Below, piece by piece: positions 1-64,000 of a stretch of 64,000 nt of DNA. The DNA is from Streptomyces zhihengii (lineage in GTDB: Bacteria > Actinomycetota > Actinomycetes > Streptomycetales > Streptomycetaceae): the NCBI RefSeq assembly GCF_016919245.1, contig NZ_JAFEJA010000001.1, positions 2,170,001 to 2,234,000 on the forward strand, given 5' to 3'. Numbering within the stretch: the stretch's first letter is position 1; each line of letters starts with the position of its first letter. The notes beneath the pieces were generated by a model. The model saw nothing but the letters and a program-made list of their open reading frames with translations. It made no database searches and had not been told where the DNA came from. The position numbers were made by a program, and so were the translations under genes.

Positions 1-655
1 ACTCCTCAGGCACGGGGAGTTCGGCCTGCTCCATGGTGGCCCGGAAGCCGTCGGCGCGGGCCCTGCTGCACAGGACGTGGCGCGGGCCCGCGAGGTGCGC
101 GATCCGGGTGTGGCCCTGGGCGATCAGGTGCTCGGTGGCGCTGACCGCGCCGGCCCAGTTGGTGGCGCCGACGGTGGGCACGAGGGCGTCGACGCTGCCG
201 ACCGGGTCCACCAGGACGAACGGGACGTCCATCGCGGTGAGCCGGCGGCGCTGCTGGGGGGTGAGTTCGGAGACGACGAGGATGGCGCCGTTGCTGCGGC
301 GGGCCGCCATCTGGTCGATCCACTCGCGGGTGTCGGAACTGCGCCCGTGCACCGCGGAGAGGACCATGCTGGCGCCGGCGGCGTGGAGCACCTCGTCGAC
401 CCCCCTGATGATCTCGACCGACCAGAGGCTGTCGAGTTCGTTGAGGACGAGGTCGACGACGGCCCCGCGGCGGCGCGCCGGGCGGCGCTGGTAGCCGAGC
501 CGGTCCATGACGGCCTCGACGCGTTCCTTGGTGTCCGTGGACACGTCGGAGCGTCCGTTGAGGACCTTGGACACGGTGGAGACGGAGACGCCGGCCTCTG
601 ACGCGACGGTGTTCAGGGTGATCCTGCCGGTGTCGTCCGGGTGCTCGGCTGTCAT
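1..655 (-). CDS. LacI-family transcriptional regulator (3' part cut off by window edge)
   Basis: The ATG at 655 opens a frame that runs off the left edge, so the C-terminus is missing. Residues about 12-60 form a LacI helix-turn-helix (core TLNTVASEAGVSVSTVSKVL) followed by the hinge, then the periplasmic-binding-like effector domain (VVDLVLNELDSLWSVEIIRG and onward). LacI proteins repress sugar catabolic genes until an oligosaccharide binds. It lies downstream of, and in the same direction as, the binding protein, permeases and GH43 enzyme, so it is probably the local repressor. The CGAAA/TTTCG elements at 5920-5947 and 6124-6134 are the likely operators (inference). A hairpin at 697-730 separates it from the GH43 gene. 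Confidence 0.9.
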   Translation of the reverse strand, partial: MTAEHPDDTGRITLNTVASEAGVSVSTVSKVLNGRSDVSTDTKERVEAVMDRLGYQRRPARRRGAVVDLVLNELDSLWSVEIIRGVDEVLHAAGASMVLSAVHGRSSDTREWIDQMAARRSNGAILVVSELTPQQRRRLTAMDVPFVLVDPVGSVDALVPTVGATNWAGAVSATEHLIAQGHTRIAHLAGPRHVLCSRARADGFRATMEQAELPVPEE

Positions 656-696
656 CCGTTCCGTTTCCGTTCGGTGGTGTGTCGGGGGTGGTGCTG

Positions 697-730
697 CCGC
701 TCCGGGAAGCCTATGGCCTTCCCGGAGCGG
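697..730 (-). terminator. hairpin between GH43 and lacI genes
   Basis: A perfect 13-bp inverted repeat (arms 697-709 and 718-730, 8-nt loop) lies 18 nt past the GH43 stop. There is no U-tract, as is usual in Streptomyces. It probably ends or attenuates the transporter/GH43 transcript before the regulator gene. Confidence 0.65.
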
Positions 731-747
731 CCGGGCGCCGCGCCCGC

Positions 748-2481
748 TCAGTGCTGTTCGCCGGGGCCGGCGGGGGTTTCCCGGTACTCGGCCCAGTCGA
801 AGTCGGCCGGCATCCGGTCGCCGGTGAGGTCCTGGGCGCACAGGCCGGCGTGGGCGCCGGTGAACCCCCAGGCGGTGTAGTGGCCGCCGGTGGGATCGCT
901 GCGGGTGGCGCTCTCGTCGGAGAGGCGTGCCACGTCGAGTTCCGGGCCGAAGGGGCGCCAGGCCGTGCCGTCGTCCGGGCGCCAGGCGAAGCCGCCGTCC
1001 GCGCCGCGGACGGTGAGGCGGAGGTCGAGCGGGCCGTCGGGGACGCGCACCGGGGGTGCCGGTTCGGTGTAGTGGCCGTGGGTGCACACACCGGCCCGCA
1101 GGACCCGGCCGAGTGTCTCGTCCCAGGTCAGGTGGGCGTAGTGCCAGAGGGTGGAGTTGTAGTAGTGGACGATGCCGGCCATCTGGCGGGGCGTGCGCGG
1201 TGCGGCGTCGAGCCGGGCGGCGAACGTGAACGCCGGGGCCTGCTGGCGCCGGGCCAGCAGGCTCTGCCCGTGGGTGGATCCGAGCGACTGGCCGCCGCGC
1301 AGCCTGAGGTGTCCGGGCCGTTCGCCGAGGGTCAGCCAGGAGGGGTCGGGGTGCCGGCGCAGGGTCGACCAGTGGGCGGCCGGTGCGGGCAGGTCGAAGT
1401 CGTCGCGGGCGGGCGGCCCGGTGACGGGGTCGGGCGGCAGCGGGGGGCCGGGCACGGTGGTCCGGGGCGCCGCGGCGGCGGGGCCGGCCGGGCCCGCGGG
1501 CGGTTCGCCGCCGAGCCGGGGCCAGCCGTCGGCGGTCCACTCGACGCGCTGGAGCGCGGTCTCGCGGCCCATGACGCAGGCGCCGAGCGGGCTGAGGGGG
1601 CGGGCGGTGAGGTGGGCGAGGTACCAGTCGCCGTCGGGGGTGGCGACGAGGCTGCCGTGTCCGGCCTTCTGGAGCGGCAGCCGTTCGTCGCCCGCCGAGG
1701 TGAGCAGCGGGCCGGCCGGGTCGGCCTCGTAGGGGCCGGTGACGGCGCGGGACCGGGCGACGGTGGCGGCGTGCCCCCAGGAGGTGCCGCCCTCGGCGGT
1801 GAGCAGGTAGTACCAGCCGTCGCGCCGGTAGAGGTGGGGGCCTTCGGTGTGGGCGAGTTCGGTGCCGGTGAAGACGCGGTGGACCGGTCCGGTGGTGCGC
1901 CGCAGTGCCCGGTCCCATTCCTGGAGCAGGATGCCGGCGAAGGGGTGCCGGCCGGGGCGGTGGTCCCATTCCATCCACAGCGCCCAGCTCCGGCCGTCGC
2001 CGCCGGGGCCGTCGTCGTGGAAGAGCGACGGGTCGAAGCCGTGGGAGGGGAAGGGTGCGGGGTCGGACCAGGGGCCGTCGAGGGAGGGGGCGGTGATCAC
2101 CAGGTTGCGGACGTCCTTGAAGGCGCCGGAGAGGTTGGTGACGTCGCTGTAGACGAGGTGGAACAGTCCGTCGGTGAAGGACAGGCAGGGTGCCCAGACG
2201 CCGCCGGAGTCCGGGCGTCCGGCCAGCTCGATCAGCCGGGGCTCGGTCAGCAGTCCGCCGAGCGGCCGCCAGTGGACGAGGTCGCGGGAGTGGTGGACGG
2301 CGACTCCGGGCAGCCACTCGAAGGTGGAGGTGGCGAGGTAGTAGTCCTCGCCGACGCGCAGCACCGACGGGTCGGGGTGGAAGCCCCGCAGTACGGGGTT
2401 GACGATGGTCGCCGCACGGGTGGCCGCGTGCTCGGGCCGTCCGGGCCGGTCCTGTGCGCGGGCTGTGGGCAGGGCGGTCAT
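748..2481 (-). CDS. GH43 family glycoside hydrolase (beta-xylosidase / arabinofuranosidase type)
   Basis: A cytoplasmic five-bladed beta-propeller glycosidase of about 577 aa with no signal peptide, expected to cleave imported xylo- or arabino-oligosaccharides. The propeller starts at residue 34 with HPDPSV (Asp37, catalytic base position); TEGPHLY carries the candidate general acid Glu. The C-terminal 190 residues look like the concanavalin-like sandwich found in GH43 XynB-type beta-xylosidases. An ATG at 2496 also opens the frame, but only the ATG at 2481 has a Shine-Dalgarno sequence (CGGAGA). It follows the permease gene directly, so its substrate is probably what the transporter imports. 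The exact linkage cannot be read from sequence. Confidence 0.85.
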   Translation of the reverse strand: MTALPTARAQDRPGRPEHAATRAATIVNPVLRGFHPDPSVLRVGEDYYLATSTFEWLPGVAVHHSRDLVHWRPLGGLLTEPRLIELAGRPDSGGVWAPCLSFTDGLFHLVYSDVTNLSGAFKDVRNLVITAPSLDGPWSDPAPFPSHGFDPSLFHDDGPGGDGRSWALWMEWDHRPGRHPFAGILLQEWDRALRRTTGPVHRVFTGTELAHTEGPHLYRRDGWYYLLTAEGGTSWGHAATVARSRAVTGPYEADPAGPLLTSAGDERLPLQKAGHGSLVATPDGDWYLAHLTARPLSPLGACVMGRETALQRVEWTADGWPRLGGEPPAGPAGPAAAAPRTTVPGPPLPPDPVTGPPARDDFDLPAPAAHWSTLRRHPDPSWLTLGERPGHLRLRGGQSLGSTHGQSLLARRQQAPAFTFAARLDAAPRTPRQMAGIVHYYNSTLWHYAHLTWDETLGRVLRAGVCTHGHYTEPAPPVRVPDGPLDLRLTVRGADGGFAWRPDDGTAWRPFGPELDVARLSDESATRSDPTGGHYTAWGFTGAHAGLCAQDLTGDRMPADFDWAEYRETPAGPGEQH

Positions 2482-2505
2482 GGGTCTCCGTAGCATGGGG
2501 GGCGG

Positions 2506-3417
2506 TCAGCCCTTGACGGCTCCGGCCATCACGCCGGAGACGATCCGGCGGGCCAGGACGGTGAACACGGCGAGCACGGGCAGCACCGAGACGACGACTC
2601 CGGCGAGCATGAGCGTGTAGTCGGTGTAGTAGCCGGCGGCGAGCTGGTTGAGGGCGATCTGGACGGTGCCGTTCTCCGGCGGGAGGGCGATGAGCGGCCA
2701 GAAGTAGTCGTTCCAGGCGAACATGAAGGTGAACATGCCGAGCACGGTGGCGGTGGTGCGGACGCCGGGGACGACGACGTGCCAGTAGGTGCGCAGCAGT
2801 CCGGCGCCGTCCATGCGGGCGGCCTCGATCAGTTCGTCGGGGATGTTCTCCTCGATCGCCTGGCGCATCCAGAAGACGCCGACGGCGGAGACGAGCGCGG
2901 GCACGATGAGCGCGGAGAGCCTGCCGTACATGCCCATGTCGGTGACGAGCATGTAGAGCGGGATGATGCCGAGCTGGGTGGGGACCATGACGGTCACCAC
3001 GACGCACACCAGGAGCGCGTTGCGGCCGGGGAAGCGGAGTTTGGCGAAGGCGAACCCGGCGAGCGACGACAGCAGCACGTTGGACACGGCGGTGGTGGAC
3101 GCCACGATCAGCGAGTTCCCGAGGGCCTGCCAGAAGGCGGAGAGTTCGAAGACCCGCTGGATGTTCTCGATCAGGTGGCCGCCGGGGACGAGGGGCGGTG
3201 TGGTGCCGGCGAGGACGGAGTTGTCGTCGTGCGAGGCGACGACGAAGCTCCAGTAGAGCGGGAAGACGGAGGCGGCGGTGATCGCCGCGAGCAGGGCGTA
3301 GGCGACGGGTCCGGCGCCGTCGAGCCGGTGGGGGCCGCGGCGCGCGGCGGTCCGTGGCCCGGAGCGGCGGCGGTCGGCGCGGACGGCGGACGGCCTGGTG
3401 GGTGCGGTGACGGCCAT
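2506..3417 (-). CDS. carbohydrate ABC transporter permease (MalG type)
   Basis: An integral membrane subunit of a CUT1 sugar importer, 303 aa, with about six membrane segments (first at residues 40-60). The cytoplasmic EAA loop (ELIEAARMDGAGLLRTYWHV) that docks on the ATPase is clear at about 200-225. It is co-directional with the MalF-type partner (43-nt gap) and the binding protein. No ATPase gene is present; in Streptomyces such importers commonly share MsiK, encoded elsewhere. Confidence 0.93.
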   Translation of the reverse strand: MAVTAPTRPSAVRADRRRSGPRTAARRGPHRLDGAGPVAYALLAAITAASVFPLYWSFVVASHDDNSVLAGTTPPLVPGGHLIENIQRVFELSAFWQALGNSLIVASTTAVSNVLLSSLAGFAFAKLRFPGRNALLVCVVVTVMVPTQLGIIPLYMLVTDMGMYGRLSALIVPALVSAVGVFWMRQAIEENIPDELIEAARMDGAGLLRTYWHVVVPGVRTTATVLGMFTFMFAWNDYFWPLIALPPENGTVQIALNQLAAGYYTDYTLMLAGVVVSVLPVLAVFTVLARRIVSGVMAGAVKG

Positions 3418-3460
3418 GTCGGGTTCCTCTGATGACGAAAAGGGGCGGCGTCGGGCGGGG

Positions 3461-4411
3461 TCAGCGGCGTTCGGAGCGGCGGGCGAGCAGGAAGTTCACC
3501 GCGGCGACGACGGCGATGACGAGGAAGAGCACCCAGGAGACGGCCGAGGCGTAGCCGGCGTCGTTGTTGATGAAGCCGTACTTGTAGAGCATCAGCGTCA
3601 GCGTCTGGAACTGGTGCTCGGCGCCGCCCTCGGCGTTGCCCTGCTGGTCGAAGAGGAAGGGCTCGGCGAAGAGCTGGAGGCCGCCGATGGTGGAGATGAC
3701 GACCGTGAAGACGATGGTGGGCCGGATCGCCGGGAGGGTCACCTTGCGGAACGTCAGGAAGCGGGAGGCGCCGTCGATCTGGGCCGACTCGTACAGGTCG
3801 CGGGGCACCGCCTGCATGGCGGCGAGGAAGATCAGCGCGTTGTAGCCGGTCCACCGCCACATGACCATGAAGCTGATGGCGAGGTGCGAACTCCAGGTGT
3901 CGGCGGTCCAGTCGACGGGGGCGCCGATGACGCCGAGGTTCTCCAGGACCCAGTTGACGATGCCGAAGTCGCGTCCGAAGAGCTGGGAGAAGACGAGGGC
4001 GACGGCGACGACGGAGACGTACTGGGGTACCAGGATCAGGGCGCGCCAGGCGCTGCGGGCGCGCAGCCGCCGGTCCAGCAGCCAGGCGAGCCCGAGGGCG
4101 GCGAGGAGCTGGGGCACGGTGGAGAGGACGAAGATGCTGAGGGTGTTGAACGTCGCGGTGTAGAAGTCGGAGTCCTCCAGCAGGCGGGTGAAGTTGTCGA
4201 ACCCGACCCAGGCGCCCTGCCCGGCGAGACGGTCCCAGTCGTGCAGGGACACCCAGAAGGTCTGCAGCAGGGGGTAGAGCCCGAAGACGCCGAAGACGAC
4301 GAAGAAGGGGGCGACGAAGAGGTAGGGCAGCAGGTGCCGTTCCGGGCGCGGCCGCCGTGGGGGCCTGCCGGGCCGGGTGCGGCCTGGGGTGGGGTGGGCC
4401 TGAACCGCCAT
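3461..4411 (-). CDS. carbohydrate ABC transporter permease (MalF type)
   Basis: The second membrane subunit of the CUT1 importer, 316 aa. A basic N-terminal tail is followed by six predicted membrane helices starting with LLPYLFVAPFFVVFGVFGLY at about residue 28. The EAA motif is at DLYESAQIDGASRFLTFRKV. It pairs with the downstream MalG-type permease and the upstream lipoprotein to form a sugar importer lacking its own ATPase gene. The 174-nt gap to the binding-protein gene holds two strong hairpins, which may lower permease expression relative to the binding protein. Confidence 0.93.
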   Translation of the reverse strand: MAVQAHPTPGRTRPGRPPRRPRPERHLLPYLFVAPFFVVFGVFGLYPLLQTFWVSLHDWDRLAGQGAWVGFDNFTRLLEDSDFYTATFNTLSIFVLSTVPQLLAALGLAWLLDRRLRARSAWRALILVPQYVSVVAVALVFSQLFGRDFGIVNWVLENLGVIGAPVDWTADTWSSHLAISFMVMWRWTGYNALIFLAAMQAVPRDLYESAQIDGASRFLTFRKVTLPAIRPTIVFTVVISTIGGLQLFAEPFLFDQQGNAEGGAEHQFQTLTLMLYKYGFINNDAGYASAVSWVLFLVIAVVAAVNFLLARRSERR

Positions 4412-4503
4412 GCGGGTTCTCCGAAGGTACGAGGGGCGAGGGTACGGGGGCGGGGTCCTGGGGGCCGGGCGGCGGTCGCTGCCGCGGGGAGGTGGCCCGG
4501 GGG

Positions 4504-4582
4504 CACCGGGCGGCGGCAGGGCCGGGGAACCGCCGCCCGGTGTCCGGGCCGGTCCGGGTCTGTTCGCGCAGGCCCGGACCGG
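4504..4582 (-). terminator. two tandem hairpins after the binding-protein gene
   Basis: There are two inverted repeats: arms 4504-4516/4530-4542 (13 bp perfect) and 4549-4558/4573-4582 (10 bp perfect). The second sits 3 nt past the binding-protein stop. Such intercistronic stem-loops often stabilise or terminate the binding-protein message so that it exceeds the permeases. This role is inferred. Confidence 0.55.
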
Positions 4583-4585
4583 GGC

Positions 4586-5866
4586 TCAGCGGATGTTCTT
4601 GGCCGCGTCGTCGAGCGCCTTGTCCCATGCCTTGTCCGCGTCGGCCTTGCCCTGCTCCACGAGCTGGAGGGCGTTGCCGAACGGGATGCGCGCCTGCTGG
4701 TCCTTGGTGCCCCGGTAGTTGGGGCTCAGGTACTTGGCGGAGGCGGCGAAGAGGGCGCCGGTGGGGGCGTCGTTGAAGTACGCCTGCTTCGCGCCCTGCA
4801 CCTGGGGGTCGTCGAGGACCGGGACGAGGGAGGGCAGCGCGCCGACGGGGCCGGTGAAGATCTTCTTCTGGGAGGCCGCGGAGGTGAGGAAGTCGGCGAG
4901 TTCGGCGGCCTCCTTCGCGTGCTTGCTCTGCCGGGGGACGGTCAGGAAGGAGCCGCCCCAGTTGCCGCCGCCGCCGGGCACGGCGGCGATGTCCCACTTG
5001 CCGGCATTGGCCTCGCCGGCGGCGGTCTTGATCTGGCCGGTCATCCAGGCGGGGCAGGTCATGGTGGCCATGCGGCCGAGCTTGATGCCGGCGTTCCACT
5101 GCTGGCTGAAGGGGGCGAGGTTGGCCGACTGCTTGTCGGCGGTCGCCTTCGCCGTGGCCATGAAGAACTCGCGGACCTTGGGGTTGCTGTCGCCGATGTA
5201 CTGGTCCTTCGCGTCGAAGAACCCGAACTCGGTCTGGTTCATCATCGCGGTGAAGATGTTGCCCGAACTGTCGAACCAGGCCTTGTCCGGGACCTTCTCC
5301 CGGAACTTCTCGCCGGTGGCGAAGTAGGCGTCCCAGGTGGGCCAGAGCTTGCCGACCTCGGCGCGGTCGGTGGGGAGGCCGGCCTGGGCGAAGAGGTCCT
5401 TGCGGTAGCAGATGGCGAGGCTGCCGACGTCGGTGCCGTAGCCCATCACGAAGTCCTGGGTGCCGAGCGTGCCCTGCTCCCACTTCCAGGCCAGGTACTC
5501 GTCCTTGCGCTTCGTCGCCCCGTGGTCGGCGAGGTTGACGAACTTGTCCTTCACCGCGCGGAACTTCGGCAGGTAGCCCTCCTCGATCGCGACGACGTCG
5601 GCGGCGCCGCTGCCGGAGGCGATCTGGGTGGAGAGCTGGTTGTGGTGCTGGTCGAACTGGGAGATGCGCTCCTTGACGACGACGTCGGGGTGGGTGCGCT
5701 CGTACTCCTCGATGAGGGGCTTGTAGCCGAAGTCGCTGAAGGTGGCGACGGTCAGGGTGATCTTCCCGTCGGCGGAGCCGGAATCCGCGCCGCAGGCGGG
5801 AAGGGCGACGAGACAGACGGCGGCGGCGAGCGCGACGGCGCTTCTGCGGGCACGCGTACGGCCCAT
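4586..5866 (-). CDS. extracellular solute-binding lipoprotein of a sugar ABC transporter
   Basis: A 426-aa CUT1-type family 1 solute-binding protein. The signal peptide ends in a lipobox, LPAC, with Cys25 as lipid anchor; the mature part begins ITLTVATFSDFGYKPLIEEY, typical of oligosaccharide binders. The frame is open much further upstream, but the ATG at 5866 is chosen because TCCGGAGG lies 6-10 nt before it and a canonical lipoprotein signal follows. It is the first gene of the operon binding protein - permease - permease - GH43 - LacI. The divergent promoter region carries CGAAA-type operators. Ligand is unknown; a xylo- or manno-oligosaccharide is plausible from the neighbouring enzymes. 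Confidence 0.93.
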   Translation of the reverse strand: MGRTRARRSAVALAAAVCLVALPACGADSGSADGKITLTVATFSDFGYKPLIEEYERTHPDVVVKERISQFDQHHNQLSTQIASGSGAADVVAIEEGYLPKFRAVKDKFVNLADHGATKRKDEYLAWKWEQGTLGTQDFVMGYGTDVGSLAICYRKDLFAQAGLPTDRAEVGKLWPTWDAYFATGEKFREKVPDKAWFDSSGNIFTAMMNQTEFGFFDAKDQYIGDSNPKVREFFMATAKATADKQSANLAPFSQQWNAGIKLGRMATMTCPAWMTGQIKTAAGEANAGKWDIAAVPGGGGNWGGSFLTVPRQSKHAKEAAELADFLTSAASQKKIFTGPVGALPSLVPVLDDPQVQGAKQAYFNDAPTGALFAASAKYLSPNYRGTKDQQARIPFGNALQLVEQGKADADKAWDKALDDAAKNIR

Positions 5867-5919
5867 GGTGGTCCTCCGGAAGAGGGGTGCGGGATGAGTG
5901 GCACCAAGGTCGCCGCTTC

Positions 5920-5947
5920 CGAAACCTGTGTCAATAGTTTCGCGAAA
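5920..5947. promoter_or_regulatory. CGAAA/TTTCG operator in the divergent promoter, near the transporter side
   Basis: Three half-sites are visible: CGAAA at 5920, TTTCG at 5938 and CGAAA at 5943, the last two forming the palindrome TTTCGCGAAA. Alternating CGAAA elements are a known signature upstream of xylanase genes in actinomycetes and match LacI-type binding sites. It lies about 55-80 nt upstream of the binding-protein start. The whole gap 5867-6238 holds no ORF that looks coding; it is the divergent promoter region. Confidence 0.6.
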
Positions 5948-6123
5948 TACTGAGTGAAGTTGAGAGGAAGCTGCCGCGACACACCGCCACGGACACCACC
6001 CACCGTCACCAACACGCCCTGGAACTGCGGCAACACACCTCCCGGCCTCCGGATGAGGTGTTTCGACGAGCATCCCGTCGAGCGGAATTTTCGTAACACC
6101 GATGGCTGACCTGCACACTTCAA

Positions 6124-6134
6124 CGAAACTTTCG
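6124..6134. promoter_or_regulatory. CGAAACTTTCG operator upstream of the secreted GH26 gene
   Basis: The 11-bp palindrome CGAAACTTTCG is present exactly, 105 nt upstream of the GH26 start. It is the motif remembered from Streptomyces xylanase promoters. Together with 5920-5947 it suggests that one LacI protein represses both divergent units. Confidence 0.6.
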
Positions 6135-6238
6135 CGAGTGCTTGACCGTCTCCTCGGGGCACAGCAGCATGCGACCGCCCGCCGGTGGTCCGCCGCCGGG
6201 CCCACCCCCCTCGTCCCCGGAAGCCGGAGGCACCCGCC

Positions 6239-7849
6239 ATGCCGTACCCACGACCACGCAGACCGCTCCGACGGGCACTCGTCGCCGCCGCATCGGCCGC
6301 GGCGGCGCTGCTGTCCTTCACCGCGCTCCCCTCCACCGCGCAGGCGGCGGGACCGGCCGGCCGCGGCGTCCCCGCGGACGGCAAGGTCATGCTGGTGATG
6401 GGCCAGGACAGCGACACCCTGTCCGACTACCGCACCGCCGTCCTCGGCAACGCGTCCCTCGGCGCCCCCGCCCCCGGCGGCGTCACCCTCTACACCAACC
6501 TGGTGCTCGGCGGCTCCCCCGCACCGCTCGCCGGGATGAACGGCCCGGCGAACTGGGGCGCGGGCACCGTGGACTTCGCCCGCACCCTGGGCGAGTACCC
6601 GGGCGCCGCCGTCGCTGTCGGGCTCTACCTCTCCGACGCCACCACCGGCTGCAACAACCAGCCGCTGCGCGCGATCATCGGGCGCGACGACGCCGACGTG
6701 ACGGCGGGCAACCCGAGCCTGATCACGCAGTACCGGGCCAAGGTCGACGAGATGGTCAACCGCTTCAAGAGCTACGACCGGGACGTCCTGCTGCGGATCG
6801 GCTACGAGTTCGACGGCCCGTGGAACTGCTACAGCGCCGACTTCTACAAGGAGGCGTTCCGCTACATCAAGGGCCGGATCGACGCCCTCGGCGCCACCCG
6901 GGTCGCCACCGTCTGGCAGAGCGCGGCGTGGCCGGTCAACACCCACCCGGACCACCCCGAGTGGAACTACATCGTCACCGACCCCGGCCACCTCGACGAC
7001 TGGTACCCGGGTGACCGGTACGTCGACTGGGTCGGCCTCTCGTCGTTCTACAACTCCCGCTCCGCGCAGTCGCAGTGGGGCTGCGGCTCCTACGACACCG
7101 ACCCGGTCGGACTCCAGAACCGGATCCTCGACTTCGCCCGCGCCCACGGCAAGCCCGCCATGGTCTCCGAGGCCGCCCCGCAGGGATCACGCACCGGGGC
7201 GAAGACCAGGAGCTGCATCTTCCGCAACAACCCGGGCGCCGCGAGCGGCCAGGCGATCTGGGACGGCTGGCACGCCGGCTACTTCGACTGGGTGAGCCGC
7301 AACCAGGACGTCATCAAGTCCGCCGCGTACATCAACACGAACTGGGACGCGCAGACCCAGTGGCAGTGCGCCCCCGGCGCCCAGGCCGGCGGCCCGGGCT
7401 GCGCCAACGGCAACTGGGGCGACTCCCGCGTCCAGGCGGACCCCACCGTGCTGGCCAACTTCGTCGCCGAGATCAAGAAGCCGATGTGGTCCACCGGGAC
7501 CTCCGGCCCCGGCCCGAACCCGACGCCCACCCCCACCCCCACACCCACCCCGACACCGACCGGCGGCCCCACCGACCCGCCGGACGGCGCGACGTACACC
7601 CACGGCGTCTCGGGCGGCACGCTCTGGTTCGCGCCCAAGGGCTACGACCTGACCTTCGTCACCGTGCAGTACCGGATCAACGGCGGCGCGCCGCAGAACC
7701 ACTTCCTCACCCGTGACGCCGCCGACCGGCGGTGGGAGCTGCCGGTGTCGGTGCCCTCCGGCGCCACGCTGAGCTACTTCTTCAACTACCAGCCGACCAC
7801 CCAGACCAGCCAGATCACCACCCCCGGCCACACCTGGACCGCTCCCTGA
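6239..7849 (+). CDS. secreted GH26-type endo-glycanase with C-terminal carbohydrate-binding domain
   Basis: A 536-aa secreted enzyme. The signal peptide (two Arg pairs, Ala-rich core, cleavage near Ala36) is followed by a clan GH-A barrel at about 45-420. Candidate acid/base Glu190 lies in GYEFDG and nucleophile Glu311 in VSEAAP. A (PT)n linker at about 425-440 leads to an 80-90 aa beta-sandwich resembling CBM56-type glucan binders. The opening VMLVMGQDSD then PGGVTLYTN resembles what I recall of GH26 beta-1,3-xylanases more than beta-mannanases, but this needs a search. Start ATG 6239 has GGAGG upstream. A xylanase-type operator precedes it. Alternatives: mannanase or another GH-A family. 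Confidence 0.75.
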   Translation: MPYPRPRRPLRRALVAAASAAAALLSFTALPSTAQAAGPAGRGVPADGKVMLVMGQDSDTLSDYRTAVLGNASLGAPAPGGVTLYTNLVLGGSPAPLAGMNGPANWGAGTVDFARTLGEYPGAAVAVGLYLSDATTGCNNQPLRAIIGRDDADVTAGNPSLITQYRAKVDEMVNRFKSYDRDVLLRIGYEFDGPWNCYSADFYKEAFRYIKGRIDALGATRVATVWQSAAWPVNTHPDHPEWNYIVTDPGHLDDWYPGDRYVDWVGLSSFYNSRSAQSQWGCGSYDTDPVGLQNRILDFARAHGKPAMVSEAAPQGSRTGAKTRSCIFRNNPGAASGQAIWDGWHAGYFDWVSRNQDVIKSAAYINTNWDAQTQWQCAPGAQAGGPGCANGNWGDSRVQADPTVLANFVAEIKKPMWSTGTSGPGPNPTPTPTPTPTPTPTGGPTDPPDGATYTHGVSGGTLWFAPKGYDLTFVTVQYRINGGAPQNHFLTRDAADRRWELPVSVPSGATLSYFFNYQPTTQTSQITTPGHTWTAP

Positions 7850-7873
7850 CGGGACCGGCTCCCCCCGGACGGC

Positions 7874-7907
7874 GGGGGGGGGGGGGGGGGGGGGCCCCCC
7901 CCCCCCC
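7874..7907. repeat. G21-C13 homopolymer junction
   Basis: A run of 21 G is followed directly by 13 C in the 112-nt gap between the two GH26-like genes. It can fold as a 13-bp G:C hairpin with almost no loop, or the G-run could form a quadruplex. It may act as a terminator of the upstream gene or be an assembly or homopolymer artefact; exact length should not be trusted. Confidence 0.7.
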
Positions 7908-7961
7908 GCCGCTCTCCCCCACCGTCCCCCACCGCGCCGCGAGGCGCGGGAAGGAGCCACC

Positions 7962-9299
7962 GTGCCGACACTCCGCCCACCGGGCACCGCCCTGCGCCGA
8001 CTCGCCACCGCCGTCGGTGCCGCACTGCTGATCACCGGCGCCGCGGCCGGCCTGCCGTCCACCGCCGCGGCCTCCCCCGGCGCCCAGACCCGTCCCGCCG
8101 CGGCCCCCGCGGACACCCACACCACCACCCCCGCCCCCGCCGGTGCCGCCCGCGCGTCCACAGCCACCGCCGGCATCACCGCTGCCGCCGCCCCCGAACT
8201 GCTGCTCGGGCAGTCCACCCGGGCGGCCTGGGACGACTTCCACAGCTTCGGGCAGAACGCGGACGGCGGGTCCGTCTACTACGAACTGCGCTCCGGGGAC
8301 TGGGTCGGCCCCGGCCACCGCGACTACGCCACGCTGCTCGCGTCCCGGAACAGGACCGTGCAGATCGGCATCAGCTGGAAGGACAACCCGCCCGGCTTCC
8401 CCGGGGGCGACGAGAACACCAAGGCCGCCCGCTCCCGTGCCGTGACCGCCGAGATCGCGGCAGGCGGCCACACCGCGCAGCTCGACCGGCTGCTCACCTT
8501 CACCAACGCCCACCCGGGGGCCCGCTTCAAGCTCCGCCTCGACTACGAGGTCAGCAGCCACTACCACTGCACCGACGCGAGCTGCTCCTCCTACAAGGGG
8601 GCGTTCAACCGGCTGGCGTCCTACCTCGACAGCCGCTCCACGGCCCGCAACCTGGAGTACGTCTTCCACCCGGTGCGCGGCGAGTTCGAGGCCATGTACC
8701 CGGGTGACGCGGCGGTCGACTGGATGGGCGTCTCGGTCTTCGCGCACGAGCTGTGCCTGCCGATGTACGAACGCGGCTACCTCTACAACGGCACCCCGCC
8801 GCAGAACTACGACGTCGCCGCGAGCCAGTGCCGCAACGCGTACATCGGCACGGACGCCCACGGGAACCCGGCGGCGGTCTGGCGGAACTTCGACCACGAC
8901 GCCAACGTCCTGAAGCTGGTGAAGTTCGCCAGGGACCACGGCAAGCCGGTCGTGCTGTCCGAGGCGGGCATGATGAACTTCACCGCCGACGCGGGCGCCA
9001 CCCACGGCATGGAGCAGGAGCGCGGCGACCTGTGGGTGCGCCGGCTGTTCTCCCTGCTGAACTACCAGGGACCGATCCCCAATCTGCCCGGCACCCACGA
9101 CCTGCGCGGGGTGATCCGCTCGGTGGTCTACATCGATCTGGACTTCCGCTACGGCTGGGACGGGATCGACGACGGGAGCTTCGACTTCGCCCCGGACACC
9201 ACCTGGTTCGTCGACGGACGGCTGTCGCGCTACGGCGCGGCCAAGGCGTCCTTCTGCCAGGGGCTCGCGGCGAACGGCTTCACCGCGCGCTGCCGCTGA
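7962..9299 (+). CDS. secreted GH26-like (clan GH-A) glycoside hydrolase
   Basis: A 445-aa protein with GTG start (AAGGAG at -12 to -7). It has a twin-Ala signal peptide to about residue 40, then an Ala/Thr/Pro-rich spacer to about 80. The barrel has LDYEVSSHYHC (candidate acid/base Glu) and VVLSEAGMM (candidate nucleophile Glu). The segment YPGDAAVDWMGVSVF matches the equivalent YPGDRYVDWVGLSSF of the upstream GH26 gene, so the two are distant paralogues. No binding module is seen. Eight or so cysteines suggest disulfides outside the cell. Probably acts on the same plant or algal polysaccharide as its neighbour; substrate unknown. Confidence 0.7.
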   Translation: MPTLRPPGTALRRLATAVGAALLITGAAAGLPSTAAASPGAQTRPAAAPADTHTTTPAPAGAARASTATAGITAAAAPELLLGQSTRAAWDDFHSFGQNADGGSVYYELRSGDWVGPGHRDYATLLASRNRTVQIGISWKDNPPGFPGGDENTKAARSRAVTAEIAAGGHTAQLDRLLTFTNAHPGARFKLRLDYEVSSHYHCTDASCSSYKGAFNRLASYLDSRSTARNLEYVFHPVRGEFEAMYPGDAAVDWMGVSVFAHELCLPMYERGYLYNGTPPQNYDVAASQCRNAYIGTDAHGNPAAVWRNFDHDANVLKLVKFARDHGKPVVLSEAGMMNFTADAGATHGMEQERGDLWVRRLFSLLNYQGPIPNLPGTHDLRGVIRSVVYIDLDFRYGWDGIDDGSFDFAPDTTWFVDGRLSRYGAAKASFCQGLAANGFTARCR

Positions 9300-9320
9300 C
9301 CCCGCGCCGTCACCGGACCC

Positions 9321-9422
9321 GCCGCCGCACGGCCCATCGCGCGCGACCCGCACCGCCGCCGCACGGCCCATCCCGCACGACCCGCACCGCCGCCGCACGG
9401 CCCATCCCGCACGACCCGCACC
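9321..9422. repeat. 34-bp tandem repeat, three copies
   Basis: Copies of a 34-bp unit beginning GCCGCCGCACGGCCCATC start at 9321, 9355 and 9389, with a truncated start at 9432. A 14-bp segment of copies 2 and 3 (for example 9401-9414) is the exact reverse complement of 9461-9474, so a long-range stem can form next to the GH2 operators. Could serve as terminator of the upstream gene. Confidence 0.65.
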
Positions 9423-9474
9423 GCCGGACCCGCCGCCGCACGCCCTGGTGCCCGGCGGGTTCGTGCGGGATGGG

Positions 9475-9522
9475 TTTACAGCGTCCGTCCAACGATGTAA
9501 AAGCTCTCTCCAACGATGTAAA
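9475..9522. promoter_or_regulatory. probable operator array upstream of the GH2 gene
   Basis: A 14-bp sequence, TCCAACGATGTAAA, occurs twice (9488-9501 and 9509-9522), exactly 21 bp (two helical turns) apart. TTTACAGCG at 9475 is the inverted half-site of CGATGTAAA, giving an imperfect palindrome 9475-9501. This looks like a repressor site (LacI or GntR type) controlling the GH2 gene; it differs from the CGAAA motif, so a different regulator is likely. Confidence 0.55.
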
Positions 9523-9583
9523 GCATCCCGACCGCCGCCCGCCCCGGGCGGCGGTCCCCCGCACGTCCGACCAAGGAGCCCCG

Positions 9584-11941
9584 ATGCGTCCGTCGTTACC
9601 CCCGCAGAACCCCAGACGGCAGTCCCCGAGGTGGCGCCGGCTGACCACGGCGCTCGGCACGGCGGCCACGCTGTGCGCGGGCATGCTGCTGTCGGGCGGC
9701 CCCTCCCAGGCGGCGGAGGCCGCGTGGACTCCCAAACCCGCCCCGATGACGACCCCCTGGACCAACCAGGTCCCCGTCGACAAGCCGCTGAACGAGTACC
9801 CGCGCCCGCAGCTCACCCGCGCGGACTGGCTGAACCTCAACGGCATCTGGGACTTCGCGGTCACCGGCGCGAACGCCGGCCAGCCCGCGACGTTCGGCGA
9901 GCAGATCCGGGTGCCCTTCCCCGCGGAGTCGGCACTCTCCGGCATCCAGCGGAAGATCACCCAGAACGACAAGCTCTGGTACAAGCGCACCTTCACCGTG
10001 CCGGCCGGCTGGAGCGGCAAGCGCGTCCAGCTCAACTTCGGTGCCAGCGACTGGCGTACGACGGTGTGGGTCAACGGCCAGCAGGCGGGCGCCGTCCACA
10101 GCGGCGGCTACGACGCCTTCACCTACGACATCACCCCGCTGCTGAACGGCGGGACCAACACGATCGTCGTCTCCGTCTTCGACCCGAGCGAGACCGGCGG
10201 CCAGGCGGTCGGCAAGCAGCGCATCCGCGAGACCACCCCGCAGCCCGGCGGCGGCATCTTCTACACCGCCGCGTCCGGCATCTGGCAGACGGTGTGGCTG
10301 GAGCCCACCGCGCCGGCCCGCGTCACCCGCCTCGACATGGTCCCCGACCTCGGGAACAGCACCCTGCGGGTCACGGTGCACGGCGCCGGGGTCAGCGGCC
10401 ACCAGGCCCGGGTCACCGTCTCCACCGGCGGCACCGTCGTCGGCAGCGCCACCGGCCCGGTCGGCTCGGCGTTCACCGTGCCGGTCCCCGGCCCCCGGCT
10501 GTGGACGCCCGAGGACCCGTTCCTCTACGACGTCCGCACCGAACTGGTCTCCGGCGGCACCGTCGCCGACACCGTCGGCAGCTACACCGGTATGCGCTCG
10601 GTCTCCGTCGGCAGCGTCGGCGGCAAGCAGCGACTGCTCCTCAACGGCCGGCCCGTCTTCCACAACGGCACCCTCGACCAGGGGTACTGGCCCGACGGCA
10701 TCTACACCGCGCCGACGGACGACGCGCTCCGCTACGACCTCCAGAAGCACAAGGACCTCGGCTTCAACATGGTCCGCAAGCACATCAAGGTCGAACCGCA
10801 GCGCTGGTTCTACTGGGCGGACCGGCTCGGCCTGCTGGTGTGGCAGGACATGCCCTCCATGGACCTGCGCACCCCCGACGCGGCCGCCCGGGTCCAGTGG
10901 GAGGCCGAGTACGACCGCATCATCGACCAGCACCGCAGCTCCCCGTCCGTCGTCATGTGGGTCAACCAGAACGAGGGCTGGGGCCAGTACGACCAGGCCC
11001 GCATCGCCAACGAGGTCAAGGCGTACGACCCCTCGCGCCTCGTCAACAACATGAGCGGCGTCAACTGCTGCGGGTCGGTGGACGGCGGCAACGGCGACGT
11101 GGTCGACCACCATGTCTACGTGGGACCGGGCGTCACCCGGCCGTCCGCGACCCGGGCGGCGGTGCTCGGCGAGTTCGGCGGGCTCGGCTTCCGCGTCGCG
11201 GGGCACGAGTGGTACCCGGGCGGCGGCTTCTCCTACGAGAACCAGCAGAGCCTCGGCCACCTCAACGACCGCTACATCGGCCTGATCGACGCCATGCGCG
11301 AGACCCAGGTGCCGCTGGGCCTCTCCGCGTCCGTCTACACCGAGATCACCGACGTGGAGAACGAGGTGAACGGCCTGCTCACCTACGACCGCCAGGTCGT
11401 CAAGGTCGACGAGGCACGCGTCCGGGCCGCCAACCAGGCCCTGATCAACGCCTCCCGCAACCCGGCGGCCCCGACGGCCCTGCCCACCGGCGTCAACCGC
11501 TCCCTGCGGGTCACCACCCCCGGCTTCACCGACCGCTATCTGCGTCACCAGGACGCCCTCGGCTTCACCGAGGTCGTGAACGCCTCCAGCAGCGCGCTGC
11601 TCAAGGCCGACGCCACCTGGAAGATCGTCCCGGGCCTCGCGGACGGCGCGTGCTACTCCTTCGAGTCGCGCAACTTCCCCGGCCAGTACCTGCGCCACCG
11701 CGAGTACCGGGTGTACAAGGAGGCCGGCGACGGCGCCCTCTTCCGCGCCGACGCCACCTGGTGCCCGGCCCCGGCCACCGGCGGCGTCCGCCTGGCCTCG
11801 TACAACTTCCCGGACCAGTACCTGCGCCACTACGCCTCCGAGGTGTGGCTCGCCACCCCCGGCGGTACGCACGCCTACGACACGAACGACCGCTTCCGCG
11901 AGGACACCACCTGGTCGGTGGACAGCCCCTGGTCCCCCTGA
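9584..11941 (+). CDS. secreted GH2 glycoside hydrolase with C-terminal AbfB (CBM42) domain
   Basis: A 785-aa exo-glycosidase. The signal peptide runs to about residue 45 (GGPSQAAEA). Next come the GH2 sugar-binding jelly roll (WYKRTFTVP), immunoglobulin-like domain and TIM barrel. Acid/base Glu464 is in NQNEGWG and nucleophile Glu530 in LGEFGG. Residues about 640-785 are a beta-trefoil with repeated RYLRH / QYLRH units, an AbfB-type arabinofuranose-binding module. Start ATG 9584 follows AAGGAG. Expected to remove terminal sugars from arabinose-decorated polysaccharide outside the cell; specificity (galactosidase, mannosidase, other) is not readable. The promoter carries its own operator array. 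Confidence 0.88.
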   Translation: MRPSLPPQNPRRQSPRWRRLTTALGTAATLCAGMLLSGGPSQAAEAAWTPKPAPMTTPWTNQVPVDKPLNEYPRPQLTRADWLNLNGIWDFAVTGANAGQPATFGEQIRVPFPAESALSGIQRKITQNDKLWYKRTFTVPAGWSGKRVQLNFGASDWRTTVWVNGQQAGAVHSGGYDAFTYDITPLLNGGTNTIVVSVFDPSETGGQAVGKQRIRETTPQPGGGIFYTAASGIWQTVWLEPTAPARVTRLDMVPDLGNSTLRVTVHGAGVSGHQARVTVSTGGTVVGSATGPVGSAFTVPVPGPRLWTPEDPFLYDVRTELVSGGTVADTVGSYTGMRSVSVGSVGGKQRLLLNGRPVFHNGTLDQGYWPDGIYTAPTDDALRYDLQKHKDLGFNMVRKHIKVEPQRWFYWADRLGLLVWQDMPSMDLRTPDAAARVQWEAEYDRIIDQHRSSPSVVMWVNQNEGWGQYDQARIANEVKAYDPSRLVNNMSGVNCCGSVDGGNGDVVDHHVYVGPGVTRPSATRAAVLGEFGGLGFRVAGHEWYPGGGFSYENQQSLGHLNDRYIGLIDAMRETQVPLGLSASVYTEITDVENEVNGLLTYDRQVVKVDEARVRAANQALINASRNPAAPTALPTGVNRSLRVTTPGFTDRYLRHQDALGFTEVVNASSSALLKADATWKIVPGLADGACYSFESRNFPGQYLRHREYRVYKEAGDGALFRADATWCPAPATGGVRLASYNFPDQYLRHYASEVWLATPGGTHAYDTNDRFREDTTWSVDSPWSP

Positions 11942-11950
11942 CCGCCCCCG

Positions 11951-11983
11951 CCCGCCCCGGAGCCGCACCGGCCCCGGGGCGGG
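11951..11983 (+). terminator. terminator of the GH2 gene
   Basis: A perfect 10-bp stem (11951-11960 with 11974-11983, 13-nt loop) lies 9 nt after the GH2 stop. Confidence 0.7.
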
Positions 11984-12102
11984 CGCTCAGCGCGCGGGCC
12001 CGCGCCGTACCGCGCGCATACCCGGTTGGAACGGTCGGCCGTGGATGCGGTCCGGGAACGCAACCCTGCGAGGCCCCGGCTTTCGAGACCGTCATGGCAT
12101 CC

Positions 12103-12130
12103 ATCCGTGTGTCGCGAGGCGGACACGGAT
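12103..12130 (-). terminator. terminator of the Imm1-like gene
   Basis: An 8-bp stem ATCCGTGT/ACACGGAT (12103-12110, 12123-12130) lies 8 nt past the stop of the minus-strand gene at 12139. Confidence 0.5.
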
Positions 12131-12138
12131 GACCCACC

Positions 12139-12522
12139 TCAGCGGTCGACCACCCACCGCGCGTCCGCAGGCCATGAGCCCGCGCGGACGATGTGCTCCA
12201 CGAGCCTGAATGCCTCGCGGAGGGGGACGGTGTCCTCGTCCGGGTACTCGTCGTCCTGCCCGTGGGAGAGGACGAACCCGTCGCTCGCCCCCTGGGCACC
12301 GGGGTCCGCGGCGTGCTCCCCGGGATCACCCTCGCCTTCGAGCCGCATCACCATCGCGCGTTCGGTATTCGTCACGAAGGCCAATGCCCGTCCGGACGAG
12401 CTGGACAGCCACGTCTCCAGCCGACCGCTGTCGATCCTCGACCGAAGAATCTCCAGCACCGCCTCGGACGACACGGGGGCAGGGCTGTCGTCGTTGATCA
12501 CCCATGACTCGATCACGAACAC
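12139..12522 (-). CDS. Imm1-like immunity protein (predicted)
   Basis: About 127 aa from GTG 12522; start uncertain because no clear ribosome site is seen. The protein has GRALAFVTNTERAMVMRL, a central acidic stretch, SDGFVLSHGQDDEYPD, and ends VRAGSWPADARWVVDR. This pattern matches my memory of the Imm1 family, cytoplasmic antidotes to polymorphic toxins in actinobacteria. No toxin gene is adjacent; immediately upstream is a decayed XRE/DUF5753 regulator. It may be an orphan immunity gene, or a small actinobacterial protein only resembling Imm1. The extended frame to 12801 is an artefact of the pseudogene. Confidence 0.5.
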   Translation of the reverse strand: MFVIESWVINDDSPAPVSSEAVLEILRSRIDSGRLETWLSSSSGRALAFVTNTERAMVMRLEGEGDPGEHAADPGAQGASDGFVLSHGQDDEYPDEDTVPLREAFRLVEHIVRAGSWPADARWVVDR

Positions 12523-12544
12523 GACGATCTCACGCTGGAGGCCG

Positions 12545-12930
12545 CGGGTGCGGCCTGCCGGCTCGCACACCTTCCCGCGGACCACGAGCACCGAAGCACC
12601 CGCATCGCACAGGCGAGCAGGCGGTCGAGCTGCCCGCGCGCCACCTCCTCGCCGCCGGTGTGCCGCAGCAGCACCGACTCGTCGATGACGAACCACATGA
12701 CAGGCGATGGCCCGCAGCACCCCGAAGGCGCCCAGCGCCTCCTCCGCCCGCTCCACGAAATGGGCGCTCGCCATCCGCCGCCCCTGCTCGATCGACGCCA
12801 CCGAGGCGACCGAGTAGGTCAGCCGGTCGGCAAGCTGCTCCTGTGTGAAAGGGATCGCTCCCTGAAAACACCCTCAACGCCGCCCCGAACGCCGCGAGAG
12901 TGTCGGACGTTTCGGGTCCACTGCTGATGC
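12545..12930 (-). pseudogene. decayed XRE/DUF5753 transcriptional regulator
   Basis: Fragments of one family appear in three frames. SDTLAAFGAALRVF (12862-12910) continues, after removing one T of a TTTT run (AAAA at 12865-12868), as FTQEQLADRLTYSVAS then VASIEQGRR and VERAEEALGAFGVLRA, a helix-turn-helix. Then comes an abrupt jump to WFVIDESVLLRHTGG and GQLDRLLACA, the DUF5753 middle, with about 100 residues missing and the frame changed. The remainder is unrecognisable and there is no normal start codon. The intact relative is the gene at 60831-61718. One frameshift could be a sequencing error, but the internal deletion is real decay. Confidence 0.7.
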
Positions 12931-13009
12931 TCGGTACAACCGAGAGGTGTAGGGGTGGCGCGTTCCTTCGAGCACCAGGGCTCGCACCCGGGCCGGTACG
13001 GTCAGCGGC

Positions 13010-13198
13010 ATGACAACCGAGCGGGATGCCGTCGCCCTCCCCGAGAAGCCGGCCGAGTCCGAGAGCGAAAGGGACCGTCTCGGCCGGGCCGTCGACTGGT
13101 GGGAGTCCGAGTACGGTGCGGTGACCGAAGCCGAGATGGCCGAGGCGGCAGCCGAGCGCCGTGAGATCGAGCGAGCACACGCGCGGTCCACGGCGTGA
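13010..13198 (+). CDS. small hypothetical protein (62 aa)
   Basis: The frame MTTERDAVALPEKPAESESE continues as an acidic, Glu/Ala/Arg-rich, predicted helical protein ending AERREIERAHARSTA. The Ala/Glu content and third-position G/C fit a real gene. It is divergent from the decayed regulator and ends 2 nt before a strong bidirectional terminator. No family recognised; size and charge would suit an antitoxin or small DNA-binding partner, but that is only a guess. Confidence 0.5.
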   Translation: MTTERDAVALPEKPAESESERDRLGRAVDWWESEYGAVTEAEMAEAAAERREIERAHARSTA

Positions 13199-13200
13199 CT

Positions 13201-13241
13201 CGCGGCCCGGGCCCGGCACACCGTGCCGGGCCCGGGCCGCG
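13201..13241. terminator. bidirectional terminator
   Basis: A perfect 19-bp stem (13201-13219 with 13223-13241) with a 3-nt ACC loop lies between two convergent genes, ending the 62-aa gene and the SpoOM gene. Confidence 0.85.
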
Positions 13242-13258
13242 TCATGGGCGCCCGAGGA

Positions 13259-14251
13259 TCAGCCCTCGTCCTCGTCCTCGTCGCCCTCGAAGAAGTCCCC
13301 CACCTCGTCGACGACCTCGGCCGCGACCATCCCGCCGACGACGCCGACGGCGAGTCCGGCCGCGCCCGCGGCGACCGCGGTGCCCACGCCGGGGCCGGAG
13401 CCGTGGCCGTGGCCGTGGCCGTGGGTGTCATGGGAGCCGTGGCCGTGGGCGTACGGCTCGTACGAACCGTGGCCGTGTCCGGTGTCCCGTTCCACGAGCT
13501 GCCGCACCCAGGAGTCGACCTCGGTGTTCCAGTCGGTGACGCCCGCGTGGTGGCTGACGGTGAAGCGGGTGACGGCATCGTGGCCCTCGCCGTGGAAGCC
13601 GGCGCGCTTGTCGGCCTCCAGGACGACCTCGACACCGGCGGGGCCGGCCAGGAAGGTCACCTCGATCTCGGCGACCCGGTCCGCGTAGCGCGGCGAGGGG
13701 ACGATCTCGATCTCCTGGTAGAAGGGGAGCTGCTGGCCCGTGCCCCGGATGTGGCCGAGTTCGAGGTCGGCCGAGGCGAAGCCGAAGCCGAGTTGCCCGA
13801 AGGCTTCGAGGATCGCCTCCTGGACGGGCAGCGGGCGGACGGCGACCTGGTCGATGTCGCCGCTGTCCTTCGCGCCGGCGACGCCCAGTTCGGTGCGGAC
13901 ACCGAGCACGATGCCGAGGGCCTGGCCGTACAGCTCGGTGACGGGCGTCTCCCAGGGCAGGTCCAGGGCGAACGGCACCCGGCGCAGTTCGCCGGCGGCG
14001 AGCCGGAAGTTGCCACCGACGGTGAAGCGGCCGAAACCGACCGTGCCCTCGGACTCGCCGTCCTCGTGCTCGGCCTCCACGCGGGCGACCAGTTCCAGGG
14101 TGATGTGCTCGATCGTGAAGTCGGAGTCCCCGCCCTTCAGATGCACTTCTCCCGTGAGGCTCCCGCCCGGCGTCACCGCGCCCGGATCGAGGACCGTGTC
14201 CACCTCGGGACCGCCCACACCGAGCGTTCCGAGCAGTCGCTTGAACACCAT
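13259..14251 (-). CDS. SpoOM-family sporulation-control protein
   Basis: A 330-aa protein. Residues 1-240 form the arrestin-like SpoOM fold (MVFKRLLGTLGVGGPEVDTV, then DPGAVTPGGSLTGEVHLKGG), named after a Bacillus sporulation phosphorelay modulator; the role in actinomycetes is unknown. The tail is unusual: a His/Gly-rich stretch (about 270-295, with HGHGHGHG) that could bind metal, a Gly/Ala/Val segment that may be a short membrane helix, and a very acidic end (EGDEDEDEG). The ATG at 14251 is chosen because GAAGGAG lies upstream; a longer frame is not supported. Confidence 0.88.
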   Translation of the reverse strand: MVFKRLLGTLGVGGPEVDTVLDPGAVTPGGSLTGEVHLKGGDSDFTIEHITLELVARVEAEHEDGESEGTVGFGRFTVGGNFRLAAGELRRVPFALDLPWETPVTELYGQALGIVLGVRTELGVAGAKDSGDIDQVAVRPLPVQEAILEAFGQLGFGFASADLELGHIRGTGQQLPFYQEIEIVPSPRYADRVAEIEVTFLAGPAGVEVVLEADKRAGFHGEGHDAVTRFTVSHHAGVTDWNTEVDSWVRQLVERDTGHGHGSYEPYAHGHGSHDTHGHGHGHGSGPGVGTAVAAGAAGLAVGVVGGMVAAEVVDEVGDFFEGDEDEDEG

Positions 14252-14285
14252 CGTGGCGTTCACTCCTTCGTGCGTCCGTGCCACC

Positions 14286-14301
14286 TCTACATGACTGTAG
14301 A
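14286..14301. promoter_or_regulatory. palindrome TCTACATGACTGTAGA in the SpoOM promoter
   Basis: A 6-bp inverted repeat with 4-nt spacer lies about 35 nt upstream of the SpoOM start. Read on the minus strand, a TATTCT that could be a -10 box lies just upstream of it. A repressor or activator site is plausible; no family assigned. Confidence 0.35.
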
Positions 14302-14424
14302 AGAATAGGGGCAGGTGCCCGCCAACCACGGCGCACCCCACGCCACTTGGCCGGACAACGGCCGAAACCCGACGCTCTCCGCGGCCGGCAGCCGTCGGGC
14401 GCCGCGCCTGCGGCGGATCTGCCG

Positions 14425-15714
14425 TCAGTGAGCGGCGCCGCAGGGACAGTCCAGCGGGCGGGCCGCGGCTGTCCCGGAGGAGGGCCTCAGCATCCGCACG
14501 GCCTGCCGGGCGACCACCAGTGTCTGCCGGAGCGCGGGAAGCGGGCGACGTTCGACTTCCGTCCGGAGGTAGAGACGGGCCGCCCGGCACAACAGGGCGG
14601 CAGCGGCGGCCGGACGGCGCAGCCTGATCAGGACACGCAGGCGCTTCGCCTGAAGCACCAGCTCGATCCTGGCCCCGCCCTCCTCGCGACGGCTCAGCTC
14701 GACGGCGTCGGACACCACCCTGAGCGCCCGCCCGCCGTCCCCGGTGCGAAGGTAGAACTCGGCCCACGTACCGCCCAGCAGGGCCAGTGCGCTGCTGCGC
14801 TGCGCCGCCTGCTCGAAAGTCTGCTGACTGCGCGTCAGGTGGTACCGGGCCTCTCGCGTCGTGCCGTGGGCCACCAGGATCTCCGCCACCCGCTGGTGGA
14901 AGAAGCCCTGTGCCGTCAGCCGCCCGTCCGACAGCGCCTCCCCCTCGGTGTAGAGCCGCAGCGCCCGGCCGTGCTCGCCGCGCTCCGCCGCGTGTCTGCC
15001 CAGGAAGTGGAGCGACGACGCCACGGCGTGGCGAACGGCGGCGTCGGCCGCGGCCCGGTCACGCCCGAGTGCGACCGACCGCTCGAAGTGGTGAGCCGCC
15101 CGCGGCGGATCGGCGTAGTAGTAGGTCAGTCCGAGACTGTGTTCGTACTCCGCGACCCAACGGGCCCCGCCCGGGGTCTCCATCAGACCGGCGCATTCGT
15201 CGAGCGCGGCCCGTGCCCCCTCGTAGTCGCTGACGTCGGTCCGCGAGCGGGACATGGTGAGCAGCGCCGCGACGCGCTCGTCGCTGTCGCGGCTCACGGC
15301 CACCGCACGGACGATGAGGTCGCGCCGGAACCGGTCGCCGTTGGCGAAGAGCGCGTGGAAGCGCGCGGCCGAGAGCAGCAGTCCCGACACGGGTGCACCG
15401 GCCTCTTCGACGGCGTCGATCAGCGCCAGGACACCCCTGCCGAAGTCCTCGTGCTCGCGGAAGCGGCTGCTCGTCCCCACGGTGAGCACGACGTCGAAGG
15501 CGAGCCCCAGCAGCTCACGCGTCGTCTCCGGCGCCAGGTCCCCGCGCACCAGGACCGCGCCGCTCACGAGCGCCGCCAGCCTCGGGAACCGGTCCGGGTC
15601 CGTATAGCGCTCGGGATGGGCCACGGCGTCGGCGATCCGGCCGGGGTAGACCGCCCGCCCCTCCTCCTCCAGCGCCCGGCGCCACGCGCCGAGTCCGGCA
15701 GCGGGTTCGGCCAT
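14425..15714 (-). CDS. TPR-repeat protein, probable sensor partner of the STAND ATPase
   Basis: A 429-aa, helix-rich, Ala/Arg/Leu-rich protein with degenerate tetratricopeptide repeats (for example LGRHAAERGEHGRALRLYTE). It has no signal peptide or membrane segment. Its ATG lies in the same reading frame as the upstream STAND ATPase, separated only by the codons TGA CCC. In STAND proteins a TPR array normally follows the NTPase domain as the ligand sensor, so this looks like the sensor half translated separately, by UGA readthrough, or split by a nonsense mutation. A GGAG 12 nt before its ATG allows independent initiation. Confidence 0.85.
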   Translation of the reverse strand: MAEPAAGLGAWRRALEEEGRAVYPGRIADAVAHPERYTDPDRFPRLAALVSGAVLVRGDLAPETTRELLGLAFDVVLTVGTSSRFREHEDFGRGVLALIDAVEEAGAPVSGLLLSAARFHALFANGDRFRRDLIVRAVAVSRDSDERVAALLTMSRSRTDVSDYEGARAALDECAGLMETPGGARWVAEYEHSLGLTYYYADPPRAAHHFERSVALGRDRAAADAAVRHAVASSLHFLGRHAAERGEHGRALRLYTEGEALSDGRLTAQGFFHQRVAEILVAHGTTREARYHLTRSQQTFEQAAQRSSALALLGGTWAEFYLRTGDGGRALRVVSDAVELSRREEGGARIELVLQAKRLRVLIRLRRPAAAAALLCRAARLYLRTEVERRPLPALRQTLVVARQAVRMLRPSSGTAAARPLDCPCGAAH

Positions 15715-15720
15715 GGGTCA
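15712..15720 (-). other. in-frame UGA-CCC-AUG junction between STAND ATPase and TPR protein
   Basis: On the minus strand the sequence reads GAG ACG GTC TGA CCC ATG GCC, all in one frame. The stop context is UGAC, generally the leakiest for readthrough. Readthrough would make a hydrolase-NB-ARC-TPR protein of about 1069 aa. Reinitiation or a true nonsense mutation are the alternatives. Confidence 0.5.
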
Positions 15721-17634
15721 GACCGTCTCCGCCGACCCGGCGCCCGGGCAGGTGTGGTCGAAGAGAAGGCTGTGGACGGAGTAGCGCCGGTCACGGCCGG
15801 ACGCGCGGACCAGGCCGAGCCGGCAGGCGGATGTCACCAGGGAGTCGAATCGGCCCGCGTCGTCCGGGCGGCAGCTCTCCGCCAGCAGTTCCCCGTACGT
15901 CATGGAGCCGCCCCGGCCGTTCGCGCAGAAGGAGAAGAGCAGTCTGACGGCCTCCTCGTGCGAGGAGCGGCGGGCAAGTTCGTCCAACGACTGCTCGAAC
16001 AGCCACGCCTTGACCGCGGCGCCGAGTTCCGCCGTGGCCTGGCGCAGCTCCTCGATCACGCGGTACAGAGGCAGCCCGCCCACGGCGTAGCGCCGGGTGA
16101 TGAGCTTGATCAGGAACGGATTGCCCTCGGTGATCCCGTAGACGGACCCCAGTTCCTCGTCGCGCGCGCCGGCGAGATCGGAGCCGCCGTCCCGCGCGGT
16201 CAGCCGCACCAGGTTGTAGGACTCGCGTTCTCCGAGGGGATGGATCGCGATGTTGCGCACCCCCGACTCGTCACCGGACGACTTGAGACGGGTCGTCGCG
16301 ACGATGCGATGGGGGCGCCGGAAGCCGAGGGCGCGGAGCTGTCCGATGACGGCGTCGGCGGCGTCCACGTACTCCAGGTTGTCGACCACGACGAGCACCC
16401 GGTCCCCACCGAGCCGCTGCTCGACGTGCGTGCGCAGCTCGCTCTCCCAGAGCGCCTGGGCGGGCGGTAGTTCGCAGTCGAGCTGTCGGGCCACGATGCG
16501 CAGCAGGTCGTGCCAGTACATGGCGTTGACGGACGCCTCCGTGGCGTTCGCCGAGGAGAACCGTGCGTTGCGTGCCGAGGCCCAGACGATGCGGGTGAAC
16601 GCGTCGCCGGCTGCGATGCGACGCACGGCCGCGTGGGTGATCGCGGTCTTGCCGAGTCCGCCCTCGCCCCACACGGCGACGGCGGAGGCCGCTGTGGCAC
16701 CGGCGTCCCGGATCGCGTCGGTGACCTGCCCGATGACGTCGTCCACGTGGATCAGCTCCTCGGGCTCGATGAGCACATGGCGCTCCCACGCACTCAGCGA
16801 GGTGTGCCCTGGAGCAGGACCGGAGGACGGCCGCGCGCCGCCGGGCGGACCGGCGGCGCTCGCCCTCGGCGGAACCGAGCCGGACGTGGCGGCGGGGCCG
16901 TGGGCACCGCGCGCACCGAGAAGGCAGGCCCTCAGCCGCAGATAGCGGCCGTCGTCCGCGTCCGTGGGGCGGATCAGTGTGCTGTGGTCGCCGGCGACCA
17001 CGCCCCGGTCGGGAAACACGGTGTGTGCCGACGCGGGACGCACCACTCCGTCCTCCTCGCCCGCGAAGGCGGTGATCGGAATGGGCCGCGAGGCCGGCCC
17101 GGCCTCCTTCGCGTGGACGACGCGGTTGACGACGGTCCGCAGCGCTTCGCCGACGTCGGCGTTCAGCGGTCGCAATTGGGTCTCCTGCGGGTTCCACCGG
17201 AGGACCCCGCTTCTGCGCAGGCTCAGGGCGAGTTCCGAACCGGCGCTGGGGCACGCGTACATGACGATCCGCTCGATGCGGGCGAGGGACTCCCCGCGTG
17301 CGTCACCGAGCGTGCGGTGCAGGTAGCGCTGCACGACCAGCCCTCCCTGGCTGTGCGTCACCAGCGCCAGACGGCTGAAGTCCGCGGCATCCACCTCGAC
17401 GAAGCCCGCCAGCTTGTCGGCGACCACCTCCAGCGTGGGAACCCTGCGCAGCGGGTGCACCCTGAACTTGGGCGAGGCGTAGCGGAACAGCAGCGGAGTG
17501 ACGAAGTGCAGAGCCGGATCCTGCCGGATGAGATCCGTCATCGCGGACCAGACGCCGGGTCCGGACATGAAACCGTGGACGAAGACAACCCCCAGTCGCC
17601 CCTCGGTCGTGGTCGTCGGGTCAGACGTGGCCAT
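15718..17634 (-). CDS. STAND ATPase: alpha/beta-hydrolase domain fused to NB-ARC
   Basis: A 638-aa protein. Residues 10-240 are a lipase/esterase-like alpha/beta hydrolase with VVFVHGFMSG, nucleophile Ser95 in THSQGG, and likely His in GDHSTL. After a Pro/Gly/Ala linker comes an NB-ARC NTPase: Walker A GEGGLGKT with Lys329, Walker B VLVVVDNL with Asp418, RIVATTRLK, and GNPFLIKLI (GxP motif). A winged-helix-like region follows. STAND ATPases switch on an N-terminal effector when a sensor binds its ligand; a lipase-like effector suggests membrane-lipid attack in defence or programmed death (inference). A GTG at 17646 is possible; ATG 17634 has GGAGG at 5 nt. No TPRs of its own; see the next gene. 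Confidence 0.88.
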   Translation of the reverse strand: MATSDPTTTTEGRLGVVFVHGFMSGPGVWSAMTDLIRQDPALHFVTPLLFRYASPKFRVHPLRRVPTLEVVADKLAGFVEVDAADFSRLALVTHSQGGLVVQRYLHRTLGDARGESLARIERIVMYACPSAGSELALSLRRSGVLRWNPQETQLRPLNADVGEALRTVVNRVVHAKEAGPASRPIPITAFAGEEDGVVRPASAHTVFPDRGVVAGDHSTLIRPTDADDGRYLRLRACLLGARGAHGPAATSGSVPPRASAAGPPGGARPSSGPAPGHTSLSAWERHVLIEPEELIHVDDVIGQVTDAIRDAGATAASAVAVWGEGGLGKTAITHAAVRRIAAGDAFTRIVWASARNARFSSANATEASVNAMYWHDLLRIVARQLDCELPPAQALWESELRTHVEQRLGGDRVLVVVDNLEYVDAADAVIGQLRALGFRRPHRIVATTRLKSSGDESGVRNIAIHPLGERESYNLVRLTARDGGSDLAGARDEELGSVYGITEGNPFLIKLITRRYAVGGLPLYRVIEELRQATAELGAAVKAWLFEQSLDELARRSSHEEAVRLLFSFCANGRGGSMTYGELLAESCRPDDAGRFDSLVTSACRLGLVRASGRDRRYSVHSLLFDHTCPGAGSAETV

Positions 17635-17802
17635 CCACTCCTCCACCGGTTCGGCGCAACTCCACCGAGCCTACGGCCGTCCCGCTCCCCGGGGTGCGCG
17701 GTTCGCACAAGCCGCCCGACCTCCGGCCCGCCGCCCGGACACCCCGCACACGAACCGCACAAGCGCCCCAAACACCGGGAATTCCGGCAGAGTTTAGGAA
17801 TA

Positions 17803-17839
17803 GGTTTGGCAAAGAATATGCCCGGGTCGTTGCCAAACC
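17803..17839. promoter_or_regulatory. inverted repeat upstream of the mannanase gene
   Basis: Perfect 10-bp arms GGTTTGGCAA (17803-17812) and TTGCCAAACC (17830-17839), with a 17-nt AT-richer spacer, lie about 130 nt before the GH26 start. This is likely a repressor operator. The divergent gap 17635-17967 holds no other gene. Confidence 0.55.
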
Positions 17840-17967
17840 AGCGCGACCGTTGACGGGAACAGTGCGGGCGGCCCATCTTCGACACCGGAAGAATCGAAAC
17901 CGGAAGACACACCGGAAGAAGACATCCCCTTCCCCCTCCCAGCGGACCACGGAAGACGGAATCCACC

Positions 17968-19374
17968 ATGCGCCGAATCCGGCACCTCCTGTTCTCCGCG
18001 TCCGCCGCCACCGCACTGGCGGCGGCGTTACTCGCCTGGCCGGCGAGTGACAACGCACAGGCATTCCCGCCGACCCCCAAGGAAAACGTCCTCAATCATC
18101 TGCGCTCCATTTCCGGGAATCACATCATCTCGGGCCAGCACAACAAGGAACCGGCCTCCGCGCCGGGCCAGTACACCCAGCAGGTCAAGGACGTCACCGG
18201 CCAGTACCCGGGCCTGTGGGGCGGCGACCTGATGTTCACGCCCGCCGACGTGGCGAACCGGCAGCGGGTCGTGGACCAGGCGAAGACGGAATGGGCCAAC
18301 GGCTCCCTGGTCAGCCTCACCTGGCACGTCTGCCCGCCGACCGGCGGCAGCGGCTGCGCCTTCGAGGGCGGGGTGAAGTCGCGGATCACGGACGCGCAGT
18401 TCACCCAGACCGTCACCGACGGAACGGCGCTGAACGCCGCGTGGAAGCAGCGTCTCGACGAGGCCGTCCCCTATCTGCGGCAATTGAAGGACGCGGGCAT
18501 CCCCGTGCTCTTCCGGCCGCTGCACGAAATGAACGAGTCCTGGAACTGGTGGGGAAACCGGCCCGGCCCAGGAGGCAGCGCGCGCCTTTTCCAGATCACC
18601 CGTGACCATCTCGCCGGCACCCGGGGACTGGACAATCTGATCTGGGTCTGGAACGTGCAGGACAACCCGGCCGGCGGCTGGTCGAATTACTATCCGGGCG
18701 ACCGGTACGCGGATGTCGTCTCACTCGACGTCTGGTACAAGAACCACCCCAGTTCCGCCGATTACCAGCAGCTGCGGAGCATCGCCGGGACCAAGCCCAT
18801 GGCCCTCGCGGAGACGGGCAAGATGCCGACCGCCGCGCTGCTGGAATCCCAGCCCCGGTGGGCGTGGTTCATGATGTGGTCCGAGCATCTGCGCGGCAAC
18901 AACAGCAACGCCGAGATCCAGGCCGCCTACTTCCACCCCCGGGTGCTGAACCAGGGCGAGTTCGCCCCCTCGTCGGCCGCCTCCACCGGTCCCATCACGG
19001 GCCTGGCCGGCAAGTGCGTGGACGCCAGGGCCTCCGGCACGGCCAACGGCACCGTCGTGCAGCTCTACGGCTGCGCGCCGGGCGTGGCCCAGACCTGGTC
19101 CGCGGCGGGCGACGGCACGGTGCGCAACCCGCACTCCGGGCGCTGCCTGGACATCGCCGGCGGCGCCACGGCGAACGGCACGGCCGTCCAGCTCTGGGAC
19201 TGCAACGGCTCCGCCGCACAGCAGTGGCGCCACGACACCTCCACCGGCGCCCTGCGCAACCCCGCGTCGGGCCGCTGCCTCGACGTCACCGGCAACACCT
19301 CCGCCGACGGCACCCGCCTCCAGATCTGGGACTGCACGGGCGGGGCGAACCAGCGCTGGGCGCTGCCCGGCTGA
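17968..19374 (+). CDS. secreted GH26 beta-mannanase with ricin-type (CBM13) lectin domain
   Basis: A 468-aa protein. The signal peptide cleaves near NAQA (residues 29-32). The GH26 barrel spans about 35-335: GNHIISGQHN at the N-end, LHEMNESWNWWG with acid/base Glu187, and LAETGK with nucleophile Glu282, the classic mannanase signature. Residues about 345-468 are a ricin-B trefoil with three repeats, each ending in Q-x-W (QTW, QQW, QRW) and paired cysteines. Expected to cut beta-1,4-mannan or galactomannan outside the cell. Preceded by its own inverted-repeat operator and followed by a palindromic terminator, so monocistronic. Confidence 0.93.
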   Translation: MRRIRHLLFSASAATALAAALLAWPASDNAQAFPPTPKENVLNHLRSISGNHIISGQHNKEPASAPGQYTQQVKDVTGQYPGLWGGDLMFTPADVANRQRVVDQAKTEWANGSLVSLTWHVCPPTGGSGCAFEGGVKSRITDAQFTQTVTDGTALNAAWKQRLDEAVPYLRQLKDAGIPVLFRPLHEMNESWNWWGNRPGPGGSARLFQITRDHLAGTRGLDNLIWVWNVQDNPAGGWSNYYPGDRYADVVSLDVWYKNHPSSADYQQLRSIAGTKPMALAETGKMPTAALLESQPRWAWFMMWSEHLRGNNSNAEIQAAYFHPRVLNQGEFAPSSAASTGPITGLAGKCVDARASGTANGTVVQLYGCAPGVAQTWSAAGDGTVRNPHSGRCLDIAGGATANGTAVQLWDCNGSAAQQWRHDTSTGALRNPASGRCLDVTGNTSADGTRLQIWDCTGGANQRWALPG

Positions 19375-19383
19375 GCGGTGCCC

Positions 19384-19411
19384 CGGTGGGTGCGTCCGGA
19401 CGCACCCACCG
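19384..19411. terminator. palindromic terminator after the mannanase gene
   Basis: A 28-bp perfect palindrome (14-bp arms, 19384-19397 and 19398-19411) lies 9 nt after the stop. A 25-bp direct repeat (CACCGCGCCCCGTCGCACCG) follows it to about 19454. Confidence 0.75.
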
Positions 19412-19466
19412 CGCCCCGTCGCACCGCACACCACCGCGCCCCGTCGCACCGCACGCCGCCCCGAGG

Positions 19467-19504
19467 CGCCGCACCGGCTCACTGGAAGGTGAGCCGGTGC
19501 GGCG
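19467..19504 (-). terminator. hairpin overlapping the 3' end of the minus-strand gene
   Basis: A perfect 16-bp stem (19467-19482 with 19489-19504, loop TGGAAG) overlaps the last codons and stop of the gene ending at 19479. It probably terminates that gene. Confidence 0.65.
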
Positions 19505-20549
19505 CGTCCGGGTGGTCCGGGCAGGTGTGGACGCGCATGAGGCCCCGGCCGAGGTACACCCCCACGGGGTCGACGGCCGCCGGGTCGTCCGGGCTGTCCT
19601 CGGCGGGGACCCAGCTCCGCGAGGCGCCGTCGCACTCCCATGTGCCGACGGTCAGCAGCGGCGGCATGGTCTTCCCGCAGCGGGGGCAGTCGACGGGGGC
19701 CGGGTCGGTGAGGTGCCAGGAGGCGTAGCCGCCGACCTTCCAGCCGGGGGCGAGGGAGAGGTCGCTCATGTAGTCGATCTCGTCCGGCTCCCCGGCGCGG
19801 GCGGCCTCCATGGCCGCCGCGTACTCCTCGTAGGTGGCCCACCCCGCCCCGGACGGGGCGCCGTCATCGTCGTCGTCCTCGTCGAGCAGCCCCTCCTCCC
19901 AGTCGGCGATCGCCTCCTGGAGGTCCTCCCCCAGCAGGCCGAGGTACTCGTGCTCCACGACCCGCTCCGGGTGGAGGACGCAAGGGGTCGGGACGCACTC
20001 CGCGCGGCCGGCGACCGGCGGTTCGGGCTGCGGTGCCAGGACGGCGCCGACGTCCTCGGCACGCCGCCACCGCAGGACCACGTCGATCGTGCGGTCCGGG
20101 CCGTGCACCTCGAAGGGGCACCAGAACACCTGGAGCAGGTCGCAGCCGCCGGGCCCGGCGAGGTCCGGCACGTCGCGGGTCCGGAGCTGGGCCACCGCCA
20201 GGAGCGGCAGCGGGTCGGCGTCGTCCAGGTGCGGGGCGTGCGGGCCGGGGGCCATCCCGTCGAGGAGCCGGTGTTCCCCGGGGGTGAGGTCCCGGCCGTG
20301 CGCCGCGGCGAGGACGCGCCGCCGCTCGCGCACGTCGGACAGGAGGTGGCCGGTGCCCTTCGGGTGGACCGCGGTGCAGACCGGCCACGGTTCACCGGCC
20401 GGCCACAGCAGCGGTCCGGCGACCGAGCTCTCCGCCGCCTCCGGTGCACCCGGGCGCGGGTGCAGCCGGGTCGCCGTCCGGCGGTGGGCGGCGAGTGCGG
20501 GGAAGAGCGCCTCGGCGTCGACGGGGCGCGGCGGCGTGGTGCGGGTCAT
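19479..20549 (-). CDS. hypothetical protein with zinc-ribbon-like C-terminus (DUF1963-like)
   Basis: About 356 aa from ATG 20549 (MTRTTPPRPVDAEALFPALA). A longer frame to 20651 is composed of tandem repeats and is rejected. It has the Leu-Pro-rich build of YwqG/DUF1963 proteins (LLWPAGEPWPVC, LLAVAQLRTRDVP, DLLQVFWCPF), a strongly acidic run (EDDDDDD) at about 255, and VDCPRCGKTMPPLLTVGTWE near the end, a possible zinc ribbon. Function unknown; several family members are annotated as cytoplasmic proteins with no known reaction. Start without a clear ribosome site. Convergent with the mannanase gene, otherwise isolated. Confidence 0.7.
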   Translation of the reverse strand: MTRTTPPRPVDAEALFPALAAHRRTATRLHPRPGAPEAAESSVAGPLLWPAGEPWPVCTAVHPKGTGHLLSDVRERRRVLAAAHGRDLTPGEHRLLDGMAPGPHAPHLDDADPLPLLAVAQLRTRDVPDLAGPGGCDLLQVFWCPFEVHGPDRTIDVVLRWRRAEDVGAVLAPQPEPPVAGRAECVPTPCVLHPERVVEHEYLGLLGEDLQEAIADWEEGLLDEDDDDDGAPSGAGWATYEEYAAAMEAARAGEPDEIDYMSDLSLAPGWKVGGYASWHLTDPAPVDCPRCGKTMPPLLTVGTWECDGASRSWVPAEDSPDDPAAVDPVGVYLGRGLMRVHTCPDHPDAPHRLTFQ

Positions 20550-20564
20550 GCCGGGAAGATGCCA

Positions 20565-20637
20565 CGCCACGGGCCTGCCCGGCAAAGCGCGCCACGGGCC
20601 CGCCCGGCACAGCGCGCCACGGCCCCGCCCGGCAGAG
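20565..20637. repeat. 25-bp tandem repeat, three copies
   Basis: The unit CGCCACGGGCCCGCCCGGCA occurs with period 25 at 20565, 20590 and 20615, just upstream of the DUF1963-like gene start. It is non-coding; its presence argues against the longer frame. Confidence 0.6.
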
Positions 20638-20649
20638 AACGCGGTGCTC

Positions 20650-21137
20650 ACAGGGCCCCGAGGGACGCGTGTGGCGTGAAGACGCCCCCACCTCGTGACC
20701 GGCTTGTGGATGAAGTCTCAAAGGTTGACCACGAATTCCACACATCCCCTCTCCACGCCGGTCTCCATGGTCTAGATTGACCGTGCTTCAGCCGATCGGG
20801 CACGAGGCGACCAGTTAATGATCTATAGGTCCGGCGCTGCGGAAGGGCACTGATCACGTCCCCCGCGCCGGATGTGGGGAAGATCGATCCGCGGGATCCG
20901 CGAAGGATTCCGGGTGCGGGGAGCACCCGGGATCCCGCCGGGTGCCGTGTGCAGGGGGAGTCGGGCGGACGGCGGGTGTGCCGTCGCCGGGGGGTTTCAC
21001 GCAACGCGACGGGCCGGCCTGTGTCGTGCGCCGGGTCCTCGCGTGGGGAGGGGCGGTACGGGAGGCGGGGGCCTCCCGGTGGGGGAGCGACAGTGCGAGG
21101 CGAACACGTCTGATCACTGGGGACCTTGGGGGGTTCT
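20650..21137. promoter_or_regulatory. promoter region and long structured leader of the exopolysaccharide operon
   Basis: A gene-free stretch of nearly 490 nt. It contains two TTGACC hexamers (20725, 20777), an unusually AT-rich patch AGTTAATGATCTATAGG (20813-20829), a strong hairpin at 20905-20935 (13-bp stem, one G-U) and a second at 21059-21078 (8-bp stem, GGGG loop). The tail is G-rich and supplies the ribosome site of the first gene. A promoter near 20780-20830 with a roughly 300-nt leader fits; no known riboswitch class was recognised. Confidence 0.45.
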
Positions 21138-22616
21138 GTGCGGCAAGGGGGATTAGTCAGCCCGTTTCCGTCTGCGCGCGGGCGTCTGGCGAACGGGGAG
21201 ATCAGCAGACCCGCGATCGAATGGGAGCAGCGGTACCGGCGTACCGTGATCATCAGCGACACCGTGGCCACCGCCTTCGTGGTGGCGGCGATCGGCAACT
21301 TCTTCGGGGCCCGGGACGCGGCCAACTGGCATGAGAAGTGGGGCATTCTCGCGTTCGGCACCGAGCTTCTGGTGCTGGGGGCGCTCGCGGTCACCCGGTC
21401 GTGGGCCCCCGCGGTCCTCGGCCAGGGGGCCGAGGAGTTCCGGCGGCTGGGACGGTCCCTGTTCACGGCGACCGTGGTGCTGGCACTCGGCGGCATCGCC
21501 CTGACCTCGCGCAACATCAAGCTCTGGATCTTCGTCGCGATCCCCGCGATCGCGCTCGTCACCATGACCTCGCGGTACCTGCTGCGTCTGTGGCTGCACA
21601 AGCAGCGCAACGAGGGCCGGTGCCTGCGGCCGGTGCTCGCCGCCGGCAGCCCGGCCACCGTGGGCGACCTGATCACCCGGACCCGCAAGTTCCCGCATCT
21701 CGGCTGGCGGGTGGACGCCGTGTGCACCACGGACGGCCACGGGCCCGACGGCGACGAGCTGGACGGTGTGCCGGTGGTCGGCCCGCTGACGGACGTCGCC
21801 AACCACGTCCGCCGCGACGGCTACCGCGTCGTCGCCGTCACCCCGGACCCGCACTGGTCACCGGACCGCTTGCAGCGGCTCGCCTGGAACCTGGAGGGCA
21901 GCGACGCCGAGATGATCGTGGCGCCGGTGCTGATGGAGGTGGCGGGACCGCGGCTGCATGTCGACGCGGTGCTCGGGATCCCGCTGCTGCGGGTCAGCAT
22001 GCCGTCCTTCACCGGGGGCCGGCGGGCGGTGAAGGAGGTCGTCGACCGGCTGGGCGCGGCGGTCCTGCTGGTGGTGTTCGCACCGCTGATGGTGTGCGTC
22101 GGGCTCGCGGTGCTGACGGACAGCCGGGGCGGGGCGTTCTACCGCCAGCGCAGGGTCGGCAAGGACGGCCGCGAGTTCACCATTCTGAAGTTCCGCACCA
22201 TGGTCAGCGGGGCGCACGGGGCGCGTGCGGCGCTGGCCGAGCACAACGAGGGCGCGGGCCTGCTGTTCAAGATGCGCAGCGATCCGCGGGTGACGCGGGT
22301 GGGCTCGGTGCTGCGCCGCTACTCGCTGGACGAACTCCCGCAGCTGTTCAACGTGTTGACGGGTTCGATGTCGCTCGTCGGCCCCCGGCCGCCGCTGCCG
22401 GAGGAGTCGGCCGCGTACGGCCCGGACATCCGGCGCCGGCTGCTGGTCAAGCCCGGGCTGACCGGTCTGTGGCAGATCAGCGGACGCAGCGACCTGTCGT
22501 GGGAGGAGGCGGTGCGCCTCGACCTGCGGTACGTGGAGGACTGGTCGCTCGCCCTGGACACGGTGATCTTGTGGAAGACGCTGCGTGCGGTGATCCACGG
22601 ACAGGGAGCGTACTGA
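21138..22616 (+). CDS. polyprenyl-phosphate sugar-1-phosphate transferase (exopolysaccharide initiation)
   Basis: A 492-aa membrane enzyme that starts repeat-unit synthesis by moving a sugar-1-phosphate from a nucleotide sugar to undecaprenyl phosphate. It has four N-terminal membrane helices, a CoA-binding-like middle domain, a fifth helix (AAVLLVVFAPLMVCVGLAVL), and the catalytic C-domain with FYRQRRVGKDG, FKFRTM-type LKFRTMV, SLDELPQLFNVLTGSMSLVG, PRPPLPEE and GLTGLWQISGR. GTG 21138 is preferred over TTG 21126 because GGGGGG lies 4 nt upstream. First gene of the cluster; the sugar (Gal, Glc or other) is unknown. Confidence 0.93.
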   Translation: MRQGGLVSPFPSARGRLANGEISRPAIEWEQRYRRTVIISDTVATAFVVAAIGNFFGARDAANWHEKWGILAFGTELLVLGALAVTRSWAPAVLGQGAEEFRRLGRSLFTATVVLALGGIALTSRNIKLWIFVAIPAIALVTMTSRYLLRLWLHKQRNEGRCLRPVLAAGSPATVGDLITRTRKFPHLGWRVDAVCTTDGHGPDGDELDGVPVVGPLTDVANHVRRDGYRVVAVTPDPHWSPDRLQRLAWNLEGSDAEMIVAPVLMEVAGPRLHVDAVLGIPLLRVSMPSFTGGRRAVKEVVDRLGAAVLLVVFAPLMVCVGLAVLTDSRGGAFYRQRRVGKDGREFTILKFRTMVSGAHGARAALAEHNEGAGLLFKMRSDPRVTRVGSVLRRYSLDELPQLFNVLTGSMSLVGPRPPLPEESAAYGPDIRRRLLVKPGLTGLWQISGRSDLSWEEAVRLDLRYVEDWSLALDTVILWKTLRAVIHGQGAY

Positions 22617-22734
22617 CACACCGAGGTCCGGCGGCGTCGGGGGACGCCGCCGGTGGGAGGACCGAGGGCCCGCAGGGCCCGCCAGGGGGACGGAGCGCAG
22701 GCCACCGGGGCCTGCCCGGGGGGAGGAACGGGTC

Positions 22735-24043
<1,309 letters not shown>

Positions 24044-24054
<11 letters not shown>

Positions 24055-25396
24055 CACCTCGCCCGACGGCGACACATCGTCCGACAACACGTCCGGCGAC
24101 GGCACGCAGGCCGGGGGCACGTCCGCCGGCCGCCCACAGGCCGCCGGACGGCCGGGCCGGCGCGCGCTGGTCCTGGTGGAGAACCTGTCGGTCCCCTTCG
24201 ACCGGCGGGTGTGGCAGGAGTGCACGACGCTGCGCGACGCGGGCTGGCAGGTGGACGTGATCTGTCCGCAGGGCGGCAAGCGGGACACCGAGGCGGAGGC
24301 GGTGATCGACGGGGTGCGGATCCACCGCTACCCGCTGCGCGCCGCCACCGGCGGTCCGGCCGGCTATCTGCGGGAGTACGGATCGGCGCTCCGGCACACC
24401 TTCCGGCTGGCCCGCGCGGTCGGACCGGTCGACGTGGTGCACGCCTGCAACCCGCCGGACCTGCTGTTCCTGCCGGCCCTGTGGCTGAAGCGGCGCGGGG
24501 CGCGGTTCGTCTTCGACCAGCACGACCTCGTCCCCGAGCTGTACCTCTCCCGGTTCGGGCGCGGCAAGGACCTGCTCTACCGCGCCGTGTGCGCGCTGGA
24601 GCGGCGCACCTACCGGGCCGCGGACGTGGTGCTCGCCACCAACGAGAGCTACCGGGACGTCGCGGTGCGCCGCGGCGGCAAGCGGCCCGAGGACGTCTTC
24701 GTGGTGCGCAGCGCCCCCGACATCGACCGCTTCCACCCGGTGCCGCCCGAGCCTGAGCTGAAGCGCGGCAAGCCCCATCTGCTCTGCTATCTCGGCGTCA
24801 TGGGGCCGCAGGACGGTGTCGACTACGCGCTGCGGGCCCTGGCGAAGCTGCGCGACGACCACGGGCGGACCGACTGGCACGCGGTGTTCGTCGGCGCCGG
24901 CGACACCTTCGACGCGATGGTGGAACTGTCGCGGCGGCTCGGGCTCTCGGAGCAGGTGCAGTTCACCGGGCGCGTCCCGGACGCCGATCTGGTGCGCTAC
25001 CTGTCCACCGCCGACGTCTGTCTCTCCCCCGACCCGCACAATCCGCTGAACGACGTGTCGACCATGAACAAGGTCCTGGAGTACATGGTGATGGGCCGGC
25101 CGATCGTCTCGTTCGACCTCAAGGAGGCGCGGGTCTCCGCCGGGGACGCCGCTCTCTACGCGCCCGCCGACGACGAGAGCGCGTTCGCGGGGCTCGTCGC
25201 TGAGCTGATGGACGATCCGGAGAAGCGGGCCCTGATGGGCAAGATCGGCCAGGAGCGGATCGGCGGGAAGCTCTCCTGGCGGAACTCGCAGGCGTCGCTG
25301 CTCGCCGCCTACGCCGCCGCCTGCCCCGACGGCGCCGGGCCGGGCGGCATAGGGACCGGCGGCACCGGCCGGGCCGGGAAGAGGCCCGGCCGTTGA
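24044..25396 (+). CDS. GT4 glycosyltransferase
   Basis: A 450-aa GT-B retaining glycosyltransferase. The catalytic body begins RRALVLVENLSVPFDRRVWQ at about residue 39. Acceptor-side VVHACNPPDLLFLPAL and donor-side LSPDPHNPLNDVSTMNKVLE (E-x7-E region) fit the family. The first 38 residues are a Asp/Gly/Ser/Thr-rich, disordered tail with no counterpart in the usual family. Start TTG 24044 overlaps the dehydrogenase end by 11 nt. Adds one sugar to the lipid-linked repeat unit at the cytoplasmic membrane face. Confidence 0.87.
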
Positions 25397-26760
25397 GCGA
25401 CGACACGATACGCCTGGTCACCATCGGGCGGATTATCCGTCGTCGCCGGCGGCTGCTCACCGTCCTCGCGGTGGTGGGCGCGCTCGTCGGCTACGGCACC
25501 TCGCTGCTGCTCCCGCCGCGGTACACGACCTCGGCGTCGGTGCTGCTGCCGGGCGCGTGGGAGGAGCGCGAGCTGCTGACGCAGGCGGAGATCGCGACCA
25601 GCTCGGTGGTGGTCGACCGCGCGGCCGCCGCACTCGACTGGAGCGGCACCGACGGCGTCGAGCTCCGTGAGCGGGTGACGGCGCAGACCGCCGACGGGAA
25701 CATCGTGAAGATCTCGGGCACCGCGGACTCCCCGGAGCGCGCGCAGCAGCTCGCCGACCAGGTGGCCCGGCAGTTCGTCTCCTTCGCCGCGCGGATCGCG
25801 GGCGACGGCACCGACCCCGAGGCGGTGGGCGGGCCCGAGGCGCTGCGGCAGATGGTGGTGCAGACGAGCCGCCGGATCACCGAACTGGCCGAGGACAGCA
25901 CGGGGCAGAGCGTGGAGAGCGTGCAGACCCGCACCGAGCTGGCCAAACTGCGCACCGCGCTGCAGGAGGCGGTGCGCAAGCTGGACGAGGCCGATCCGGC
26001 CGCCGACCAGGCCGACATGGTCGTCATGGGCCCGGCGGCCCGGCCGACGGGCGAGGCGCCGCCGACGCGGATCCAGCTCGTCGCCGGCGGGGCGCTGCTG
26101 TTCTTCCTGGTCGCGGTCGTCGGGCATCTCACCGCCGCCCGGATGAGCCGCCGGCTGCGCACCGAGGCGGAGATCGCGGCGGCGCTCGGCTCGGCGTCGC
26201 TCGGCACGGTGGACGTGCCCGGGGCGCCGGCGGCGCACCGGCCGGAGGACACCGGCCGGTGGGCCGGGCTCCGCCGGCTGGTGGGCGCCGACGTCCGGTG
26301 GGACGTGCCGCCGCCGCAGGCGTCCGGCGACGAGGCGGGCCGGCGGGTCCGCTACCGGCGGGTGCACGCCCGCCTGCGGGAACGGCTGCCGGACCCGCGG
26401 GAGCTGCTGGTCGTCGTGCCGGAGGGCGACGGGACCGCGCTGCGGGCCGCCGGGCAGCTCCTCGCCGAGGCCGGCGGGGAGGGCCCCGTGCTGCGGACGG
26501 TGGAGGTCCCGGTGGCCGGGCCGCTGGTGCCCGACCGCGACGGGGAGTCGGGCGTGCTGGTGGTGCTCAGCGCGGGGCTGTGGACGGCGGAGGAGCTGGC
26601 CGGCGTCTCCGGCGCGTGCGCGGACGCCGGGCACGAGGTCGTCGGCATCGTCCTGGCCGGAGCCGGGTGGGCCCCCTCGGCCCGCTCCGCCGGCCGTCCC
26701 CGGCCTCCGGCGGCGCCGGCCCTCGCGGCCGGCGACGACACGAGGGGGGTCTCCCGGTGA
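25393..26760 (+). CDS. Wzz-like chain-length/co-polymerase protein with degenerate ATPase-like C-terminus
   Basis: A 455-aa protein. Helix 1 at about 20-42 (LLTVLAVVGALVGYGTSLLL), an extracytoplasmic coiled region, and helix 2 at about 233-255 (QLVAGGALLFFLVAVVGHLT) give Wzz topology. The C-terminal half has the layout of a BY-kinase but where the P-loop should be it reads VVVPEGDGTALRAAGQLLAE, with no GK[ST]. Probably a structural co-polymerase part that sets chain length without kinase activity. TTG start overlaps the previous stop by 4 nt. Confidence 0.75.
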   Translation: MSDDTIRLVTIGRIIRRRRRLLTVLAVVGALVGYGTSLLLPPRYTTSASVLLPGAWEERELLTQAEIATSSVVVDRAAAALDWSGTDGVELRERVTAQTADGNIVKISGTADSPERAQQLADQVARQFVSFAARIAGDGTDPEAVGGPEALRQMVVQTSRRITELAEDSTGQSVESVQTRTELAKLRTALQEAVRKLDEADPAADQADMVVMGPAARPTGEAPPTRIQLVAGGALLFFLVAVVGHLTAARMSRRLRTEAEIAAALGSASLGTVDVPGAPAAHRPEDTGRWAGLRRLVGADVRWDVPPPQASGDEAGRRVRYRRVHARLRERLPDPRELLVVVPEGDGTALRAAGQLLAEAGGEGPVLRTVEVPVAGPLVPDRDGESGVLVVLSAGLWTAEELAGVSGACADAGHEVVGIVLAGAGWAPSARSAGRPRPPAAPALAAGDDTRGVSR

Positions 26761-28304
26761 CCGCGAGGACGACGCCGCAGCCGCCGGCCGCCGCTCCGCT
26801 GATCGACCTCCAGGCGCTGGTGGTCGCGGTGCGCCGACGGCGGCGCCTGTGGTGTGCCATGGGGCTGCTGGGGCTGCTCGCCGGGGTGGCGGTGGCGCTG
26901 CTGCTGCCGCCGCCGCCGACCGCCGAGACCACGGTCCTGGTCGCGCACCAGGAGGACCAGCCGAACGATCCCGGCACGCTGATCCGCACCGACGTGGGGC
27001 TGCTGCACACCACGCGGATCGCGGGACAGGCGCTCAGGTCCCTCGGTTCCCCGGAGAAGCCGGAGGACTTCATGGAGGACTACGCCGGCGCCGGCCTGAC
27101 CAACAACCTGCTGCGGATCACGGTGTCGGGCGACAGCGACGCCGAGGCGGTGGCCCGCGCGGGGGCGCTGGCCGACGCGTTCGTCGCGGACCATGTGCGG
27201 CGGATACAGGAGGCGGCGAACGCCGAGGCCACGTCCCTGCTCGACCAGCGCGACCGGATGCGCGAGGACCTCGCCGAGGTCGACCGGGCGATCGGCGAGG
27301 GCGCTTCTGAGAGCGGGCCGAAGGCGTCCGCGAACCTGGAGTCGCTCTTCGCCCGGCGGGCCGAACTCACCTCGCGGATCGCCGACTTCGACCAGCGCGC
27401 CGCAGAGGCGCGGATGGGTACGCCCCGGCTCGTCGCCGGCACCCAGATCGTGGACGCGCCGCGCGCGGTGCGGCACTCCCTGCCCCGGGCAGCCGCCACC
27501 GACGCCGGGATCGGGCTCGTGCTCGGGCTCGCCCTCGGGCTCGCGGCGGCCGCGGTCGGCACGGTGGTCGCGGACCGCCCGGTGCTGCGGCGGGACATCG
27601 CGGCGCACCTGGGCGCCTCGGTCCTCGCGGAGCTGCCCCGCCGGTCGTCCGGACGGTGGCGGCGCCGGCGGACCCGGACGGCGCGCGAACGGCTCACCAC
27701 GACCCTGGCCCGCACCGTGCGCGGCTCGGCGGAGCCGGTGTCGCTGCTGGAACTGGGCTGTGCGCCGAGTACGGGTGCGATCGCCCTGGACCTCGCCGGG
27801 GCGCTGGCGCCGCAGGGGCCGGTGGTCGTCGTCGACGGCCTGCCCGGGGCGCGGCTCGCCCGCCGCCGCCCCAGGCCGGGAGACCCGGCCGTGGTCGGCG
27901 GCGAGGCCGCAGGGACGGTGCCGCCCGGGGAACTGAGGCTCGGCGTCGGCTCGGTGGCGCCCGGCACGGCGTGGACCGATCTGCGGTACCTCGGCACCCG
28001 GACGGTGCTCGTGGTGCGGGCCGGGCACGGCAGCACGGCGTGGCTGCACACGGTGGCGCGGCAGCTCGCGGACCAGCACGTCGAGGTGGTCGGGGTGGTG
28101 CTGATCGACCCCGATCCGCGCGACCGGACCGACGGCACCCTGTGGGACGGCCCGCCCGCCCCGCGCGGCCGGAGCGGGCCGCCGGCCCCCCGGAACGGGG
28201 AGGCCGCGCCCCACGCCGTCCAGACGGTGCGGGAGGAACGGCCGGCGGAGCGGCGGCCGACATGGGCGGTGCGGGTCCCGGACAGCGATCAGGAGGCGAG
28301 GTAG
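26757..28304 (+). CDS. Wzz-like protein with degenerate BY-kinase-like domain
   Basis: A 515-aa protein with GTG start in a GTGA overlap. Helix 1 (about 37-57, MGLLGLLAGVAVALLLPPPP), a coiled-coil extracytoplasmic part (LLDQRDRMREDLAEVDRAIG), helix 2 (about 250-272, Gly/Leu/Ala-rich), then a cytoplasmic Rossmann-like domain. The Walker A position reads LGCAPSTGAIALDLAGALAP and lacks the Lys; VVVVDGLP resembles Walker A'. Two such proteins in tandem suggest a heteromeric export scaffold. No tyrosine-rich tail, so no autophosphorylation cluster is evident. Confidence 0.75.
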   Translation: MTARTTPQPPAAAPLIDLQALVVAVRRRRRLWCAMGLLGLLAGVAVALLLPPPPTAETTVLVAHQEDQPNDPGTLIRTDVGLLHTTRIAGQALRSLGSPEKPEDFMEDYAGAGLTNNLLRITVSGDSDAEAVARAGALADAFVADHVRRIQEAANAEATSLLDQRDRMREDLAEVDRAIGEGASESGPKASANLESLFARRAELTSRIADFDQRAAEARMGTPRLVAGTQIVDAPRAVRHSLPRAAATDAGIGLVLGLALGLAAAAVGTVVADRPVLRRDIAAHLGASVLAELPRRSSGRWRRRRTRTARERLTTTLARTVRGSAEPVSLLELGCAPSTGAIALDLAGALAPQGPVVVVDGLPGARLARRRPRPGDPAVVGGEAAGTVPPGELRLGVGSVAPGTAWTDLRYLGTRTVLVVRAGHGSTAWLHTVARQLADQHVEVVGVVLIDPDPRDRTDGTLWDGPPAPRGRSGPPAPRNGEAAPHAVQTVREERPAERRPTWAVRVPDSDQEAR

Positions 28305-28307
28305 GAC

Positions 28308-30245
28308 ATGTGTGGCATCGCAGGCACGTACCGGTGGCCGGACGGGAAGGCCGTGGCCGACCGGCTCACCGACACCCTCGCCCACCGCGGCCCGGACGGG
28401 GCGGGCCGCTACAGCCACCCCGTCGGCGACGGCGAGGTGCACCTCGGGCACCGCAGGCTGGCGATCATCGACCTGTCCGGGACCGGCGCCCAGCCGATGC
28501 TCTCGGACGGCCTCGTGCTGACGTACAACGGCGAGCTGTACAACGCGCCCGAGCTGCGGGCCGAGCTGACGGCCGCCGGGGTGCGCTTCCGCGGCACCTC
28601 CGACACCGAGGTGCTGCTGGAGGCGTGGCGGCGCTGGGGCACGGACTGCCTGCCCCGGCTGCGCGGCATGTTCGCGTTCGGGATCTTCGACGAGCGGACC
28701 GGTGAACTGGTCCTCGCCCGCGACCAGCTCGGCATCAAGCCGCTGTTCCTGATGCGGCGCGGCGAGGGCCTGGTGTTCGCCTCCGAGCTGAAGGCGCTGG
28801 CGGCCGTGACCGGCGGGTCGCTGGAGGTGGACCACGCGGCGCTGGTGGCCTCGCTGCTGTACTACTGGGTGCCCGACTCCCGGTGCGCGTTCCGCGAGGC
28901 GGAGAAGCTGCCGCCCGGGAGCTGGCTGCGGTGCCGGCCCGACGGCCGGGTGGAGCGCGGCCGGTTCTGGCACCTGAAGGACGTCGCCGCCGAGGGCCGG
29001 GAGCGGGCCCGCGCCGGGGATCTGCCGGACATCGCCGCCGTCGTCGAGGAGTCGACCCGCAGGCATCTGCTCTCCGACGTCCCCGTGGCGACGTTCCTGT
29101 CCGGCGGCCTCGACTCCAGCTACCTGACGGCGCTGGCCGCCCGCGACCGGCCCGGGATCTCCGCGTACACGATCGGCTTCCGGGCCGAGGACGCCCGGTT
29201 CGAGGCGATGCCGGACGACCTGCGCTACGCGCGGCAGGTGGCCGGGCGCTTCGGTGTGGACCTCCACGAGATCGAGATCGCGCCGGACGTGCTCGACCTG
29301 CTGCCGCGGATGACGTACCACCTGGACGAGCCGATCGGCGACCCCGCCGCGATCAACACGTTCCTGATCTGCTCGGCCGCCCGGGAGGCCGGGGTCAAGG
29401 TGATGCTGTCGGGGATGGGCGCCGACGAGCTGTTCGCCGGCTACCGCAAGCACCTGGCCAACCTGCTCGCGCTGCGCTACCAGCGCGTGCCGCGGCCGCT
29501 GCGGCGCGGCCTGTCGGGGGCGGTGGACCGGCTGCCGGTCGCCTCGTCCCGGCGGGGGTACCGGTCGGTGCGCTTCGCCAAGCGGTTCCTCTCCTTCGCC
29601 GACCTGCCGGAGGAGACGGCGTTCCGGCGCAGCTACACCATGTACGACCGGGACGAGCTGCTCGCCCTGATCGACCCGGACCTGGCCGGGACGGTCGACG
29701 ACGTGCTGACCGAGCACGCGGACGTCTACCGGGACAACGAGCTCGACGACTTCGTGAACCGGATGTGCCTGGGCGACTCGCGGATGTTCCTGCCGGGCCT
29801 GAACCTCGCCTACACGGACCGCTCCAGCATGGCCGCGTCGACCGAGGTGCGGGTGCCCTATGTGGACGTGGAGGTGGTCAGGGCGGCGTTCGCGGTGCCC
29901 GGTGACCGCAAGATCGTCGGACGGCAGGGCAAGGCCGTCCTCAAGGAGGCGGCCGCCACCGTCCTGCCGCGGGAGATCGTGTACCGGCCCAAGGGCCTGT
30001 TCAGCGCCCCGCTGCGGGCCTGGATGAGCCGGGACCTGGCGCCGCTGGTGCGCGAGGTGATCCATGACGGCGAACTCGTCAGGTCCGGCTTCCTGCGCCG
30101 TGACGCGCTGGCACGGCTGGCCGCGGAGGACGCCGCGGGGCACCGGGACCACTCCAAGCATCTGTGGCACGTGCTGACGCTCGAGTACTGGTATCGCGGC
30201 GCGACCTCAGGAGCCGGTCACGGCACTCGACCGACGGCTCAGTAA
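28308..30245 (+). CDS. asparagine-synthase-type glutamine amidotransferase
   Basis: A 645-aa AsnB-family protein. It starts MCGIAG, exposing Cys as the glutaminase nucleophile (N-terminal nucleophile domain to about 200). The synthetase domain has the PP-loop SGGLDSS at 265-271. Placement inside a polysaccharide cluster, next to a nucleotide-sugar dehydrogenase, suggests it amidates a uronic acid (as proposed for WbpS in Pseudomonas O-antigen loci) rather than making free asparagine. That role is inferred. AGG ribosome site 5 nt upstream. Confidence 0.9.
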   Translation: MCGIAGTYRWPDGKAVADRLTDTLAHRGPDGAGRYSHPVGDGEVHLGHRRLAIIDLSGTGAQPMLSDGLVLTYNGELYNAPELRAELTAAGVRFRGTSDTEVLLEAWRRWGTDCLPRLRGMFAFGIFDERTGELVLARDQLGIKPLFLMRRGEGLVFASELKALAAVTGGSLEVDHAALVASLLYYWVPDSRCAFREAEKLPPGSWLRCRPDGRVERGRFWHLKDVAAEGRERARAGDLPDIAAVVEESTRRHLLSDVPVATFLSGGLDSSYLTALAARDRPGISAYTIGFRAEDARFEAMPDDLRYARQVAGRFGVDLHEIEIAPDVLDLLPRMTYHLDEPIGDPAAINTFLICSAAREAGVKVMLSGMGADELFAGYRKHLANLLALRYQRVPRPLRRGLSGAVDRLPVASSRRGYRSVRFAKRFLSFADLPEETAFRRSYTMYDRDELLALIDPDLAGTVDDVLTEHADVYRDNELDDFVNRMCLGDSRMFLPGLNLAYTDRSSMAASTEVRVPYVDVEVVRAAFAVPGDRKIVGRQGKAVLKEAAATVLPREIVYRPKGLFSAPLRAWMSRDLAPLVREVIHDGELVRSGFLRRDALARLAAEDAAGHRDHSKHLWHVLTLEYWYRGATSGAGHGTRPTAQ

Positions 30246-30284
30246 TCCGACGGGAATGCGAACGGTAATGCGACAGGAGTTCGG

Positions 30285-32480
30285 GTGAAGCAGGTCGTAC
30301 AGAACTACAAGAGCGGCGAGCTGGCGGTGCTGGACGTGCCGGTGCCGGGGTGCAAGCCGGGCGGTGTGCTGGTGCGCAGCGCCTACTCGCTGATCTCCAC
30401 CGGGACCGAGCTGATGAAGGTGTCCGAGGCCGGCATGTCGATGCTGGGCAAGGCGCGTTCCCGGCCGGACCAGGTGGCGAAGGTCATGCAGAGCGTGGCC
30501 GTCAACGGGGTGCCCGCCACCTACCGCAAGGTGATGGGCAAGCTGGACTCCTGGACGCCGCTGGGCTATTCGCTGTGCGGGGTGGTCGAGCAGGTCGGCG
30601 CCGGCGTCGACGACGTCAAGGCCGGCGACCTGGTGGCCTGCGCCGGCAACGAGCACGCGCTGCACGCCGAGCTGAACTGGGTGCCGAAGAACCTCTACGC
30701 CCCGGTTCCGGACGGCCTGGAGGCCCGGCACGCGGCCTTCGGCACCGTCGGCTCGATCGCCCTGCAGGGCGTCCGCCAGGGCGAGTCCCGGCTCGGCGAG
30801 ACGGCGCTGGTCATCGGCCTCGGCCTGATCGGGCAGCTCGTGGTGCAGTTGCTCACCGCCTCCGGGGTCCGGGTCGTCGGCGTCGACCCCGACCCGGCGC
30901 GCTGCGAGCTCGCCGAGCGGCTCGGCGCCGCGGCCTGCGGCGACCCCGAGTCCGCGGCCGTGGAGGGCGCCGTCGCCGAACTCACCGGCGGCCACGGCGT
31001 GGACCAGGTGTACCTGGCCGCGGGCGGCGGCAGCAACCAGCCCGTCGAGCTGGCCGCCCGGCTGTGCCGGGACCGCGGCCGGGTCGTCGACATCGGCAAG
31101 TGCCGCCTCGACCTGCCGTGGAACGCGTACTACGAGAAGGAGCTGGACGTCCGCTTCTCCCGCAGCTACGGCCCCGGGCGCTACGACCCGGAGTACGAGC
31201 TGGAGGGACGGGACTACCCGATCGGCTACGTCCGCTGGACCGAGCGCCGCAACCTGGCGTGCTTCCTCGACCTCGTCGCCCGCGGCAGCGTCGACGTGGA
31301 GCCCCTGGTCTCCCGTGTCGCCGACTTCGACGACGCCGTCGAGACCTACCGGAGCCTGAAGGACGGCGAACTCAAGGCCGTGGCCGTGCTGTTCCGCTAC
31401 CCGGACCAGCAGGCGGACGCGGCGGGGGCGGCGGCCCCGGAGGTGACCGTGCCCGCGGTGAGGCCGCCCGCGGCCACCGCGCGGCAGCGGCCCGCCCCGG
31501 CCGCCGGGAAGCCGGTGCGCCTCGCGTTCGTCGGCGCGGGCAACTACGCGACGTCGATGCTGCTGCCGCACCTGGCACGGCGCGACGGCGTCGAGCTGGC
31601 GGCGGTCGTCACCACGACGGCGCTGTCCGCGGCCAACGCGCGGCGGAAGTTCGGCTTCGCCGAGGCCACCACCGACCTCGACACCGTCCTCGGGGACGAC
31701 GGCGTCGACGCGGTGTTCGTGGTCACCCGGCACAGCTCGCACGCCGAACTGACCCGCAAGGCGCTGCTGGCCGGCAAGGCGGTCTTCGTGGAGAAGCCGC
31801 TCGCGCTCACCGGCGACGAACTGGCCGGTGTGCTCGCTGCGGTGGAGGAGTCCGGCAACGACCGGATCCAGGTCGGCTTCAACCGCCGGTTCGCCCCGCT
31901 GCTGCGGGAGGCCAAGGCGCGGTTCGGCGCCAGGACCGGCCCGGCGAGCCTGCGCTACCTGGTCAACGCGGGCGGCCTGGCACACGGGAGCTGGTACCTC
32001 CGGCAGGACACCGAGGGCTCCCGGTTCGCCGGCGAGGGCGGGCACTTCATCGACACCGCGAGCTGGCTGCTCGACGCCGATCCGGTCTCGGTGTACGCGG
32101 TCACCACGCCCGGCAACGAGGACCTCCAGGTCGTGCTCGGCTACCCGGACGGCTCCACGGCCACCATCAGCTACGTCACCACCGGCTCCCCCGGGTTCCC
32201 CAAGGAGACCCTGGACCTGGTCGCCGACGGCCGGGTGCTGCGGCTCGACGACTTCGTGCGCGCCAGTGTGTACGGCCGCAGGAAGTGGGTCAGTTCGCGG
32301 CTGCCCAAGGCCCGGGACAAGGGCCAGTCGGCCGAACTGGCCGCCTTCGTCAGGGCCGTGCGGACCGGCGGCCCGATGCCGGTGCCGCTGGAGTCGCTGG
32401 CCGCCACCACGGCGGCCACGCTCGCCGTCCGGACCGGTCTGGCGAGCGGCCTGCCGGTGACGCTGGCGGGGGCCCGATGA
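30285..32480 (+). CDS. bi-domain oxidoreductase (MDR dehydrogenase fused to Gfo/Idh/MocA)
   Basis: A 731-aa fusion. Residues 1-365 are a medium-chain dehydrogenase (YSLISTGTELMKVSEAGMSM; VIGLGLIGQLVVQL Rossmann) that appears to lack the structural zinc lobe. Residues about 395-731 are a Gfo/Idh/MocA oxidoreductase (RLAFVGAGNYATSMLLPHLA; VEKPLALT with the conserved EKP). Such fusions recur in exopolysaccharide loci beside heparinase-like genes. Probable role in making or epimerising an unusual sugar of the repeat unit; reaction unknown. GTG start with AGGAG upstream. Confidence 0.88.
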   Translation: MKQVVQNYKSGELAVLDVPVPGCKPGGVLVRSAYSLISTGTELMKVSEAGMSMLGKARSRPDQVAKVMQSVAVNGVPATYRKVMGKLDSWTPLGYSLCGVVEQVGAGVDDVKAGDLVACAGNEHALHAELNWVPKNLYAPVPDGLEARHAAFGTVGSIALQGVRQGESRLGETALVIGLGLIGQLVVQLLTASGVRVVGVDPDPARCELAERLGAAACGDPESAAVEGAVAELTGGHGVDQVYLAAGGGSNQPVELAARLCRDRGRVVDIGKCRLDLPWNAYYEKELDVRFSRSYGPGRYDPEYELEGRDYPIGYVRWTERRNLACFLDLVARGSVDVEPLVSRVADFDDAVETYRSLKDGELKAVAVLFRYPDQQADAAGAAAPEVTVPAVRPPAATARQRPAPAAGKPVRLAFVGAGNYATSMLLPHLARRDGVELAAVVTTTALSAANARRKFGFAEATTDLDTVLGDDGVDAVFVVTRHSSHAELTRKALLAGKAVFVEKPLALTGDELAGVLAAVEESGNDRIQVGFNRRFAPLLREAKARFGARTGPASLRYLVNAGGLAHGSWYLRQDTEGSRFAGEGGHFIDTASWLLDADPVSVYAVTTPGNEDLQVVLGYPDGSTATISYVTTGSPGFPKETLDLVADGRVLRLDDFVRASVYGRRKWVSSRLPKARDKGQSAELAAFVRAVRTGGPMPVPLESLAATTAATLAVRTGLASGLPVTLAGAR

Positions 32481-34456
32481 CCGTGCGCTCCGGCAGCCCG
32501 GGCTGGTACCTGCGGCGGCTGTCCCGGATGGGGCCGCGGGAGATCGGCGGCCGGGTGGCCGACACCTTACGCCGGCGGCGGTGGCGTGCCGCGCCGCAGG
32601 CCTGCCCGGAGGTGACCGGCGCCCGGTTCACCGCGGTGCTGCCCGCGGGGGCGGCCGACGCGGTGCCGCCGGACGCCGTGAAGCGCCTGATCGCCGACGC
32701 CGACCGGCTGATGGCCGGTCACGCCGAGTTCTTCGGCGTGACCCGCGACGACCTGGCCGACCCGGACTGGTGCCTCGACCCGAAGACCGGGCGCCGGGCC
32801 CCCTGGGTCCACGCCTTCGACGTGCCGTACCGCGACGAGGACGCGGTCGGGGACATCAAGCAGATCTGGGAGCCGTCGAGGCACCAGTACCTGACCGTGC
32901 TCGCCGCCGCCTACGCCCTCACCGGCGACGAGCGGTACGCGGAGCGGGTGGCCGCGCATCTGCGGTCGTGGTGGGCGGCCAACGCACCGCTGCGCGGCGT
33001 GCACTGGACCAGCGGCATCGAGCTGGGCATCCGGCTGCTGTCGTGGGTGTGGATCCGCCGGCTGCTCGACGGCTGGCCGGGCGCCGCCGCCCTGTTCGAG
33101 GACAACCCGGTGGCGCTGAACCAGATCTGGCACCACCAGCGCTGGCTGGCCGGCTTCCCCAGCCGGGGCTCCTCGGCGAACAACCACGTCGTCGCCGAGG
33201 CCGCCGGGCAGTTCGCCGCGGCCTGCGCCTTCGGCTGGTTCCCCTCCTCGGCGCGCTGGCGGGACCGGGCGCTGCGGTCGCTGGAGCGGCAGCTGCGCGC
33301 CAACACCTTCGCCTCCGGCCTCAACCGCGAGCTGGCCACCGAGTACCACGGGCTGGTGCTGGAACTGGGCCTGGCCGCGGTGGCCGAGGCGGACGCGGCC
33401 GGCGTGCCCGTCCCCGCCGGCGTCCGGCTGGTGCTGCTGCGGATGACCGACGCCCTCGCGGCCGTCGTCGACGACCGGCTGCGTCCGCCGCGTCAGGGCG
33501 ACGCCGACGACGGGCACGGCCTGGTCCTGGACGGTACGGGCACCGGTCGCTGGGGCTCGCTGCTGGCCACCGGGGAGGCGGTGTTCGGCCGGCTGCCCTG
33601 GTGGCCCGAGGTCACCGGCACCGATGTGCGCACCCCGCTGCTGGCCGCGCTGCTCCGCCCGTACCGGGCGGACGTGTCGCGCCCGGAGAGCCGGCCCGCC
33701 CACTTCGCCGACGCCGGCCTCACCGTGCTGCGCGGCCCGGACGGCATCTGGTGCCGGTGCGACGGCGGCCCGCACGGCTTCCTGTCCATCGCCGCGCACG
33801 CCCACGCCGACGCCCTGTCCGTGGAGGTCCGCCAGGACGGCGTCGACGTGCTCGCCGACCCGGGGACGTACTGCTACCACGGCCAGCCCGAGTGGCGGAA
33901 CTACTTCCGCTCGACCCTCGGCCACAACACCCTGGAGCTGGACGGCGCCGACCAGTCCGTCTCCGGCGGCCCGTTCCTGTGGACGAGGCACGCCCGCAGC
34001 CAGGTGCTGGCGGCGGACACCTCCGGCGCCCTCACCGGGGGGACGTCCCGCTGGTGCGCCGAGCACGACGGCTACCAGGGCTCCGCGCACCGGCGGCAGG
34101 TGGAACTGACGGCCGCGACCCGGGAGCTGAGGATCACCGACGAGGTGAGCGGGCCGCGCCGCGCCGTGCGCCTGGCGTTCCACCTCGGCCCCGCGGTCAC
34201 CGCCGAACTGACGGGCGGCAGGGCGCGGCTCGGCTGGACCCACGACGGCGAGGAGCGCTCCGCGGTCCTCGACCTGCCCGGCGGGCTGACCTGGCGGGCG
34301 CACCGCGGCGAGAGCGAGCCGCCGCTCGGCTGGTACTCCGCCGGGTTCGGGCGCAAGGAACCCAGCACCACCCTGGTCGGCACCGGCTTCACCGACGGCA
34401 GCGCGCCGTCGGTGCGGTTCACCACCGTGCTCGCCTTCCGCGGTCGGGGGGCCTGA
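32477..34456 (+). CDS. heparinase II/III-family polysaccharide lyase-like protein
   Basis: A 659-aa protein in ATGA overlap with the oxidoreductase. An (alpha/alpha) toroid to about 380 (SSANNHVVAEAAGQFAAACA) is followed by a beta-sandwich with the family signature ISIAAHAHADALSVEV and DPGTYCYH. Relatives cleave uronic-acid polysaccharides by beta-elimination. No signal peptide is visible, which is odd for a lyase acting on exported polymer. The partnership with the upstream bi-domain oxidoreductase is recurrent. It may trim or edit the chain, or act on lipid-linked intermediates. Confidence 0.87.
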   Translation: MTVRSGSPGWYLRRLSRMGPREIGGRVADTLRRRRWRAAPQACPEVTGARFTAVLPAGAADAVPPDAVKRLIADADRLMAGHAEFFGVTRDDLADPDWCLDPKTGRRAPWVHAFDVPYRDEDAVGDIKQIWEPSRHQYLTVLAAAYALTGDERYAERVAAHLRSWWAANAPLRGVHWTSGIELGIRLLSWVWIRRLLDGWPGAAALFEDNPVALNQIWHHQRWLAGFPSRGSSANNHVVAEAAGQFAAACAFGWFPSSARWRDRALRSLERQLRANTFASGLNRELATEYHGLVLELGLAAVAEADAAGVPVPAGVRLVLLRMTDALAAVVDDRLRPPRQGDADDGHGLVLDGTGTGRWGSLLATGEAVFGRLPWWPEVTGTDVRTPLLAALLRPYRADVSRPESRPAHFADAGLTVLRGPDGIWCRCDGGPHGFLSIAAHAHADALSVEVRQDGVDVLADPGTYCYHGQPEWRNYFRSTLGHNTLELDGADQSVSGGPFLWTRHARSQVLAADTSGALTGGTSRWCAEHDGYQGSAHRRQVELTAATRELRITDEVSGPRRAVRLAFHLGPAVTAELTGGRARLGWTHDGEERSAVLDLPGGLTWRAHRGESEPPLGWYSAGFGRKEPSTTLVGTGFTDGSAPSVRFTTVLAFRGRGA

Positions 34457-34459
34457 CAC

Positions 34460-35995
34460 GTGGGGACCGTGGGGATCGGCCGGCGGCACCGGGCGTCACC
34501 GGCGGCACCGCTGGTGCTGCTGGCCCTGCTGCTGGCGGCGACCGGCTGCGAGAGCACGCCGGACGCCCGCCCGGCGCCGGGCGCCGCGGCGCCGAAGTCG
34601 GCGGCCCGGGTGTGCGCCGCGCCCGCGGCGGGGCCGGCGACGGCGCCCGCGGGCGCGGTGACGGTCGACCCCGCGGTCACCGGCGACCTGGCCGTGAAGA
34701 CCAGGAACAGTCCCCCGCGCACCACGTTCTGGCTCCGGCCGGGCACCCACACCCTCCCGGCGGACCGCTTCGCCCAGGTCGTCCCCAAGGAGGGGAACAG
34801 CTACCTCGGCGCGCCGGGCGCGGTGCTCGACGGCCGGCGGACCAACCAGTACGCCTTCGGCGGCGCCGCCCCCGACGTCACCATCCGCCATCTGACGGTG
34901 CAGGGCTTCGTCGCGCCGCACGACGAGGGCGTGGTCAACCACGACTCGGCCGACGGGTGGGTCGTCGAGCACGCCACGATCCAGCACAACTCCGGTGCCG
35001 GGCTGATGGCCGGCGCCCGCCAGCGGGTCCGCGCCAACTGCCTGCGGGCCAACGGCCAGTACGGCATGAACGCGTACAAGGCCGGCGGCACGATCACCGG
35101 GCTGGTGGTCGAGGGCAACGAGATCACGGGCAACAACACCGACGACTGGGAGCGGCGGCGGCCGGGCTGCGGCTGCACCGGCGGCGTCAAGTTCTGGGCC
35201 GTGGACGGCGCCGACATCCGCGGCAACTGGGTGCACGACAACCGCGGCGCCGGGCTGTGGGCGGACACCAACAACAACGACTTCCGCATCGAGGGCAACG
35301 TCCTGGAGTCCAACGACGGGGCCGCGCTGATCTACGAGACCAGCTACAACGCGGTGATCCGCGCCAACACGATCCGGCGGAACAACTGGGTCGAGGGGCG
35401 CCGGTACGCCGACCGGGGCGACACCTTCCCGTTCGGGACCGTCTACGTGTCGGAGTCCGGCGGCGAACCGCGGATCAGGGCCCGTACCGACCGGATCGAG
35501 ATCCACCGCAACGTGCTGGAGAACAACTGGTCCGGCATCACCCTGTGGGAGAACGCCGACCGGTTCTGCAACAGCCCCGCCAACACCTCCTCCGGGCACT
35601 GCACCCTGCTGGTGAAGGACACCGCCCGCTGCGCCCAGCCGGCGATCGCCGGACCGCCGCTCTACGACGACTGCCGGTGGAAGACCCAGCGGGTGGACGT
35701 CCACGGCAACCGCTTCGTGCTGGACAAGTCCGTCGTCCACTGCACGGTCAAGTGCGACCGGATGGCGGTGCTCGCCAACTACGGCACCTATCCGGACTGG
35801 TCGCCCTACCAGGGCGAGCGGGTGGCCGAGGCGATCACCCGCGAGCAGGACAACCGCTTCTTCGACAACGACTACGTCGGGCCGTGGACGTTCGTCGCCC
35901 ACGACCCGAGCCGGATGCTCGACCCCGGTCAGTGGCAGGGCACGCCGTACCAGCAGGACGCGGGCAGCACCTTCCGCGCACGGGACGGTGGGTGA
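34460..35995 (+). CDS. right-handed parallel beta-helix lipoprotein
   Basis: A 511-aa protein with a lipoprotein signal (LLAATGC, Cys30). The mature part is a pectin-lyase-like beta-helix from about 70 to 420, with rungs such as GLVVEGNEITGNNTDDW and FRIEGNVLESNDGAALIYET. Such proteins are lyases, epimerases (AlgG type) or polysaccharide-binding scaffolds. With an AlgD-like enzyme in the same operon, a mannuronan-modifying or chain-guiding role on the outer membrane face is a reasonable hypothesis, not shown. GTG 34460 start, 3 nt after the previous stop. Confidence 0.83.
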   Translation: MGTVGIGRRHRASPAAPLVLLALLLAATGCESTPDARPAPGAAAPKSAARVCAAPAAGPATAPAGAVTVDPAVTGDLAVKTRNSPPRTTFWLRPGTHTLPADRFAQVVPKEGNSYLGAPGAVLDGRRTNQYAFGGAAPDVTIRHLTVQGFVAPHDEGVVNHDSADGWVVEHATIQHNSGAGLMAGARQRVRANCLRANGQYGMNAYKAGGTITGLVVEGNEITGNNTDDWERRRPGCGCTGGVKFWAVDGADIRGNWVHDNRGAGLWADTNNNDFRIEGNVLESNDGAALIYETSYNAVIRANTIRRNNWVEGRRYADRGDTFPFGTVYVSESGGEPRIRARTDRIEIHRNVLENNWSGITLWENADRFCNSPANTSSGHCTLLVKDTARCAQPAIAGPPLYDDCRWKTQRVDVHGNRFVLDKSVVHCTVKCDRMAVLANYGTYPDWSPYQGERVAEAITREQDNRFFDNDYVGPWTFVAHDPSRMLDPGQWQGTPYQQDAGSTFRARDGG

Positions 35996-35996
35996 G

Positions 35997-37334
35997 ATGA
36001 CCGCGGACCACACGCCGAGGATCGTCGGGACGGTCTGGGGACTGCTGATCCTCAACACGCTCGGCTCCACCGGGGCGCAGACCATCGTCCCGCTGCCCCG
36101 CTCCCTCATCCAGATGGTCACCATGGGCGCGCTGGTCGCCGCGTTCACGCTGGCGCTCGCCGTCAATCTCCGGCTGCGGGTCCGGCCCGGGGCCTATGTC
36201 TTCCTGCTCACGCTGCTGCTGGTGCCGAGCGTGCTGTCCAGCGTGCATCTGGAGTCCGGCTTCGGCGCGCTGTTCCGCTGCGCCCGCCTGGGTCTGTTCG
36301 TCGCCACGCTGTGGCTGCTCAGCCGCTGGTGGGACGGCGGGACGACGTTCGTGCGGCACCACATCCGGATGTACTTCGCGGTGCTGTGCTCGGTGGCCGC
36401 GGGCGCGATCCTGTCGCCGGGCGCCGCGATGCCCGAGCTGTACGGCGGGCGGCTGGTCGGCGCGCTGTGGCCGCTGACCCCGCCGCAGATCGGGCAGTAC
36501 GCCGCGGTGATCACCGGACTGGCCGTGCTGCTCGTGCTGGGCCGCCGCACCGACGGGCGCGGCGCGGCGGTGGTCGTCGTGCCGGCCCTGGTGCTGCTCG
36601 CGCTGACCCACACCCGGACGGCCACGATCGGCCTGATCGCCGGCCTGGTGCTGGCCATCGGCTCGCTCGTGCTGACCAGCGCCGCCGCCCGCCGGTTCTT
36701 CGCCTGGACGGTGCTGTGCGCCGTGGTGGCGGCGGTCGGCTTCGGCTCCCTGGTGCAGGCGTGGTTCCTGCGCGGGCAGAGCCAGGAGAACTTCACCAGC
36801 CTGACGGGCCGGGCCAAGGTCTGGGACGCCCTGCTGGCGGCCCCCCGGACGGCCACCGAGTACCTGTTCGGCGCGGGGCTGGGCGACAAGTCCTTCGGCG
36901 GGCTGCCGATCGACAACAGCTGGCTGGCCGTCTACCACGAGCAGGGCGTGACCGGTGTCGTGCTGGTGACCGCGGTCTTCGTGGTGCTGGGCGGTGTCGC
37001 GCTGCTGCGTCCGCCGTCGCTGTCGAGGGCCTGCGCGATCTTCCTGATCAGCTACTGCGCGATCGCCTCGTACACCGAGGCGGGGCTCGGGGACGCCTCG
37101 CCGTACCTGCTGCATCTGGCCGTGGCCGCCTCCCTGCTCGCGGCGCCCGCCGCACCGGAGGGGCACGAGGCGCCGGACGCGCGGGAGGCCCACGAGGCGC
37201 CCGTCGCACCGGAGCACGAGGCACCCGACGCGCGAGGGCTTCCGGGCGCACCCGCCGCGCGCGAGCCCGGGGATGCGCCCGCCGTGCCCGGGCCGTCCCT
37301 TCCCCGACAGGCCCGCACACCGGAGGTGACCTGA
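35997..37334 (+). CDS. Wzy/O-antigen-ligase-type polysaccharide polymerase
   Basis: About 445 aa from ATG 35997 (GTG 35988 also possible). Ten or so membrane helices with a periplasmic loop. The Wzy_C-type signature LTHTRTATIGLIAGLVL and LTGRAKVWDALLAAP is present. It polymerises lipid-linked repeats outside the membrane. The C-terminal 70 residues are a low-complexity cytoplasmic tail rich in APDAREAHEAP-like repeats, absent from typical relatives. Confidence 0.82.
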   Translation: MTADHTPRIVGTVWGLLILNTLGSTGAQTIVPLPRSLIQMVTMGALVAAFTLALAVNLRLRVRPGAYVFLLTLLLVPSVLSSVHLESGFGALFRCARLGLFVATLWLLSRWWDGGTTFVRHHIRMYFAVLCSVAAGAILSPGAAMPELYGGRLVGALWPLTPPQIGQYAAVITGLAVLLVLGRRTDGRGAAVVVVPALVLLALTHTRTATIGLIAGLVLAIGSLVLTSAAARRFFAWTVLCAVVAAVGFGSLVQAWFLRGQSQENFTSLTGRAKVWDALLAAPRTATEYLFGAGLGDKSFGGLPIDNSWLAVYHEQGVTGVVLVTAVFVVLGGVALLRPPSLSRACAIFLISYCAIASYTEAGLGDASPYLLHLAVAASLLAAPAAPEGHEAPDAREAHEAPVAPEHEAPDARGLPGAPAAREPGDAPAVPGPSLPRQARTPEVT

Positions 37335-37337
37335 CCC

Positions 37338-38612
37338 ATGCACGTCCTCGTGGTGCACAACCGCTACGCCTCGGCGCAGCCGAGCGGGGAGAACAACGTC
37401 GTCGACCAGGAGGTGGCGCTGCTGCGCGGGGCCGGCCACCGGGTCGGTCTGTTCGAGCGGCGCAGCGACGACATCGGCGCCCTGTCGCTGCCGCGCAAGG
37501 CCGCGCTGCCGCTGCTGGTGCCGTGGAACCCGGCCGTCCGCACCGAGCTGGCCGCCCGGCTCCGCGCCGAACGCCCGGACGTGGTGCACGTCCACAACGT
37601 CTTCCCGCTGCTGTCGCCCGCGGTGCTGGCGGCCTGCGCCGACGCCGGGGTGCCCGCCGTCGCCACGCTGCACAACTACACCCAGGTCTGCCCGCCCGGC
37701 ACGCTCCAGCGGGACGGCCGGCCGTGCTCCGAGTGCGTCGGCTCCACACCGCTGCCGGCCGTCCGGCACGGCTGCTACCGGAACTCCCGGCTGGCGACGG
37801 TGCCGCTCGCGCTCAGCCTGTCGGTCAACCGGCGGCGCTGGTGGTCCGGGGTGGAGCGGTTCTTCTGCATCTCCGCCGCGCAGCGCGACGTCCTCGTCCG
37901 GTCCGGCATGCCGGCCGAACGGCTCGCGGTGAAGCACAACTTCGTGCCCGACCCGGGCGCGCTGCGCGAGGGCGACGGGGAGCATCTGCTCTTCCTCGGC
38001 CGGCTGGCGGAGGCCAAGGGCGTACGGCTGCTCATGGCCGCGTGGGACGAGATCGCCGCCGGCGGCGGTGTCGGCGTGCCGCTGGTGATCGCCGGGGCGG
38101 GGCCGCTGGAGCCGGAGGTGACCGCCTGGGCGGCGGGCCGCGACGACGTGCGGTACGCGGGCCTGTACGACCCGGAGCAGTGCCGGCGGGCCGTCGCCCG
38201 GTCGGTCGCCGTGGTGGCCCCGTCCACCTGGATGGAGGCGTTCGGCCTGGTGGCCGTGGAGGCGATGGCGGCGGGGGTCCCGGCCGTCGCCGCCGGGCAC
38301 GGCGCCTTCACCGAACTCGTCGAGGACGGGGTGACCGGCCTGCTGCACCGTCCGGGCGACGCCGCCTCGCTCGCCGCGAGCCTGCGGCGGATCACGGCGG
38401 GCGGGGCCGCCGGCCGGGAGATGGGACGGGCGGCCCGGCGCCGTTACGAGCAGGGCTTCAGCCCGGCCGTCGGGCTGGAGCGTCTGGAGGAGGGGTACCG
38501 CGCCGCACTCGCGGCACGGTCGGGCGGCGGGGAGGGCCCGCCGCCGGCAGGGGACACGAGAACGGGCTCGCGGCGGGGACACCCGCGCGAGCGGGATGGG
38601 GGAAGCAGATGA
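37338..38612 (+). CDS. GT4 glycosyltransferase
   Basis: A 424-aa GT-B enzyme. The N-domain opens MHVLVVHNRYASAQPSGENN, followed by VVHVHNVFPLLSPAVL and a Cys-containing insert (VCPPGTLQRDGRPCSECVG). The C-domain has LLFLGRLAEAKGV and STWMEAFGLVAVEAMAAGVP, the E-x7-E donor motif. The tail is Gly/Arg-rich. Acts on the membrane-bound repeat unit. Overlaps the following methyltransferase by 4 nt. Confidence 0.9.
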   Translation: MHVLVVHNRYASAQPSGENNVVDQEVALLRGAGHRVGLFERRSDDIGALSLPRKAALPLLVPWNPAVRTELAARLRAERPDVVHVHNVFPLLSPAVLAACADAGVPAVATLHNYTQVCPPGTLQRDGRPCSECVGSTPLPAVRHGCYRNSRLATVPLALSLSVNRRRWWSGVERFFCISAAQRDVLVRSGMPAERLAVKHNFVPDPGALREGDGEHLLFLGRLAEAKGVRLLMAAWDEIAAGGGVGVPLVIAGAGPLEPEVTAWAAGRDDVRYAGLYDPEQCRRAVARSVAVVAPSTWMEAFGLVAVEAMAAGVPAVAAGHGAFTELVEDGVTGLLHRPGDAASLAASLRRITAGGAAGREMGRAARRRYEQGFSPAVGLERLEEGYRAALAARSGGGEGPPPAGDTRTGSRRGHPRERDGGSR

Positions 38613-39844
38613 CACGATGCCGACTGTGCGGCTCGGCGGCGACGGCGAGCGTCGTCGACCTGGGGGCCACACCGCCGTGCGAGAGCTTTCTCGCCGCGGA
38701 CCAGCTGGACTCGCCGGAGCCGGCGTACCCGCTGCACCTGCGGGTCTGCACGGAGTGCTGGCTGGCGCAGATCCCGCCGCTGATCACACCCGAGGAGACG
38801 TTCAGCGAGTACGCGTACTTCTCCTCGTACTCGACCTCCTGGGTGGAGCACGCGCGCACCTTCGTCGCCGGCGCGGCCGGGCGGCTGGGCCTCGGCGACG
38901 GCTCCTTCGTGGTCGAGGTCGCGAGCAACGACGGCTATCTGCTGAAGCACGTCGTGGAGCGCGGGATCCGCTGCCTGGGCATCGAGCCCTCGGTGAACGT
39001 CGGCGCCGCGGCGCGGGACGCGGGCGTGCCCACGGTCACCGCGTTCCTGGACCCGGACACGGCCGCCGGTGTCCGCGCCGAGCACGGCCCGGCCGACCTG
39101 GTCGTGGCCAACAACGTGTACGCGCACATCCCCGACGTGGTCGGCTTCACGCAGGGGCTGCGGGCCCTGGTCGCCGACGACGGCTGGGTGTCCGTCGAGG
39201 TGCAGCACCTGCTGACCCTGATCGAGGAGAACCAGTACGACACGATCTACCACGAGCACTTCCAGTACTACACGGTCGCCTCCGCGATCCGGGCGCTCGC
39301 CAGCGGCGGTCTGACGCTCGTGGACGTCGAACTGCTGCCGACGCACGGCGGTTCCATCCGGCTGTGGGCCCGGCCCGCCGAGGTGGCGGGCGAGCCGTCC
39401 GCCCGGGTGGCCGAGGTGCTGGACCGGGAGAAGGCCGCCGGGCTCCAGGAGCTGTCCGGTTACGCCGAGTTCTCCGCCCGGGTGGCCAAGGTGCGCCGGG
39501 ATCTGCTGCGCTTCCTGATCGACGCCGCCGAGCGCGGCGAGACCGTCGTCGGCTACGGCGCCCCGGGCAAGGGCAACACCCTGCTCAACCACTGCGGCAT
39601 CCGGCCCGACCTGCTGGCGTACACGGTCGACCGCAACCCGTACAAGCACGGCCGGTTCACCCCCGGCACCCGGATCCCGATCCTGCCGCCCGAGCGGATC
39701 GCCGCCGACCGGCCGGACTGGGTCCTCGTCCTGCCGTGGAACCTGCGGGACGAGCTGGTCGAGCAGCTCTCCTTCGTGCACGAGTGGGGCGGCCGGCTGG
39801 TCTTCCCCATACCGGAACTGAGCATTGTCGAGGTCACGCGATGA
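38609..39844 (+). CDS. NDP-sugar C-methyltransferase-family SAM enzyme
   Basis: A 411-aa protein of the TylC3/EryBIII-like C-methyltransferase architecture. An N-terminal zinc domain (CRLCG; VCTECWLAQIPP) precedes a class I SAM-binding core (VVEVASNDGYLLKHV) and IYHEHFQYYT, which holds the catalytic His region. The C-terminal domain has GETVVGYGAPGKGNTLLNHC. These enzymes methylate carbon of a nucleotide-activated keto-sugar. The adjacent nucleotidyltransferase, deacetylase and epimerase genes suggest a branched or otherwise modified sugar. Start ATG in an ATGA overlap. Confidence 0.85.
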   Translation: MTRCRLCGSAATASVVDLGATPPCESFLAADQLDSPEPAYPLHLRVCTECWLAQIPPLITPEETFSEYAYFSSYSTSWVEHARTFVAGAAGRLGLGDGSFVVEVASNDGYLLKHVVERGIRCLGIEPSVNVGAAARDAGVPTVTAFLDPDTAAGVRAEHGPADLVVANNVYAHIPDVVGFTQGLRALVADDGWVSVEVQHLLTLIEENQYDTIYHEHFQYYTVASAIRALASGGLTLVDVELLPTHGGSIRLWARPAEVAGEPSARVAEVLDREKAAGLQELSGYAEFSARVAKVRRDLLRFLIDAAERGETVVGYGAPGKGNTLLNHCGIRPDLLAYTVDRNPYKHGRFTPGTRIPILPPERIAADRPDWVLVLPWNLRDELVEQLSFVHEWGGRLVFPIPELSIVEVTR

Positions 39845-40638
39845 AGGTCGTCCTGTTCTGCGGCGGTTACGGGATGCGGATGCGCAGCGGTGCCACCGAC
39901 GACGTCCCCAAGCCGATGGCGATGGTCGGCCCCCGGCCGCTGATCTGGCACGTCATGCGCTACTACGCGCACTTCGGGCACACGGAGTTCATCCTGTGCC
40001 TCGGCTACGGGGCCCACCACATCAAGGACTTCTTCCTCGGCTACGAGGAGACCACGTCCAACGACTTCGTGCTCCGCGGCGGGCGCACCGAGCTGCTGTC
40101 CACCGACATCTCGGACTGGACGATCACCTTCGCCCAGACCGGCATCGAGTCCCCGATCGGGGAGCGGCTGCGCCGGGTGCGGCACCACCTGGACGGCGAC
40201 GAGATGTTCCTCGCCAACTACGCCGACGTGCTCACCGACGCACCGCTGCCGGAGATGATCGACCGCTTCGCCCGGCGCGACGCCGGCGCGTCCATGATGG
40301 TGGTGCCGCCGCAGTCCTCGTTCCACTGCGTGGACCTGGGCGAGGACGGCCTGGTCGGCGGCATCACCCCGGTGAGCGAACTGCCGCTGTGGGAGAACGG
40401 CGGCTACTTCGTGCTCCGCCAGGAGATCTTCGACCACATCCCCGAGGGCGGCGACCTCGTCGCCGACGGGTGCGGGCAACTGGCCAAGCAGGGACGGCTG
40501 GTGGCCCACCAGCACCGCGGCTTCTGGAAGCCGACCGACACCGTGAAGGAGCGCGCCGCGCTCGACGAGGCCTACGCCCGGGGCGACCGCCCGTGGGCCG
40601 TGTGGGAACGCGACGGTGTCACGGTGGGGTCCGCGTGA
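39841..40638 (+). CDS. glucose-1-phosphate cytidylyltransferase-like sugar nucleotidyltransferase
   Basis: A 265-aa nucleotidyltransferase. The start MKVVLFCGGYGMRMR is the glycine-rich nucleotide loop, followed by PKPMAMVG with the sugar-phosphate Lys. GGYFVLRQEIFDHI and GFWKPTDT fit RfbF-type cytidylyltransferases better than RmlA. It would make CDP-glucose or a related activated sugar. No separate RfbG-type 4,6-dehydratase is visible; the NAD epimerase at 41286 is the only candidate. Confidence 0.82.
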   Translation: MKVVLFCGGYGMRMRSGATDDVPKPMAMVGPRPLIWHVMRYYAHFGHTEFILCLGYGAHHIKDFFLGYEETTSNDFVLRGGRTELLSTDISDWTITFAQTGIESPIGERLRRVRHHLDGDEMFLANYADVLTDAPLPEMIDRFARRDAGASMMVVPPQSSFHCVDLGEDGLVGGITPVSELPLWENGGYFVLRQEIFDHIPEGGDLVADGCGQLAKQGRLVAHQHRGFWKPTDTVKERAALDEAYARGDRPWAVWERDGVTVGSA

Positions 40639-41282
40639 TCCGGCTCGGGGCCGGGCGCCTGGAGCGGATCGTCGCCGTGGGCGCGCACTGCGACGACATC
40701 GCCATCGGCGCCGGCGGCACGCTGCTGACGCTGTGCCGGGCGCGGCCGGGCCTGCGGGTCGACGCGCTGGTGCTCTCCGGCGGCGGGGGCGAACGGGAGC
40801 AGGAGGAGCGGGCCGCGCTCGCCGACTTCTGCCCCGGCGCCGACCTGCGGCTGACCGTGCTCAAACTGCCGGACGGCCGGATGCCCGGCCGCTGGGAGGA
40901 GGTCAAGTCGGCGGTGGAGGAGCTGCGCGCCCGGACGGAGCCGGACCTGATCCTCGCCCCGCGCACCGACGACGCGCACCAGGACCACAGCGGCCTGGCA
41001 CGGCTGATGACCACCGCCTACCGCGACCACCTCGTGCTCGGCTACGAGATCGTCAAATGGGACGGCGACCTCGGCCGTCCGGTGGCGTACCAGCCGCTGA
41101 CGCCGGAGACCGCCGAACGCAAGGCGGCGCTGATGGAGGCGCACTACCCCTCGCAGCGGCACCGGCCCTGGTACGACCGGGAGGCCTTCCTCGGGCTGGC
41201 CCGGATCCGCGGCATCGAAAGCCACACGCGCTACGCCGAGGCGTTCGCCGTCACCAAACTCACTCTCGACCTGGGGGAATGA
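40635..41282 (+). CDS. PIG-L/LmbE-family deacetylase
   Basis: A 215-aa protein. The zinc site AHCDDIAIGAGG corresponds to the family AHPDD motif with Pro replaced by Cys; HQDHSGLARL supplies the third ligand. The family removes acetyl groups from N-acetyl sugars. In this operon it may deacetylate an amino sugar of the repeat, or act in the activated-sugar pathway. GTG start in a GTGA overlap. Confidence 0.87.
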   Translation: MIRLGAGRLERIVAVGAHCDDIAIGAGGTLLTLCRARPGLRVDALVLSGGGGEREQEERAALADFCPGADLRLTVLKLPDGRMPGRWEEVKSAVEELRARTEPDLILAPRTDDAHQDHSGLARLMTTAYRDHLVLGYEIVKWDGDLGRPVAYQPLTPETAERKAALMEAHYPSQRHRPWYDREAFLGLARIRGIESHTRYAEAFAVTKLTLDLGE

Positions 41283-41285
41283 ACT

Positions 41286-42311
41286 GTGCGCGTACTGCTG
41301 ACCGGACACCAGGGCTATCTCGGCACGGTGATGGCCCCCGTACTGGCGGCCGCCGGGCACGAGGTCACCGGCCTGGACTCCGGCCTGTTCGCCGACTGCG
41401 TGCTGGGCCCCGCGCCCGCGGACCCGCCCGGCGTCCGGGTGGACCTGCGCGACGTCACGGCCGGCCACCTGGCCGGCGTCGACGCCGTGATCCACCTGGC
41501 CGCCCTGTCCAACGACCCGCTGGGCGCGCTCGCCCCGGACCTCACCTACGACATCAACCACCACGCCTCGGTCCGCCTCGCCCGCCTCGCCCGCGACGCC
41601 GGCGTGCGGCGCTTCCTGTACGCGTCCACCTGCTCGGTCTACGGCGCCGCCGGCGGCGGCGGACTCGTCGCCGAGGACGCCCCGCTGCGCCCGGTGACGC
41701 CGTACGCGGAGTCCAAGGTGCGGGTGGAGGACGACCTCCACGAGCTGGCCGACGACGGCTTCAGCCCGGTGTACATGCGCAACGCCACCGCCTTCGGGCA
41801 CTCGCCCCGGCTGCGCGCCGACATCGTGCTCAACAACCTGGTGGGCCACGCGCTGCTCTCCGGCGAGGTGCTGGTGCTCTCCGACGGCACCCCCTGGCGT
41901 CCGCTGGTGCACGCCGCCGACATCGCCCGGGCCTTCACGGCCGCCCTGGACGCGCCGCGCGAGGCGGTGCACGACCGGGCGTTCAACATCGGCAGCGAGG
42001 TCAACAACGTCACCGTCGCCGAGATCGCCCAGCAGGTCGCCGAGGCGGTGCCCGGCTCCGAGGTGGTGATCACCGGCGAGAACGGCGCCGACCCGCGTTC
42101 CTACCGGGTGGACTTCTCCCGGTTCCGCGCCGCGATTCCCGGCTTCGACTGCGAGTGGACGGTGAAGCAGGGCGCCATCGAACTCGCCGACGCCTACCGC
42201 GAACACGGCCTGAGCCGCGAGGAGTTCGAGCAGCGCTTCACCCGGCTGGCCGTGCTCCGCGCGGCGTCCGCGGCCGGCACCGTCGACGACACCCTGCGGT
42301 GGCGCCGGTGA
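41286..42311 (+). CDS. NAD-dependent sugar epimerase/dehydratase (extended SDR)
   Basis: A 341-aa extended short-chain dehydrogenase. TGHQGYLG at residues 7-14 is the nucleotide-binding motif, YAESK the catalytic Tyr-x3-Lys, and STCSVYG the Ser region. It acts on a nucleotide sugar (epimerisation, dehydration or reduction). Context with the cytidylyltransferase and methyltransferase suggests they share a pathway. GTG start with GGGGGAA upstream. Confidence 0.88.
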
Positions 42312-43582
42312 CCACGCCGGGCGAGGAGATGCACGCACTGGTGGAGCGGCTGTACCCGCTCTGCCGGAGCATCACCGGCGACGGGGTCCGGGCCACCCTG
42401 GACATCGTCGACGAGTACATCCCGCTGCGGGTGCACGAGGTGCCGACCGGCACCGAGGTGCTCGACTGGACGGTGCCCCAGGAGTGGAACATCCGGGACG
42501 CGTACATCGCCGACGCCGCGGGCCACCGGGTCGTCGACTTCGCCGCGTCCAGCCTGCACGTGCTCGGCTACAGCGTGCCCGTGTCGGCGACCATGCCCCT
42601 GGACGAGCTGCGCGGACACCTCCACACGCTGCCCGGCCAGCCGTCCCTGGTGCCGTACCGCACCAGCTACTGGAAGCCGGAATGGGGCTTCTGCCTGGCC
42701 CAGGAGACCCTGGACGCGATGCCGGACGGCGAGTACGAGGTGCGCATCGACTCCACGCTCGCCGACGGGCACCTCACCTACGCCGAGCACGTGGTCCCCG
42801 GGCAGGTCGCCGACGAGGTCATCGTCTCCTGCCACGTCTGCCACCCCTCGCTGGCCAACGACAACCTGGCCGGCGTCGCGGTGGCGGTGTTCCTCGCCCG
42901 GGCGCTGGCCGAGCGGACGCCCCACTACACCTACCGCTTCCTGTTCGCGCCCGGCACCATCGGGGCGATCACCTGGCTGGCCCGCAACGCGGAGCGGATC
43001 GACGAGGTCAGGCACGGCCTGGTGCTGGCCTGCGCCGGCGACCGGGGCCGGCTCACCTACAAGCGGAGCAGACGCGGCGACGCCGAGATCGACCGGGTGC
43101 TGCGGTACGTGCTGGAGACCTCCGAACGCCCGCACCGGATCGACGACTTCACCCCGTACGGCTACGACGAGCGGCAGTTCTGCTCCCCCGGGTTCGACCT
43201 CGGGGTGGGCTCGCTCAGCCGCACCCCGTACGCCGGCTATCCCGAGTACCACACCTCGGCGGACAACCCGGACTTCGTCTCCCCGGCGGCGATGGAGGAC
43301 ACCCTCGCGGTGTGCCGCGAGGCGTTCGCCGTGCTCGACCGCAACCGGCGGTACGTCAACCTCAGCCCGTACGGCGAGCCGCAGTTGGGCCGGCGCGGGC
43401 TGTACGACTCGCTCGGCGGGCGCAGCGACGCGAAGGAGGCCCAGATGGCCATGCTCTGGGTGCTCAGCCTCTCCGACGGCGAGCACGGCCTGCTGGACGT
43501 CGCGGAACGCTCGGGCCTGCCGTTCGACACCGTCGCGGCGGCGGCCGGAGCCCTGCACGGCGCCGGGCTGATCAAGGCGTGA
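42308..43582 (+). CDS. DUF4910 aminopeptidase-like protein
   Basis: A 424-aa protein of the M28-like DUF4910 family. It has a metal-site-like [20 protein letters not shown] and [19 protein letters not shown]-terminal winged-helix-like segment ([20 protein letters not shown]) follows. The family recurs in polysaccharide clusters beside sugar nucleotidyltransferases and methyltransferases; its reaction there is unknown. It could hydrolyse an amide on an amino-acylated sugar. GTG start overlaps the epimerase stop. Confidence 0.82.
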
Positions 43583-45024
43583 CGCCGGTGACCACCCACG
43601 ACGACCCGCCGGTGCCGCCGACGGCACCGGCGGCACCGGCCGGGGACACCGGGCGGAGCGCCCGGCGGGCCGTCGCCGGGCGGCTGTCCTGGGGGCTGGC
43701 CGACCAGGCGGCCTCCAGCATGACCAACTTCGCGGTGGGCATCTACGTGGCACGCTCGCTGGGGCTCGCCGCCTTCGGTGTGTTCAGCCTGGCCTGGGTG
43801 ACCTACGGCGTGGTGCTCAACATCTCCCGCGGCGTGGCCACCGACCCCCTCGTGGTGCGCTTCAGCGGCGTGTCCGACAGCTCCTGGCGCAGGGCGGTGG
43901 CCCGGTCCTCGGGCACCGCCCTGGGCACCGGCGCCGTCGTCGGCGCGGTGTGCCTGGCCATCGGGCTCGCCCTCGGCGGCACGGTGGGGCCCGCGTTCGT
44001 CTGCCTCGGCGTGGTGCTGCCGGGGCTGCTGCTCCAGGACGCCTGGCGGTACGCGTTCTTCGCCGCCGGGACGGGGCGGAAGGCGTTCGTCAACGACGTG
44101 GTGTGGGGCGTCGCGCTCGTCCCCGCCATGGTGGTGGCCGCCCGGGTGGGCAGTGTGGCCGCCTTCGTGCTCGCCTGGGGCGGATCCGCCGCGGTGGCCG
44201 CGGTGTACGGCCGCGTCCAGTCCGGCATCCGGCCGCTGGCGGGCGGCGCACGCGCCTGGCTGCGCGAGCACCGCGACCTCGGCTACCGCTACCTCGTCGA
44301 GAACGTCAGCAACAGCGGCGCGAGCCAGTTGCGGGCGTACGGCCTCGGCGTGATCGTCGGGGTCGGCGCGGTGGGGGTGATCCGGGGCGCCGAACTGCTG
44401 CTCGGGCCGTTCCTCGCCCTGCTGATGGGGCTGTCCCTGGTCACCGTCGCCGAGGCGGCACGGGTGCTGCGGCGGGCCCCGCACCGGCTCGGCCGGTTCT
44501 GTCTCCTCCTCGGCGGCGGACAGGCCGCCGCCGCGCTGCTCTGGGGCGGGGCGCTGCTGCTGGTGCCCGACCGGGCGGGCGCCTTCGTGCTCGGCGGGGT
44601 GTGGGACGGCGCGTCCGCCCTCGTGGTGCCCGTCACCGTCGGCGTCGCGGGCGCCGGCCTGGGCACCGGCGCGGCGGCCGGACTGCGCGCGCTCGGCGCG
44701 GCCCGGCGCAGCCTGCGCAGCCAGTTGTTCGCCTCCGCCTGCTACGTCACCGGCGGGCTCGGCGGCGCGGCCGCCGGCGGCACGGCCGGCTCGGCCTGGG
44801 GCGTCGCCGCCGCGACCGTCTGCGCCTCGGCCGTGTGGTGGCTGCACCTGCGGGCCGCCCTGCGCGAGCACCGGGCGGAAGCGGTCCCGGACACCGCGGA
44901 AGCCGCCCCCGACGCAGGCGCGGAAGCCGCCCCGGACGCCGCGGGCGCGGTCCCGGGTGCCCCGGACACCGCCGGAGCCGCCCCGGACACCGCGAGCGCC
45001 GGAAAGAAACCATCCCCGAAGTGA
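43579..45024 (+). CDS. Wzx-type polysaccharide flippase (MOP superfamily)
   Basis: A 481-aa membrane protein with 12 or so hydrophobic helices from residue 40 (LSWGLADQAASSMTNFAVGI) and the MOP-type repeated small-residue pattern. It would flip lipid-linked repeat units outward for the Wzy polymerase. The last 50 residues are a low-complexity Ala/Pro/Asp tail made of repeats such as APDTA and AAPDA. GTG start in a GTGA overlap with DUF4910. Confidence 0.8.
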   Translation: MTPVTTHDDPPVPPTAPAAPAGDTGRSARRAVAGRLSWGLADQAASSMTNFAVGIYVARSLGLAAFGVFSLAWVTYGVVLNISRGVATDPLVVRFSGVSDSSWRRAVARSSGTALGTGAVVGAVCLAIGLALGGTVGPAFVCLGVVLPGLLLQDAWRYAFFAAGTGRKAFVNDVVWGVALVPAMVVAARVGSVAAFVLAWGGSAAVAAVYGRVQSGIRPLAGGARAWLREHRDLGYRYLVENVSNSGASQLRAYGLGVIVGVGAVGVIRGAELLLGPFLALLMGLSLVTVAEAARVLRRAPHRLGRFCLLLGGGQAAAALLWGGALLLVPDRAGAFVLGGVWDGASALVVPVTVGVAGAGLGTGAAAGLRALGAARRSLRSQLFASACYVTGGLGGAAAGGTAGSAWGVAAATVCASAVWWLHLRAALREHRAEAVPDTAEAAPDAGAEAAPDAAGAVPGAPDTAGAAPDTASAGKKPSPK

Positions 45025-45031
45025 GGACGCC

Positions 45032-45979
45032 ATGACCGACCGCCCCAGGCTGAGCATCGGCCTGCCCGTGTACAACGGCGAGGAGTACCTGGCCGAATCC
45101 TTCGACGCCCTGCTCGGCCAGACCTTCGAGGACTTCGAACTGGTCGTCTCCGACAACGCGTCCACCGACGGCACCGAGGACATCTGCCGCCGGTACGCCG
45201 CGCGGGACGCGCGGATCCGCTACATCCGGCTGCCCCGGAACATCGGCGCCGCCCCCAACCACAACCATGTCTTCACCGAGTGCCGCGGCGAACTGTTCAA
45301 GTGGGCCTCGCACGACGACCTGTACGCAAGGGACCTGCTGCGGCGCTGCGTCGAGGCGCTGGACGAACGGCCGGAGATGATCCTCGCCCACTCCGGCCAG
45401 GCCGTCATCGACGGCGACGGCCGGGTGAAGGTGCCGTACGAGTACGGGCTCGCCACCGACTCCCCGCACGCGCCCGAACGCTTCCGCAGCCTGCTGTTCG
45501 AGCCGGGCGGCGACGACTTCTACGGGGTGATGCGGGCCGATGTGCTGCGCCGGGTGAAACCGCACGACAGCTACCACCACGCCGACCGGACCTTCGTCGC
45601 CGAGATCACCCTGCACGGGCCCTTCCACCAGGTGCCGGAGCTGCTGTACTTCCGCCGCGACCACCCCACCCGCGCCGAGCGGGCGAACCCGTCCAAGCGC
45701 TCCCGGTGCGTCAACCTGGACCCGCGCCGGGCGGGCCCGCTGCACCCGACGCCCCGGCTGCTCGCCGAGTACGTCTGGGGCTTCGCCTCGGCGATCCGGC
45801 GGGCACCGCTCTCCCCCGCCGACCGGCGGGAGTGCCGCCGCCATCTGGCCGCGTGGATGACCAGCCGGGTCCGGCCGGGCGCCGGCGAACGGGTCGAGGA
45901 CCGGGCCCCCGTGGACCCGGACCGGCTCACCGTCTCCGTCGACGCGCTCGTCGCCGGACGCGAGGGGAGGCGGGCGTGA
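45032..45979 (+). CDS. GT2 glycosyltransferase
   Basis: A 315-aa GT-A inverting enzyme. It has LSIGLPVYNGEEYLAESFDA, VVSDNASTDGTEDIC (first Asp of the nucleotide site), and WASHDDLY, the DxD-like motif. It adds a sugar to the lipid-linked repeat. GAGG lies about 6 nt before the ATG. Confidence 0.92.
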   Translation: MTDRPRLSIGLPVYNGEEYLAESFDALLGQTFEDFELVVSDNASTDGTEDICRRYAARDARIRYIRLPRNIGAAPNHNHVFTECRGELFKWASHDDLYARDLLRRCVEALDERPEMILAHSGQAVIDGDGRVKVPYEYGLATDSPHAPERFRSLLFEPGGDDFYGVMRADVLRRVKPHDSYHHADRTFVAEITLHGPFHQVPELLYFRRDHPTRAERANPSKRSRCVNLDPRRAGPLHPTPRLLAEYVWGFASAIRRAPLSPADRRECRRHLAAWMTSRVRPGAGERVEDRAPVDPDRLTVSVDALVAGREGRRA

Positions 45980-47220
45980 CGGCCGTCCGCGTCGGGGTGT
46001 TCGGCCTGCTCGGGTCCGGCAACCTCGGCAACGACGGATCGCTGGAGGCCGTGCTCGGCTGGCTCCGCGCCGAGCACCCCGGGGCGGCCGTGGACGCGCT
46101 GTGCGGCGGGCCCGAGATCGTCACGGCCCGGTACGGCATCCCCGCCACCCGGCTGCACTGGTACCGCGGGGAGTACCGGACGGCGTCCCGGGCGCGGGCG
46201 ATCGCCGCGAAGGGGGCGGGCAAGCTCGTCGACGCGTTCCGCACCGCGGCCTGGGTGCGCCGGCACGACGTGGTGATCGTGCCGGGCATGGGCGTCCTGG
46301 AGGCCACCCTGCCGCTGCGGCCGTGGGGCTTCCCGTACGCGCTGTTCCTGCTCTGCGCGAGCGGCCGGCTGTTCGGCACCAGGGTGGCGCTGGTCGGCGT
46401 CGGCGCCGCCCCGATCGCCGCCCGCCCGACCCGGGCCCTGGTGCGCTGGTCCGCGCGGCTGGCCGCCTACCGGTCGTACCGGGACGACCAGTCCCGCGAC
46501 GCGATCCGGGCCATGGGCGTGGACACCTCCCGCGACGCCGTCCACCCGGATCTCGCCTTCGCCCTGCCCGCGCCGGCGGCGGGCACGGCCCCCGGGGGCC
46601 CGCCGGGCCCCGTCTGCGTCGGCGTCATGGACTTCCACGGCGGCGACGACGACCGCGCGCGGGCCGGGGAGATCCACCGGCGCTACCTCGACGGGACGAC
46701 CCGCTTCGTCCGCGCCCTCGCCGAGGACGGCCGGCGGGTCCGGCTGCTCACCGGCGACGCGTGCGACGACGCGGTGGTCGGGGCGATCCTCGACGCGGTG
46801 GACTCGCCGCTGGTCACCGCCGCCGAGACGGCCTCGCTCGGGGACCTGATGAAGGAGACGGCGGCGGCCGGCGCCGTGGTGGCGACCAGGTACCACAACC
46901 TGGTCTGCGCGCTGAAGTCCGGCACCCCGACGCTCGCCCTCAGCTACGCGGCGAAGAGCGACGCCCTGATGGCCCGGATGGGCCTCGACGCCTACCGCCA
47001 CCCGGCACGCGAGGTCGACGCCGACCGGCTGCTGGAGCAGTTCCGGGAGCTGGAGCGGCACGCGGACCGGCTGCGGCACACCCTCGCCGAACAGAACCTG
47101 GCGGTCGCGCGGAGCCTGACGGAGCAGTTCGCCGCCCTGACGTCGGCCCTCTTCCCACCGGCCGCCCCCGCCCGCACCCACACCCCCGCCCACACACCCA
47201 CCCCGCGGAAGGCACCATGA
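45976..47220 (+). CDS. polysaccharide pyruvyltransferase-family protein
   Basis: A 414-aa protein. The start VFGLLGSGNLGNDGSLEAVL and the late motif VVATRYHNLVCALKSGTPTL then SYAAKSDALMARMG are hallmarks of the CsaB/WcaK family, which add acidic pyruvate ketals from phosphoenolpyruvate to sugars. The product polymer is therefore likely acidic. The C-terminus is a Pro/Thr/His tail (THTPAHTPTP). GTGA overlap with the GT2 gene. Confidence 0.9.
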   Translation: MTAVRVGVFGLLGSGNLGNDGSLEAVLGWLRAEHPGAAVDALCGGPEIVTARYGIPATRLHWYRGEYRTASRARAIAAKGAGKLVDAFRTAAWVRRHDVVIVPGMGVLEATLPLRPWGFPYALFLLCASGRLFGTRVALVGVGAAPIAARPTRALVRWSARLAAYRSYRDDQSRDAIRAMGVDTSRDAVHPDLAFALPAPAAGTAPGGPPGPVCVGVMDFHGGDDDRARAGEIHRRYLDGTTRFVRALAEDGRRVRLLTGDACDDAVVGAILDAVDSPLVTAAETASLGDLMKETAAAGAVVATRYHNLVCALKSGTPTLALSYAAKSDALMARMGLDAYRHPAREVDADRLLEQFRELERHADRLRHTLAEQNLAVARSLTEQFAALTSALFPPAAPARTHTPAHTPTPRKAP

Positions 47221-47768
47221 AAGCGACCGCCGTCCCGGCCATCGCCGGCGCATACCTCTTCGAACCGACGCCGCACACCGACGAACGCGGCTTCTTCTGC
47301 CGCACCTTCGACGCCGAGGTGATCCGCTCGGTGGGCCTCGACCCGGAGGCCTTCGTCCAGGACAGCATGTCCCGCTCCGTCCGGGGCGTCCTGCGCGGCC
47401 TGCACCTGCGCTCCGGCGCCGGCGAGGCCAAGCTGGTGCGCTGCTCGTACGGGCGGGTCTTCGACGTCGCCGTGGACCTGCGGGCCGACTCGCCGACCTA
47501 CCTCGGCCGGGCCTGCGTCGAGCTGTCCGGCGAGACCCAGGCGACGCTGTACATCCCGGCGGGGTGCGCCCACGGGTTCCAGGCGCTGACCGCGACCGCC
47601 GACACCTCGTACCGGATCGACCGCCCGCACGACCCGTCCGAGGACGTGACGATCGCCTTCGACGACCCGGATCTCGCCATCCCGTGGCCGCTGCCGGTCA
47701 CCTCCGTGTCCGAACGGGACCGCGAGGCGCCGAGCCTCGCCGAGTTCCTGAAGCACCGGGAGAGCTGA
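47217..47768 (+). CDS. dTDP-4-dehydrorhamnose 3,5-epimerase-like protein (RmlC family)
   Basis: A 183-aa cupin. FEPTPHTDERGFFCRTF, then RGVLRGLHLR with the catalytic His, and YIPAGCAHGFQAL with the second conserved region are intact. RmlA, RmlB and RmlD are not in the window, so either they are elsewhere or this enzyme epimerises a different 4-keto sugar, such as one made by the methyltransferase/cytidylyltransferase set upstream. ATGA overlap with the pyruvyltransferase. Confidence 0.9.
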   Translation: MKATAVPAIAGAYLFEPTPHTDERGFFCRTFDAEVIRSVGLDPEAFVQDSMSRSVRGVLRGLHLRSGAGEAKLVRCSYGRVFDVAVDLRADSPTYLGRACVELSGETQATLYIPAGCAHGFQALTATADTSYRIDRPHDPSEDVTIAFDDPDLAIPWPLPVTSVSERDREAPSLAEFLKHRES

Positions 47769-47775
47769 GGCCGCC

Positions 47776-47895
47776 GTGACCACCGAACACCCCGCGGAGG
47801 CCGCGGTGACCACCGGACGCCCGGTGGAAGCGGCCGTGACCACCGGACGCCCGGTGGACGCCGCCGTGACCAGCGAACACCCGTCGGGCGAAGCC
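47776..47895 (+). repeat. four 30-bp repeats at the 5' end of the aminotransferase gene
   Basis: Repeats start at 47776, 47806, 47836 and 47866. Each begins GTGACCA; copies 2 and 3 differ at only a few bases. They encode VTTEHPAEAA, VTTGRPVEAA, VTTGRPVDAA and VTSEHPSGEA. Recent in-frame expansion that multiplies possible GTG starts. Confidence 0.85.
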
Positions 47896-49209
47896 GAGTT
47901 CGCCCTCCCCCGGTCCCGGGCGGCCAACGAGCGGCTGCACGCCCTGATCCCCGGGGGCGCGCACACCTACGCCAAGGGCGACGACCAGTACCCCGAGGAC
48001 CTGGCCCCGGTCATCAGCCACGGCCGCGGCGCCCACGTGTGGGACGTCGACGGCAACCGCTACATCGAGTACGGCTCCGGCCTGCGGTCGGTCAGCCTCG
48101 GCCACGCCCACCCCCGGGTGGTCGAGGCGGTGCGGCGCGAACTCGACCGCGGCAGCAACTTCGTCCGCCCGTCCGTCGTGGAGGCCGACGCCGCGGAACG
48201 GTTCCTGGCCACCGTGCCGACCGCCGAGATGGTGAAGTTCGCGAAGAACGGCTCCGACGCCACCACCGCGGCGGTGCGCCTCGCCCGCGTCGCCACCGGG
48301 CGCCCGCGGGTGGCCCTCTGCGCCGACCACCCGTTCTTCTCCACCGACGACTGGTTCATCGGCACCACGCCGATGTCCGCCGGCGTCCCGGACGCCGTCA
48401 ACGAGCTGACCGTGGCGTTCCCCTACGGCGACCTGGCCGCCACGGAGGCGCTGCTCACCCGGTACGAGGGCGAGGTCGCCTGCCTGATCCTCGAACCGGC
48501 CACCCACACCGAACCGCCGCCCGGCTACCTCGCCGGACTGCGCGCGCTGGCCGACCGGCACGGCTGCGTCCTGGTCTTCGACGAGATGATCACCGGCTTC
48601 CGCTGGTCCGAGGCGGGCGCGCAGGGCCTGTACGGCGTGGTCCCCGACCTCTCCACCTTCGGCAAGGCGCTGGGCAACGGCTTCGCCGTCTCCGCGCTGG
48701 CCGGGCGCCGCGACCTGATGGAACGCGGCGGGCTGCGCCACGGGGGCGAGCGGGTCTTCCTCCTCTCCACCACCCACGGGGCGGAGACCCACTCCCTCGC
48801 GGCCGCGATGGCCGTGCAGAGCACCTACACCGAGGAGGGCGTCACCGCCCGGCTGCACGCCCTCGGCGAACGGCTGGCCGCCGGGGTCCGCGAGGCCGCG
48901 GCCGGCATGGGCGTCGCCGACCACCTCATCGTCCGGGGCCGGGCCAGCAACCTGGTCTTCGCCACCCTCGACGAGGAGGGCCGGCCGTCCCAGGAGTACC
49001 GCACCCTCTTCCTCCGCCGGCTCCTCGCGGGCGGGGTGCTGGCCCCGTCGTTCGTGGTCAGCGGCGCCCTCGACGACGCCGACATCGACCGCACCGTGGA
49101 CGTGGTGGCGCAGGCGTGCGCCGTGTACCGCAAGGCACTCGACGCGGGCGGCCCCGGGCCCTGGCTGGGCGGGCGACCGGTGAAGCCGGTCTTCCGCGCC
49201 CGCGCCTGA
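47776..49209 (+). CDS. class III aminotransferase (glutamate-1-semialdehyde aminomutase-like)
   Basis: A 477-aa PLP enzyme. The body begins about residue 40 (LHALIPGGAHTYAKGDDQYP), with VFDEMITGFR and the PLP Lys in STFGKALGNGF. In a polysaccharide operon it probably makes an amino sugar from a keto sugar or a C4 substituent. The first 40 residues are four copies of a 10-residue repeat, each beginning with a GTG codon, so the true start is uncertain: 47776, 47806, 47836 or 47866. Last gene of the cluster. Confidence 0.88.
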   Translation: MTTEHPAEAAVTTGRPVEAAVTTGRPVDAAVTSEHPSGEAEFALPRSRAANERLHALIPGGAHTYAKGDDQYPEDLAPVISHGRGAHVWDVDGNRYIEYGSGLRSVSLGHAHPRVVEAVRRELDRGSNFVRPSVVEADAAERFLATVPTAEMVKFAKNGSDATTAAVRLARVATGRPRVALCADHPFFSTDDWFIGTTPMSAGVPDAVNELTVAFPYGDLAATEALLTRYEGEVACLILEPATHTEPPPGYLAGLRALADRHGCVLVFDEMITGFRWSEAGAQGLYGVVPDLSTFGKALGNGFAVSALAGRRDLMERGGLRHGGERVFLLSTTHGAETHSLAAAMAVQSTYTEEGVTARLHALGERLAAGVREAAAGMGVADHLIVRGRASNLVFATLDEEGRPSQEYRTLFLRRLLAGGVLAPSFVVSGALDDADIDRTVDVVAQACAVYRKALDAGGPGPWLGGRPVKPVFRARA

Positions 49210-49345
49210 CGTCCCGTCCCCTCCCCCGGCGGGTCGCTCCGAGGACGCCAGATCCCGTGGTCGGCCGGTCACCCCCCGCCGGGGAGCCGGGGGTCCGCCC
49301 TGTCCGGCCCGGCCGCTCCGAGGCCGTCCGACCACTCTGCCGACG

Positions 49346-50050
49346 TCAGGCCCCGCGGTCGGCCGGCTCCCCGGCCGGCCGTTCGCCACCGGCCGGGGAG
49401 CCGGTCGGTCCGCCCCGGCCGGGCCTTCGGCCGGCCACCCTGCCGACCAGCCACGCGGCCACCGGCACCACCGCCAGCGCGGTGCAGCAGCCACCGACCG
49501 CATCGGTCGGATAGTGCGCCCCCAGCGCGACCTGCGCCCAGCCCATCACGGCCCCGGCGCCCAGCGCCGCGCCGAGCACGGCCACCGGTCCGGCCGCCGC
49601 GAGCAGCACCACCACGAAGGCGAGCGCGGTGAGGAACGCGGTGTGCCCGCTCGGGTAGGACAGATGCCCGTCGTGGATGGTGCGTCCCGCCAGCGGCTTG
49701 AGCACCTTCGTGACCACCACGGCCGCCCCGGGGCCCACCACGACGAGCACCGCGGCCCACGGGCGCCGCCGCACCAGACACCCCGTCACCAGCGCCGCCA
49801 CCAGGGCCGCGGCCCCGACGGGCTCGCCGAGGAAGTCGACCCCCAGCGCCACCTGCCGCCACGGCGCACCGGCCCCGTCCACCCCGCCCTGCACCCACGC
49901 GTCGGGCCCGCCGGGCCCGCCCTCCCCGGCGTACAGGACACCGAGCCCCAGCACCACGAACGCGGCGAGGCCCGCCACCAGTCCGAGCCACCGGGCCGGC
50001 ACCGCGCCCGTCACCCGCCCGCCGTCCCCGCCACGCCACCGACTCCCCAT
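49346..50050 (-). CDS. PAP2-family phosphatase (membrane)
   Basis: A 234-aa protein with about five or six membrane helices. Phosphatase motifs are KPLAGRT (variant of KxxxxxxRP), YPSGHTAF with the catalytic His, and LGAHYPTDAVGG. It probably dephosphorylates a lipid phosphate such as undecaprenyl pyrophosphate outside the membrane, which would recycle carrier lipid used by the neighbouring exopolysaccharide pathway. Convergent with that operon across a 136-nt gap holding imperfect repeats and no gene. The ATG 50050 has GGGGG upstream. Confidence 0.88.
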   Translation of the reverse strand: MGSRWRGGDGGRVTGAVPARWLGLVAGLAAFVVLGLGVLYAGEGGPGGPDAWVQGGVDGAGAPWRQVALGVDFLGEPVGAAALVAALVTGCLVRRRPWAAVLVVVGPGAAVVVTKVLKPLAGRTIHDGHLSYPSGHTAFLTALAFVVVLLAAAGPVAVLGAALGAGAVMGWAQVALGAHYPTDAVGGCCTALAVVPVAAWLVGRVAGRRPGRGGPTGSPAGGERPAGEPADRGA

Positions 50051-50224
50051 CGCCGAGCCCCCCGTGATGTCCGCGCCGCGCGGGCCGCGGACGGGCCGCC
50101 CCGAACGCGCCGGCGTGTGCCCCCGCCCCGGTCATAGGCGGAGGAATCAGTCTCCACCGGCCACCCTAGCCAACAACCCGGCCGCCACAGCCCGCTGTTG
50201 CCGAGCCTCACCCGCACGAACGGG

Positions 50225-50965
50225 TCACTCGCGGACGGCCGGTGCCGCCGTCCGGAAGCCGACGCCGATCGCCGCGAGGTCCGCCTCGTAGGCGCCGTGC
50301 CGCCGCGCGCACCGGGCCAGGTCCCGGTCGTGGCGGAACGCGCCGCCCCGGGTGATGTGCCGGTCGAAGGCCCAGTCCTCCGTGTCCGGCACCCCGGCGG
50401 GCGCACCCGGGTAGGGGGCGTACACGGTGGAGGTCCACTCGTCGGCGTTGCCCGCCATGTCCAGCACCCCGAAAGGGCTGGCGCCCCCGGGGAACGAACC
50501 GACCGGCGTGGTGGTCCCGATCCCGAGGTCCACCAGATTGGCCAGGCCGGTGCGGTACTCCTCGCCCCAGGGGAACTCCCGCCCGTCGTCACCCCGTGCG
50601 GCACGCTCCCACTCGTCCTCCGTCGGCAGCCGCACCCCGAGGCCGAGCCGCTCCCCCAGCCACCGGCAGTAGTCCGCCGCCGCCTCCCAGCCGACCCCGA
50701 CCACCGGGTGGTCCGCCGGCCCCCGTCCCGCCGGTCGGCCGGTGGCCGCCGCGAAGGGCTCCCACTGACCGACCGTCACCTGCGTCCGCGCGATCCGGAA
50801 CGCCGGGACGTGGATCTCCGCGCGCGGGGCCTCCTTCCGGTACCACTCCACCGGCACCCCGGTGTCGCGATAGCGCCGCGCCACCGCCGCCACCTCCTCG
50901 ACGGGCGTGCCCCGCCGCAGCAACCCGGCCGGCACCTCGACCCAGTCCACCTGTTCCACCCGCAC
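50225..50965 (-). CDS. SUMF1/FGE-domain protein lacking the catalytic cysteine pair
   Basis: About 246 aa from GTG 50965, chosen because GGAGG lies 4-5 nt upstream; longer frames run into non-coding tandem repeats. It has the formylglycine-generating-enzyme fold: [54 protein letters not shown] and [20 protein letters not shown]. In true enzymes the GG[SA]-x-x-C-x4-C pair carries the reaction; here those positions read His and Ala, so sulfatase activation is unlikely. Divergent from the TPR-CHAT protease. Similar catalytically dead SUMF1 domains may act as binding modules (inference). Confidence 0.85.
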
Positions 50966-51042
50966 GGCTCCTCCTCGGCTCGAACGCACGACGCCCATGC
51001 TCACCGCCGCTCCCGGCGCCGGCATCGGCCGCCGGACCGATC

Positions 51043-51146
51043 CCGGCCGCGACCTTCGTTCCGGATCCCCGGCGGCGGCCTTGGTTCCGGATCCCCGGCC
51101 GCGACCTTGGTTCCGGATCCCCGGCCGCGACCTTGGTTCCGGATCA
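51043..51146. repeat. 26-bp tandem repeat, four copies, between divergent genes
   Basis: Unit CCGGCCGCGACCTTGGTTCC plus GGATCC, with TTCCGGATC recurring at 51059, 51085, 51111 and 51137, exact period 26. A period not divisible by 3 and lying upstream of both genes argues for a regulatory, iteron-like array controlling the FGE-domain and CHAT genes. Confidence 0.75.
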
Positions 51147-51169
51147 CGCCGCGCGGACGGGAAAGCAGC

Positions 51170-51195
51170 CAGAAGGAGTGAGATGACTCCTTCTG
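51170..51195. promoter_or_regulatory. inverted repeat upstream of the TPR-CHAT gene
   Basis: CAGAAGGAGT (51170-51179) and ACTCCTTCTG (51186-51195), 6-nt spacer, perfect. It lies about 64 nt before the CHAT start and could be an operator or a leader hairpin. Confidence 0.5.
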
Positions 51196-51258
51196 CTGAC
51201 ATCACCGGCCACAGCCGGATATCTTCGGCCACGGGGAAGCGGGAACCAGGGGGGACCG

Positions 51259-53838
51259 ATGGGGGATTCCTACGTCACCGACATCGCCGAGCACCCGGCC
51301 TGCGCGGTGCTGCTGTCCGCCTGGCAGTCACCCGACGCCGAGCGGCGGCGGGCGATGGTCGAAGGGCTCGGCATTCCCGGCCCCATCGCGCTGCGCAGCC
51401 GCTACCGCATGCTGCTGGACCCCCAGGCCCCCGCGGGGCCGTGGAACCCGGGGCTCACGCCGGAGAGCTGGGCGCGGCAGCTGCGGCTGGAGACCGAGGG
51501 CGACAACGCGGTGCGGTCCGGCGCGCTCACCGTCGCGCGGGACGCCTTCCGCGCCCTTCTGGCCGAGGCGCCCCCCGACCGGCCGCGTGTGGCCGCCGTC
51601 CACGCCCACCTCGGGCTCGGCAAGGTCGCCATGGAGCGGAACGACATCGAGTCCGCGGCCGAGCACTTCGCACGGGCGTCGGCCGCGGCCGACGCGTCGC
51701 GCTACCGCTTCGGACGGGCGCAGACGCTGGTCCACTGGGCGTACATGACCCTGTGGCACCACTCCGCCGAACTCGCTCTGGACCAGTTCCAGGAGGCGGC
51801 CTCCATCGCCGGGGCCCTCGACGACCCGGTGTTCCAGGGCAACGCCCAGCTCGGCGCGGCCGAGTGCGCGGAGCGGCTCGGCCAGCTGGACCGCATGGAG
51901 CGGCACGGCAAGGACGCCTACGCCACGTTCGTCTCCGTCCACTCGGCGCACGGCCAGGGCAACGCGGCCCAGCGGCTGGCCGGCTGGCTGCACCGCCGGG
52001 GCAGGCACGCCGAGGCCTGGGAATGGCTCGACCTGGCGCTGGCCGCCTTCCGGCAGGACGGCAACCCGACGGGCCTGGCCAATCTGCACTCGCTGCGCGG
52101 TGACCTCCTGCTGGACGAACGCCGCTTCGCGGAGGCGGGCGACGAGCACGGCAGGGCTCTCGAACTCGCCACGTCCGCCGGCCTGTCGCGGGCGCGCGCC
52201 CACGCCGTGCACGACCTGGGCCGCACGGCACGCGGGCTGGGCGACTGGCCCGGGGCGGTCGCGCTGTTCACCCGGTCCCTGCGGGAGTACCGGGACCTCG
52301 GCGACCTGCTCGGCATGTCCAACGCCTTCGGCAAGCTGGCCGAGGCACAGGAGAAGTGCGGCTCCGCGGACGAGGCGTTACGTACCTGGCGCGAAGCCGT
52401 CGTGGAGGTCGAGCACTACCGCGCCGACCACCAGGAGGACCGCTTCCAGGAGGAGTACCGGCGACGCTTCCGCGGCATCTACGGCGGAGCGCTGTCCGCG
52501 GCCGAGCAGCACCGCTCCCCCGAGACCTTCGCCGTGGTGGCCGACTTCCTGGCCGGCCGCCGGCTGGCGGGACTGCTGGAGGCGAGCAGTGCCGCGCCGG
52601 CCGGCGAGGCACCGGACCGGCTGCGGGAACTGCTCGCCGGAGCGGACCGCGGACTGCTGGCCCACCGGCGCGCCGCAGGGCCGGACGCCGACGGCACGCG
52701 CCGTGAGAGCCGCATCCGCCGGCTGGGCGCGTTCGACACCCGGCAGGACACCGGGGCCCCGGCGGACAAGTCCCTCGACGACCTGCTCGCCGCGGTGTAC
52801 CTCCCCCCGGCCGACGAGGGCGGCGCCCTGCTGGGGGCGCTGCCCGACGGATGCCACGCCCTCCAGCTCCTCCTCGACCCGGTGGAGGAGGAGCTGGTGC
52901 GCTGGCTGTGGAAGCCCCCGGGAGGCAAGGCCGCCCTGGGCAGCTTCCGGCTGACGCCGCCCGCCCTGGACCTGCTGTCCGTCCTGCGGTCCGGTGATCG
53001 GGCGGCCGAACGCCAGGCGCTGACGGCCGAGGACCTACGACCGCTGTCCGCCCCCCTGCTCCCGGCGCCGCTCACCACGGCCCTCCTCGGGGCCGGCCCG
53101 CACGACCTGCTGATCCTCCCGGCCGGCGAGCTCTGGCGGGTGCCGTGGGGCGCCCTGCCGCTGCCGGACGGCCGGCTTCTCGGCGAGGTGTCGCACTTCG
53201 TGGTCTGCCCCTCGCTGACCATCCAGCGGCAACTGGCCACACGCGAGGGCGCCACGGACGGCCCGCGCGTCCCCGTCGACGTCGACGTGTGGCGCAGCCC
53301 GCTCGTGAAGCACCACCCCATGGAGCTGTTCCGGGACCACCGGTGGAACCCCCGGCGGCTCACCTCGGCGGCCGAGGCCCGCGACGCGGTCTGCGAGGGG
53401 CGCACGCTCATGGTGCTGACCGGGCACGGCAGGCCCCGCCCCGAGACCCGTCACTACCTCGAACTCGACCGGGACACCTGGCTGCTGCCCACCGACCTGC
53501 TCGGCCGTCGCCCGCCCCGGCGACTGGCCCTGATCGCCTGCTGGGGCAGCACCTCCCCGGGCCGTGCGCCCGGCGACCCGATCAGCATCGCGACCCTGGC
53601 GCTGGCCGGAGGCTCCGACGAGGTACTGGCCACCGTGGGGGAACTGGGCGATTCCGCGCCCGCGACCCGGTACGTGGAGATGGTGCTGAACGCGCTGCCC
53701 GAGCACGGCATGGCGGCGGCGGTGCACCGGGCCACGCGCCGCTTCCTCAGCCGCCGCGAGTACCGCTCGCTTCCGGTGCTCGACTGGGCCCCCCTCGTCC
53801 CCATCGGCACCCACCGACCCACCGGAGGCCGGCCATGA
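51259..53838 (+). CDS. TPR-CHAT caspase-like protease
   Basis: An 859-aa protein. Residues about 75-420 are tetratricopeptide repeats ([40 protein letters not shown]). The C-terminal 270 residues are a CHAT domain: [20 protein letters not shown], catalytic His723 in VLTGHGRP, and catalytic Cys761 in IACWGS. CHAT proteases are caspase relatives used in Craspase, gasdermin operons and signalling. TPRs probably sense a partner or peptide. ATG 51259 follows GGGGGGA. It overlaps the zinc-ribbon gene by 4 nt; a membrane protein follows, so cleavage of that partner is plausible. Confidence 0.9.
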
Positions 53839-54215
53839 CCACCCGCCCGCACCAGGCACTCGCCTACGAGCTCGACGAGCCCCTGGCCTACCGGTGGACC
53901 GACACCGCCTTCGACATGTGCACCGCGGACGACCCCGGGCTCACGGTGGCCGTGGAGCATTCCGCGGGGATCACCCGGGTGGTCGTCAGCGGATTCTGCC
54001 CCCGGTGCCTGGGAGAGATATCCGGCGAGGAGATCCTGACCGCCGCCGGCGAGAAGGGTGTCCTCGGCGACGGCACGGCGGGCACGCCGGATCTCTTCAC
54101 CCGTGTCCTGGTGACCTGCAACTGCGAGCTCGGTCACGAGAACCGGCCCGCGGACGTGAAGACCGGCTGCGGCATCACCTTCGCCGTCGAGGTGTTCCGG
54201 GACGACCTCGCATGA
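53835..54215 (+). CDS. small zinc-ribbon protein in the CHAT operon
   Basis: A 126-aa protein with Cys pairs FCPRCLGEI (about 54-62) and TCNCELGH with a later CGI, typical of a zinc ribbon or treble clef. No family recognised. It overlaps both neighbours by ATGA, so expression ratio to the protease is fixed. Could be an adaptor or substrate of the CHAT protease. Confidence 0.75.
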   Translation: MTTRPHQALAYELDEPLAYRWTDTAFDMCTADDPGLTVAVEHSAGITRVVVSGFCPRCLGEISGEEILTAAGEKGVLGDGTAGTPDLFTRVLVTCNCELGHENRPADVKTGCGITFAVEVFRDDLA

Positions 54216-54883
54216 CGCCAGCGGAGCGCTACCGGAGGCCGGCCGCTCCCCCGAGCGAGCGCGAACTCGCCGAGGACAGGGCCTGGCGGCAGTACACGGA
54301 GGAGTCCCTGGCCCGGGCACAGTCCAGCGCAGAGCAGTGGCGCACCGGACTGGGGCTGCTGGTGACGGTGATGGCCGCCGGACTGATGCTGGGCGGGCCC
54401 GGCAGGATGGCCGACCTGCGCCCCGAATGGCGCGCCGTCCTGACCGCCGGTCTGGGAATCGGATTCGTCGTGGCACTGTGCGGTCTGTGGGCCGCCTCGC
54501 GTGCCGCCGCGGCAGGGGGTTCGGGCCCCGCCGACCGCGACCGGGTGCGCGCCGCCCACGGCGGCCTCGCCGCCTACAAGGCGGCCGTGGCGGCGCGCGG
54601 CTGGCGGGACATCCGCAGAGCACGCATCGCGCTGCTGGTCTCCGTGCCGCTGATCGTCACCATGACGCTGACGTCCTGGTGGCTCCCCCGCGAGTCCCCG
54701 GCGCCCGCCAACGGACCGAACCCCCGCGTCCTCGTCGTCACCCCCGGTGCGGTCCGCTGCGGCGAACTGACCGGTACCGGGGCCGTCCTGACCGTCCGCC
54801 CGGCCGGCGGATCCGGCGCTCCGCAGCGGATCCCGGTCACCCGGATCCGGTCCTTGACGGTGGTGCAGTCCTGCCCGCCATGA
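54212..54883 (+). CDS. membrane protein in the CHAT operon
   Basis: A 223-aa protein with three hydrophobic helices: about 51-68 (LGLLVTVMAAGLMLGG), 80-100 (LTAGLGIGFVVALCGLWAAS) and 142-160 (IALLVSVPLIVTMTLTSWWL). The N-terminal 48 residues are charged and helical, in the cytosol by the positive-inside rule; the last 60 residues form a small outer domain with two cysteines. No homology to gasdermin was seen. Candidate effector or target of the CHAT protease (inference). ATGA overlaps on both sides. Confidence 0.75.
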   Translation: MTPAERYRRPAAPPSERELAEDRAWRQYTEESLARAQSSAEQWRTGLGLLVTVMAAGLMLGGPGRMADLRPEWRAVLTAGLGIGFVVALCGLWAASRAAAAGGSGPADRDRVRAAHGGLAAYKAAVAARGWRDIRRARIALLVSVPLIVTMTLTSWWLPRESPAPANGPNPRVLVVTPGAVRCGELTGTGAVLTVRPAGGSGAPQRIPVTRIRSLTVVQSCPP

Positions 54884-55008
54884 CCACGCGCGCCCCCCGG
54901 CGCACAGCCGCACCGGAGCCCGGGAGGAGCGCCGCCGTGAGCAGACCGAGCAGGGCCGGCTGCACACGGCAGGAGACGTACACGGTCGACACGACGCGCA
55001 CGGGCTGA
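54880..55008 (+). CDS. possible 42-residue peptide
   Basis: ATG overlaps the membrane-protein stop as ATGA, the same coupling used by the two preceding genes. The peptide is Arg/Thr/Ala-rich with one cysteine. It may be real because of the coupling, or a chance frame. No ribosome site of its own. Confidence 0.3.
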   Translation: MTTRAPRRTAAPEPGRSAAVSRPSRAGCTRQETYTVDTTRTG

Positions 55009-55043
55009 GCGAGGGCCGTTCGCCCGGGGCACCTCGCCCCCGC

Positions 55044-56297
55044 TCACCCCTCCGCCCGGAGCGCGGCCGGTGTGACGGTGCGCAGGAACGGGACGACGGT
55101 CGCGGCCGCGAGCAGCGCGAGCACCACGAACGCGGCCCGTGGGGAGACGAGTTCGCCGATCACGCCAGCCAGTCCCGCGCCCAGCGGCATCGCCCCCCAG
55201 CCGAACAGGCGGGACGCCGCGCCGAACCGGCCGAGCAGTCCGTCGGGGACCAGACGCTGCCCGATGGTGCGGGAGTTGACCGTCCACAGCGTGCCGCCCA
55301 TCCCGCCGAGGAAGGCGCCGGCGGCCACGGCCCAGGTCTGCGTGGTCAGGGCCGGCAGGGCGGCCATCGCCGCCGTGCCGAGGAGGTCGGCGAACATCGC
55401 CCAGCGGACGCCGAGGAGCCGGTTCACCGCGGTGACGGCGAGGGCACCGGTGAGCCCGCCGACGCCGAGGGCGCTGAGCACCAGTCCGTACTCGCCGGCG
55501 TCGAGCCCCATCTCCTGCTTCGCGTACAGCGGGATCAGCGCGAGCCAGCCGCCCCAGACCGCGCACAGCGCGGTCAGGACGAGCGACATCGTGCGCAGCA
55601 GGTGGTGCCGCCACAGGAAACGGAGTCCTTCGGCGATGCGGGCGTTGACGGAGGCGGGGGCGGCGGTGCCGCGCTCGGCGCGGAAGCGGCCCGCGAGGAA
55701 CGGCAGGGCGAGGGCGGCAACGGCGTACGCGATCCAGGTGGCGCCCAGCGCCAGACCCGTGCCGGCGGCCATCAGCAGGCCCCCGGCGAACGGTCCCGCG
55801 AACTCCTGGCAGACCGTCTCGGCCCCGGACATCCAGGCGTTGACGCGGCCCCGGGCCTCCCTCGGCACTGCGGCGGGTACGAGGGCGGGGCCCGCCGTGC
55901 CGGCGATCACGTCGGCCACGCCGAGGACCGCGCCGGCGAGCAGCAGCTGGGGCAGCGAGAGGCCGCCGCCGGCCGCCGCGGCGGCGAGCCAGCCGACCGC
56001 GGCGAGCCGCAGGGCGTTCGCGGCCCACAGCAGGCGGCGCCGGTCCAGGCGGTCCACGAGGACGCCCACGTGCAGGGCGATCAGCAGCCAGGGCGCGGTG
56101 AGGGTCAGCGAGACGGCCGCGACCCTGGCGGGGGAATCGGTCAGCTCGGCGGCGAGCATCGGAAGGGCCATCTTCAGCACGCCGTCGGCGAGATTGGTGG
56201 CGGCGGTGAAGGCGACGAGCACGGCGGTGTTGCGCCGCGCGGGGGGCCGCTCCGGCGCCGCCCCTGCCGCCCCTGCGCCCCGCGTCGCTGTCGCCAT
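55044..56297 (-). CDS. MFS transporter (drug-exporter type)
   Basis: A 417-aa protein with about 12 membrane helices beginning TAVLVAFTAATNLADGVLKM. The loop LVDRLDRRRLLWAANALRLA is the cytoplasmic motif A-like segment between helices 2 and 3. It belongs to the enterobactin/macrolide-exporter-like part of the family. Substrate unknown. The much longer frame is a shadow; ATG 56297 has a G-rich ribosome site. Divergent from a CGNR regulator, which probably controls it. Confidence 0.88.
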   Translation of the reverse strand: MATATRGAGAAGAAPERPPARRNTAVLVAFTAATNLADGVLKMALPMLAAELTDSPARVAAVSLTLTAPWLLIALHVGVLVDRLDRRRLLWAANALRLAAVGWLAAAAAGGGLSLPQLLLAGAVLGVADVIAGTAGPALVPAAVPREARGRVNAWMSGAETVCQEFAGPFAGGLLMAAGTGLALGATWIAYAVAALALPFLAGRFRAERGTAAPASVNARIAEGLRFLWRHHLLRTMSLVLTALCAVWGGWLALIPLYAKQEMGLDAGEYGLVLSALGVGGLTGALAVTAVNRLLGVRWAMFADLLGTAAMAALPALTTQTWAVAAGAFLGGMGGTLWTVNSRTIGQRLVPDGLLGRFGAASRLFGWGAMPLGAGLAGVIGELVSPRAAFVVLALLAAATVVPFLRTVTPAALRAEG

Positions 56298-56368
56298 CCC
56301 CGCCCCCACTAACCGTCTATCCCGTTGACCGGTGAGACGAGCGTGGCATGACGCACCCTCCCGCCGCA

Positions 56369-56390
56369 ACCGGCTAAACGGATAGCCGGT
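56369..56390. promoter_or_regulatory. operator-like palindrome between MFS and CGNR genes
   Basis: ACCGGCTA (56369-56376) and TAGCCGGT (56383-56390), 6-nt spacer. The spacing suits a dimeric repressor; the CGNR protein is the likely binder. Just upstream, TAACCGTCTATCC (56310-56322) resembles a related site in the other direction. Confidence 0.5.
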
Positions 56391-56441
56391 AGACTGGTGG
56401 ATGGATTCGGCCACCGACCAACCGACCCGAGGACGGGACGC

Positions 56442-56999
56442 ATGCTCGAACAGCCCTCCGCGGCGGCGCTGGTGGAGGCGTTCGCCAACACGGTCGACGT
56501 GGAGGAGGCGAGCGACGAGATCGCCACCGCCCAGGCACTCGCCTCCTGGCTGCACGACCGGGGGCTCCGGGACACGCCGGATCCCCTGCCGGACACCGCG
56601 CACCGGGCGTACCTGGCCCTGCGTGCGGGCATCCGCGAGCGGCTCGGCGCGCACGTCGGCGACACCCCCGACGAAGCCCTGCTGACCGCCGCGGACGCGG
56701 TGCTCGCCGAGCACCCCGTCCAGGTCACCGCCGACGGGAGGCTGACTCCGGCGCCCGGCCTGCCCGCCGCGCGGGAGCCCCTGGCCCGTCTCGCCATCGC
56801 CTGGAGCGAGCTGACGACCACGGGGGACGCCGCACGCCTCAAGCGGTGCGCGGAGCACACCTGCGGCTGGGTGTTCTGGGACGTGTCGAAGAACCGCAGC
56901 CGCCGCTGGTGCTCGATGAAGGTGTGCGGCAACCGCAGCAAGTCCCGCGCCTACGCGGCCCGCACACGGGCCACCGCGGGGCGCGACAACCAGCCCTGA
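56442..56999 (+). CDS. CGNR zinc-finger transcriptional regulator (ABATE domain)
   Basis: A 185-aa protein from ATG 56442 (GAGG 9 nt upstream). The N-terminal ABATE-type ligand-sensing domain opens LVEAFANTVDVEEASDEIAT. The C-terminal zinc finger has LKRCAEHTCGWVFWDVSKNR and WCSMKVCGNRSKSRAYAART with the name-giving CGNR. Probably controls the divergent exporter. A GTG at 56397 opens the frame but lacks a ribosome site. Confidence 0.9.
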   Translation: MLEQPSAAALVEAFANTVDVEEASDEIATAQALASWLHDRGLRDTPDPLPDTAHRAYLALRAGIRERLGAHVGDTPDEALLTAADAVLAEHPVQVTADGRLTPAPGLPAAREPLARLAIAWSELTTTGDAARLKRCAEHTCGWVFWDVSKNRSRRWCSMKVCGNRSKSRAYAARTRATAGRDNQP

Positions 57000-57053
57000 T
57001 CCAGAGGCGGTTGGAGACACCTGGCGCCTCGACGCACTCTGGCGCCGCCACCG

Positions 57054-57091
57054 CCCCGGTGCTTGACTGGCGCCCCGGTGCTTGACCGGCG
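57054..57091. repeat. 19-bp tandem duplication upstream of the ArsR-like gene
   Basis: CCCCGGTGCTTGACTGGCG and CCCCGGTGCTTGACCGGCG are directly adjacent. Each holds TTGAC, a possible -35 box, so the duplication might double a promoter element. Confidence 0.5.
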
Positions 57092-57191
57092 CCCCGCCTC
57101 TCCCTCCGCCCACCGGGAGCCCCGGGGGACCGCTTCGCCACGCGCTCCCCCGCCGCACCGCCCACCGCCCCCGCCCTCCGACGGAGCGCCC

Positions 57192-58205
57192 ATGCTGCGG
57201 ATCCACTTCACGCCCGAGGACATGACGCGTGTCAGGGTGGCCAAGGGACCGGACTTCCTGTGGGAGATCACCAACAGCGTGCAGACGCTGCAACGCAGGG
57301 ACGGCGAACGGGTGTTCGGCGACTGGCGCCGGTGGGTGCGGTCGAGGCCGCCGGAGAGCCGGCGGCTGCTCTCCCCGCTGCTGCCTCCGTACGGCTACTC
57401 GCCGGACTTCCTCACACCGGCCTCCGGGGACCACGGCACCCTCCAGGCAGCCGTGGACGCCCTGCTCGGAACACCGCTCACCAGGCTGCGCACGGAGCTG
57501 ACGCTGCTCGCGCGCTCCAGGCGGCTGCCGGGCTGGACCCGTGCGCTCGCGGAAGGGGACAGGGAGGTCCTGGCACGGCTCGGGAACGCCGTCGCCTCCT
57601 ACCAGGCGGAGGTGCTCGTCCCGCACTGGCGGCACGTCCGGGCCGGTGTCGAGGCGGACCGGGCCCACCGGCTGCGGAGCCTGATGGACGGCGGCACCGA
57701 GGGACTCCTCGCGAGCCTCGGCCCGCACGCCCGCTGGCGCCCGCCCGTCCTGGAGGTGGCCTGCCCGGTCGATCAGCACCTGCGTCTGGCGGGGCGCGGG
57801 CTCGTGCTCCAGCCGTCGTTCTTCTGCTGGCCCGCTCCCACCACACTGGCGGACGGGGCGCTGCCACCCGTCCTGGTCCACCCGATCCGCCACACGGACG
57901 GCTGGGCCTCTCCGTCACGGGAGGCGCACGCGCAGGACCGTCTCGGGCTCCTCATCGGCCGGACCCGCGCGGAGCTGCTGCGGGCCGCGCGGAACGGCTG
58001 CTCCACCGTGGAGGCCGCCCGCATGCTCCAGGTGACGCACCCCGCGGTGAGCCAGCACATGAACGTGCTGCGCGCCGCCGGCCTCGTCACCACGGTCCGC
58101 ACCGCAGGCCGGGCGTTCCACCTCGTGACGGCCGAAGGACGCGCCCTGCTGTCCGCCGAGCACCGGGGTCCCGGAGCCGAACCGGCCGCCGGAGGCGGCC
58201 CGTAA
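57192..58205 (+). CDS. ArsR/SmtB-like winged-helix regulator with long N-terminal domain
   Basis: A 337-aa protein. Residues 1-245 form a domain opening MLRIHFTPEDMTRVRVAKGP, commonly seen as DUF5937 in Streptomyces regulators. The C-terminal winged helix (about 265-325) has CSTVEAARMLQVTHPAVSQH and VLRAAGLV. No metal-binding cysteine pair is visible in the helix. Target unknown. CGGAG precedes the ATG. Confidence 0.85.
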   Translation: MLRIHFTPEDMTRVRVAKGPDFLWEITNSVQTLQRRDGERVFGDWRRWVRSRPPESRRLLSPLLPPYGYSPDFLTPASGDHGTLQAAVDALLGTPLTRLRTELTLLARSRRLPGWTRALAEGDREVLARLGNAVASYQAEVLVPHWRHVRAGVEADRAHRLRSLMDGGTEGLLASLGPHARWRPPVLEVACPVDQHLRLAGRGLVLQPSFFCWPAPTTLADGALPPVLVHPIRHTDGWASPSREAHAQDRLGLLIGRTRAELLRAARNGCSTVEAARMLQVTHPAVSQHMNVLRAAGLVTTVRTAGRAFHLVTAEGRALLSAEHRGPGAEPAAGGGP

Positions 58206-58274
58206 GCCTGGACTTACAGGACTTGCACCCCCTTCCGGCGGGCCCACACGCTGTCTGACACCACCGCGTCCGGT

Positions 58275-58299
58275 GGGGGCGCGGCCCCGAGGCGCCCCC
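58275..58299 (+). terminator. hairpin after the ArsR-like gene
   Basis: GGGGGCGC (58275-58282) pairs with GCGCCCCC (58292-58299), 9-nt loop. It lies between the regulator stop and the esterase start and probably separates the two units. Confidence 0.5.
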
Positions 58300-58330
58300 T
58301 TCCACGAGGCCTCTTCCCACAGGAGCCCCG

Positions 58331-59395
58331 ATGCACAGGCGAAACGCCACCCCGCCGCCGGCGCGTCACCCGGACACCCCGCCCCCTTCCTCGCCGGAGG
58401 TCACGTTGAGCACCCACCACCCCACCCGCAGGAACGTCATGAGGGCCGCTGCCGGACTCACCGCGGCGACCGCCCTCGGCGCGGGAGGCGTCCTGGCGTC
58501 GGCCGCCGCCGCCCACGCCGTCGGCGACGGATTCGGCCTGCGCATCGTGGACCGGGGCGAGGCCGATCCCCGGATGCGCTACTACCGCTTCGCCACCTCG
58601 GCCATCGGCTGGAACCCCGGGGTCAACGTGCTGCTGCCGGACGGCTACCACACCTCGGGCCGCCGGTACCCGGTCCTGTACCTGTTCCACGGCGGCGGCA
58701 CCGACCAGGACTTCATCACCTTCGACCGGATGGGCATCCGCGCGTGGACGGCGGGCAAGCCGCTCATCGTCGTGATGCCGGACGGGGGCCACGCGGGCTG
58801 GTACTCCAACCCGGTCGGCTCCAACGTCGGTCCCCGCAACTGGGAGACCTTCCACATCGCGCAACTGCTGCCGTGGATCGACGCCAACTTCCGCACGTAC
58901 GCGGAGTACGACGGCCGGGCCGTCTCGGGCTTCTCGATGGGCGGCTTCGGCGCGCTGAAGTACGCGGCCAAGTACTACGGCCACTTCGCCTCGGTCAGCT
59001 CGCACTCCGGCCCGGCCAGCCTGCGCCGCGACGGCGGTCTCGTCGTCCACTGGGCCAACCTCTCCTCGGCGGCCGTCGAACTGGGCGGGGGCACGGTCTA
59101 CGGCGCACCGCTGTGGGACGAGGCGCGCGTCAGCGCGGACAATCCGGTGCAGCGTGTGGAGAGTTACCGGCACAAGCGGGTGTTCCTGGTGGCGGGCACC
59201 AGCCCGGACCCGGTCAACTGGTTCGACACCGTCAACGAGACACAGGTCCTGGCGGGGCAGCGGGAGTTCCGGTCCGTGCTCGGCTCCGCCGGGATACCGC
59301 ACGAGTGGCACGAGGTCCCGGGCGGGCACTTCGTCCGCCCCGACCTCTTCCGCCGGGATCTGGACGGGATCGTCGCCCGTCTCCGCAAGGCCTGA
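58331..59395 (+). CDS. secreted esterase (antigen-85/Esterase-D-like alpha/beta hydrolase)
   Basis: A 354-aa protein. A long N-region precedes a Tat-like signal (TRRNVMRAAAGLTAATALGA) ending near AAAAHA (about 58-62). The mature hydrolase has YLFHGGGTDQDF, nucleophile Ser202 in GFSMGGFGA, and a likely catalytic His in VPGGHF. Members hydrolyse acyl esters, including feruloyl or acetyl groups on plant polymers and mycolyl esters. AGGAG lies 6 nt upstream of the ATG. The next gene is also Tat-type secreted. Confidence 0.87.
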   Translation: MHRRNATPPPARHPDTPPPSSPEVTLSTHHPTRRNVMRAAAGLTAATALGAGGVLASAAAAHAVGDGFGLRIVDRGEADPRMRYYRFATSAIGWNPGVNVLLPDGYHTSGRRYPVLYLFHGGGTDQDFITFDRMGIRAWTAGKPLIVVMPDGGHAGWYSNPVGSNVGPRNWETFHIAQLLPWIDANFRTYAEYDGRAVSGFSMGGFGALKYAAKYYGHFASVSSHSGPASLRRDGGLVVHWANLSSAAVELGGGTVYGAPLWDEARVSADNPVQRVESYRHKRVFLVAGTSPDPVNWFDTVNETQVLAGQREFRSVLGSAGIPHEWHEVPGGHFVRPDLFRRDLDGIVARLRKA

Positions 59396-59430
59396 CCTCT
59401 CGCCCTCCGTCCACGCACCGGGAGCCCGTC

Positions 59431-60552
59431 ATGCAGCCACCGTCACCGCGCCGCCCCGCCCGCCCGGGGACCGGGTCCGCCCCGTCCCCCGCCGGCACCG
59501 GTCCGAGCCGCCGGACGCTGCTGCGCACCGCCGCCGGCGGGCTCCCGCTGGCGGGCCTGGGTCTCGCCGCCCCCCGCGCGGGCGCGGCTCCGCGCATCAC
59601 CGGCACGAAGGTGCGCGACCTCACCGGGCCCGCGCAGACGGGGCGGTTCGCCGCGCCGTGGACCGACCTGGGCATCCCGGCGCGCTGCCCCGACGGGTCG
59701 ATGCTCCTCGTCTGCGGCGACACCTTCGACGGCGGCGGAGTCGGCGGCCCCGACTGGCGCTCGCCCGTGGGGCTGCGCTCCTCGAACGCGGCACCGGAAG
59801 CGCTCCTCGTCGACGGCGCCGTGGGCGGCTCGCGCGCCGTCGGCCTGGTCCCGGAGGGCCACACGGGCGGTACGACCGCCCTCCCCTCCGACGTGTTCAC
59901 CGTCGGGACGACGATGTACATGCACCTGATGCGCGGGGTGATCCACCGGACCCACCACACCGACTTCTGGCGGTCCGACGACAACGGCGCGACATGGCAC
60001 TACCTCTGCCAGTGGCCGGGCGACCTGCACGGCGGACAGTTCCAGCAGAAGACCTACGCGGTCGCGGACGACGGCTGGTGCTACGTCCTGTCGACCGCCT
60101 TCAACCGGGAGACGACCTCCGGCCTGCTCCTCCACCGGGTGCCCCAGCACGCGCTGGGAGACCCCGCGGCCTACCAGCCCTGGGGCTACGCGGGCGGCCG
60201 CTGGGCCTGGGGCAACCCGCCGACGTCGGTGACCCGCGCCCGCCGGTGGGGCGAGATCTGCTTCCGTGCGATGGGCGGCGGATACCTGCTCAGCTGGCTG
60301 AACATGAGCCCGCTGGACATCCGGGCCCAGATCTTCGCCCTGCCGACCTCGAACCTCTTCACCGCACCGGAACAGACCATGATCGTCCCCACGGTGCCCG
60401 GACGGGAGACCGGCAACGCGGTGGCGAGTCCGTACGGGGGTTTCGTCGTCCCCGGCTCGGCCTTCGACGACCTCCATCTGACCGTCAGCCAGTGGTACGG
60501 CGACCAGGACTACCGGGTGATGCAGTACCGGGTGAACGGCCTCACCGGGTGA
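59431..60552 (+). CDS. secreted DUF4185-domain protein
   Basis: A 373-aa protein with a twin-arginine signal SRRTLLRTAAGGLPLAGLGL (about 26-45). The DUF4185 beta-propeller follows: WTDLGIPARCPDGSMLLVCG with DTFDGGG, then SDDNGATWHYLCQWPGDLHG. The fold is sialidase/GH43-like and members are presumed secreted glycan-active enzymes; activity is unproven. GGGAG precedes the ATG by 7 nt. The last six codons are duplicated just past the stop (60540-60569). Confidence 0.82.
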   Translation: MQPPSPRRPARPGTGSAPSPAGTGPSRRTLLRTAAGGLPLAGLGLAAPRAGAAPRITGTKVRDLTGPAQTGRFAAPWTDLGIPARCPDGSMLLVCGDTFDGGGVGGPDWRSPVGLRSSNAAPEALLVDGAVGGSRAVGLVPEGHTGGTTALPSDVFTVGTTMYMHLMRGVIHRTHHTDFWRSDDNGATWHYLCQWPGDLHGGQFQQKTYAVADDGWCYVLSTAFNRETTSGLLLHRVPQHALGDPAAYQPWGYAGGRWAWGNPPTSVTRARRWGEICFRAMGGGYLLSWLNMSPLDIRAQIFALPTSNLFTAPEQTMIVPTVPGRETGNAVASPYGGFVVPGSAFDDLHLTVSQWYGDQDYRVMQYRVNGLTG

Positions 60553-60575
60553 ACGGGCTCACCGGCTGACGCCGC

Positions 60576-60617
60576 GGACCGTCACCACGCGGGGCCCGGA
60601 CGCGCGTGAGACGGTCC
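60576..60617. terminator. bidirectional terminator between convergent genes
   Basis: Nested stems GGACCGTC/GACGGTCC (60576-60583, 60610-60617) and CACGCG/CGCGTG (60586-60591, 60603-60608) make an extended hairpin. Confidence 0.6.
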
Positions 60618-60645
60618 CTCTCGCCGCGGGAACCAGGATCCGGGG

Positions 60646-60834
60646 TCAGACCCGCGCGGCGTAGGCGACGAAGTCGGCCCACGAGGCGGCGGACAGGGCG
60701 AGTTCGGGGCTCTGCCGGTCCTTGGAGTCCCGGACGTGGACCGCCCGCGCGCCCCGGGCCACCTCGACACAGTCGTCTCCGTCGGAACCGCTGTGGCTGC
60801 TCTTGAACCAGACCCGTTCGTCGGTGCTGCTCAT
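60646..60834 (-). CDS. DUF397 protein
   Basis: A 62-aa protein with the family pattern WFKSSHSGSDGDDCVEVA, VHVRDSKD and WADFVAYA. DUF397 genes accompany XRE/DUF5753 regulators in Streptomyces; the pair resembles a toxin-antitoxin-like or regulator-partner module (for example BldB/AbaA-like systems). Its ATG overlaps the regulator stop by 4 nt. Confidence 0.93.
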   Translation of the reverse strand: MSSTDERVWFKSSHSGSDGDDCVEVARGARAVHVRDSKDRQSPELALSAASWADFVAYAARV

Positions 60835-61718
60835 GGCGCTCCTCGAAGTTGCCTCAGCAGGCGCCTGGAGTCCTCGGGGGTGAGGGCCTGCGAACGCAGT
60901 CTCGCATACCGCTGGAGCATGATGCTGACCTCCTTCGGGTCCGTGATCAGCATTCCGCCGCGCTGGCCTTCCGCGTAGCCGGACCACTTGTGGTTAGGGG
61001 ATTCCAGGAGCCTCAACGGCCCGTCGAATCCCGCGTGATCGGGCTGATGCCGCGGCATGATCTGCAACTCGACGTTGAACTGCGACGAGCGTTCCAGGAG
61101 GCGGTCCAGCACTCCCCGCGTCACCGCGGGACCGCCCGTGCCGCGCTCGAGGAGGGCCTGCTCGACGATGAAGCTGAAGGCGATCGGCGGCCTGCGGTCG
61201 AAGAGCCGCTGACGCTCCAGCCGGGCCGCGACCTGTTCGGCGACCTGCTGCTCGTCCTTGACCGGCGGCACACTCTCGGTCACCGCCCGCGCGTACGCCT
61301 CCGTCTGGAGCAGGCCGGGCACGACCCGGCACTCGTACGTCCACAGCGTCACCGCCTGCGCCTCCAGCCGCGCCCACTGCCGGAACCAACTGGCCAGCCC
61401 CGCCTGCCGCGAGAGGTGCGGGGCGGCCCTGCGCAGCGCCCCCGTGTTGCCGAGGAACTCTTCCGCGCGGTCCACGAAGTCGCTGTCCGGCATGCGCCGG
61501 CCCAGTTCGACCGAGGCGACGGTGTGCTTGGAGTACCTGATCAGGGTGCCGAACTCCTCGCGGCTCAGCCCCGCGTGCTCGCGTAACGCCTGGACGACCG
61601 CGCCGAAGGTGCGCAGACTGTCCGAGACCTCGGGCTGGGCACCGGTGCCCGCCGCCCCGGGACCCGACGTCGGTCCTGCGACACCGTCCCCGTCACCGCC
61701 TGTGTGTTCGTAGGCCAC
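60831..61718 (-). CDS. XRE-family regulator with DUF5753 domain
   Basis: A 295-aa protein from GTG 61718, with GGGAGG upstream. The helix-turn-helix at about 35-90 (AGLSREEFGTLIRYSKHTVA) is followed by DUF5753, with VVPGLLQTEAYARAV, FSFIVEQALLERGTGG and PDHAGFDGPL. Such regulators pair with DUF397 proteins and control development or antibiotic genes. It is the intact counterpart of the decayed gene at 12545-12930. The upstream gap 61719-61953 holds no gene. Confidence 0.93.
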   Translation of the reverse strand: MAYEHTGGDGDGVAGPTSGPGAAGTGAQPEVSDSLRTFGAVVQALREHAGLSREEFGTLIRYSKHTVASVELGRRMPDSDFVDRAEEFLGNTGALRRAAPHLSRQAGLASWFRQWARLEAQAVTLWTYECRVVPGLLQTEAYARAVTESVPPVKDEQQVAEQVAARLERQRLFDRRPPIAFSFIVEQALLERGTGGPAVTRGVLDRLLERSSQFNVELQIMPRHQPDHAGFDGPLRLLESPNHKWSGYAEGQRGGMLITDPKEVSIMLQRYARLRSQALTPEDSRRLLRQLRGAP

Positions 61719-61953
61719 CTGCGGCCACCTCCCGTGCCCGTGCTGCCGAACCGCCGGCTGCTCCGGTTCATCGTCACGCCACGTGATGCGTACCGTCCAT
61801 CGAACACCGCGTACGCAGCCCCCGCGTACACGGACCGGGACGCGTGCCGGACACCGCGCCCAGGAGCCGCCGATCGAACGGCGTGTCGGGGCGGTCGGGG
61901 TCACCGAAGGCCCGCGGCCCCGCCCCGCCGCCGAACACGGCACGGGCTCCGGA

Positions 61954-63510
61954 TCAGAACAGTCCCATGCCCTCGCCGCCGGGGTCCGCCACGACCGGCC
62001 GGGGCCGTTCGGGGAGGTCGTCCACCCGGTCGGGGCCTGCCGCGGCGGCGACGGCCGGGGCCGTCTCGGCCAGCCAGCCGCGGAACCGGTCGGCGGCCTC
62101 ACGGTAGGGCACCCGCGCCAGCACACGGTGCTCACCGGCGGGGCAGAAGTCGACCGAGACGGTGAACAGGCAGGTACGGGGCGTTTTCTGACTGCCCGTC
62201 CAGGACACGCGCAGATCTCCGCAGGGCTCGCGTCCGCGCGAGGCCCGATGGGTCGGGCGCAGTGACCGGCAGGCTATGAAGGCGGTCCACGCGGCGAGGT
62301 GCGGCAACGGCAGCACGGTGCGAGCGCGGCAGCCGGTGCAACGGTGCCAGTGGCGGAGCCAGTCCCCGGCGCCGGTCCCGAAGAGGCGCGTGTAGCGGTT
62401 CGCCACGCGGACGTCGTCGGCGTACAGGTGGTCGGGGCGCTCCCGGGTGTTGCAGGACTGGCAGACGGGGGCGCGCACATAGCCGTGCTCGTGGCAGTGG
62501 TCGAGGACGGTGGCGGGTGCTTCCCGGCAGACGGCGCAGAGCCACTCGCCGACCTTCCGGGAGATACCGGGCTTCCTGCTGAGCACCGAGTACAGCCGGC
62601 CCTCGAATTCCCTCCCGTAGGGGCGCGGCGCGGCATCGGGCCCCTCGGGGCCCGCCGCCCGCCGGTCCTCGGCCACTCCGGGTGCCGGCGCGGTGGGCGG
62701 TGCGCTGCTCCGCGCCGACACCCGCCGGTTCTCGGCCACCCCGGGTGCCGCCCGCCGGTTCTCGGCCACTCCAGGTGCCGGCGCGGTGGGCGGTCCGCTG
62801 CTCCGCGCCGACACCCGCCGGTCCTCGGCCACTCCGGGTGCCACCCGCCGGTCCTCGGCCACTCCAGGTGCCGGCGCGGTGGGCGGTGCGCTGCTCCGCG
62901 CCGACGCCCACCGCCGGGCGGCGGCGGGCGGCCCGGCCACGGCTGCCCCCGGCCCACCGGGCCGCGCGGCTCGCAGCCACCGGGCCTCGGCGTGCTCGGC
63001 CGCGTCGAGCAGCCTCACGACCGTGCGCGGCAGCCACCACGTACGGGACCCGTCACGGACGCGCTCCACGAGCACCTGCCGCCAGTCGACACCCGCCAGA
63101 TGGCCGGTCCGGTCGGCCCCGTCCCGGGGACCGCCCGGCTCACGCAGCTCCTCCGCGACGCGCCGCCGCCAGCGCAGCGCTGTCCCGCCGTCGCGCTCCG
63201 GCTCAGGAGCCTCACGGAACGGACCGACGCGCACCAGGTCCCGCCGGTCCATCCCCACCGCGTTCAGTTCCGCGGCCGCCAGCCGCACCTCACGCTCCGG
63301 AGCGCCCCACAGCCCGCCGTCCACCGCGACCGTCGTCACCACCCGGCTCCCGAGCAGGACATACCCCGTCCGGGCACGCGCGGGCGGCCGGGTGCACGCC
63401 CCGGAAACCGTCGGGACGTCACCACCGGCGGTCAGACCGGCCCACAGCGCGTCCGCGGCCTCCAGGCTGATCGGACCGTCCGCCCGGCCGGTCACGGCAA
63501 GCTCCCTCAT
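61954..63510 (-). CDS. endonuclease VII-like protein with internal repeats
   Basis: A 518-aa protein. Residues 1-200 have no recognised family. About 205-290 is a disordered Pro/Ala/Arg region built of 31-residue repeats. Residues about 315-365 match recombination endonuclease VII: LCAVCREAPATVLDHCHEHG and VRAPVCQSCN, with four zinc cysteines and catalytic DHCH. A further CxxC with HRCTGCRART follows. Phage-type endonuclease VII resolves branched DNA; bacterial relatives occur in accessory islands. Here the nuclease is in an unusually large protein, so a defence or DNA-processing role is possible but unproven. Confidence 0.75.
   Translation of the reverse strand: MRELAVTGRADGPISLEAADALWAGLTAGGDVPTVSGACTRPPARARTGYVLLGSRVVTTVAVDGGLWGAPEREVRLAAAELNAVGMDRRDLVRVGPFREAPEPERDGGTALRWRRRVAEELREPGGPRDGADRTGHLAGVDWRQVLVERVRDGSRTWWLPRTVVRLLDAAEHAEARWLRAARPGGPGAAVAGPPAAARRWASARSSAPPTAPAPGVAEDRRVAPGVAEDRRVSARSSGPPTAPAPGVAENRRAAPGVAENRRVSARSSAPPTAPAPGVAEDRRAAGPEGPDAAPRPYGREFEGRLYSVLSRKPGISRKVGEWLCAVCREAPATVLDHCHEHGYVRAPVCQSCNTRERPDHLYADDVRVANRYTRLFGTGAGDWLRHWHRCTGCRARTVLPLPHLAAWTAFIACRSLRPTHRASRGREPCGDLRVSWTGSQKTPRTCLFTVSVDFCPAGEHRVLARVPYREAADRFRGWLAETAPAVAAAAGPDRVDDLPERPRPVVADPGGEGMGLF
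62681..62908 (-). repeat. 93-bp in-frame tandem repeat inside the endonuclease VII-like gene
   Basis: GGTGCCGGCGCGGTGGGCGG recurs at 62681, 62774 and 62867, period 93 bp (31 codons), the last copy partial. Each copy contains a shorter internal duplication encoding PGVAEDRR-type units. In-frame, so length variation would not break the gene. Confidence 0.85.
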
Positions 63511-63680
63511 CCCGACAAGCTAGCGGCGCGGGCCCCCGGGCCGCGACCAGGTCCTGTGTGACCGTCGCCGACGGCCCCACAGGAGCGTCGGCGTCTCCGG
63601 GAACGGACGGGCGGCCGGTCACGCCACCTTCCCGTCAGCCGACGCCGAGCGGACCGGGCCGGTGGCACCTGTGGCCGACG

Positions 63681-63744
63681 CCGCGAGGAGGCGGGCCGGT
63701 GGCGCCTGTGACTGACGACGACGCACCGGCCCGCCTCCTCGCGG
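63681..63744 (-). terminator. terminator of the gene at the right edge
   Basis: A perfect 21-bp stem (63681-63701 with 63724-63744, 22-nt loop) lies 31 nt after the stop of the partial minus-strand gene. The region 63511-63774 holds no convincing gene. Confidence 0.8.
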
Positions 63745-63774
63745 CGGACGGCACCACACCCACCCCCGCGCCCC

Positions 63775-64000
63775 TCAGCCTTCGGCGCAGCCGTGCCGGT
63801 CCCCGGACGCCTCGGCGAAGGACGCGAGGATCTGGTTCACGGCTTCCCGCTCCGGGCCGGTGAGCGGCGCGGGGCTGCCGTCGGGGAGTTGGGGCGGTGT
63901 GGCCTTGAAGTACGCCGCACCGAGCGCGCCGGGGCAGGTGCGGGAGCGGGTGACGATACCGTCGACGCTTCCGGGGTAGCGCTTGTCGAGATACGTCTCC
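63775..64000 (-). CDS. partial hypothetical protein (C-terminal 74 residues)
   Basis: The minus-strand frame enters at the right edge and stops at 63775. It reads ETYLDKRYPGSVDGIVTRSR and later PLTGPEREAVNQILASFAEA, ending HGCAEG. Codon bias and the strong terminator after it support a real gene. No family recognised; two cysteines might pair in a secreted domain. Confidence 0.65.
   Translation of the reverse strand, partial: ETYLDKRYPGSVDGIVTRSRTCPGALGAAYFKATPPQLPDGSPAPLTGPEREAVNQILASFAEASGDRHGCAEG

Follow-up and report, generated by a model that had tools for sequence, protein, structure and literature searches.

In bacterial gasdermin systems, a gasdermin gene lies beside a protease gene. 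Csx29 of Craspase cuts Csx30, a sigma factor inhibitor, according to PMC10028731. A two-gene EACC1-caspase system has been described as prevalent in actinobacteria by Kaur et al. 2020 (PMC7159879), and CATRA as caspase-dependent ternary multi-gene systems (Burroughs and Aravind 2020, as cited in PMC8195603).

We analysed a stretch of 64,000 nucleotides of the Streptomyces zhihengii genome (the window), and found that the genes for a TPR-CHAT protease (CHAT), a zinc-ribbon-like protein (ZNR) and a membrane protein (TM) are co-directional within 51259-54883 (Table 1). CHAT-ZNR-TM very probably constitutes a protease-partner module, and it is the conserved unit as judged from comparison of related loci. 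As in Craspase, the TPR part and the caspase-like CHAT fold of Csx29 are matched by the predicted structure of the cassette CHAT. However, no gene of the size of Cas7-11/gRAMP was found among the gene calls in 44001-64000 (20 kb), the tandem array has no spacers where Craspase has a crRNA locus, and the partners are ZNR and TM as against the Csx30/Csx31/sigma-factor set. The CHAT model also resembles separase, whereas the cassette is a bacterial operon with a small membrane partner. The EACC1-caspase system likewise pairs a small membrane protein with a protease of the caspase superfamily, but EACC1 is encoded 5' of the protease and has a single TM helix, whereas the cassette TM has three hydrophobic stretches, lies 3' of CHAT and is accompanied by ZNR (compared with the description in PMC7159879). 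Of the Pfam families matched by 16 ZNR and 16 TM members, none bears a CATRA name. The gasdermin systems also place a protease beside a membrane-acting candidate, but the cassette TM looks like a three-helix integral protein, and ZNR and TM gave no gasdermin match in Pfam and PADLOC, scans that may cover bacterial gasdermins incompletely. The initial annotation had not recognised this gene combination, and keyword searches of the literature, covering mostly titles and abstract openings, gave no match either and returned no name for the ZNR-TM pair.

Table 1. Features of the CHAT-ZNR-TM locus and its surroundings (window coordinates).
Feature	Position	Strand	Basis
CHAT, TPR-CHAT protease, 859 aa	51259-53838	+	ORF list and Pfam
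ZNR, zinc-ribbon-like protein, 126 aa	53835-54215	+	start overlaps CHAT stop as ATGA
TM, membrane protein, 223 aa	54212-54883	+	start overlaps ZNR stop as ATGA
Small ORF, 42 aa	54880-55008	+	start overlaps TM stop as ATGA
26-bp unit, four copies in tandem	51042-51145	no strand	repeat search
FGE-sulfatase-domain gene	50225-50998 (start 50998 or 50965; ORF 50225-51232)	-	Pfam, divergent neighbour

The host genome (9.73 Mb, 7 contigs) contains one ZNR match and five CHAT matches, including the cassette CHAT. The close relatives of ZNR and TM for which a name is given belong to Streptomyces. The ORF coordinates reproduce all the successive ATGA overlaps read earlier from CHAT to the 42-aa ORF, and the four tandem copies of the 26-bp repeat do lie between the likely start of the FGE-domain gene (50965 or 50998) and CHAT. 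Two other tandem repeats were observed in the window. One has a 30-bp unit (47767-47883) and falls at the beginning of a called gene (47776-49209), and the other has a 93-bp unit (62654-62913, 2.8 copies, 94% matches) within the gene called at 61954-63510. A phage origin was considered and rejected, as TM had no match at E<=0.01 in 50,697 phage records and no PHROG was found for CHAT, ZNR or TM (E<=0.01); the FGE-domain gene had one PHROG match at this threshold. To look for other defence genes in the surroundings, PADLOC was run on 14 window proteins; CHAT was assigned a TPR model, and 57192-58205 matched Csa3 weakly.

CHAT matched the Pfam families TPR_12 (41.4 bits) and CHAT (PF12770, 41.3 bits, with a curated cut-off of 24), with TPR helices at approximately 68-388 and the protease region at approximately 520-853. 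The catalytic residues His723 and Cys761 were found at the positions given by the initial annotation, and are invariant across a 40-row alignment of relatives. The nearest solved folds to its AF2 model (pLDDT 83.8, pTM 0.80) include Csx29 of Craspase and separase. As modelled, CHAT is a TPR-CHAT protease built like Csx29 and separase, with the catalytic dyad intact. Its named relatives are mostly from Streptomyces, and those from Kitasatospora, Micromonospora and Actinoplanes are more distant.

The genus was searched for both partner proteins. A TM profile gave 46 matches in 38 of 199 genomes, the window included, and ZNR was found in 12 of the 199 (11 besides the window genome). All 45 other TM loci were fetched (L018-L028 and L063-L096, mostly as stretches of 17 kb), and ZNR was found just upstream of TM in 41 of them. 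Within the fetched stretch, 35 of these 41 ZNR-TM loci have a clan-CD protease (18 CHAT, 17 caspase-iHD-CE); the counts include a weak ZNR in L082 (17.9 bits) and the CHAT of L021, which is separated from the pair by 7.8 kb and intervening genes. The four weakest TM matches (L093-L096) have neither ZNR nor protease. Chance expectation is approximately 0.5% per 17 kb, given that 25 genomes of the same genus contain 56 matches to CHAT and 8 to iHD-CE. The association of ZNR-TM with clan-CD proteases is far above chance (binomial 1.3e-74, a figure that is too small because related loci were treated as independent).

A further search yielded 14 new matches, of which the 11 best were taken (L148-L158) and the three weakest left out. 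Outside the genus there were seven TM matches, and five of them were read (L106-L110): L106 has ZNR and TM with no protease, and L107-L110, which are absent from the 61-locus protease tally, have TM only. L105 and L133 were discovered via TM, and L131 via its CHAT. The enlarged set of 57 ZNR-TM loci, from which L132 is absent, comprises 28 with CHAT, 21 with a caspase-iHD-CE protein in its place, and 8 with neither in the stretch read. The pair is thus not specific to CHAT. Pfam was run on part of the partner proteases. The caspase-iHD-CE proteins (L026, L027 and 19 further loci) were identified by Pfam in two cases, and the rest with a profile derived from these two. They are long and encoded upstream of ZNR-TM, and the two scanned also carry a Pfam wHTH-HSP90-associated domain. 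The catalytic His and Cys are present in every partner protease, CHAT (28/28) and caspase (21/21) alike.

An in-frame overlap of the ZNR stop with the start of TM is seen in 55 of the 57 loci, with ATG, GTG or TTG as the start codon in 52 and CTG in three. In a quick tree of ZNR and TM, with long branches for L085, L090, L106 and L131, there is one change between CHAT and caspase when the 8 rows with neither protease are set aside; with these rows kept, the CHAT label changes twice and the caspase label four times. The converse is not true. The pair lies beside only 3 of the 56 CHAT matches (window, L019, L028) and only 2 of the 8 iHD-CE matches (L068, L089) in the 25 genomes. Taken together, the strict pairing, the overlap, the co-change with protease type and the retained active sites mark ZNR-TM as a partner dedicated to certain clan-CD proteases. 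In five loci (L069, L071, L074, L075, L080), CHAT is divergent from ZNR-TM and is followed by a protein of approximately 220 aa and a RES-domain protein. It is possible that CHAT, the ~220-aa protein, the RES protein and ZNR-TM form a five-gene system.

The likely zinc ligands of ZNR are C55, C58, C95, C97, H101 and C112, and its CPxC and CxC cysteines, the His and the GCG are retained in 55 to 57 of the 57 proteins. No Pfam family was found for the window ZNR and none above its cut-off for TM, and neither these two nor the 42-aa ORF had a Pfam match at E<=0.1. The hydropathy profile of TM contains three hydrophobic stretches, so three TM helices are predicted, in agreement with the earlier description of a three-helix membrane protein in the unit. 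TM has an N-terminal helix, the three TM helices and a small C-terminal beta domain with C183 and C221. The positions of an A-x2-W-R-x-G-L motif at TM helix 1 are kept in 46 to 57 of the 57 proteins, and the charge count suggests an N-in, C-out orientation. The two cysteines flanking the C-terminal beta domain are found in 48 of 57 proteins, and the remaining nine (L019, L153, L084, L086-L089, L091, L092) end directly after helix 3. Behind the TM stop in L019 and L153 there is an apparent decayed remnant of the C-terminal domain. The other seven fall into a single clade and show no trace of this outside domain past the stop, which weakens the idea that it was lost repeatedly. The predicted TM model is poor (pLDDT 60.9) and had no match in the PDB at E<=0.001; small-barrel PDB matches to the C-terminal part of TM are hints only. 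The SLATT domain of 2TM effectors was matched weakly (E 0.63) in 1 of 16 TM members scanned.

Relatives of the whole cassette were read in three other species. In S. ipomoeae (L105), CHAT, ZNR and TM are 78, 73 and 73% identical, and their order is kept. The same order is found on a Mycolicibacterium arabiense plasmid (L131), with CHAT 32% identical over 795 positions, and on a Gordonia terrae plasmid (L132), where CHAT is apparently interrupted (L132:5902-11898) by an insert that includes an IS5-family transposase gene, and ZNR and TM remain after it. L166 (4900-9106) has a CHAT that is 42% identical over 865 aligned positions, i.e. the whole CHAT. There is neither ZNR nor TM at this locus and no TM match in its genome, and a CAP12/Pycsar TIR domain (PF10137) is encoded by the divergent neighbour. 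Five loci resemble CHAT along most of its length, and four of them have ZNR-TM; of the three located through CHAT alone (L131, L132, L166), two have it. In the remoter loci L167-L171 the CHAT match is limited to a portion of the final 360 residues, and both ZNR and TM are absent; with these loci counted, the tally is 4 of 10.

We put at about even the proposal that the three genes form a protease module working at the cytoplasmic membrane, in which ZNR or TM is the target of the activated protease. A trigger would be sensed via the TPR part, or via other regions where the protease is a long caspase protein, and this would turn the protease on. ZNR would tether the protease to TM, and the switched-on protease would act on ZNR or TM. 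The altered membrane protein may then cause membrane harm or a growth stop, as in abortive infection. A role of the module in defence or cell suicide is somewhat favoured. The narrower claim that TM would be the acted-on target, and not a mere anchor or sensor, is rated at less than even odds. RES and TIR are NAD-degrading toxin domains. Such known killing domains are found in kin of the cassette, with RES beside CHAT in five loci and TIR, with no pair, in L166. Since RES is also present in five loci, TM need not be the effector. The proposal is further weakened by the small share of CHAT and iHD-CE matches that carry the pair, by the 8 pairs with neither protease in the stretch read, and by L166 and L167-L171, whose CHAT has no ZNR-TM.

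The strongest alternative is that TM, with an outside disulfide domain, and ZNR, as an adaptor, would anchor the protease and hold or release it, and that the protease or a further gene (RES, TIR) would kill. We regard this reading as plausible, though short of an even chance. A conserved cysteine pair flanking the C-terminal beta domain of TM (48/57) would fit a sensor, and the charge count, which suggests that this end of TM lies outside, is consistent with it. RES is additional to ZNR-TM in its five loci, and a regulator could likewise accompany two protease architectures, as the pair does. However, the seven TM proteins of one clade (L084, L086-L089, L091, L092) end after helix 3 with no remnant, and in L166 the TIR gene lies beside a CHAT without the pair. 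The TIR gene beside this one close CHAT and the clade lacking the TM outside domain tip our preference slightly towards ZNR or TM being the protease target. Overall, the anchor or sensor model accounts for the data about as well as the model in which ZNR or TM is the target.

Signalling in place of killing is improbable, but deserves mention. Here a Craspase-like protease would cut its partner and produce a transcription or envelope response. Csx29, whose cleavage of the sigma factor inhibitor Csx30 is described in PMC10028731, is among the nearest solved folds to CHAT. On the other side, the M. arabiense and G. terrae copies have no annotated sigma factor next to them, none was found among 8 window proteins scanned with Pfam, and the ZNR and TM profiles, compared with PDB chains by sequence alone, gave no match with E below 0.05.

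The least credible reading is the larger cassette of the initial annotation, including the FGE-domain gene, the array and the 42-aa ORF, for which adjacency and the ATGA overlap at 54880 argue. The relatives speak against it, and we consider it very improbable. ZNR and TM do lie next to CHAT homologues in S. ipomoeae, M. arabiense, G. terrae and further loci, but the FGE-domain gene, the array and the tiny ORF found no support as members of a four-gene set. DNA similarity to S. ipomoeae is confined to window 51248-54772, which places the FGE-domain gene and the array outside the unit, and no tandem array was found in L105. Neither the array nor the 42-aa ORF is kept in L105. A 204-aa ORF follows TM there, and its start resembles 27 aa of the 42-aa ORF, so the latter may be a remnant. 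The FGE-domain gene is absent beside CHAT in all three CHAT-ZNR-TM relatives read (L105, L131, L132), and three relatives of it (L145-L147, 80-86% identity; L146 is an 11.7-kb contig) have other neighbours, without CHAT, ZNR or TM in the stretch read. In the fetched ZNR-TM stretches, its profile matched once, approximately 7-8 kb away (L090). We judge that the FGE-domain gene is unrelated to the cassette. It matched FGE-sulfatase (PF03781) with 180.5 bits, and its translation lacks the two cysteines of the motif that we take to be the FGE active site, as the initial annotation had stated. The further claim that the gene is dead is unsupported. The superfamily also contains other enzymes, so the missing cysteines show only that the product is not an FGE.

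With ZNR-TM, a group of bacterial CHAT and caspase proteases gains a defined pair of partners. It is conceivable, though rather unlikely, that ZNR-TM would be an interchangeable membrane executioner or docking unit for TPR-CHAT and caspase-iHD-CE proteases, a gasdermin-free bacterial equivalent of the step in pyroptosis that leads from caspase to membrane. Were ZNR or TM the substrate, caspase-like proteolysis would be tied to the membrane without a gasdermin. If the pair is an anchor, it would show the site of action of these proteases.
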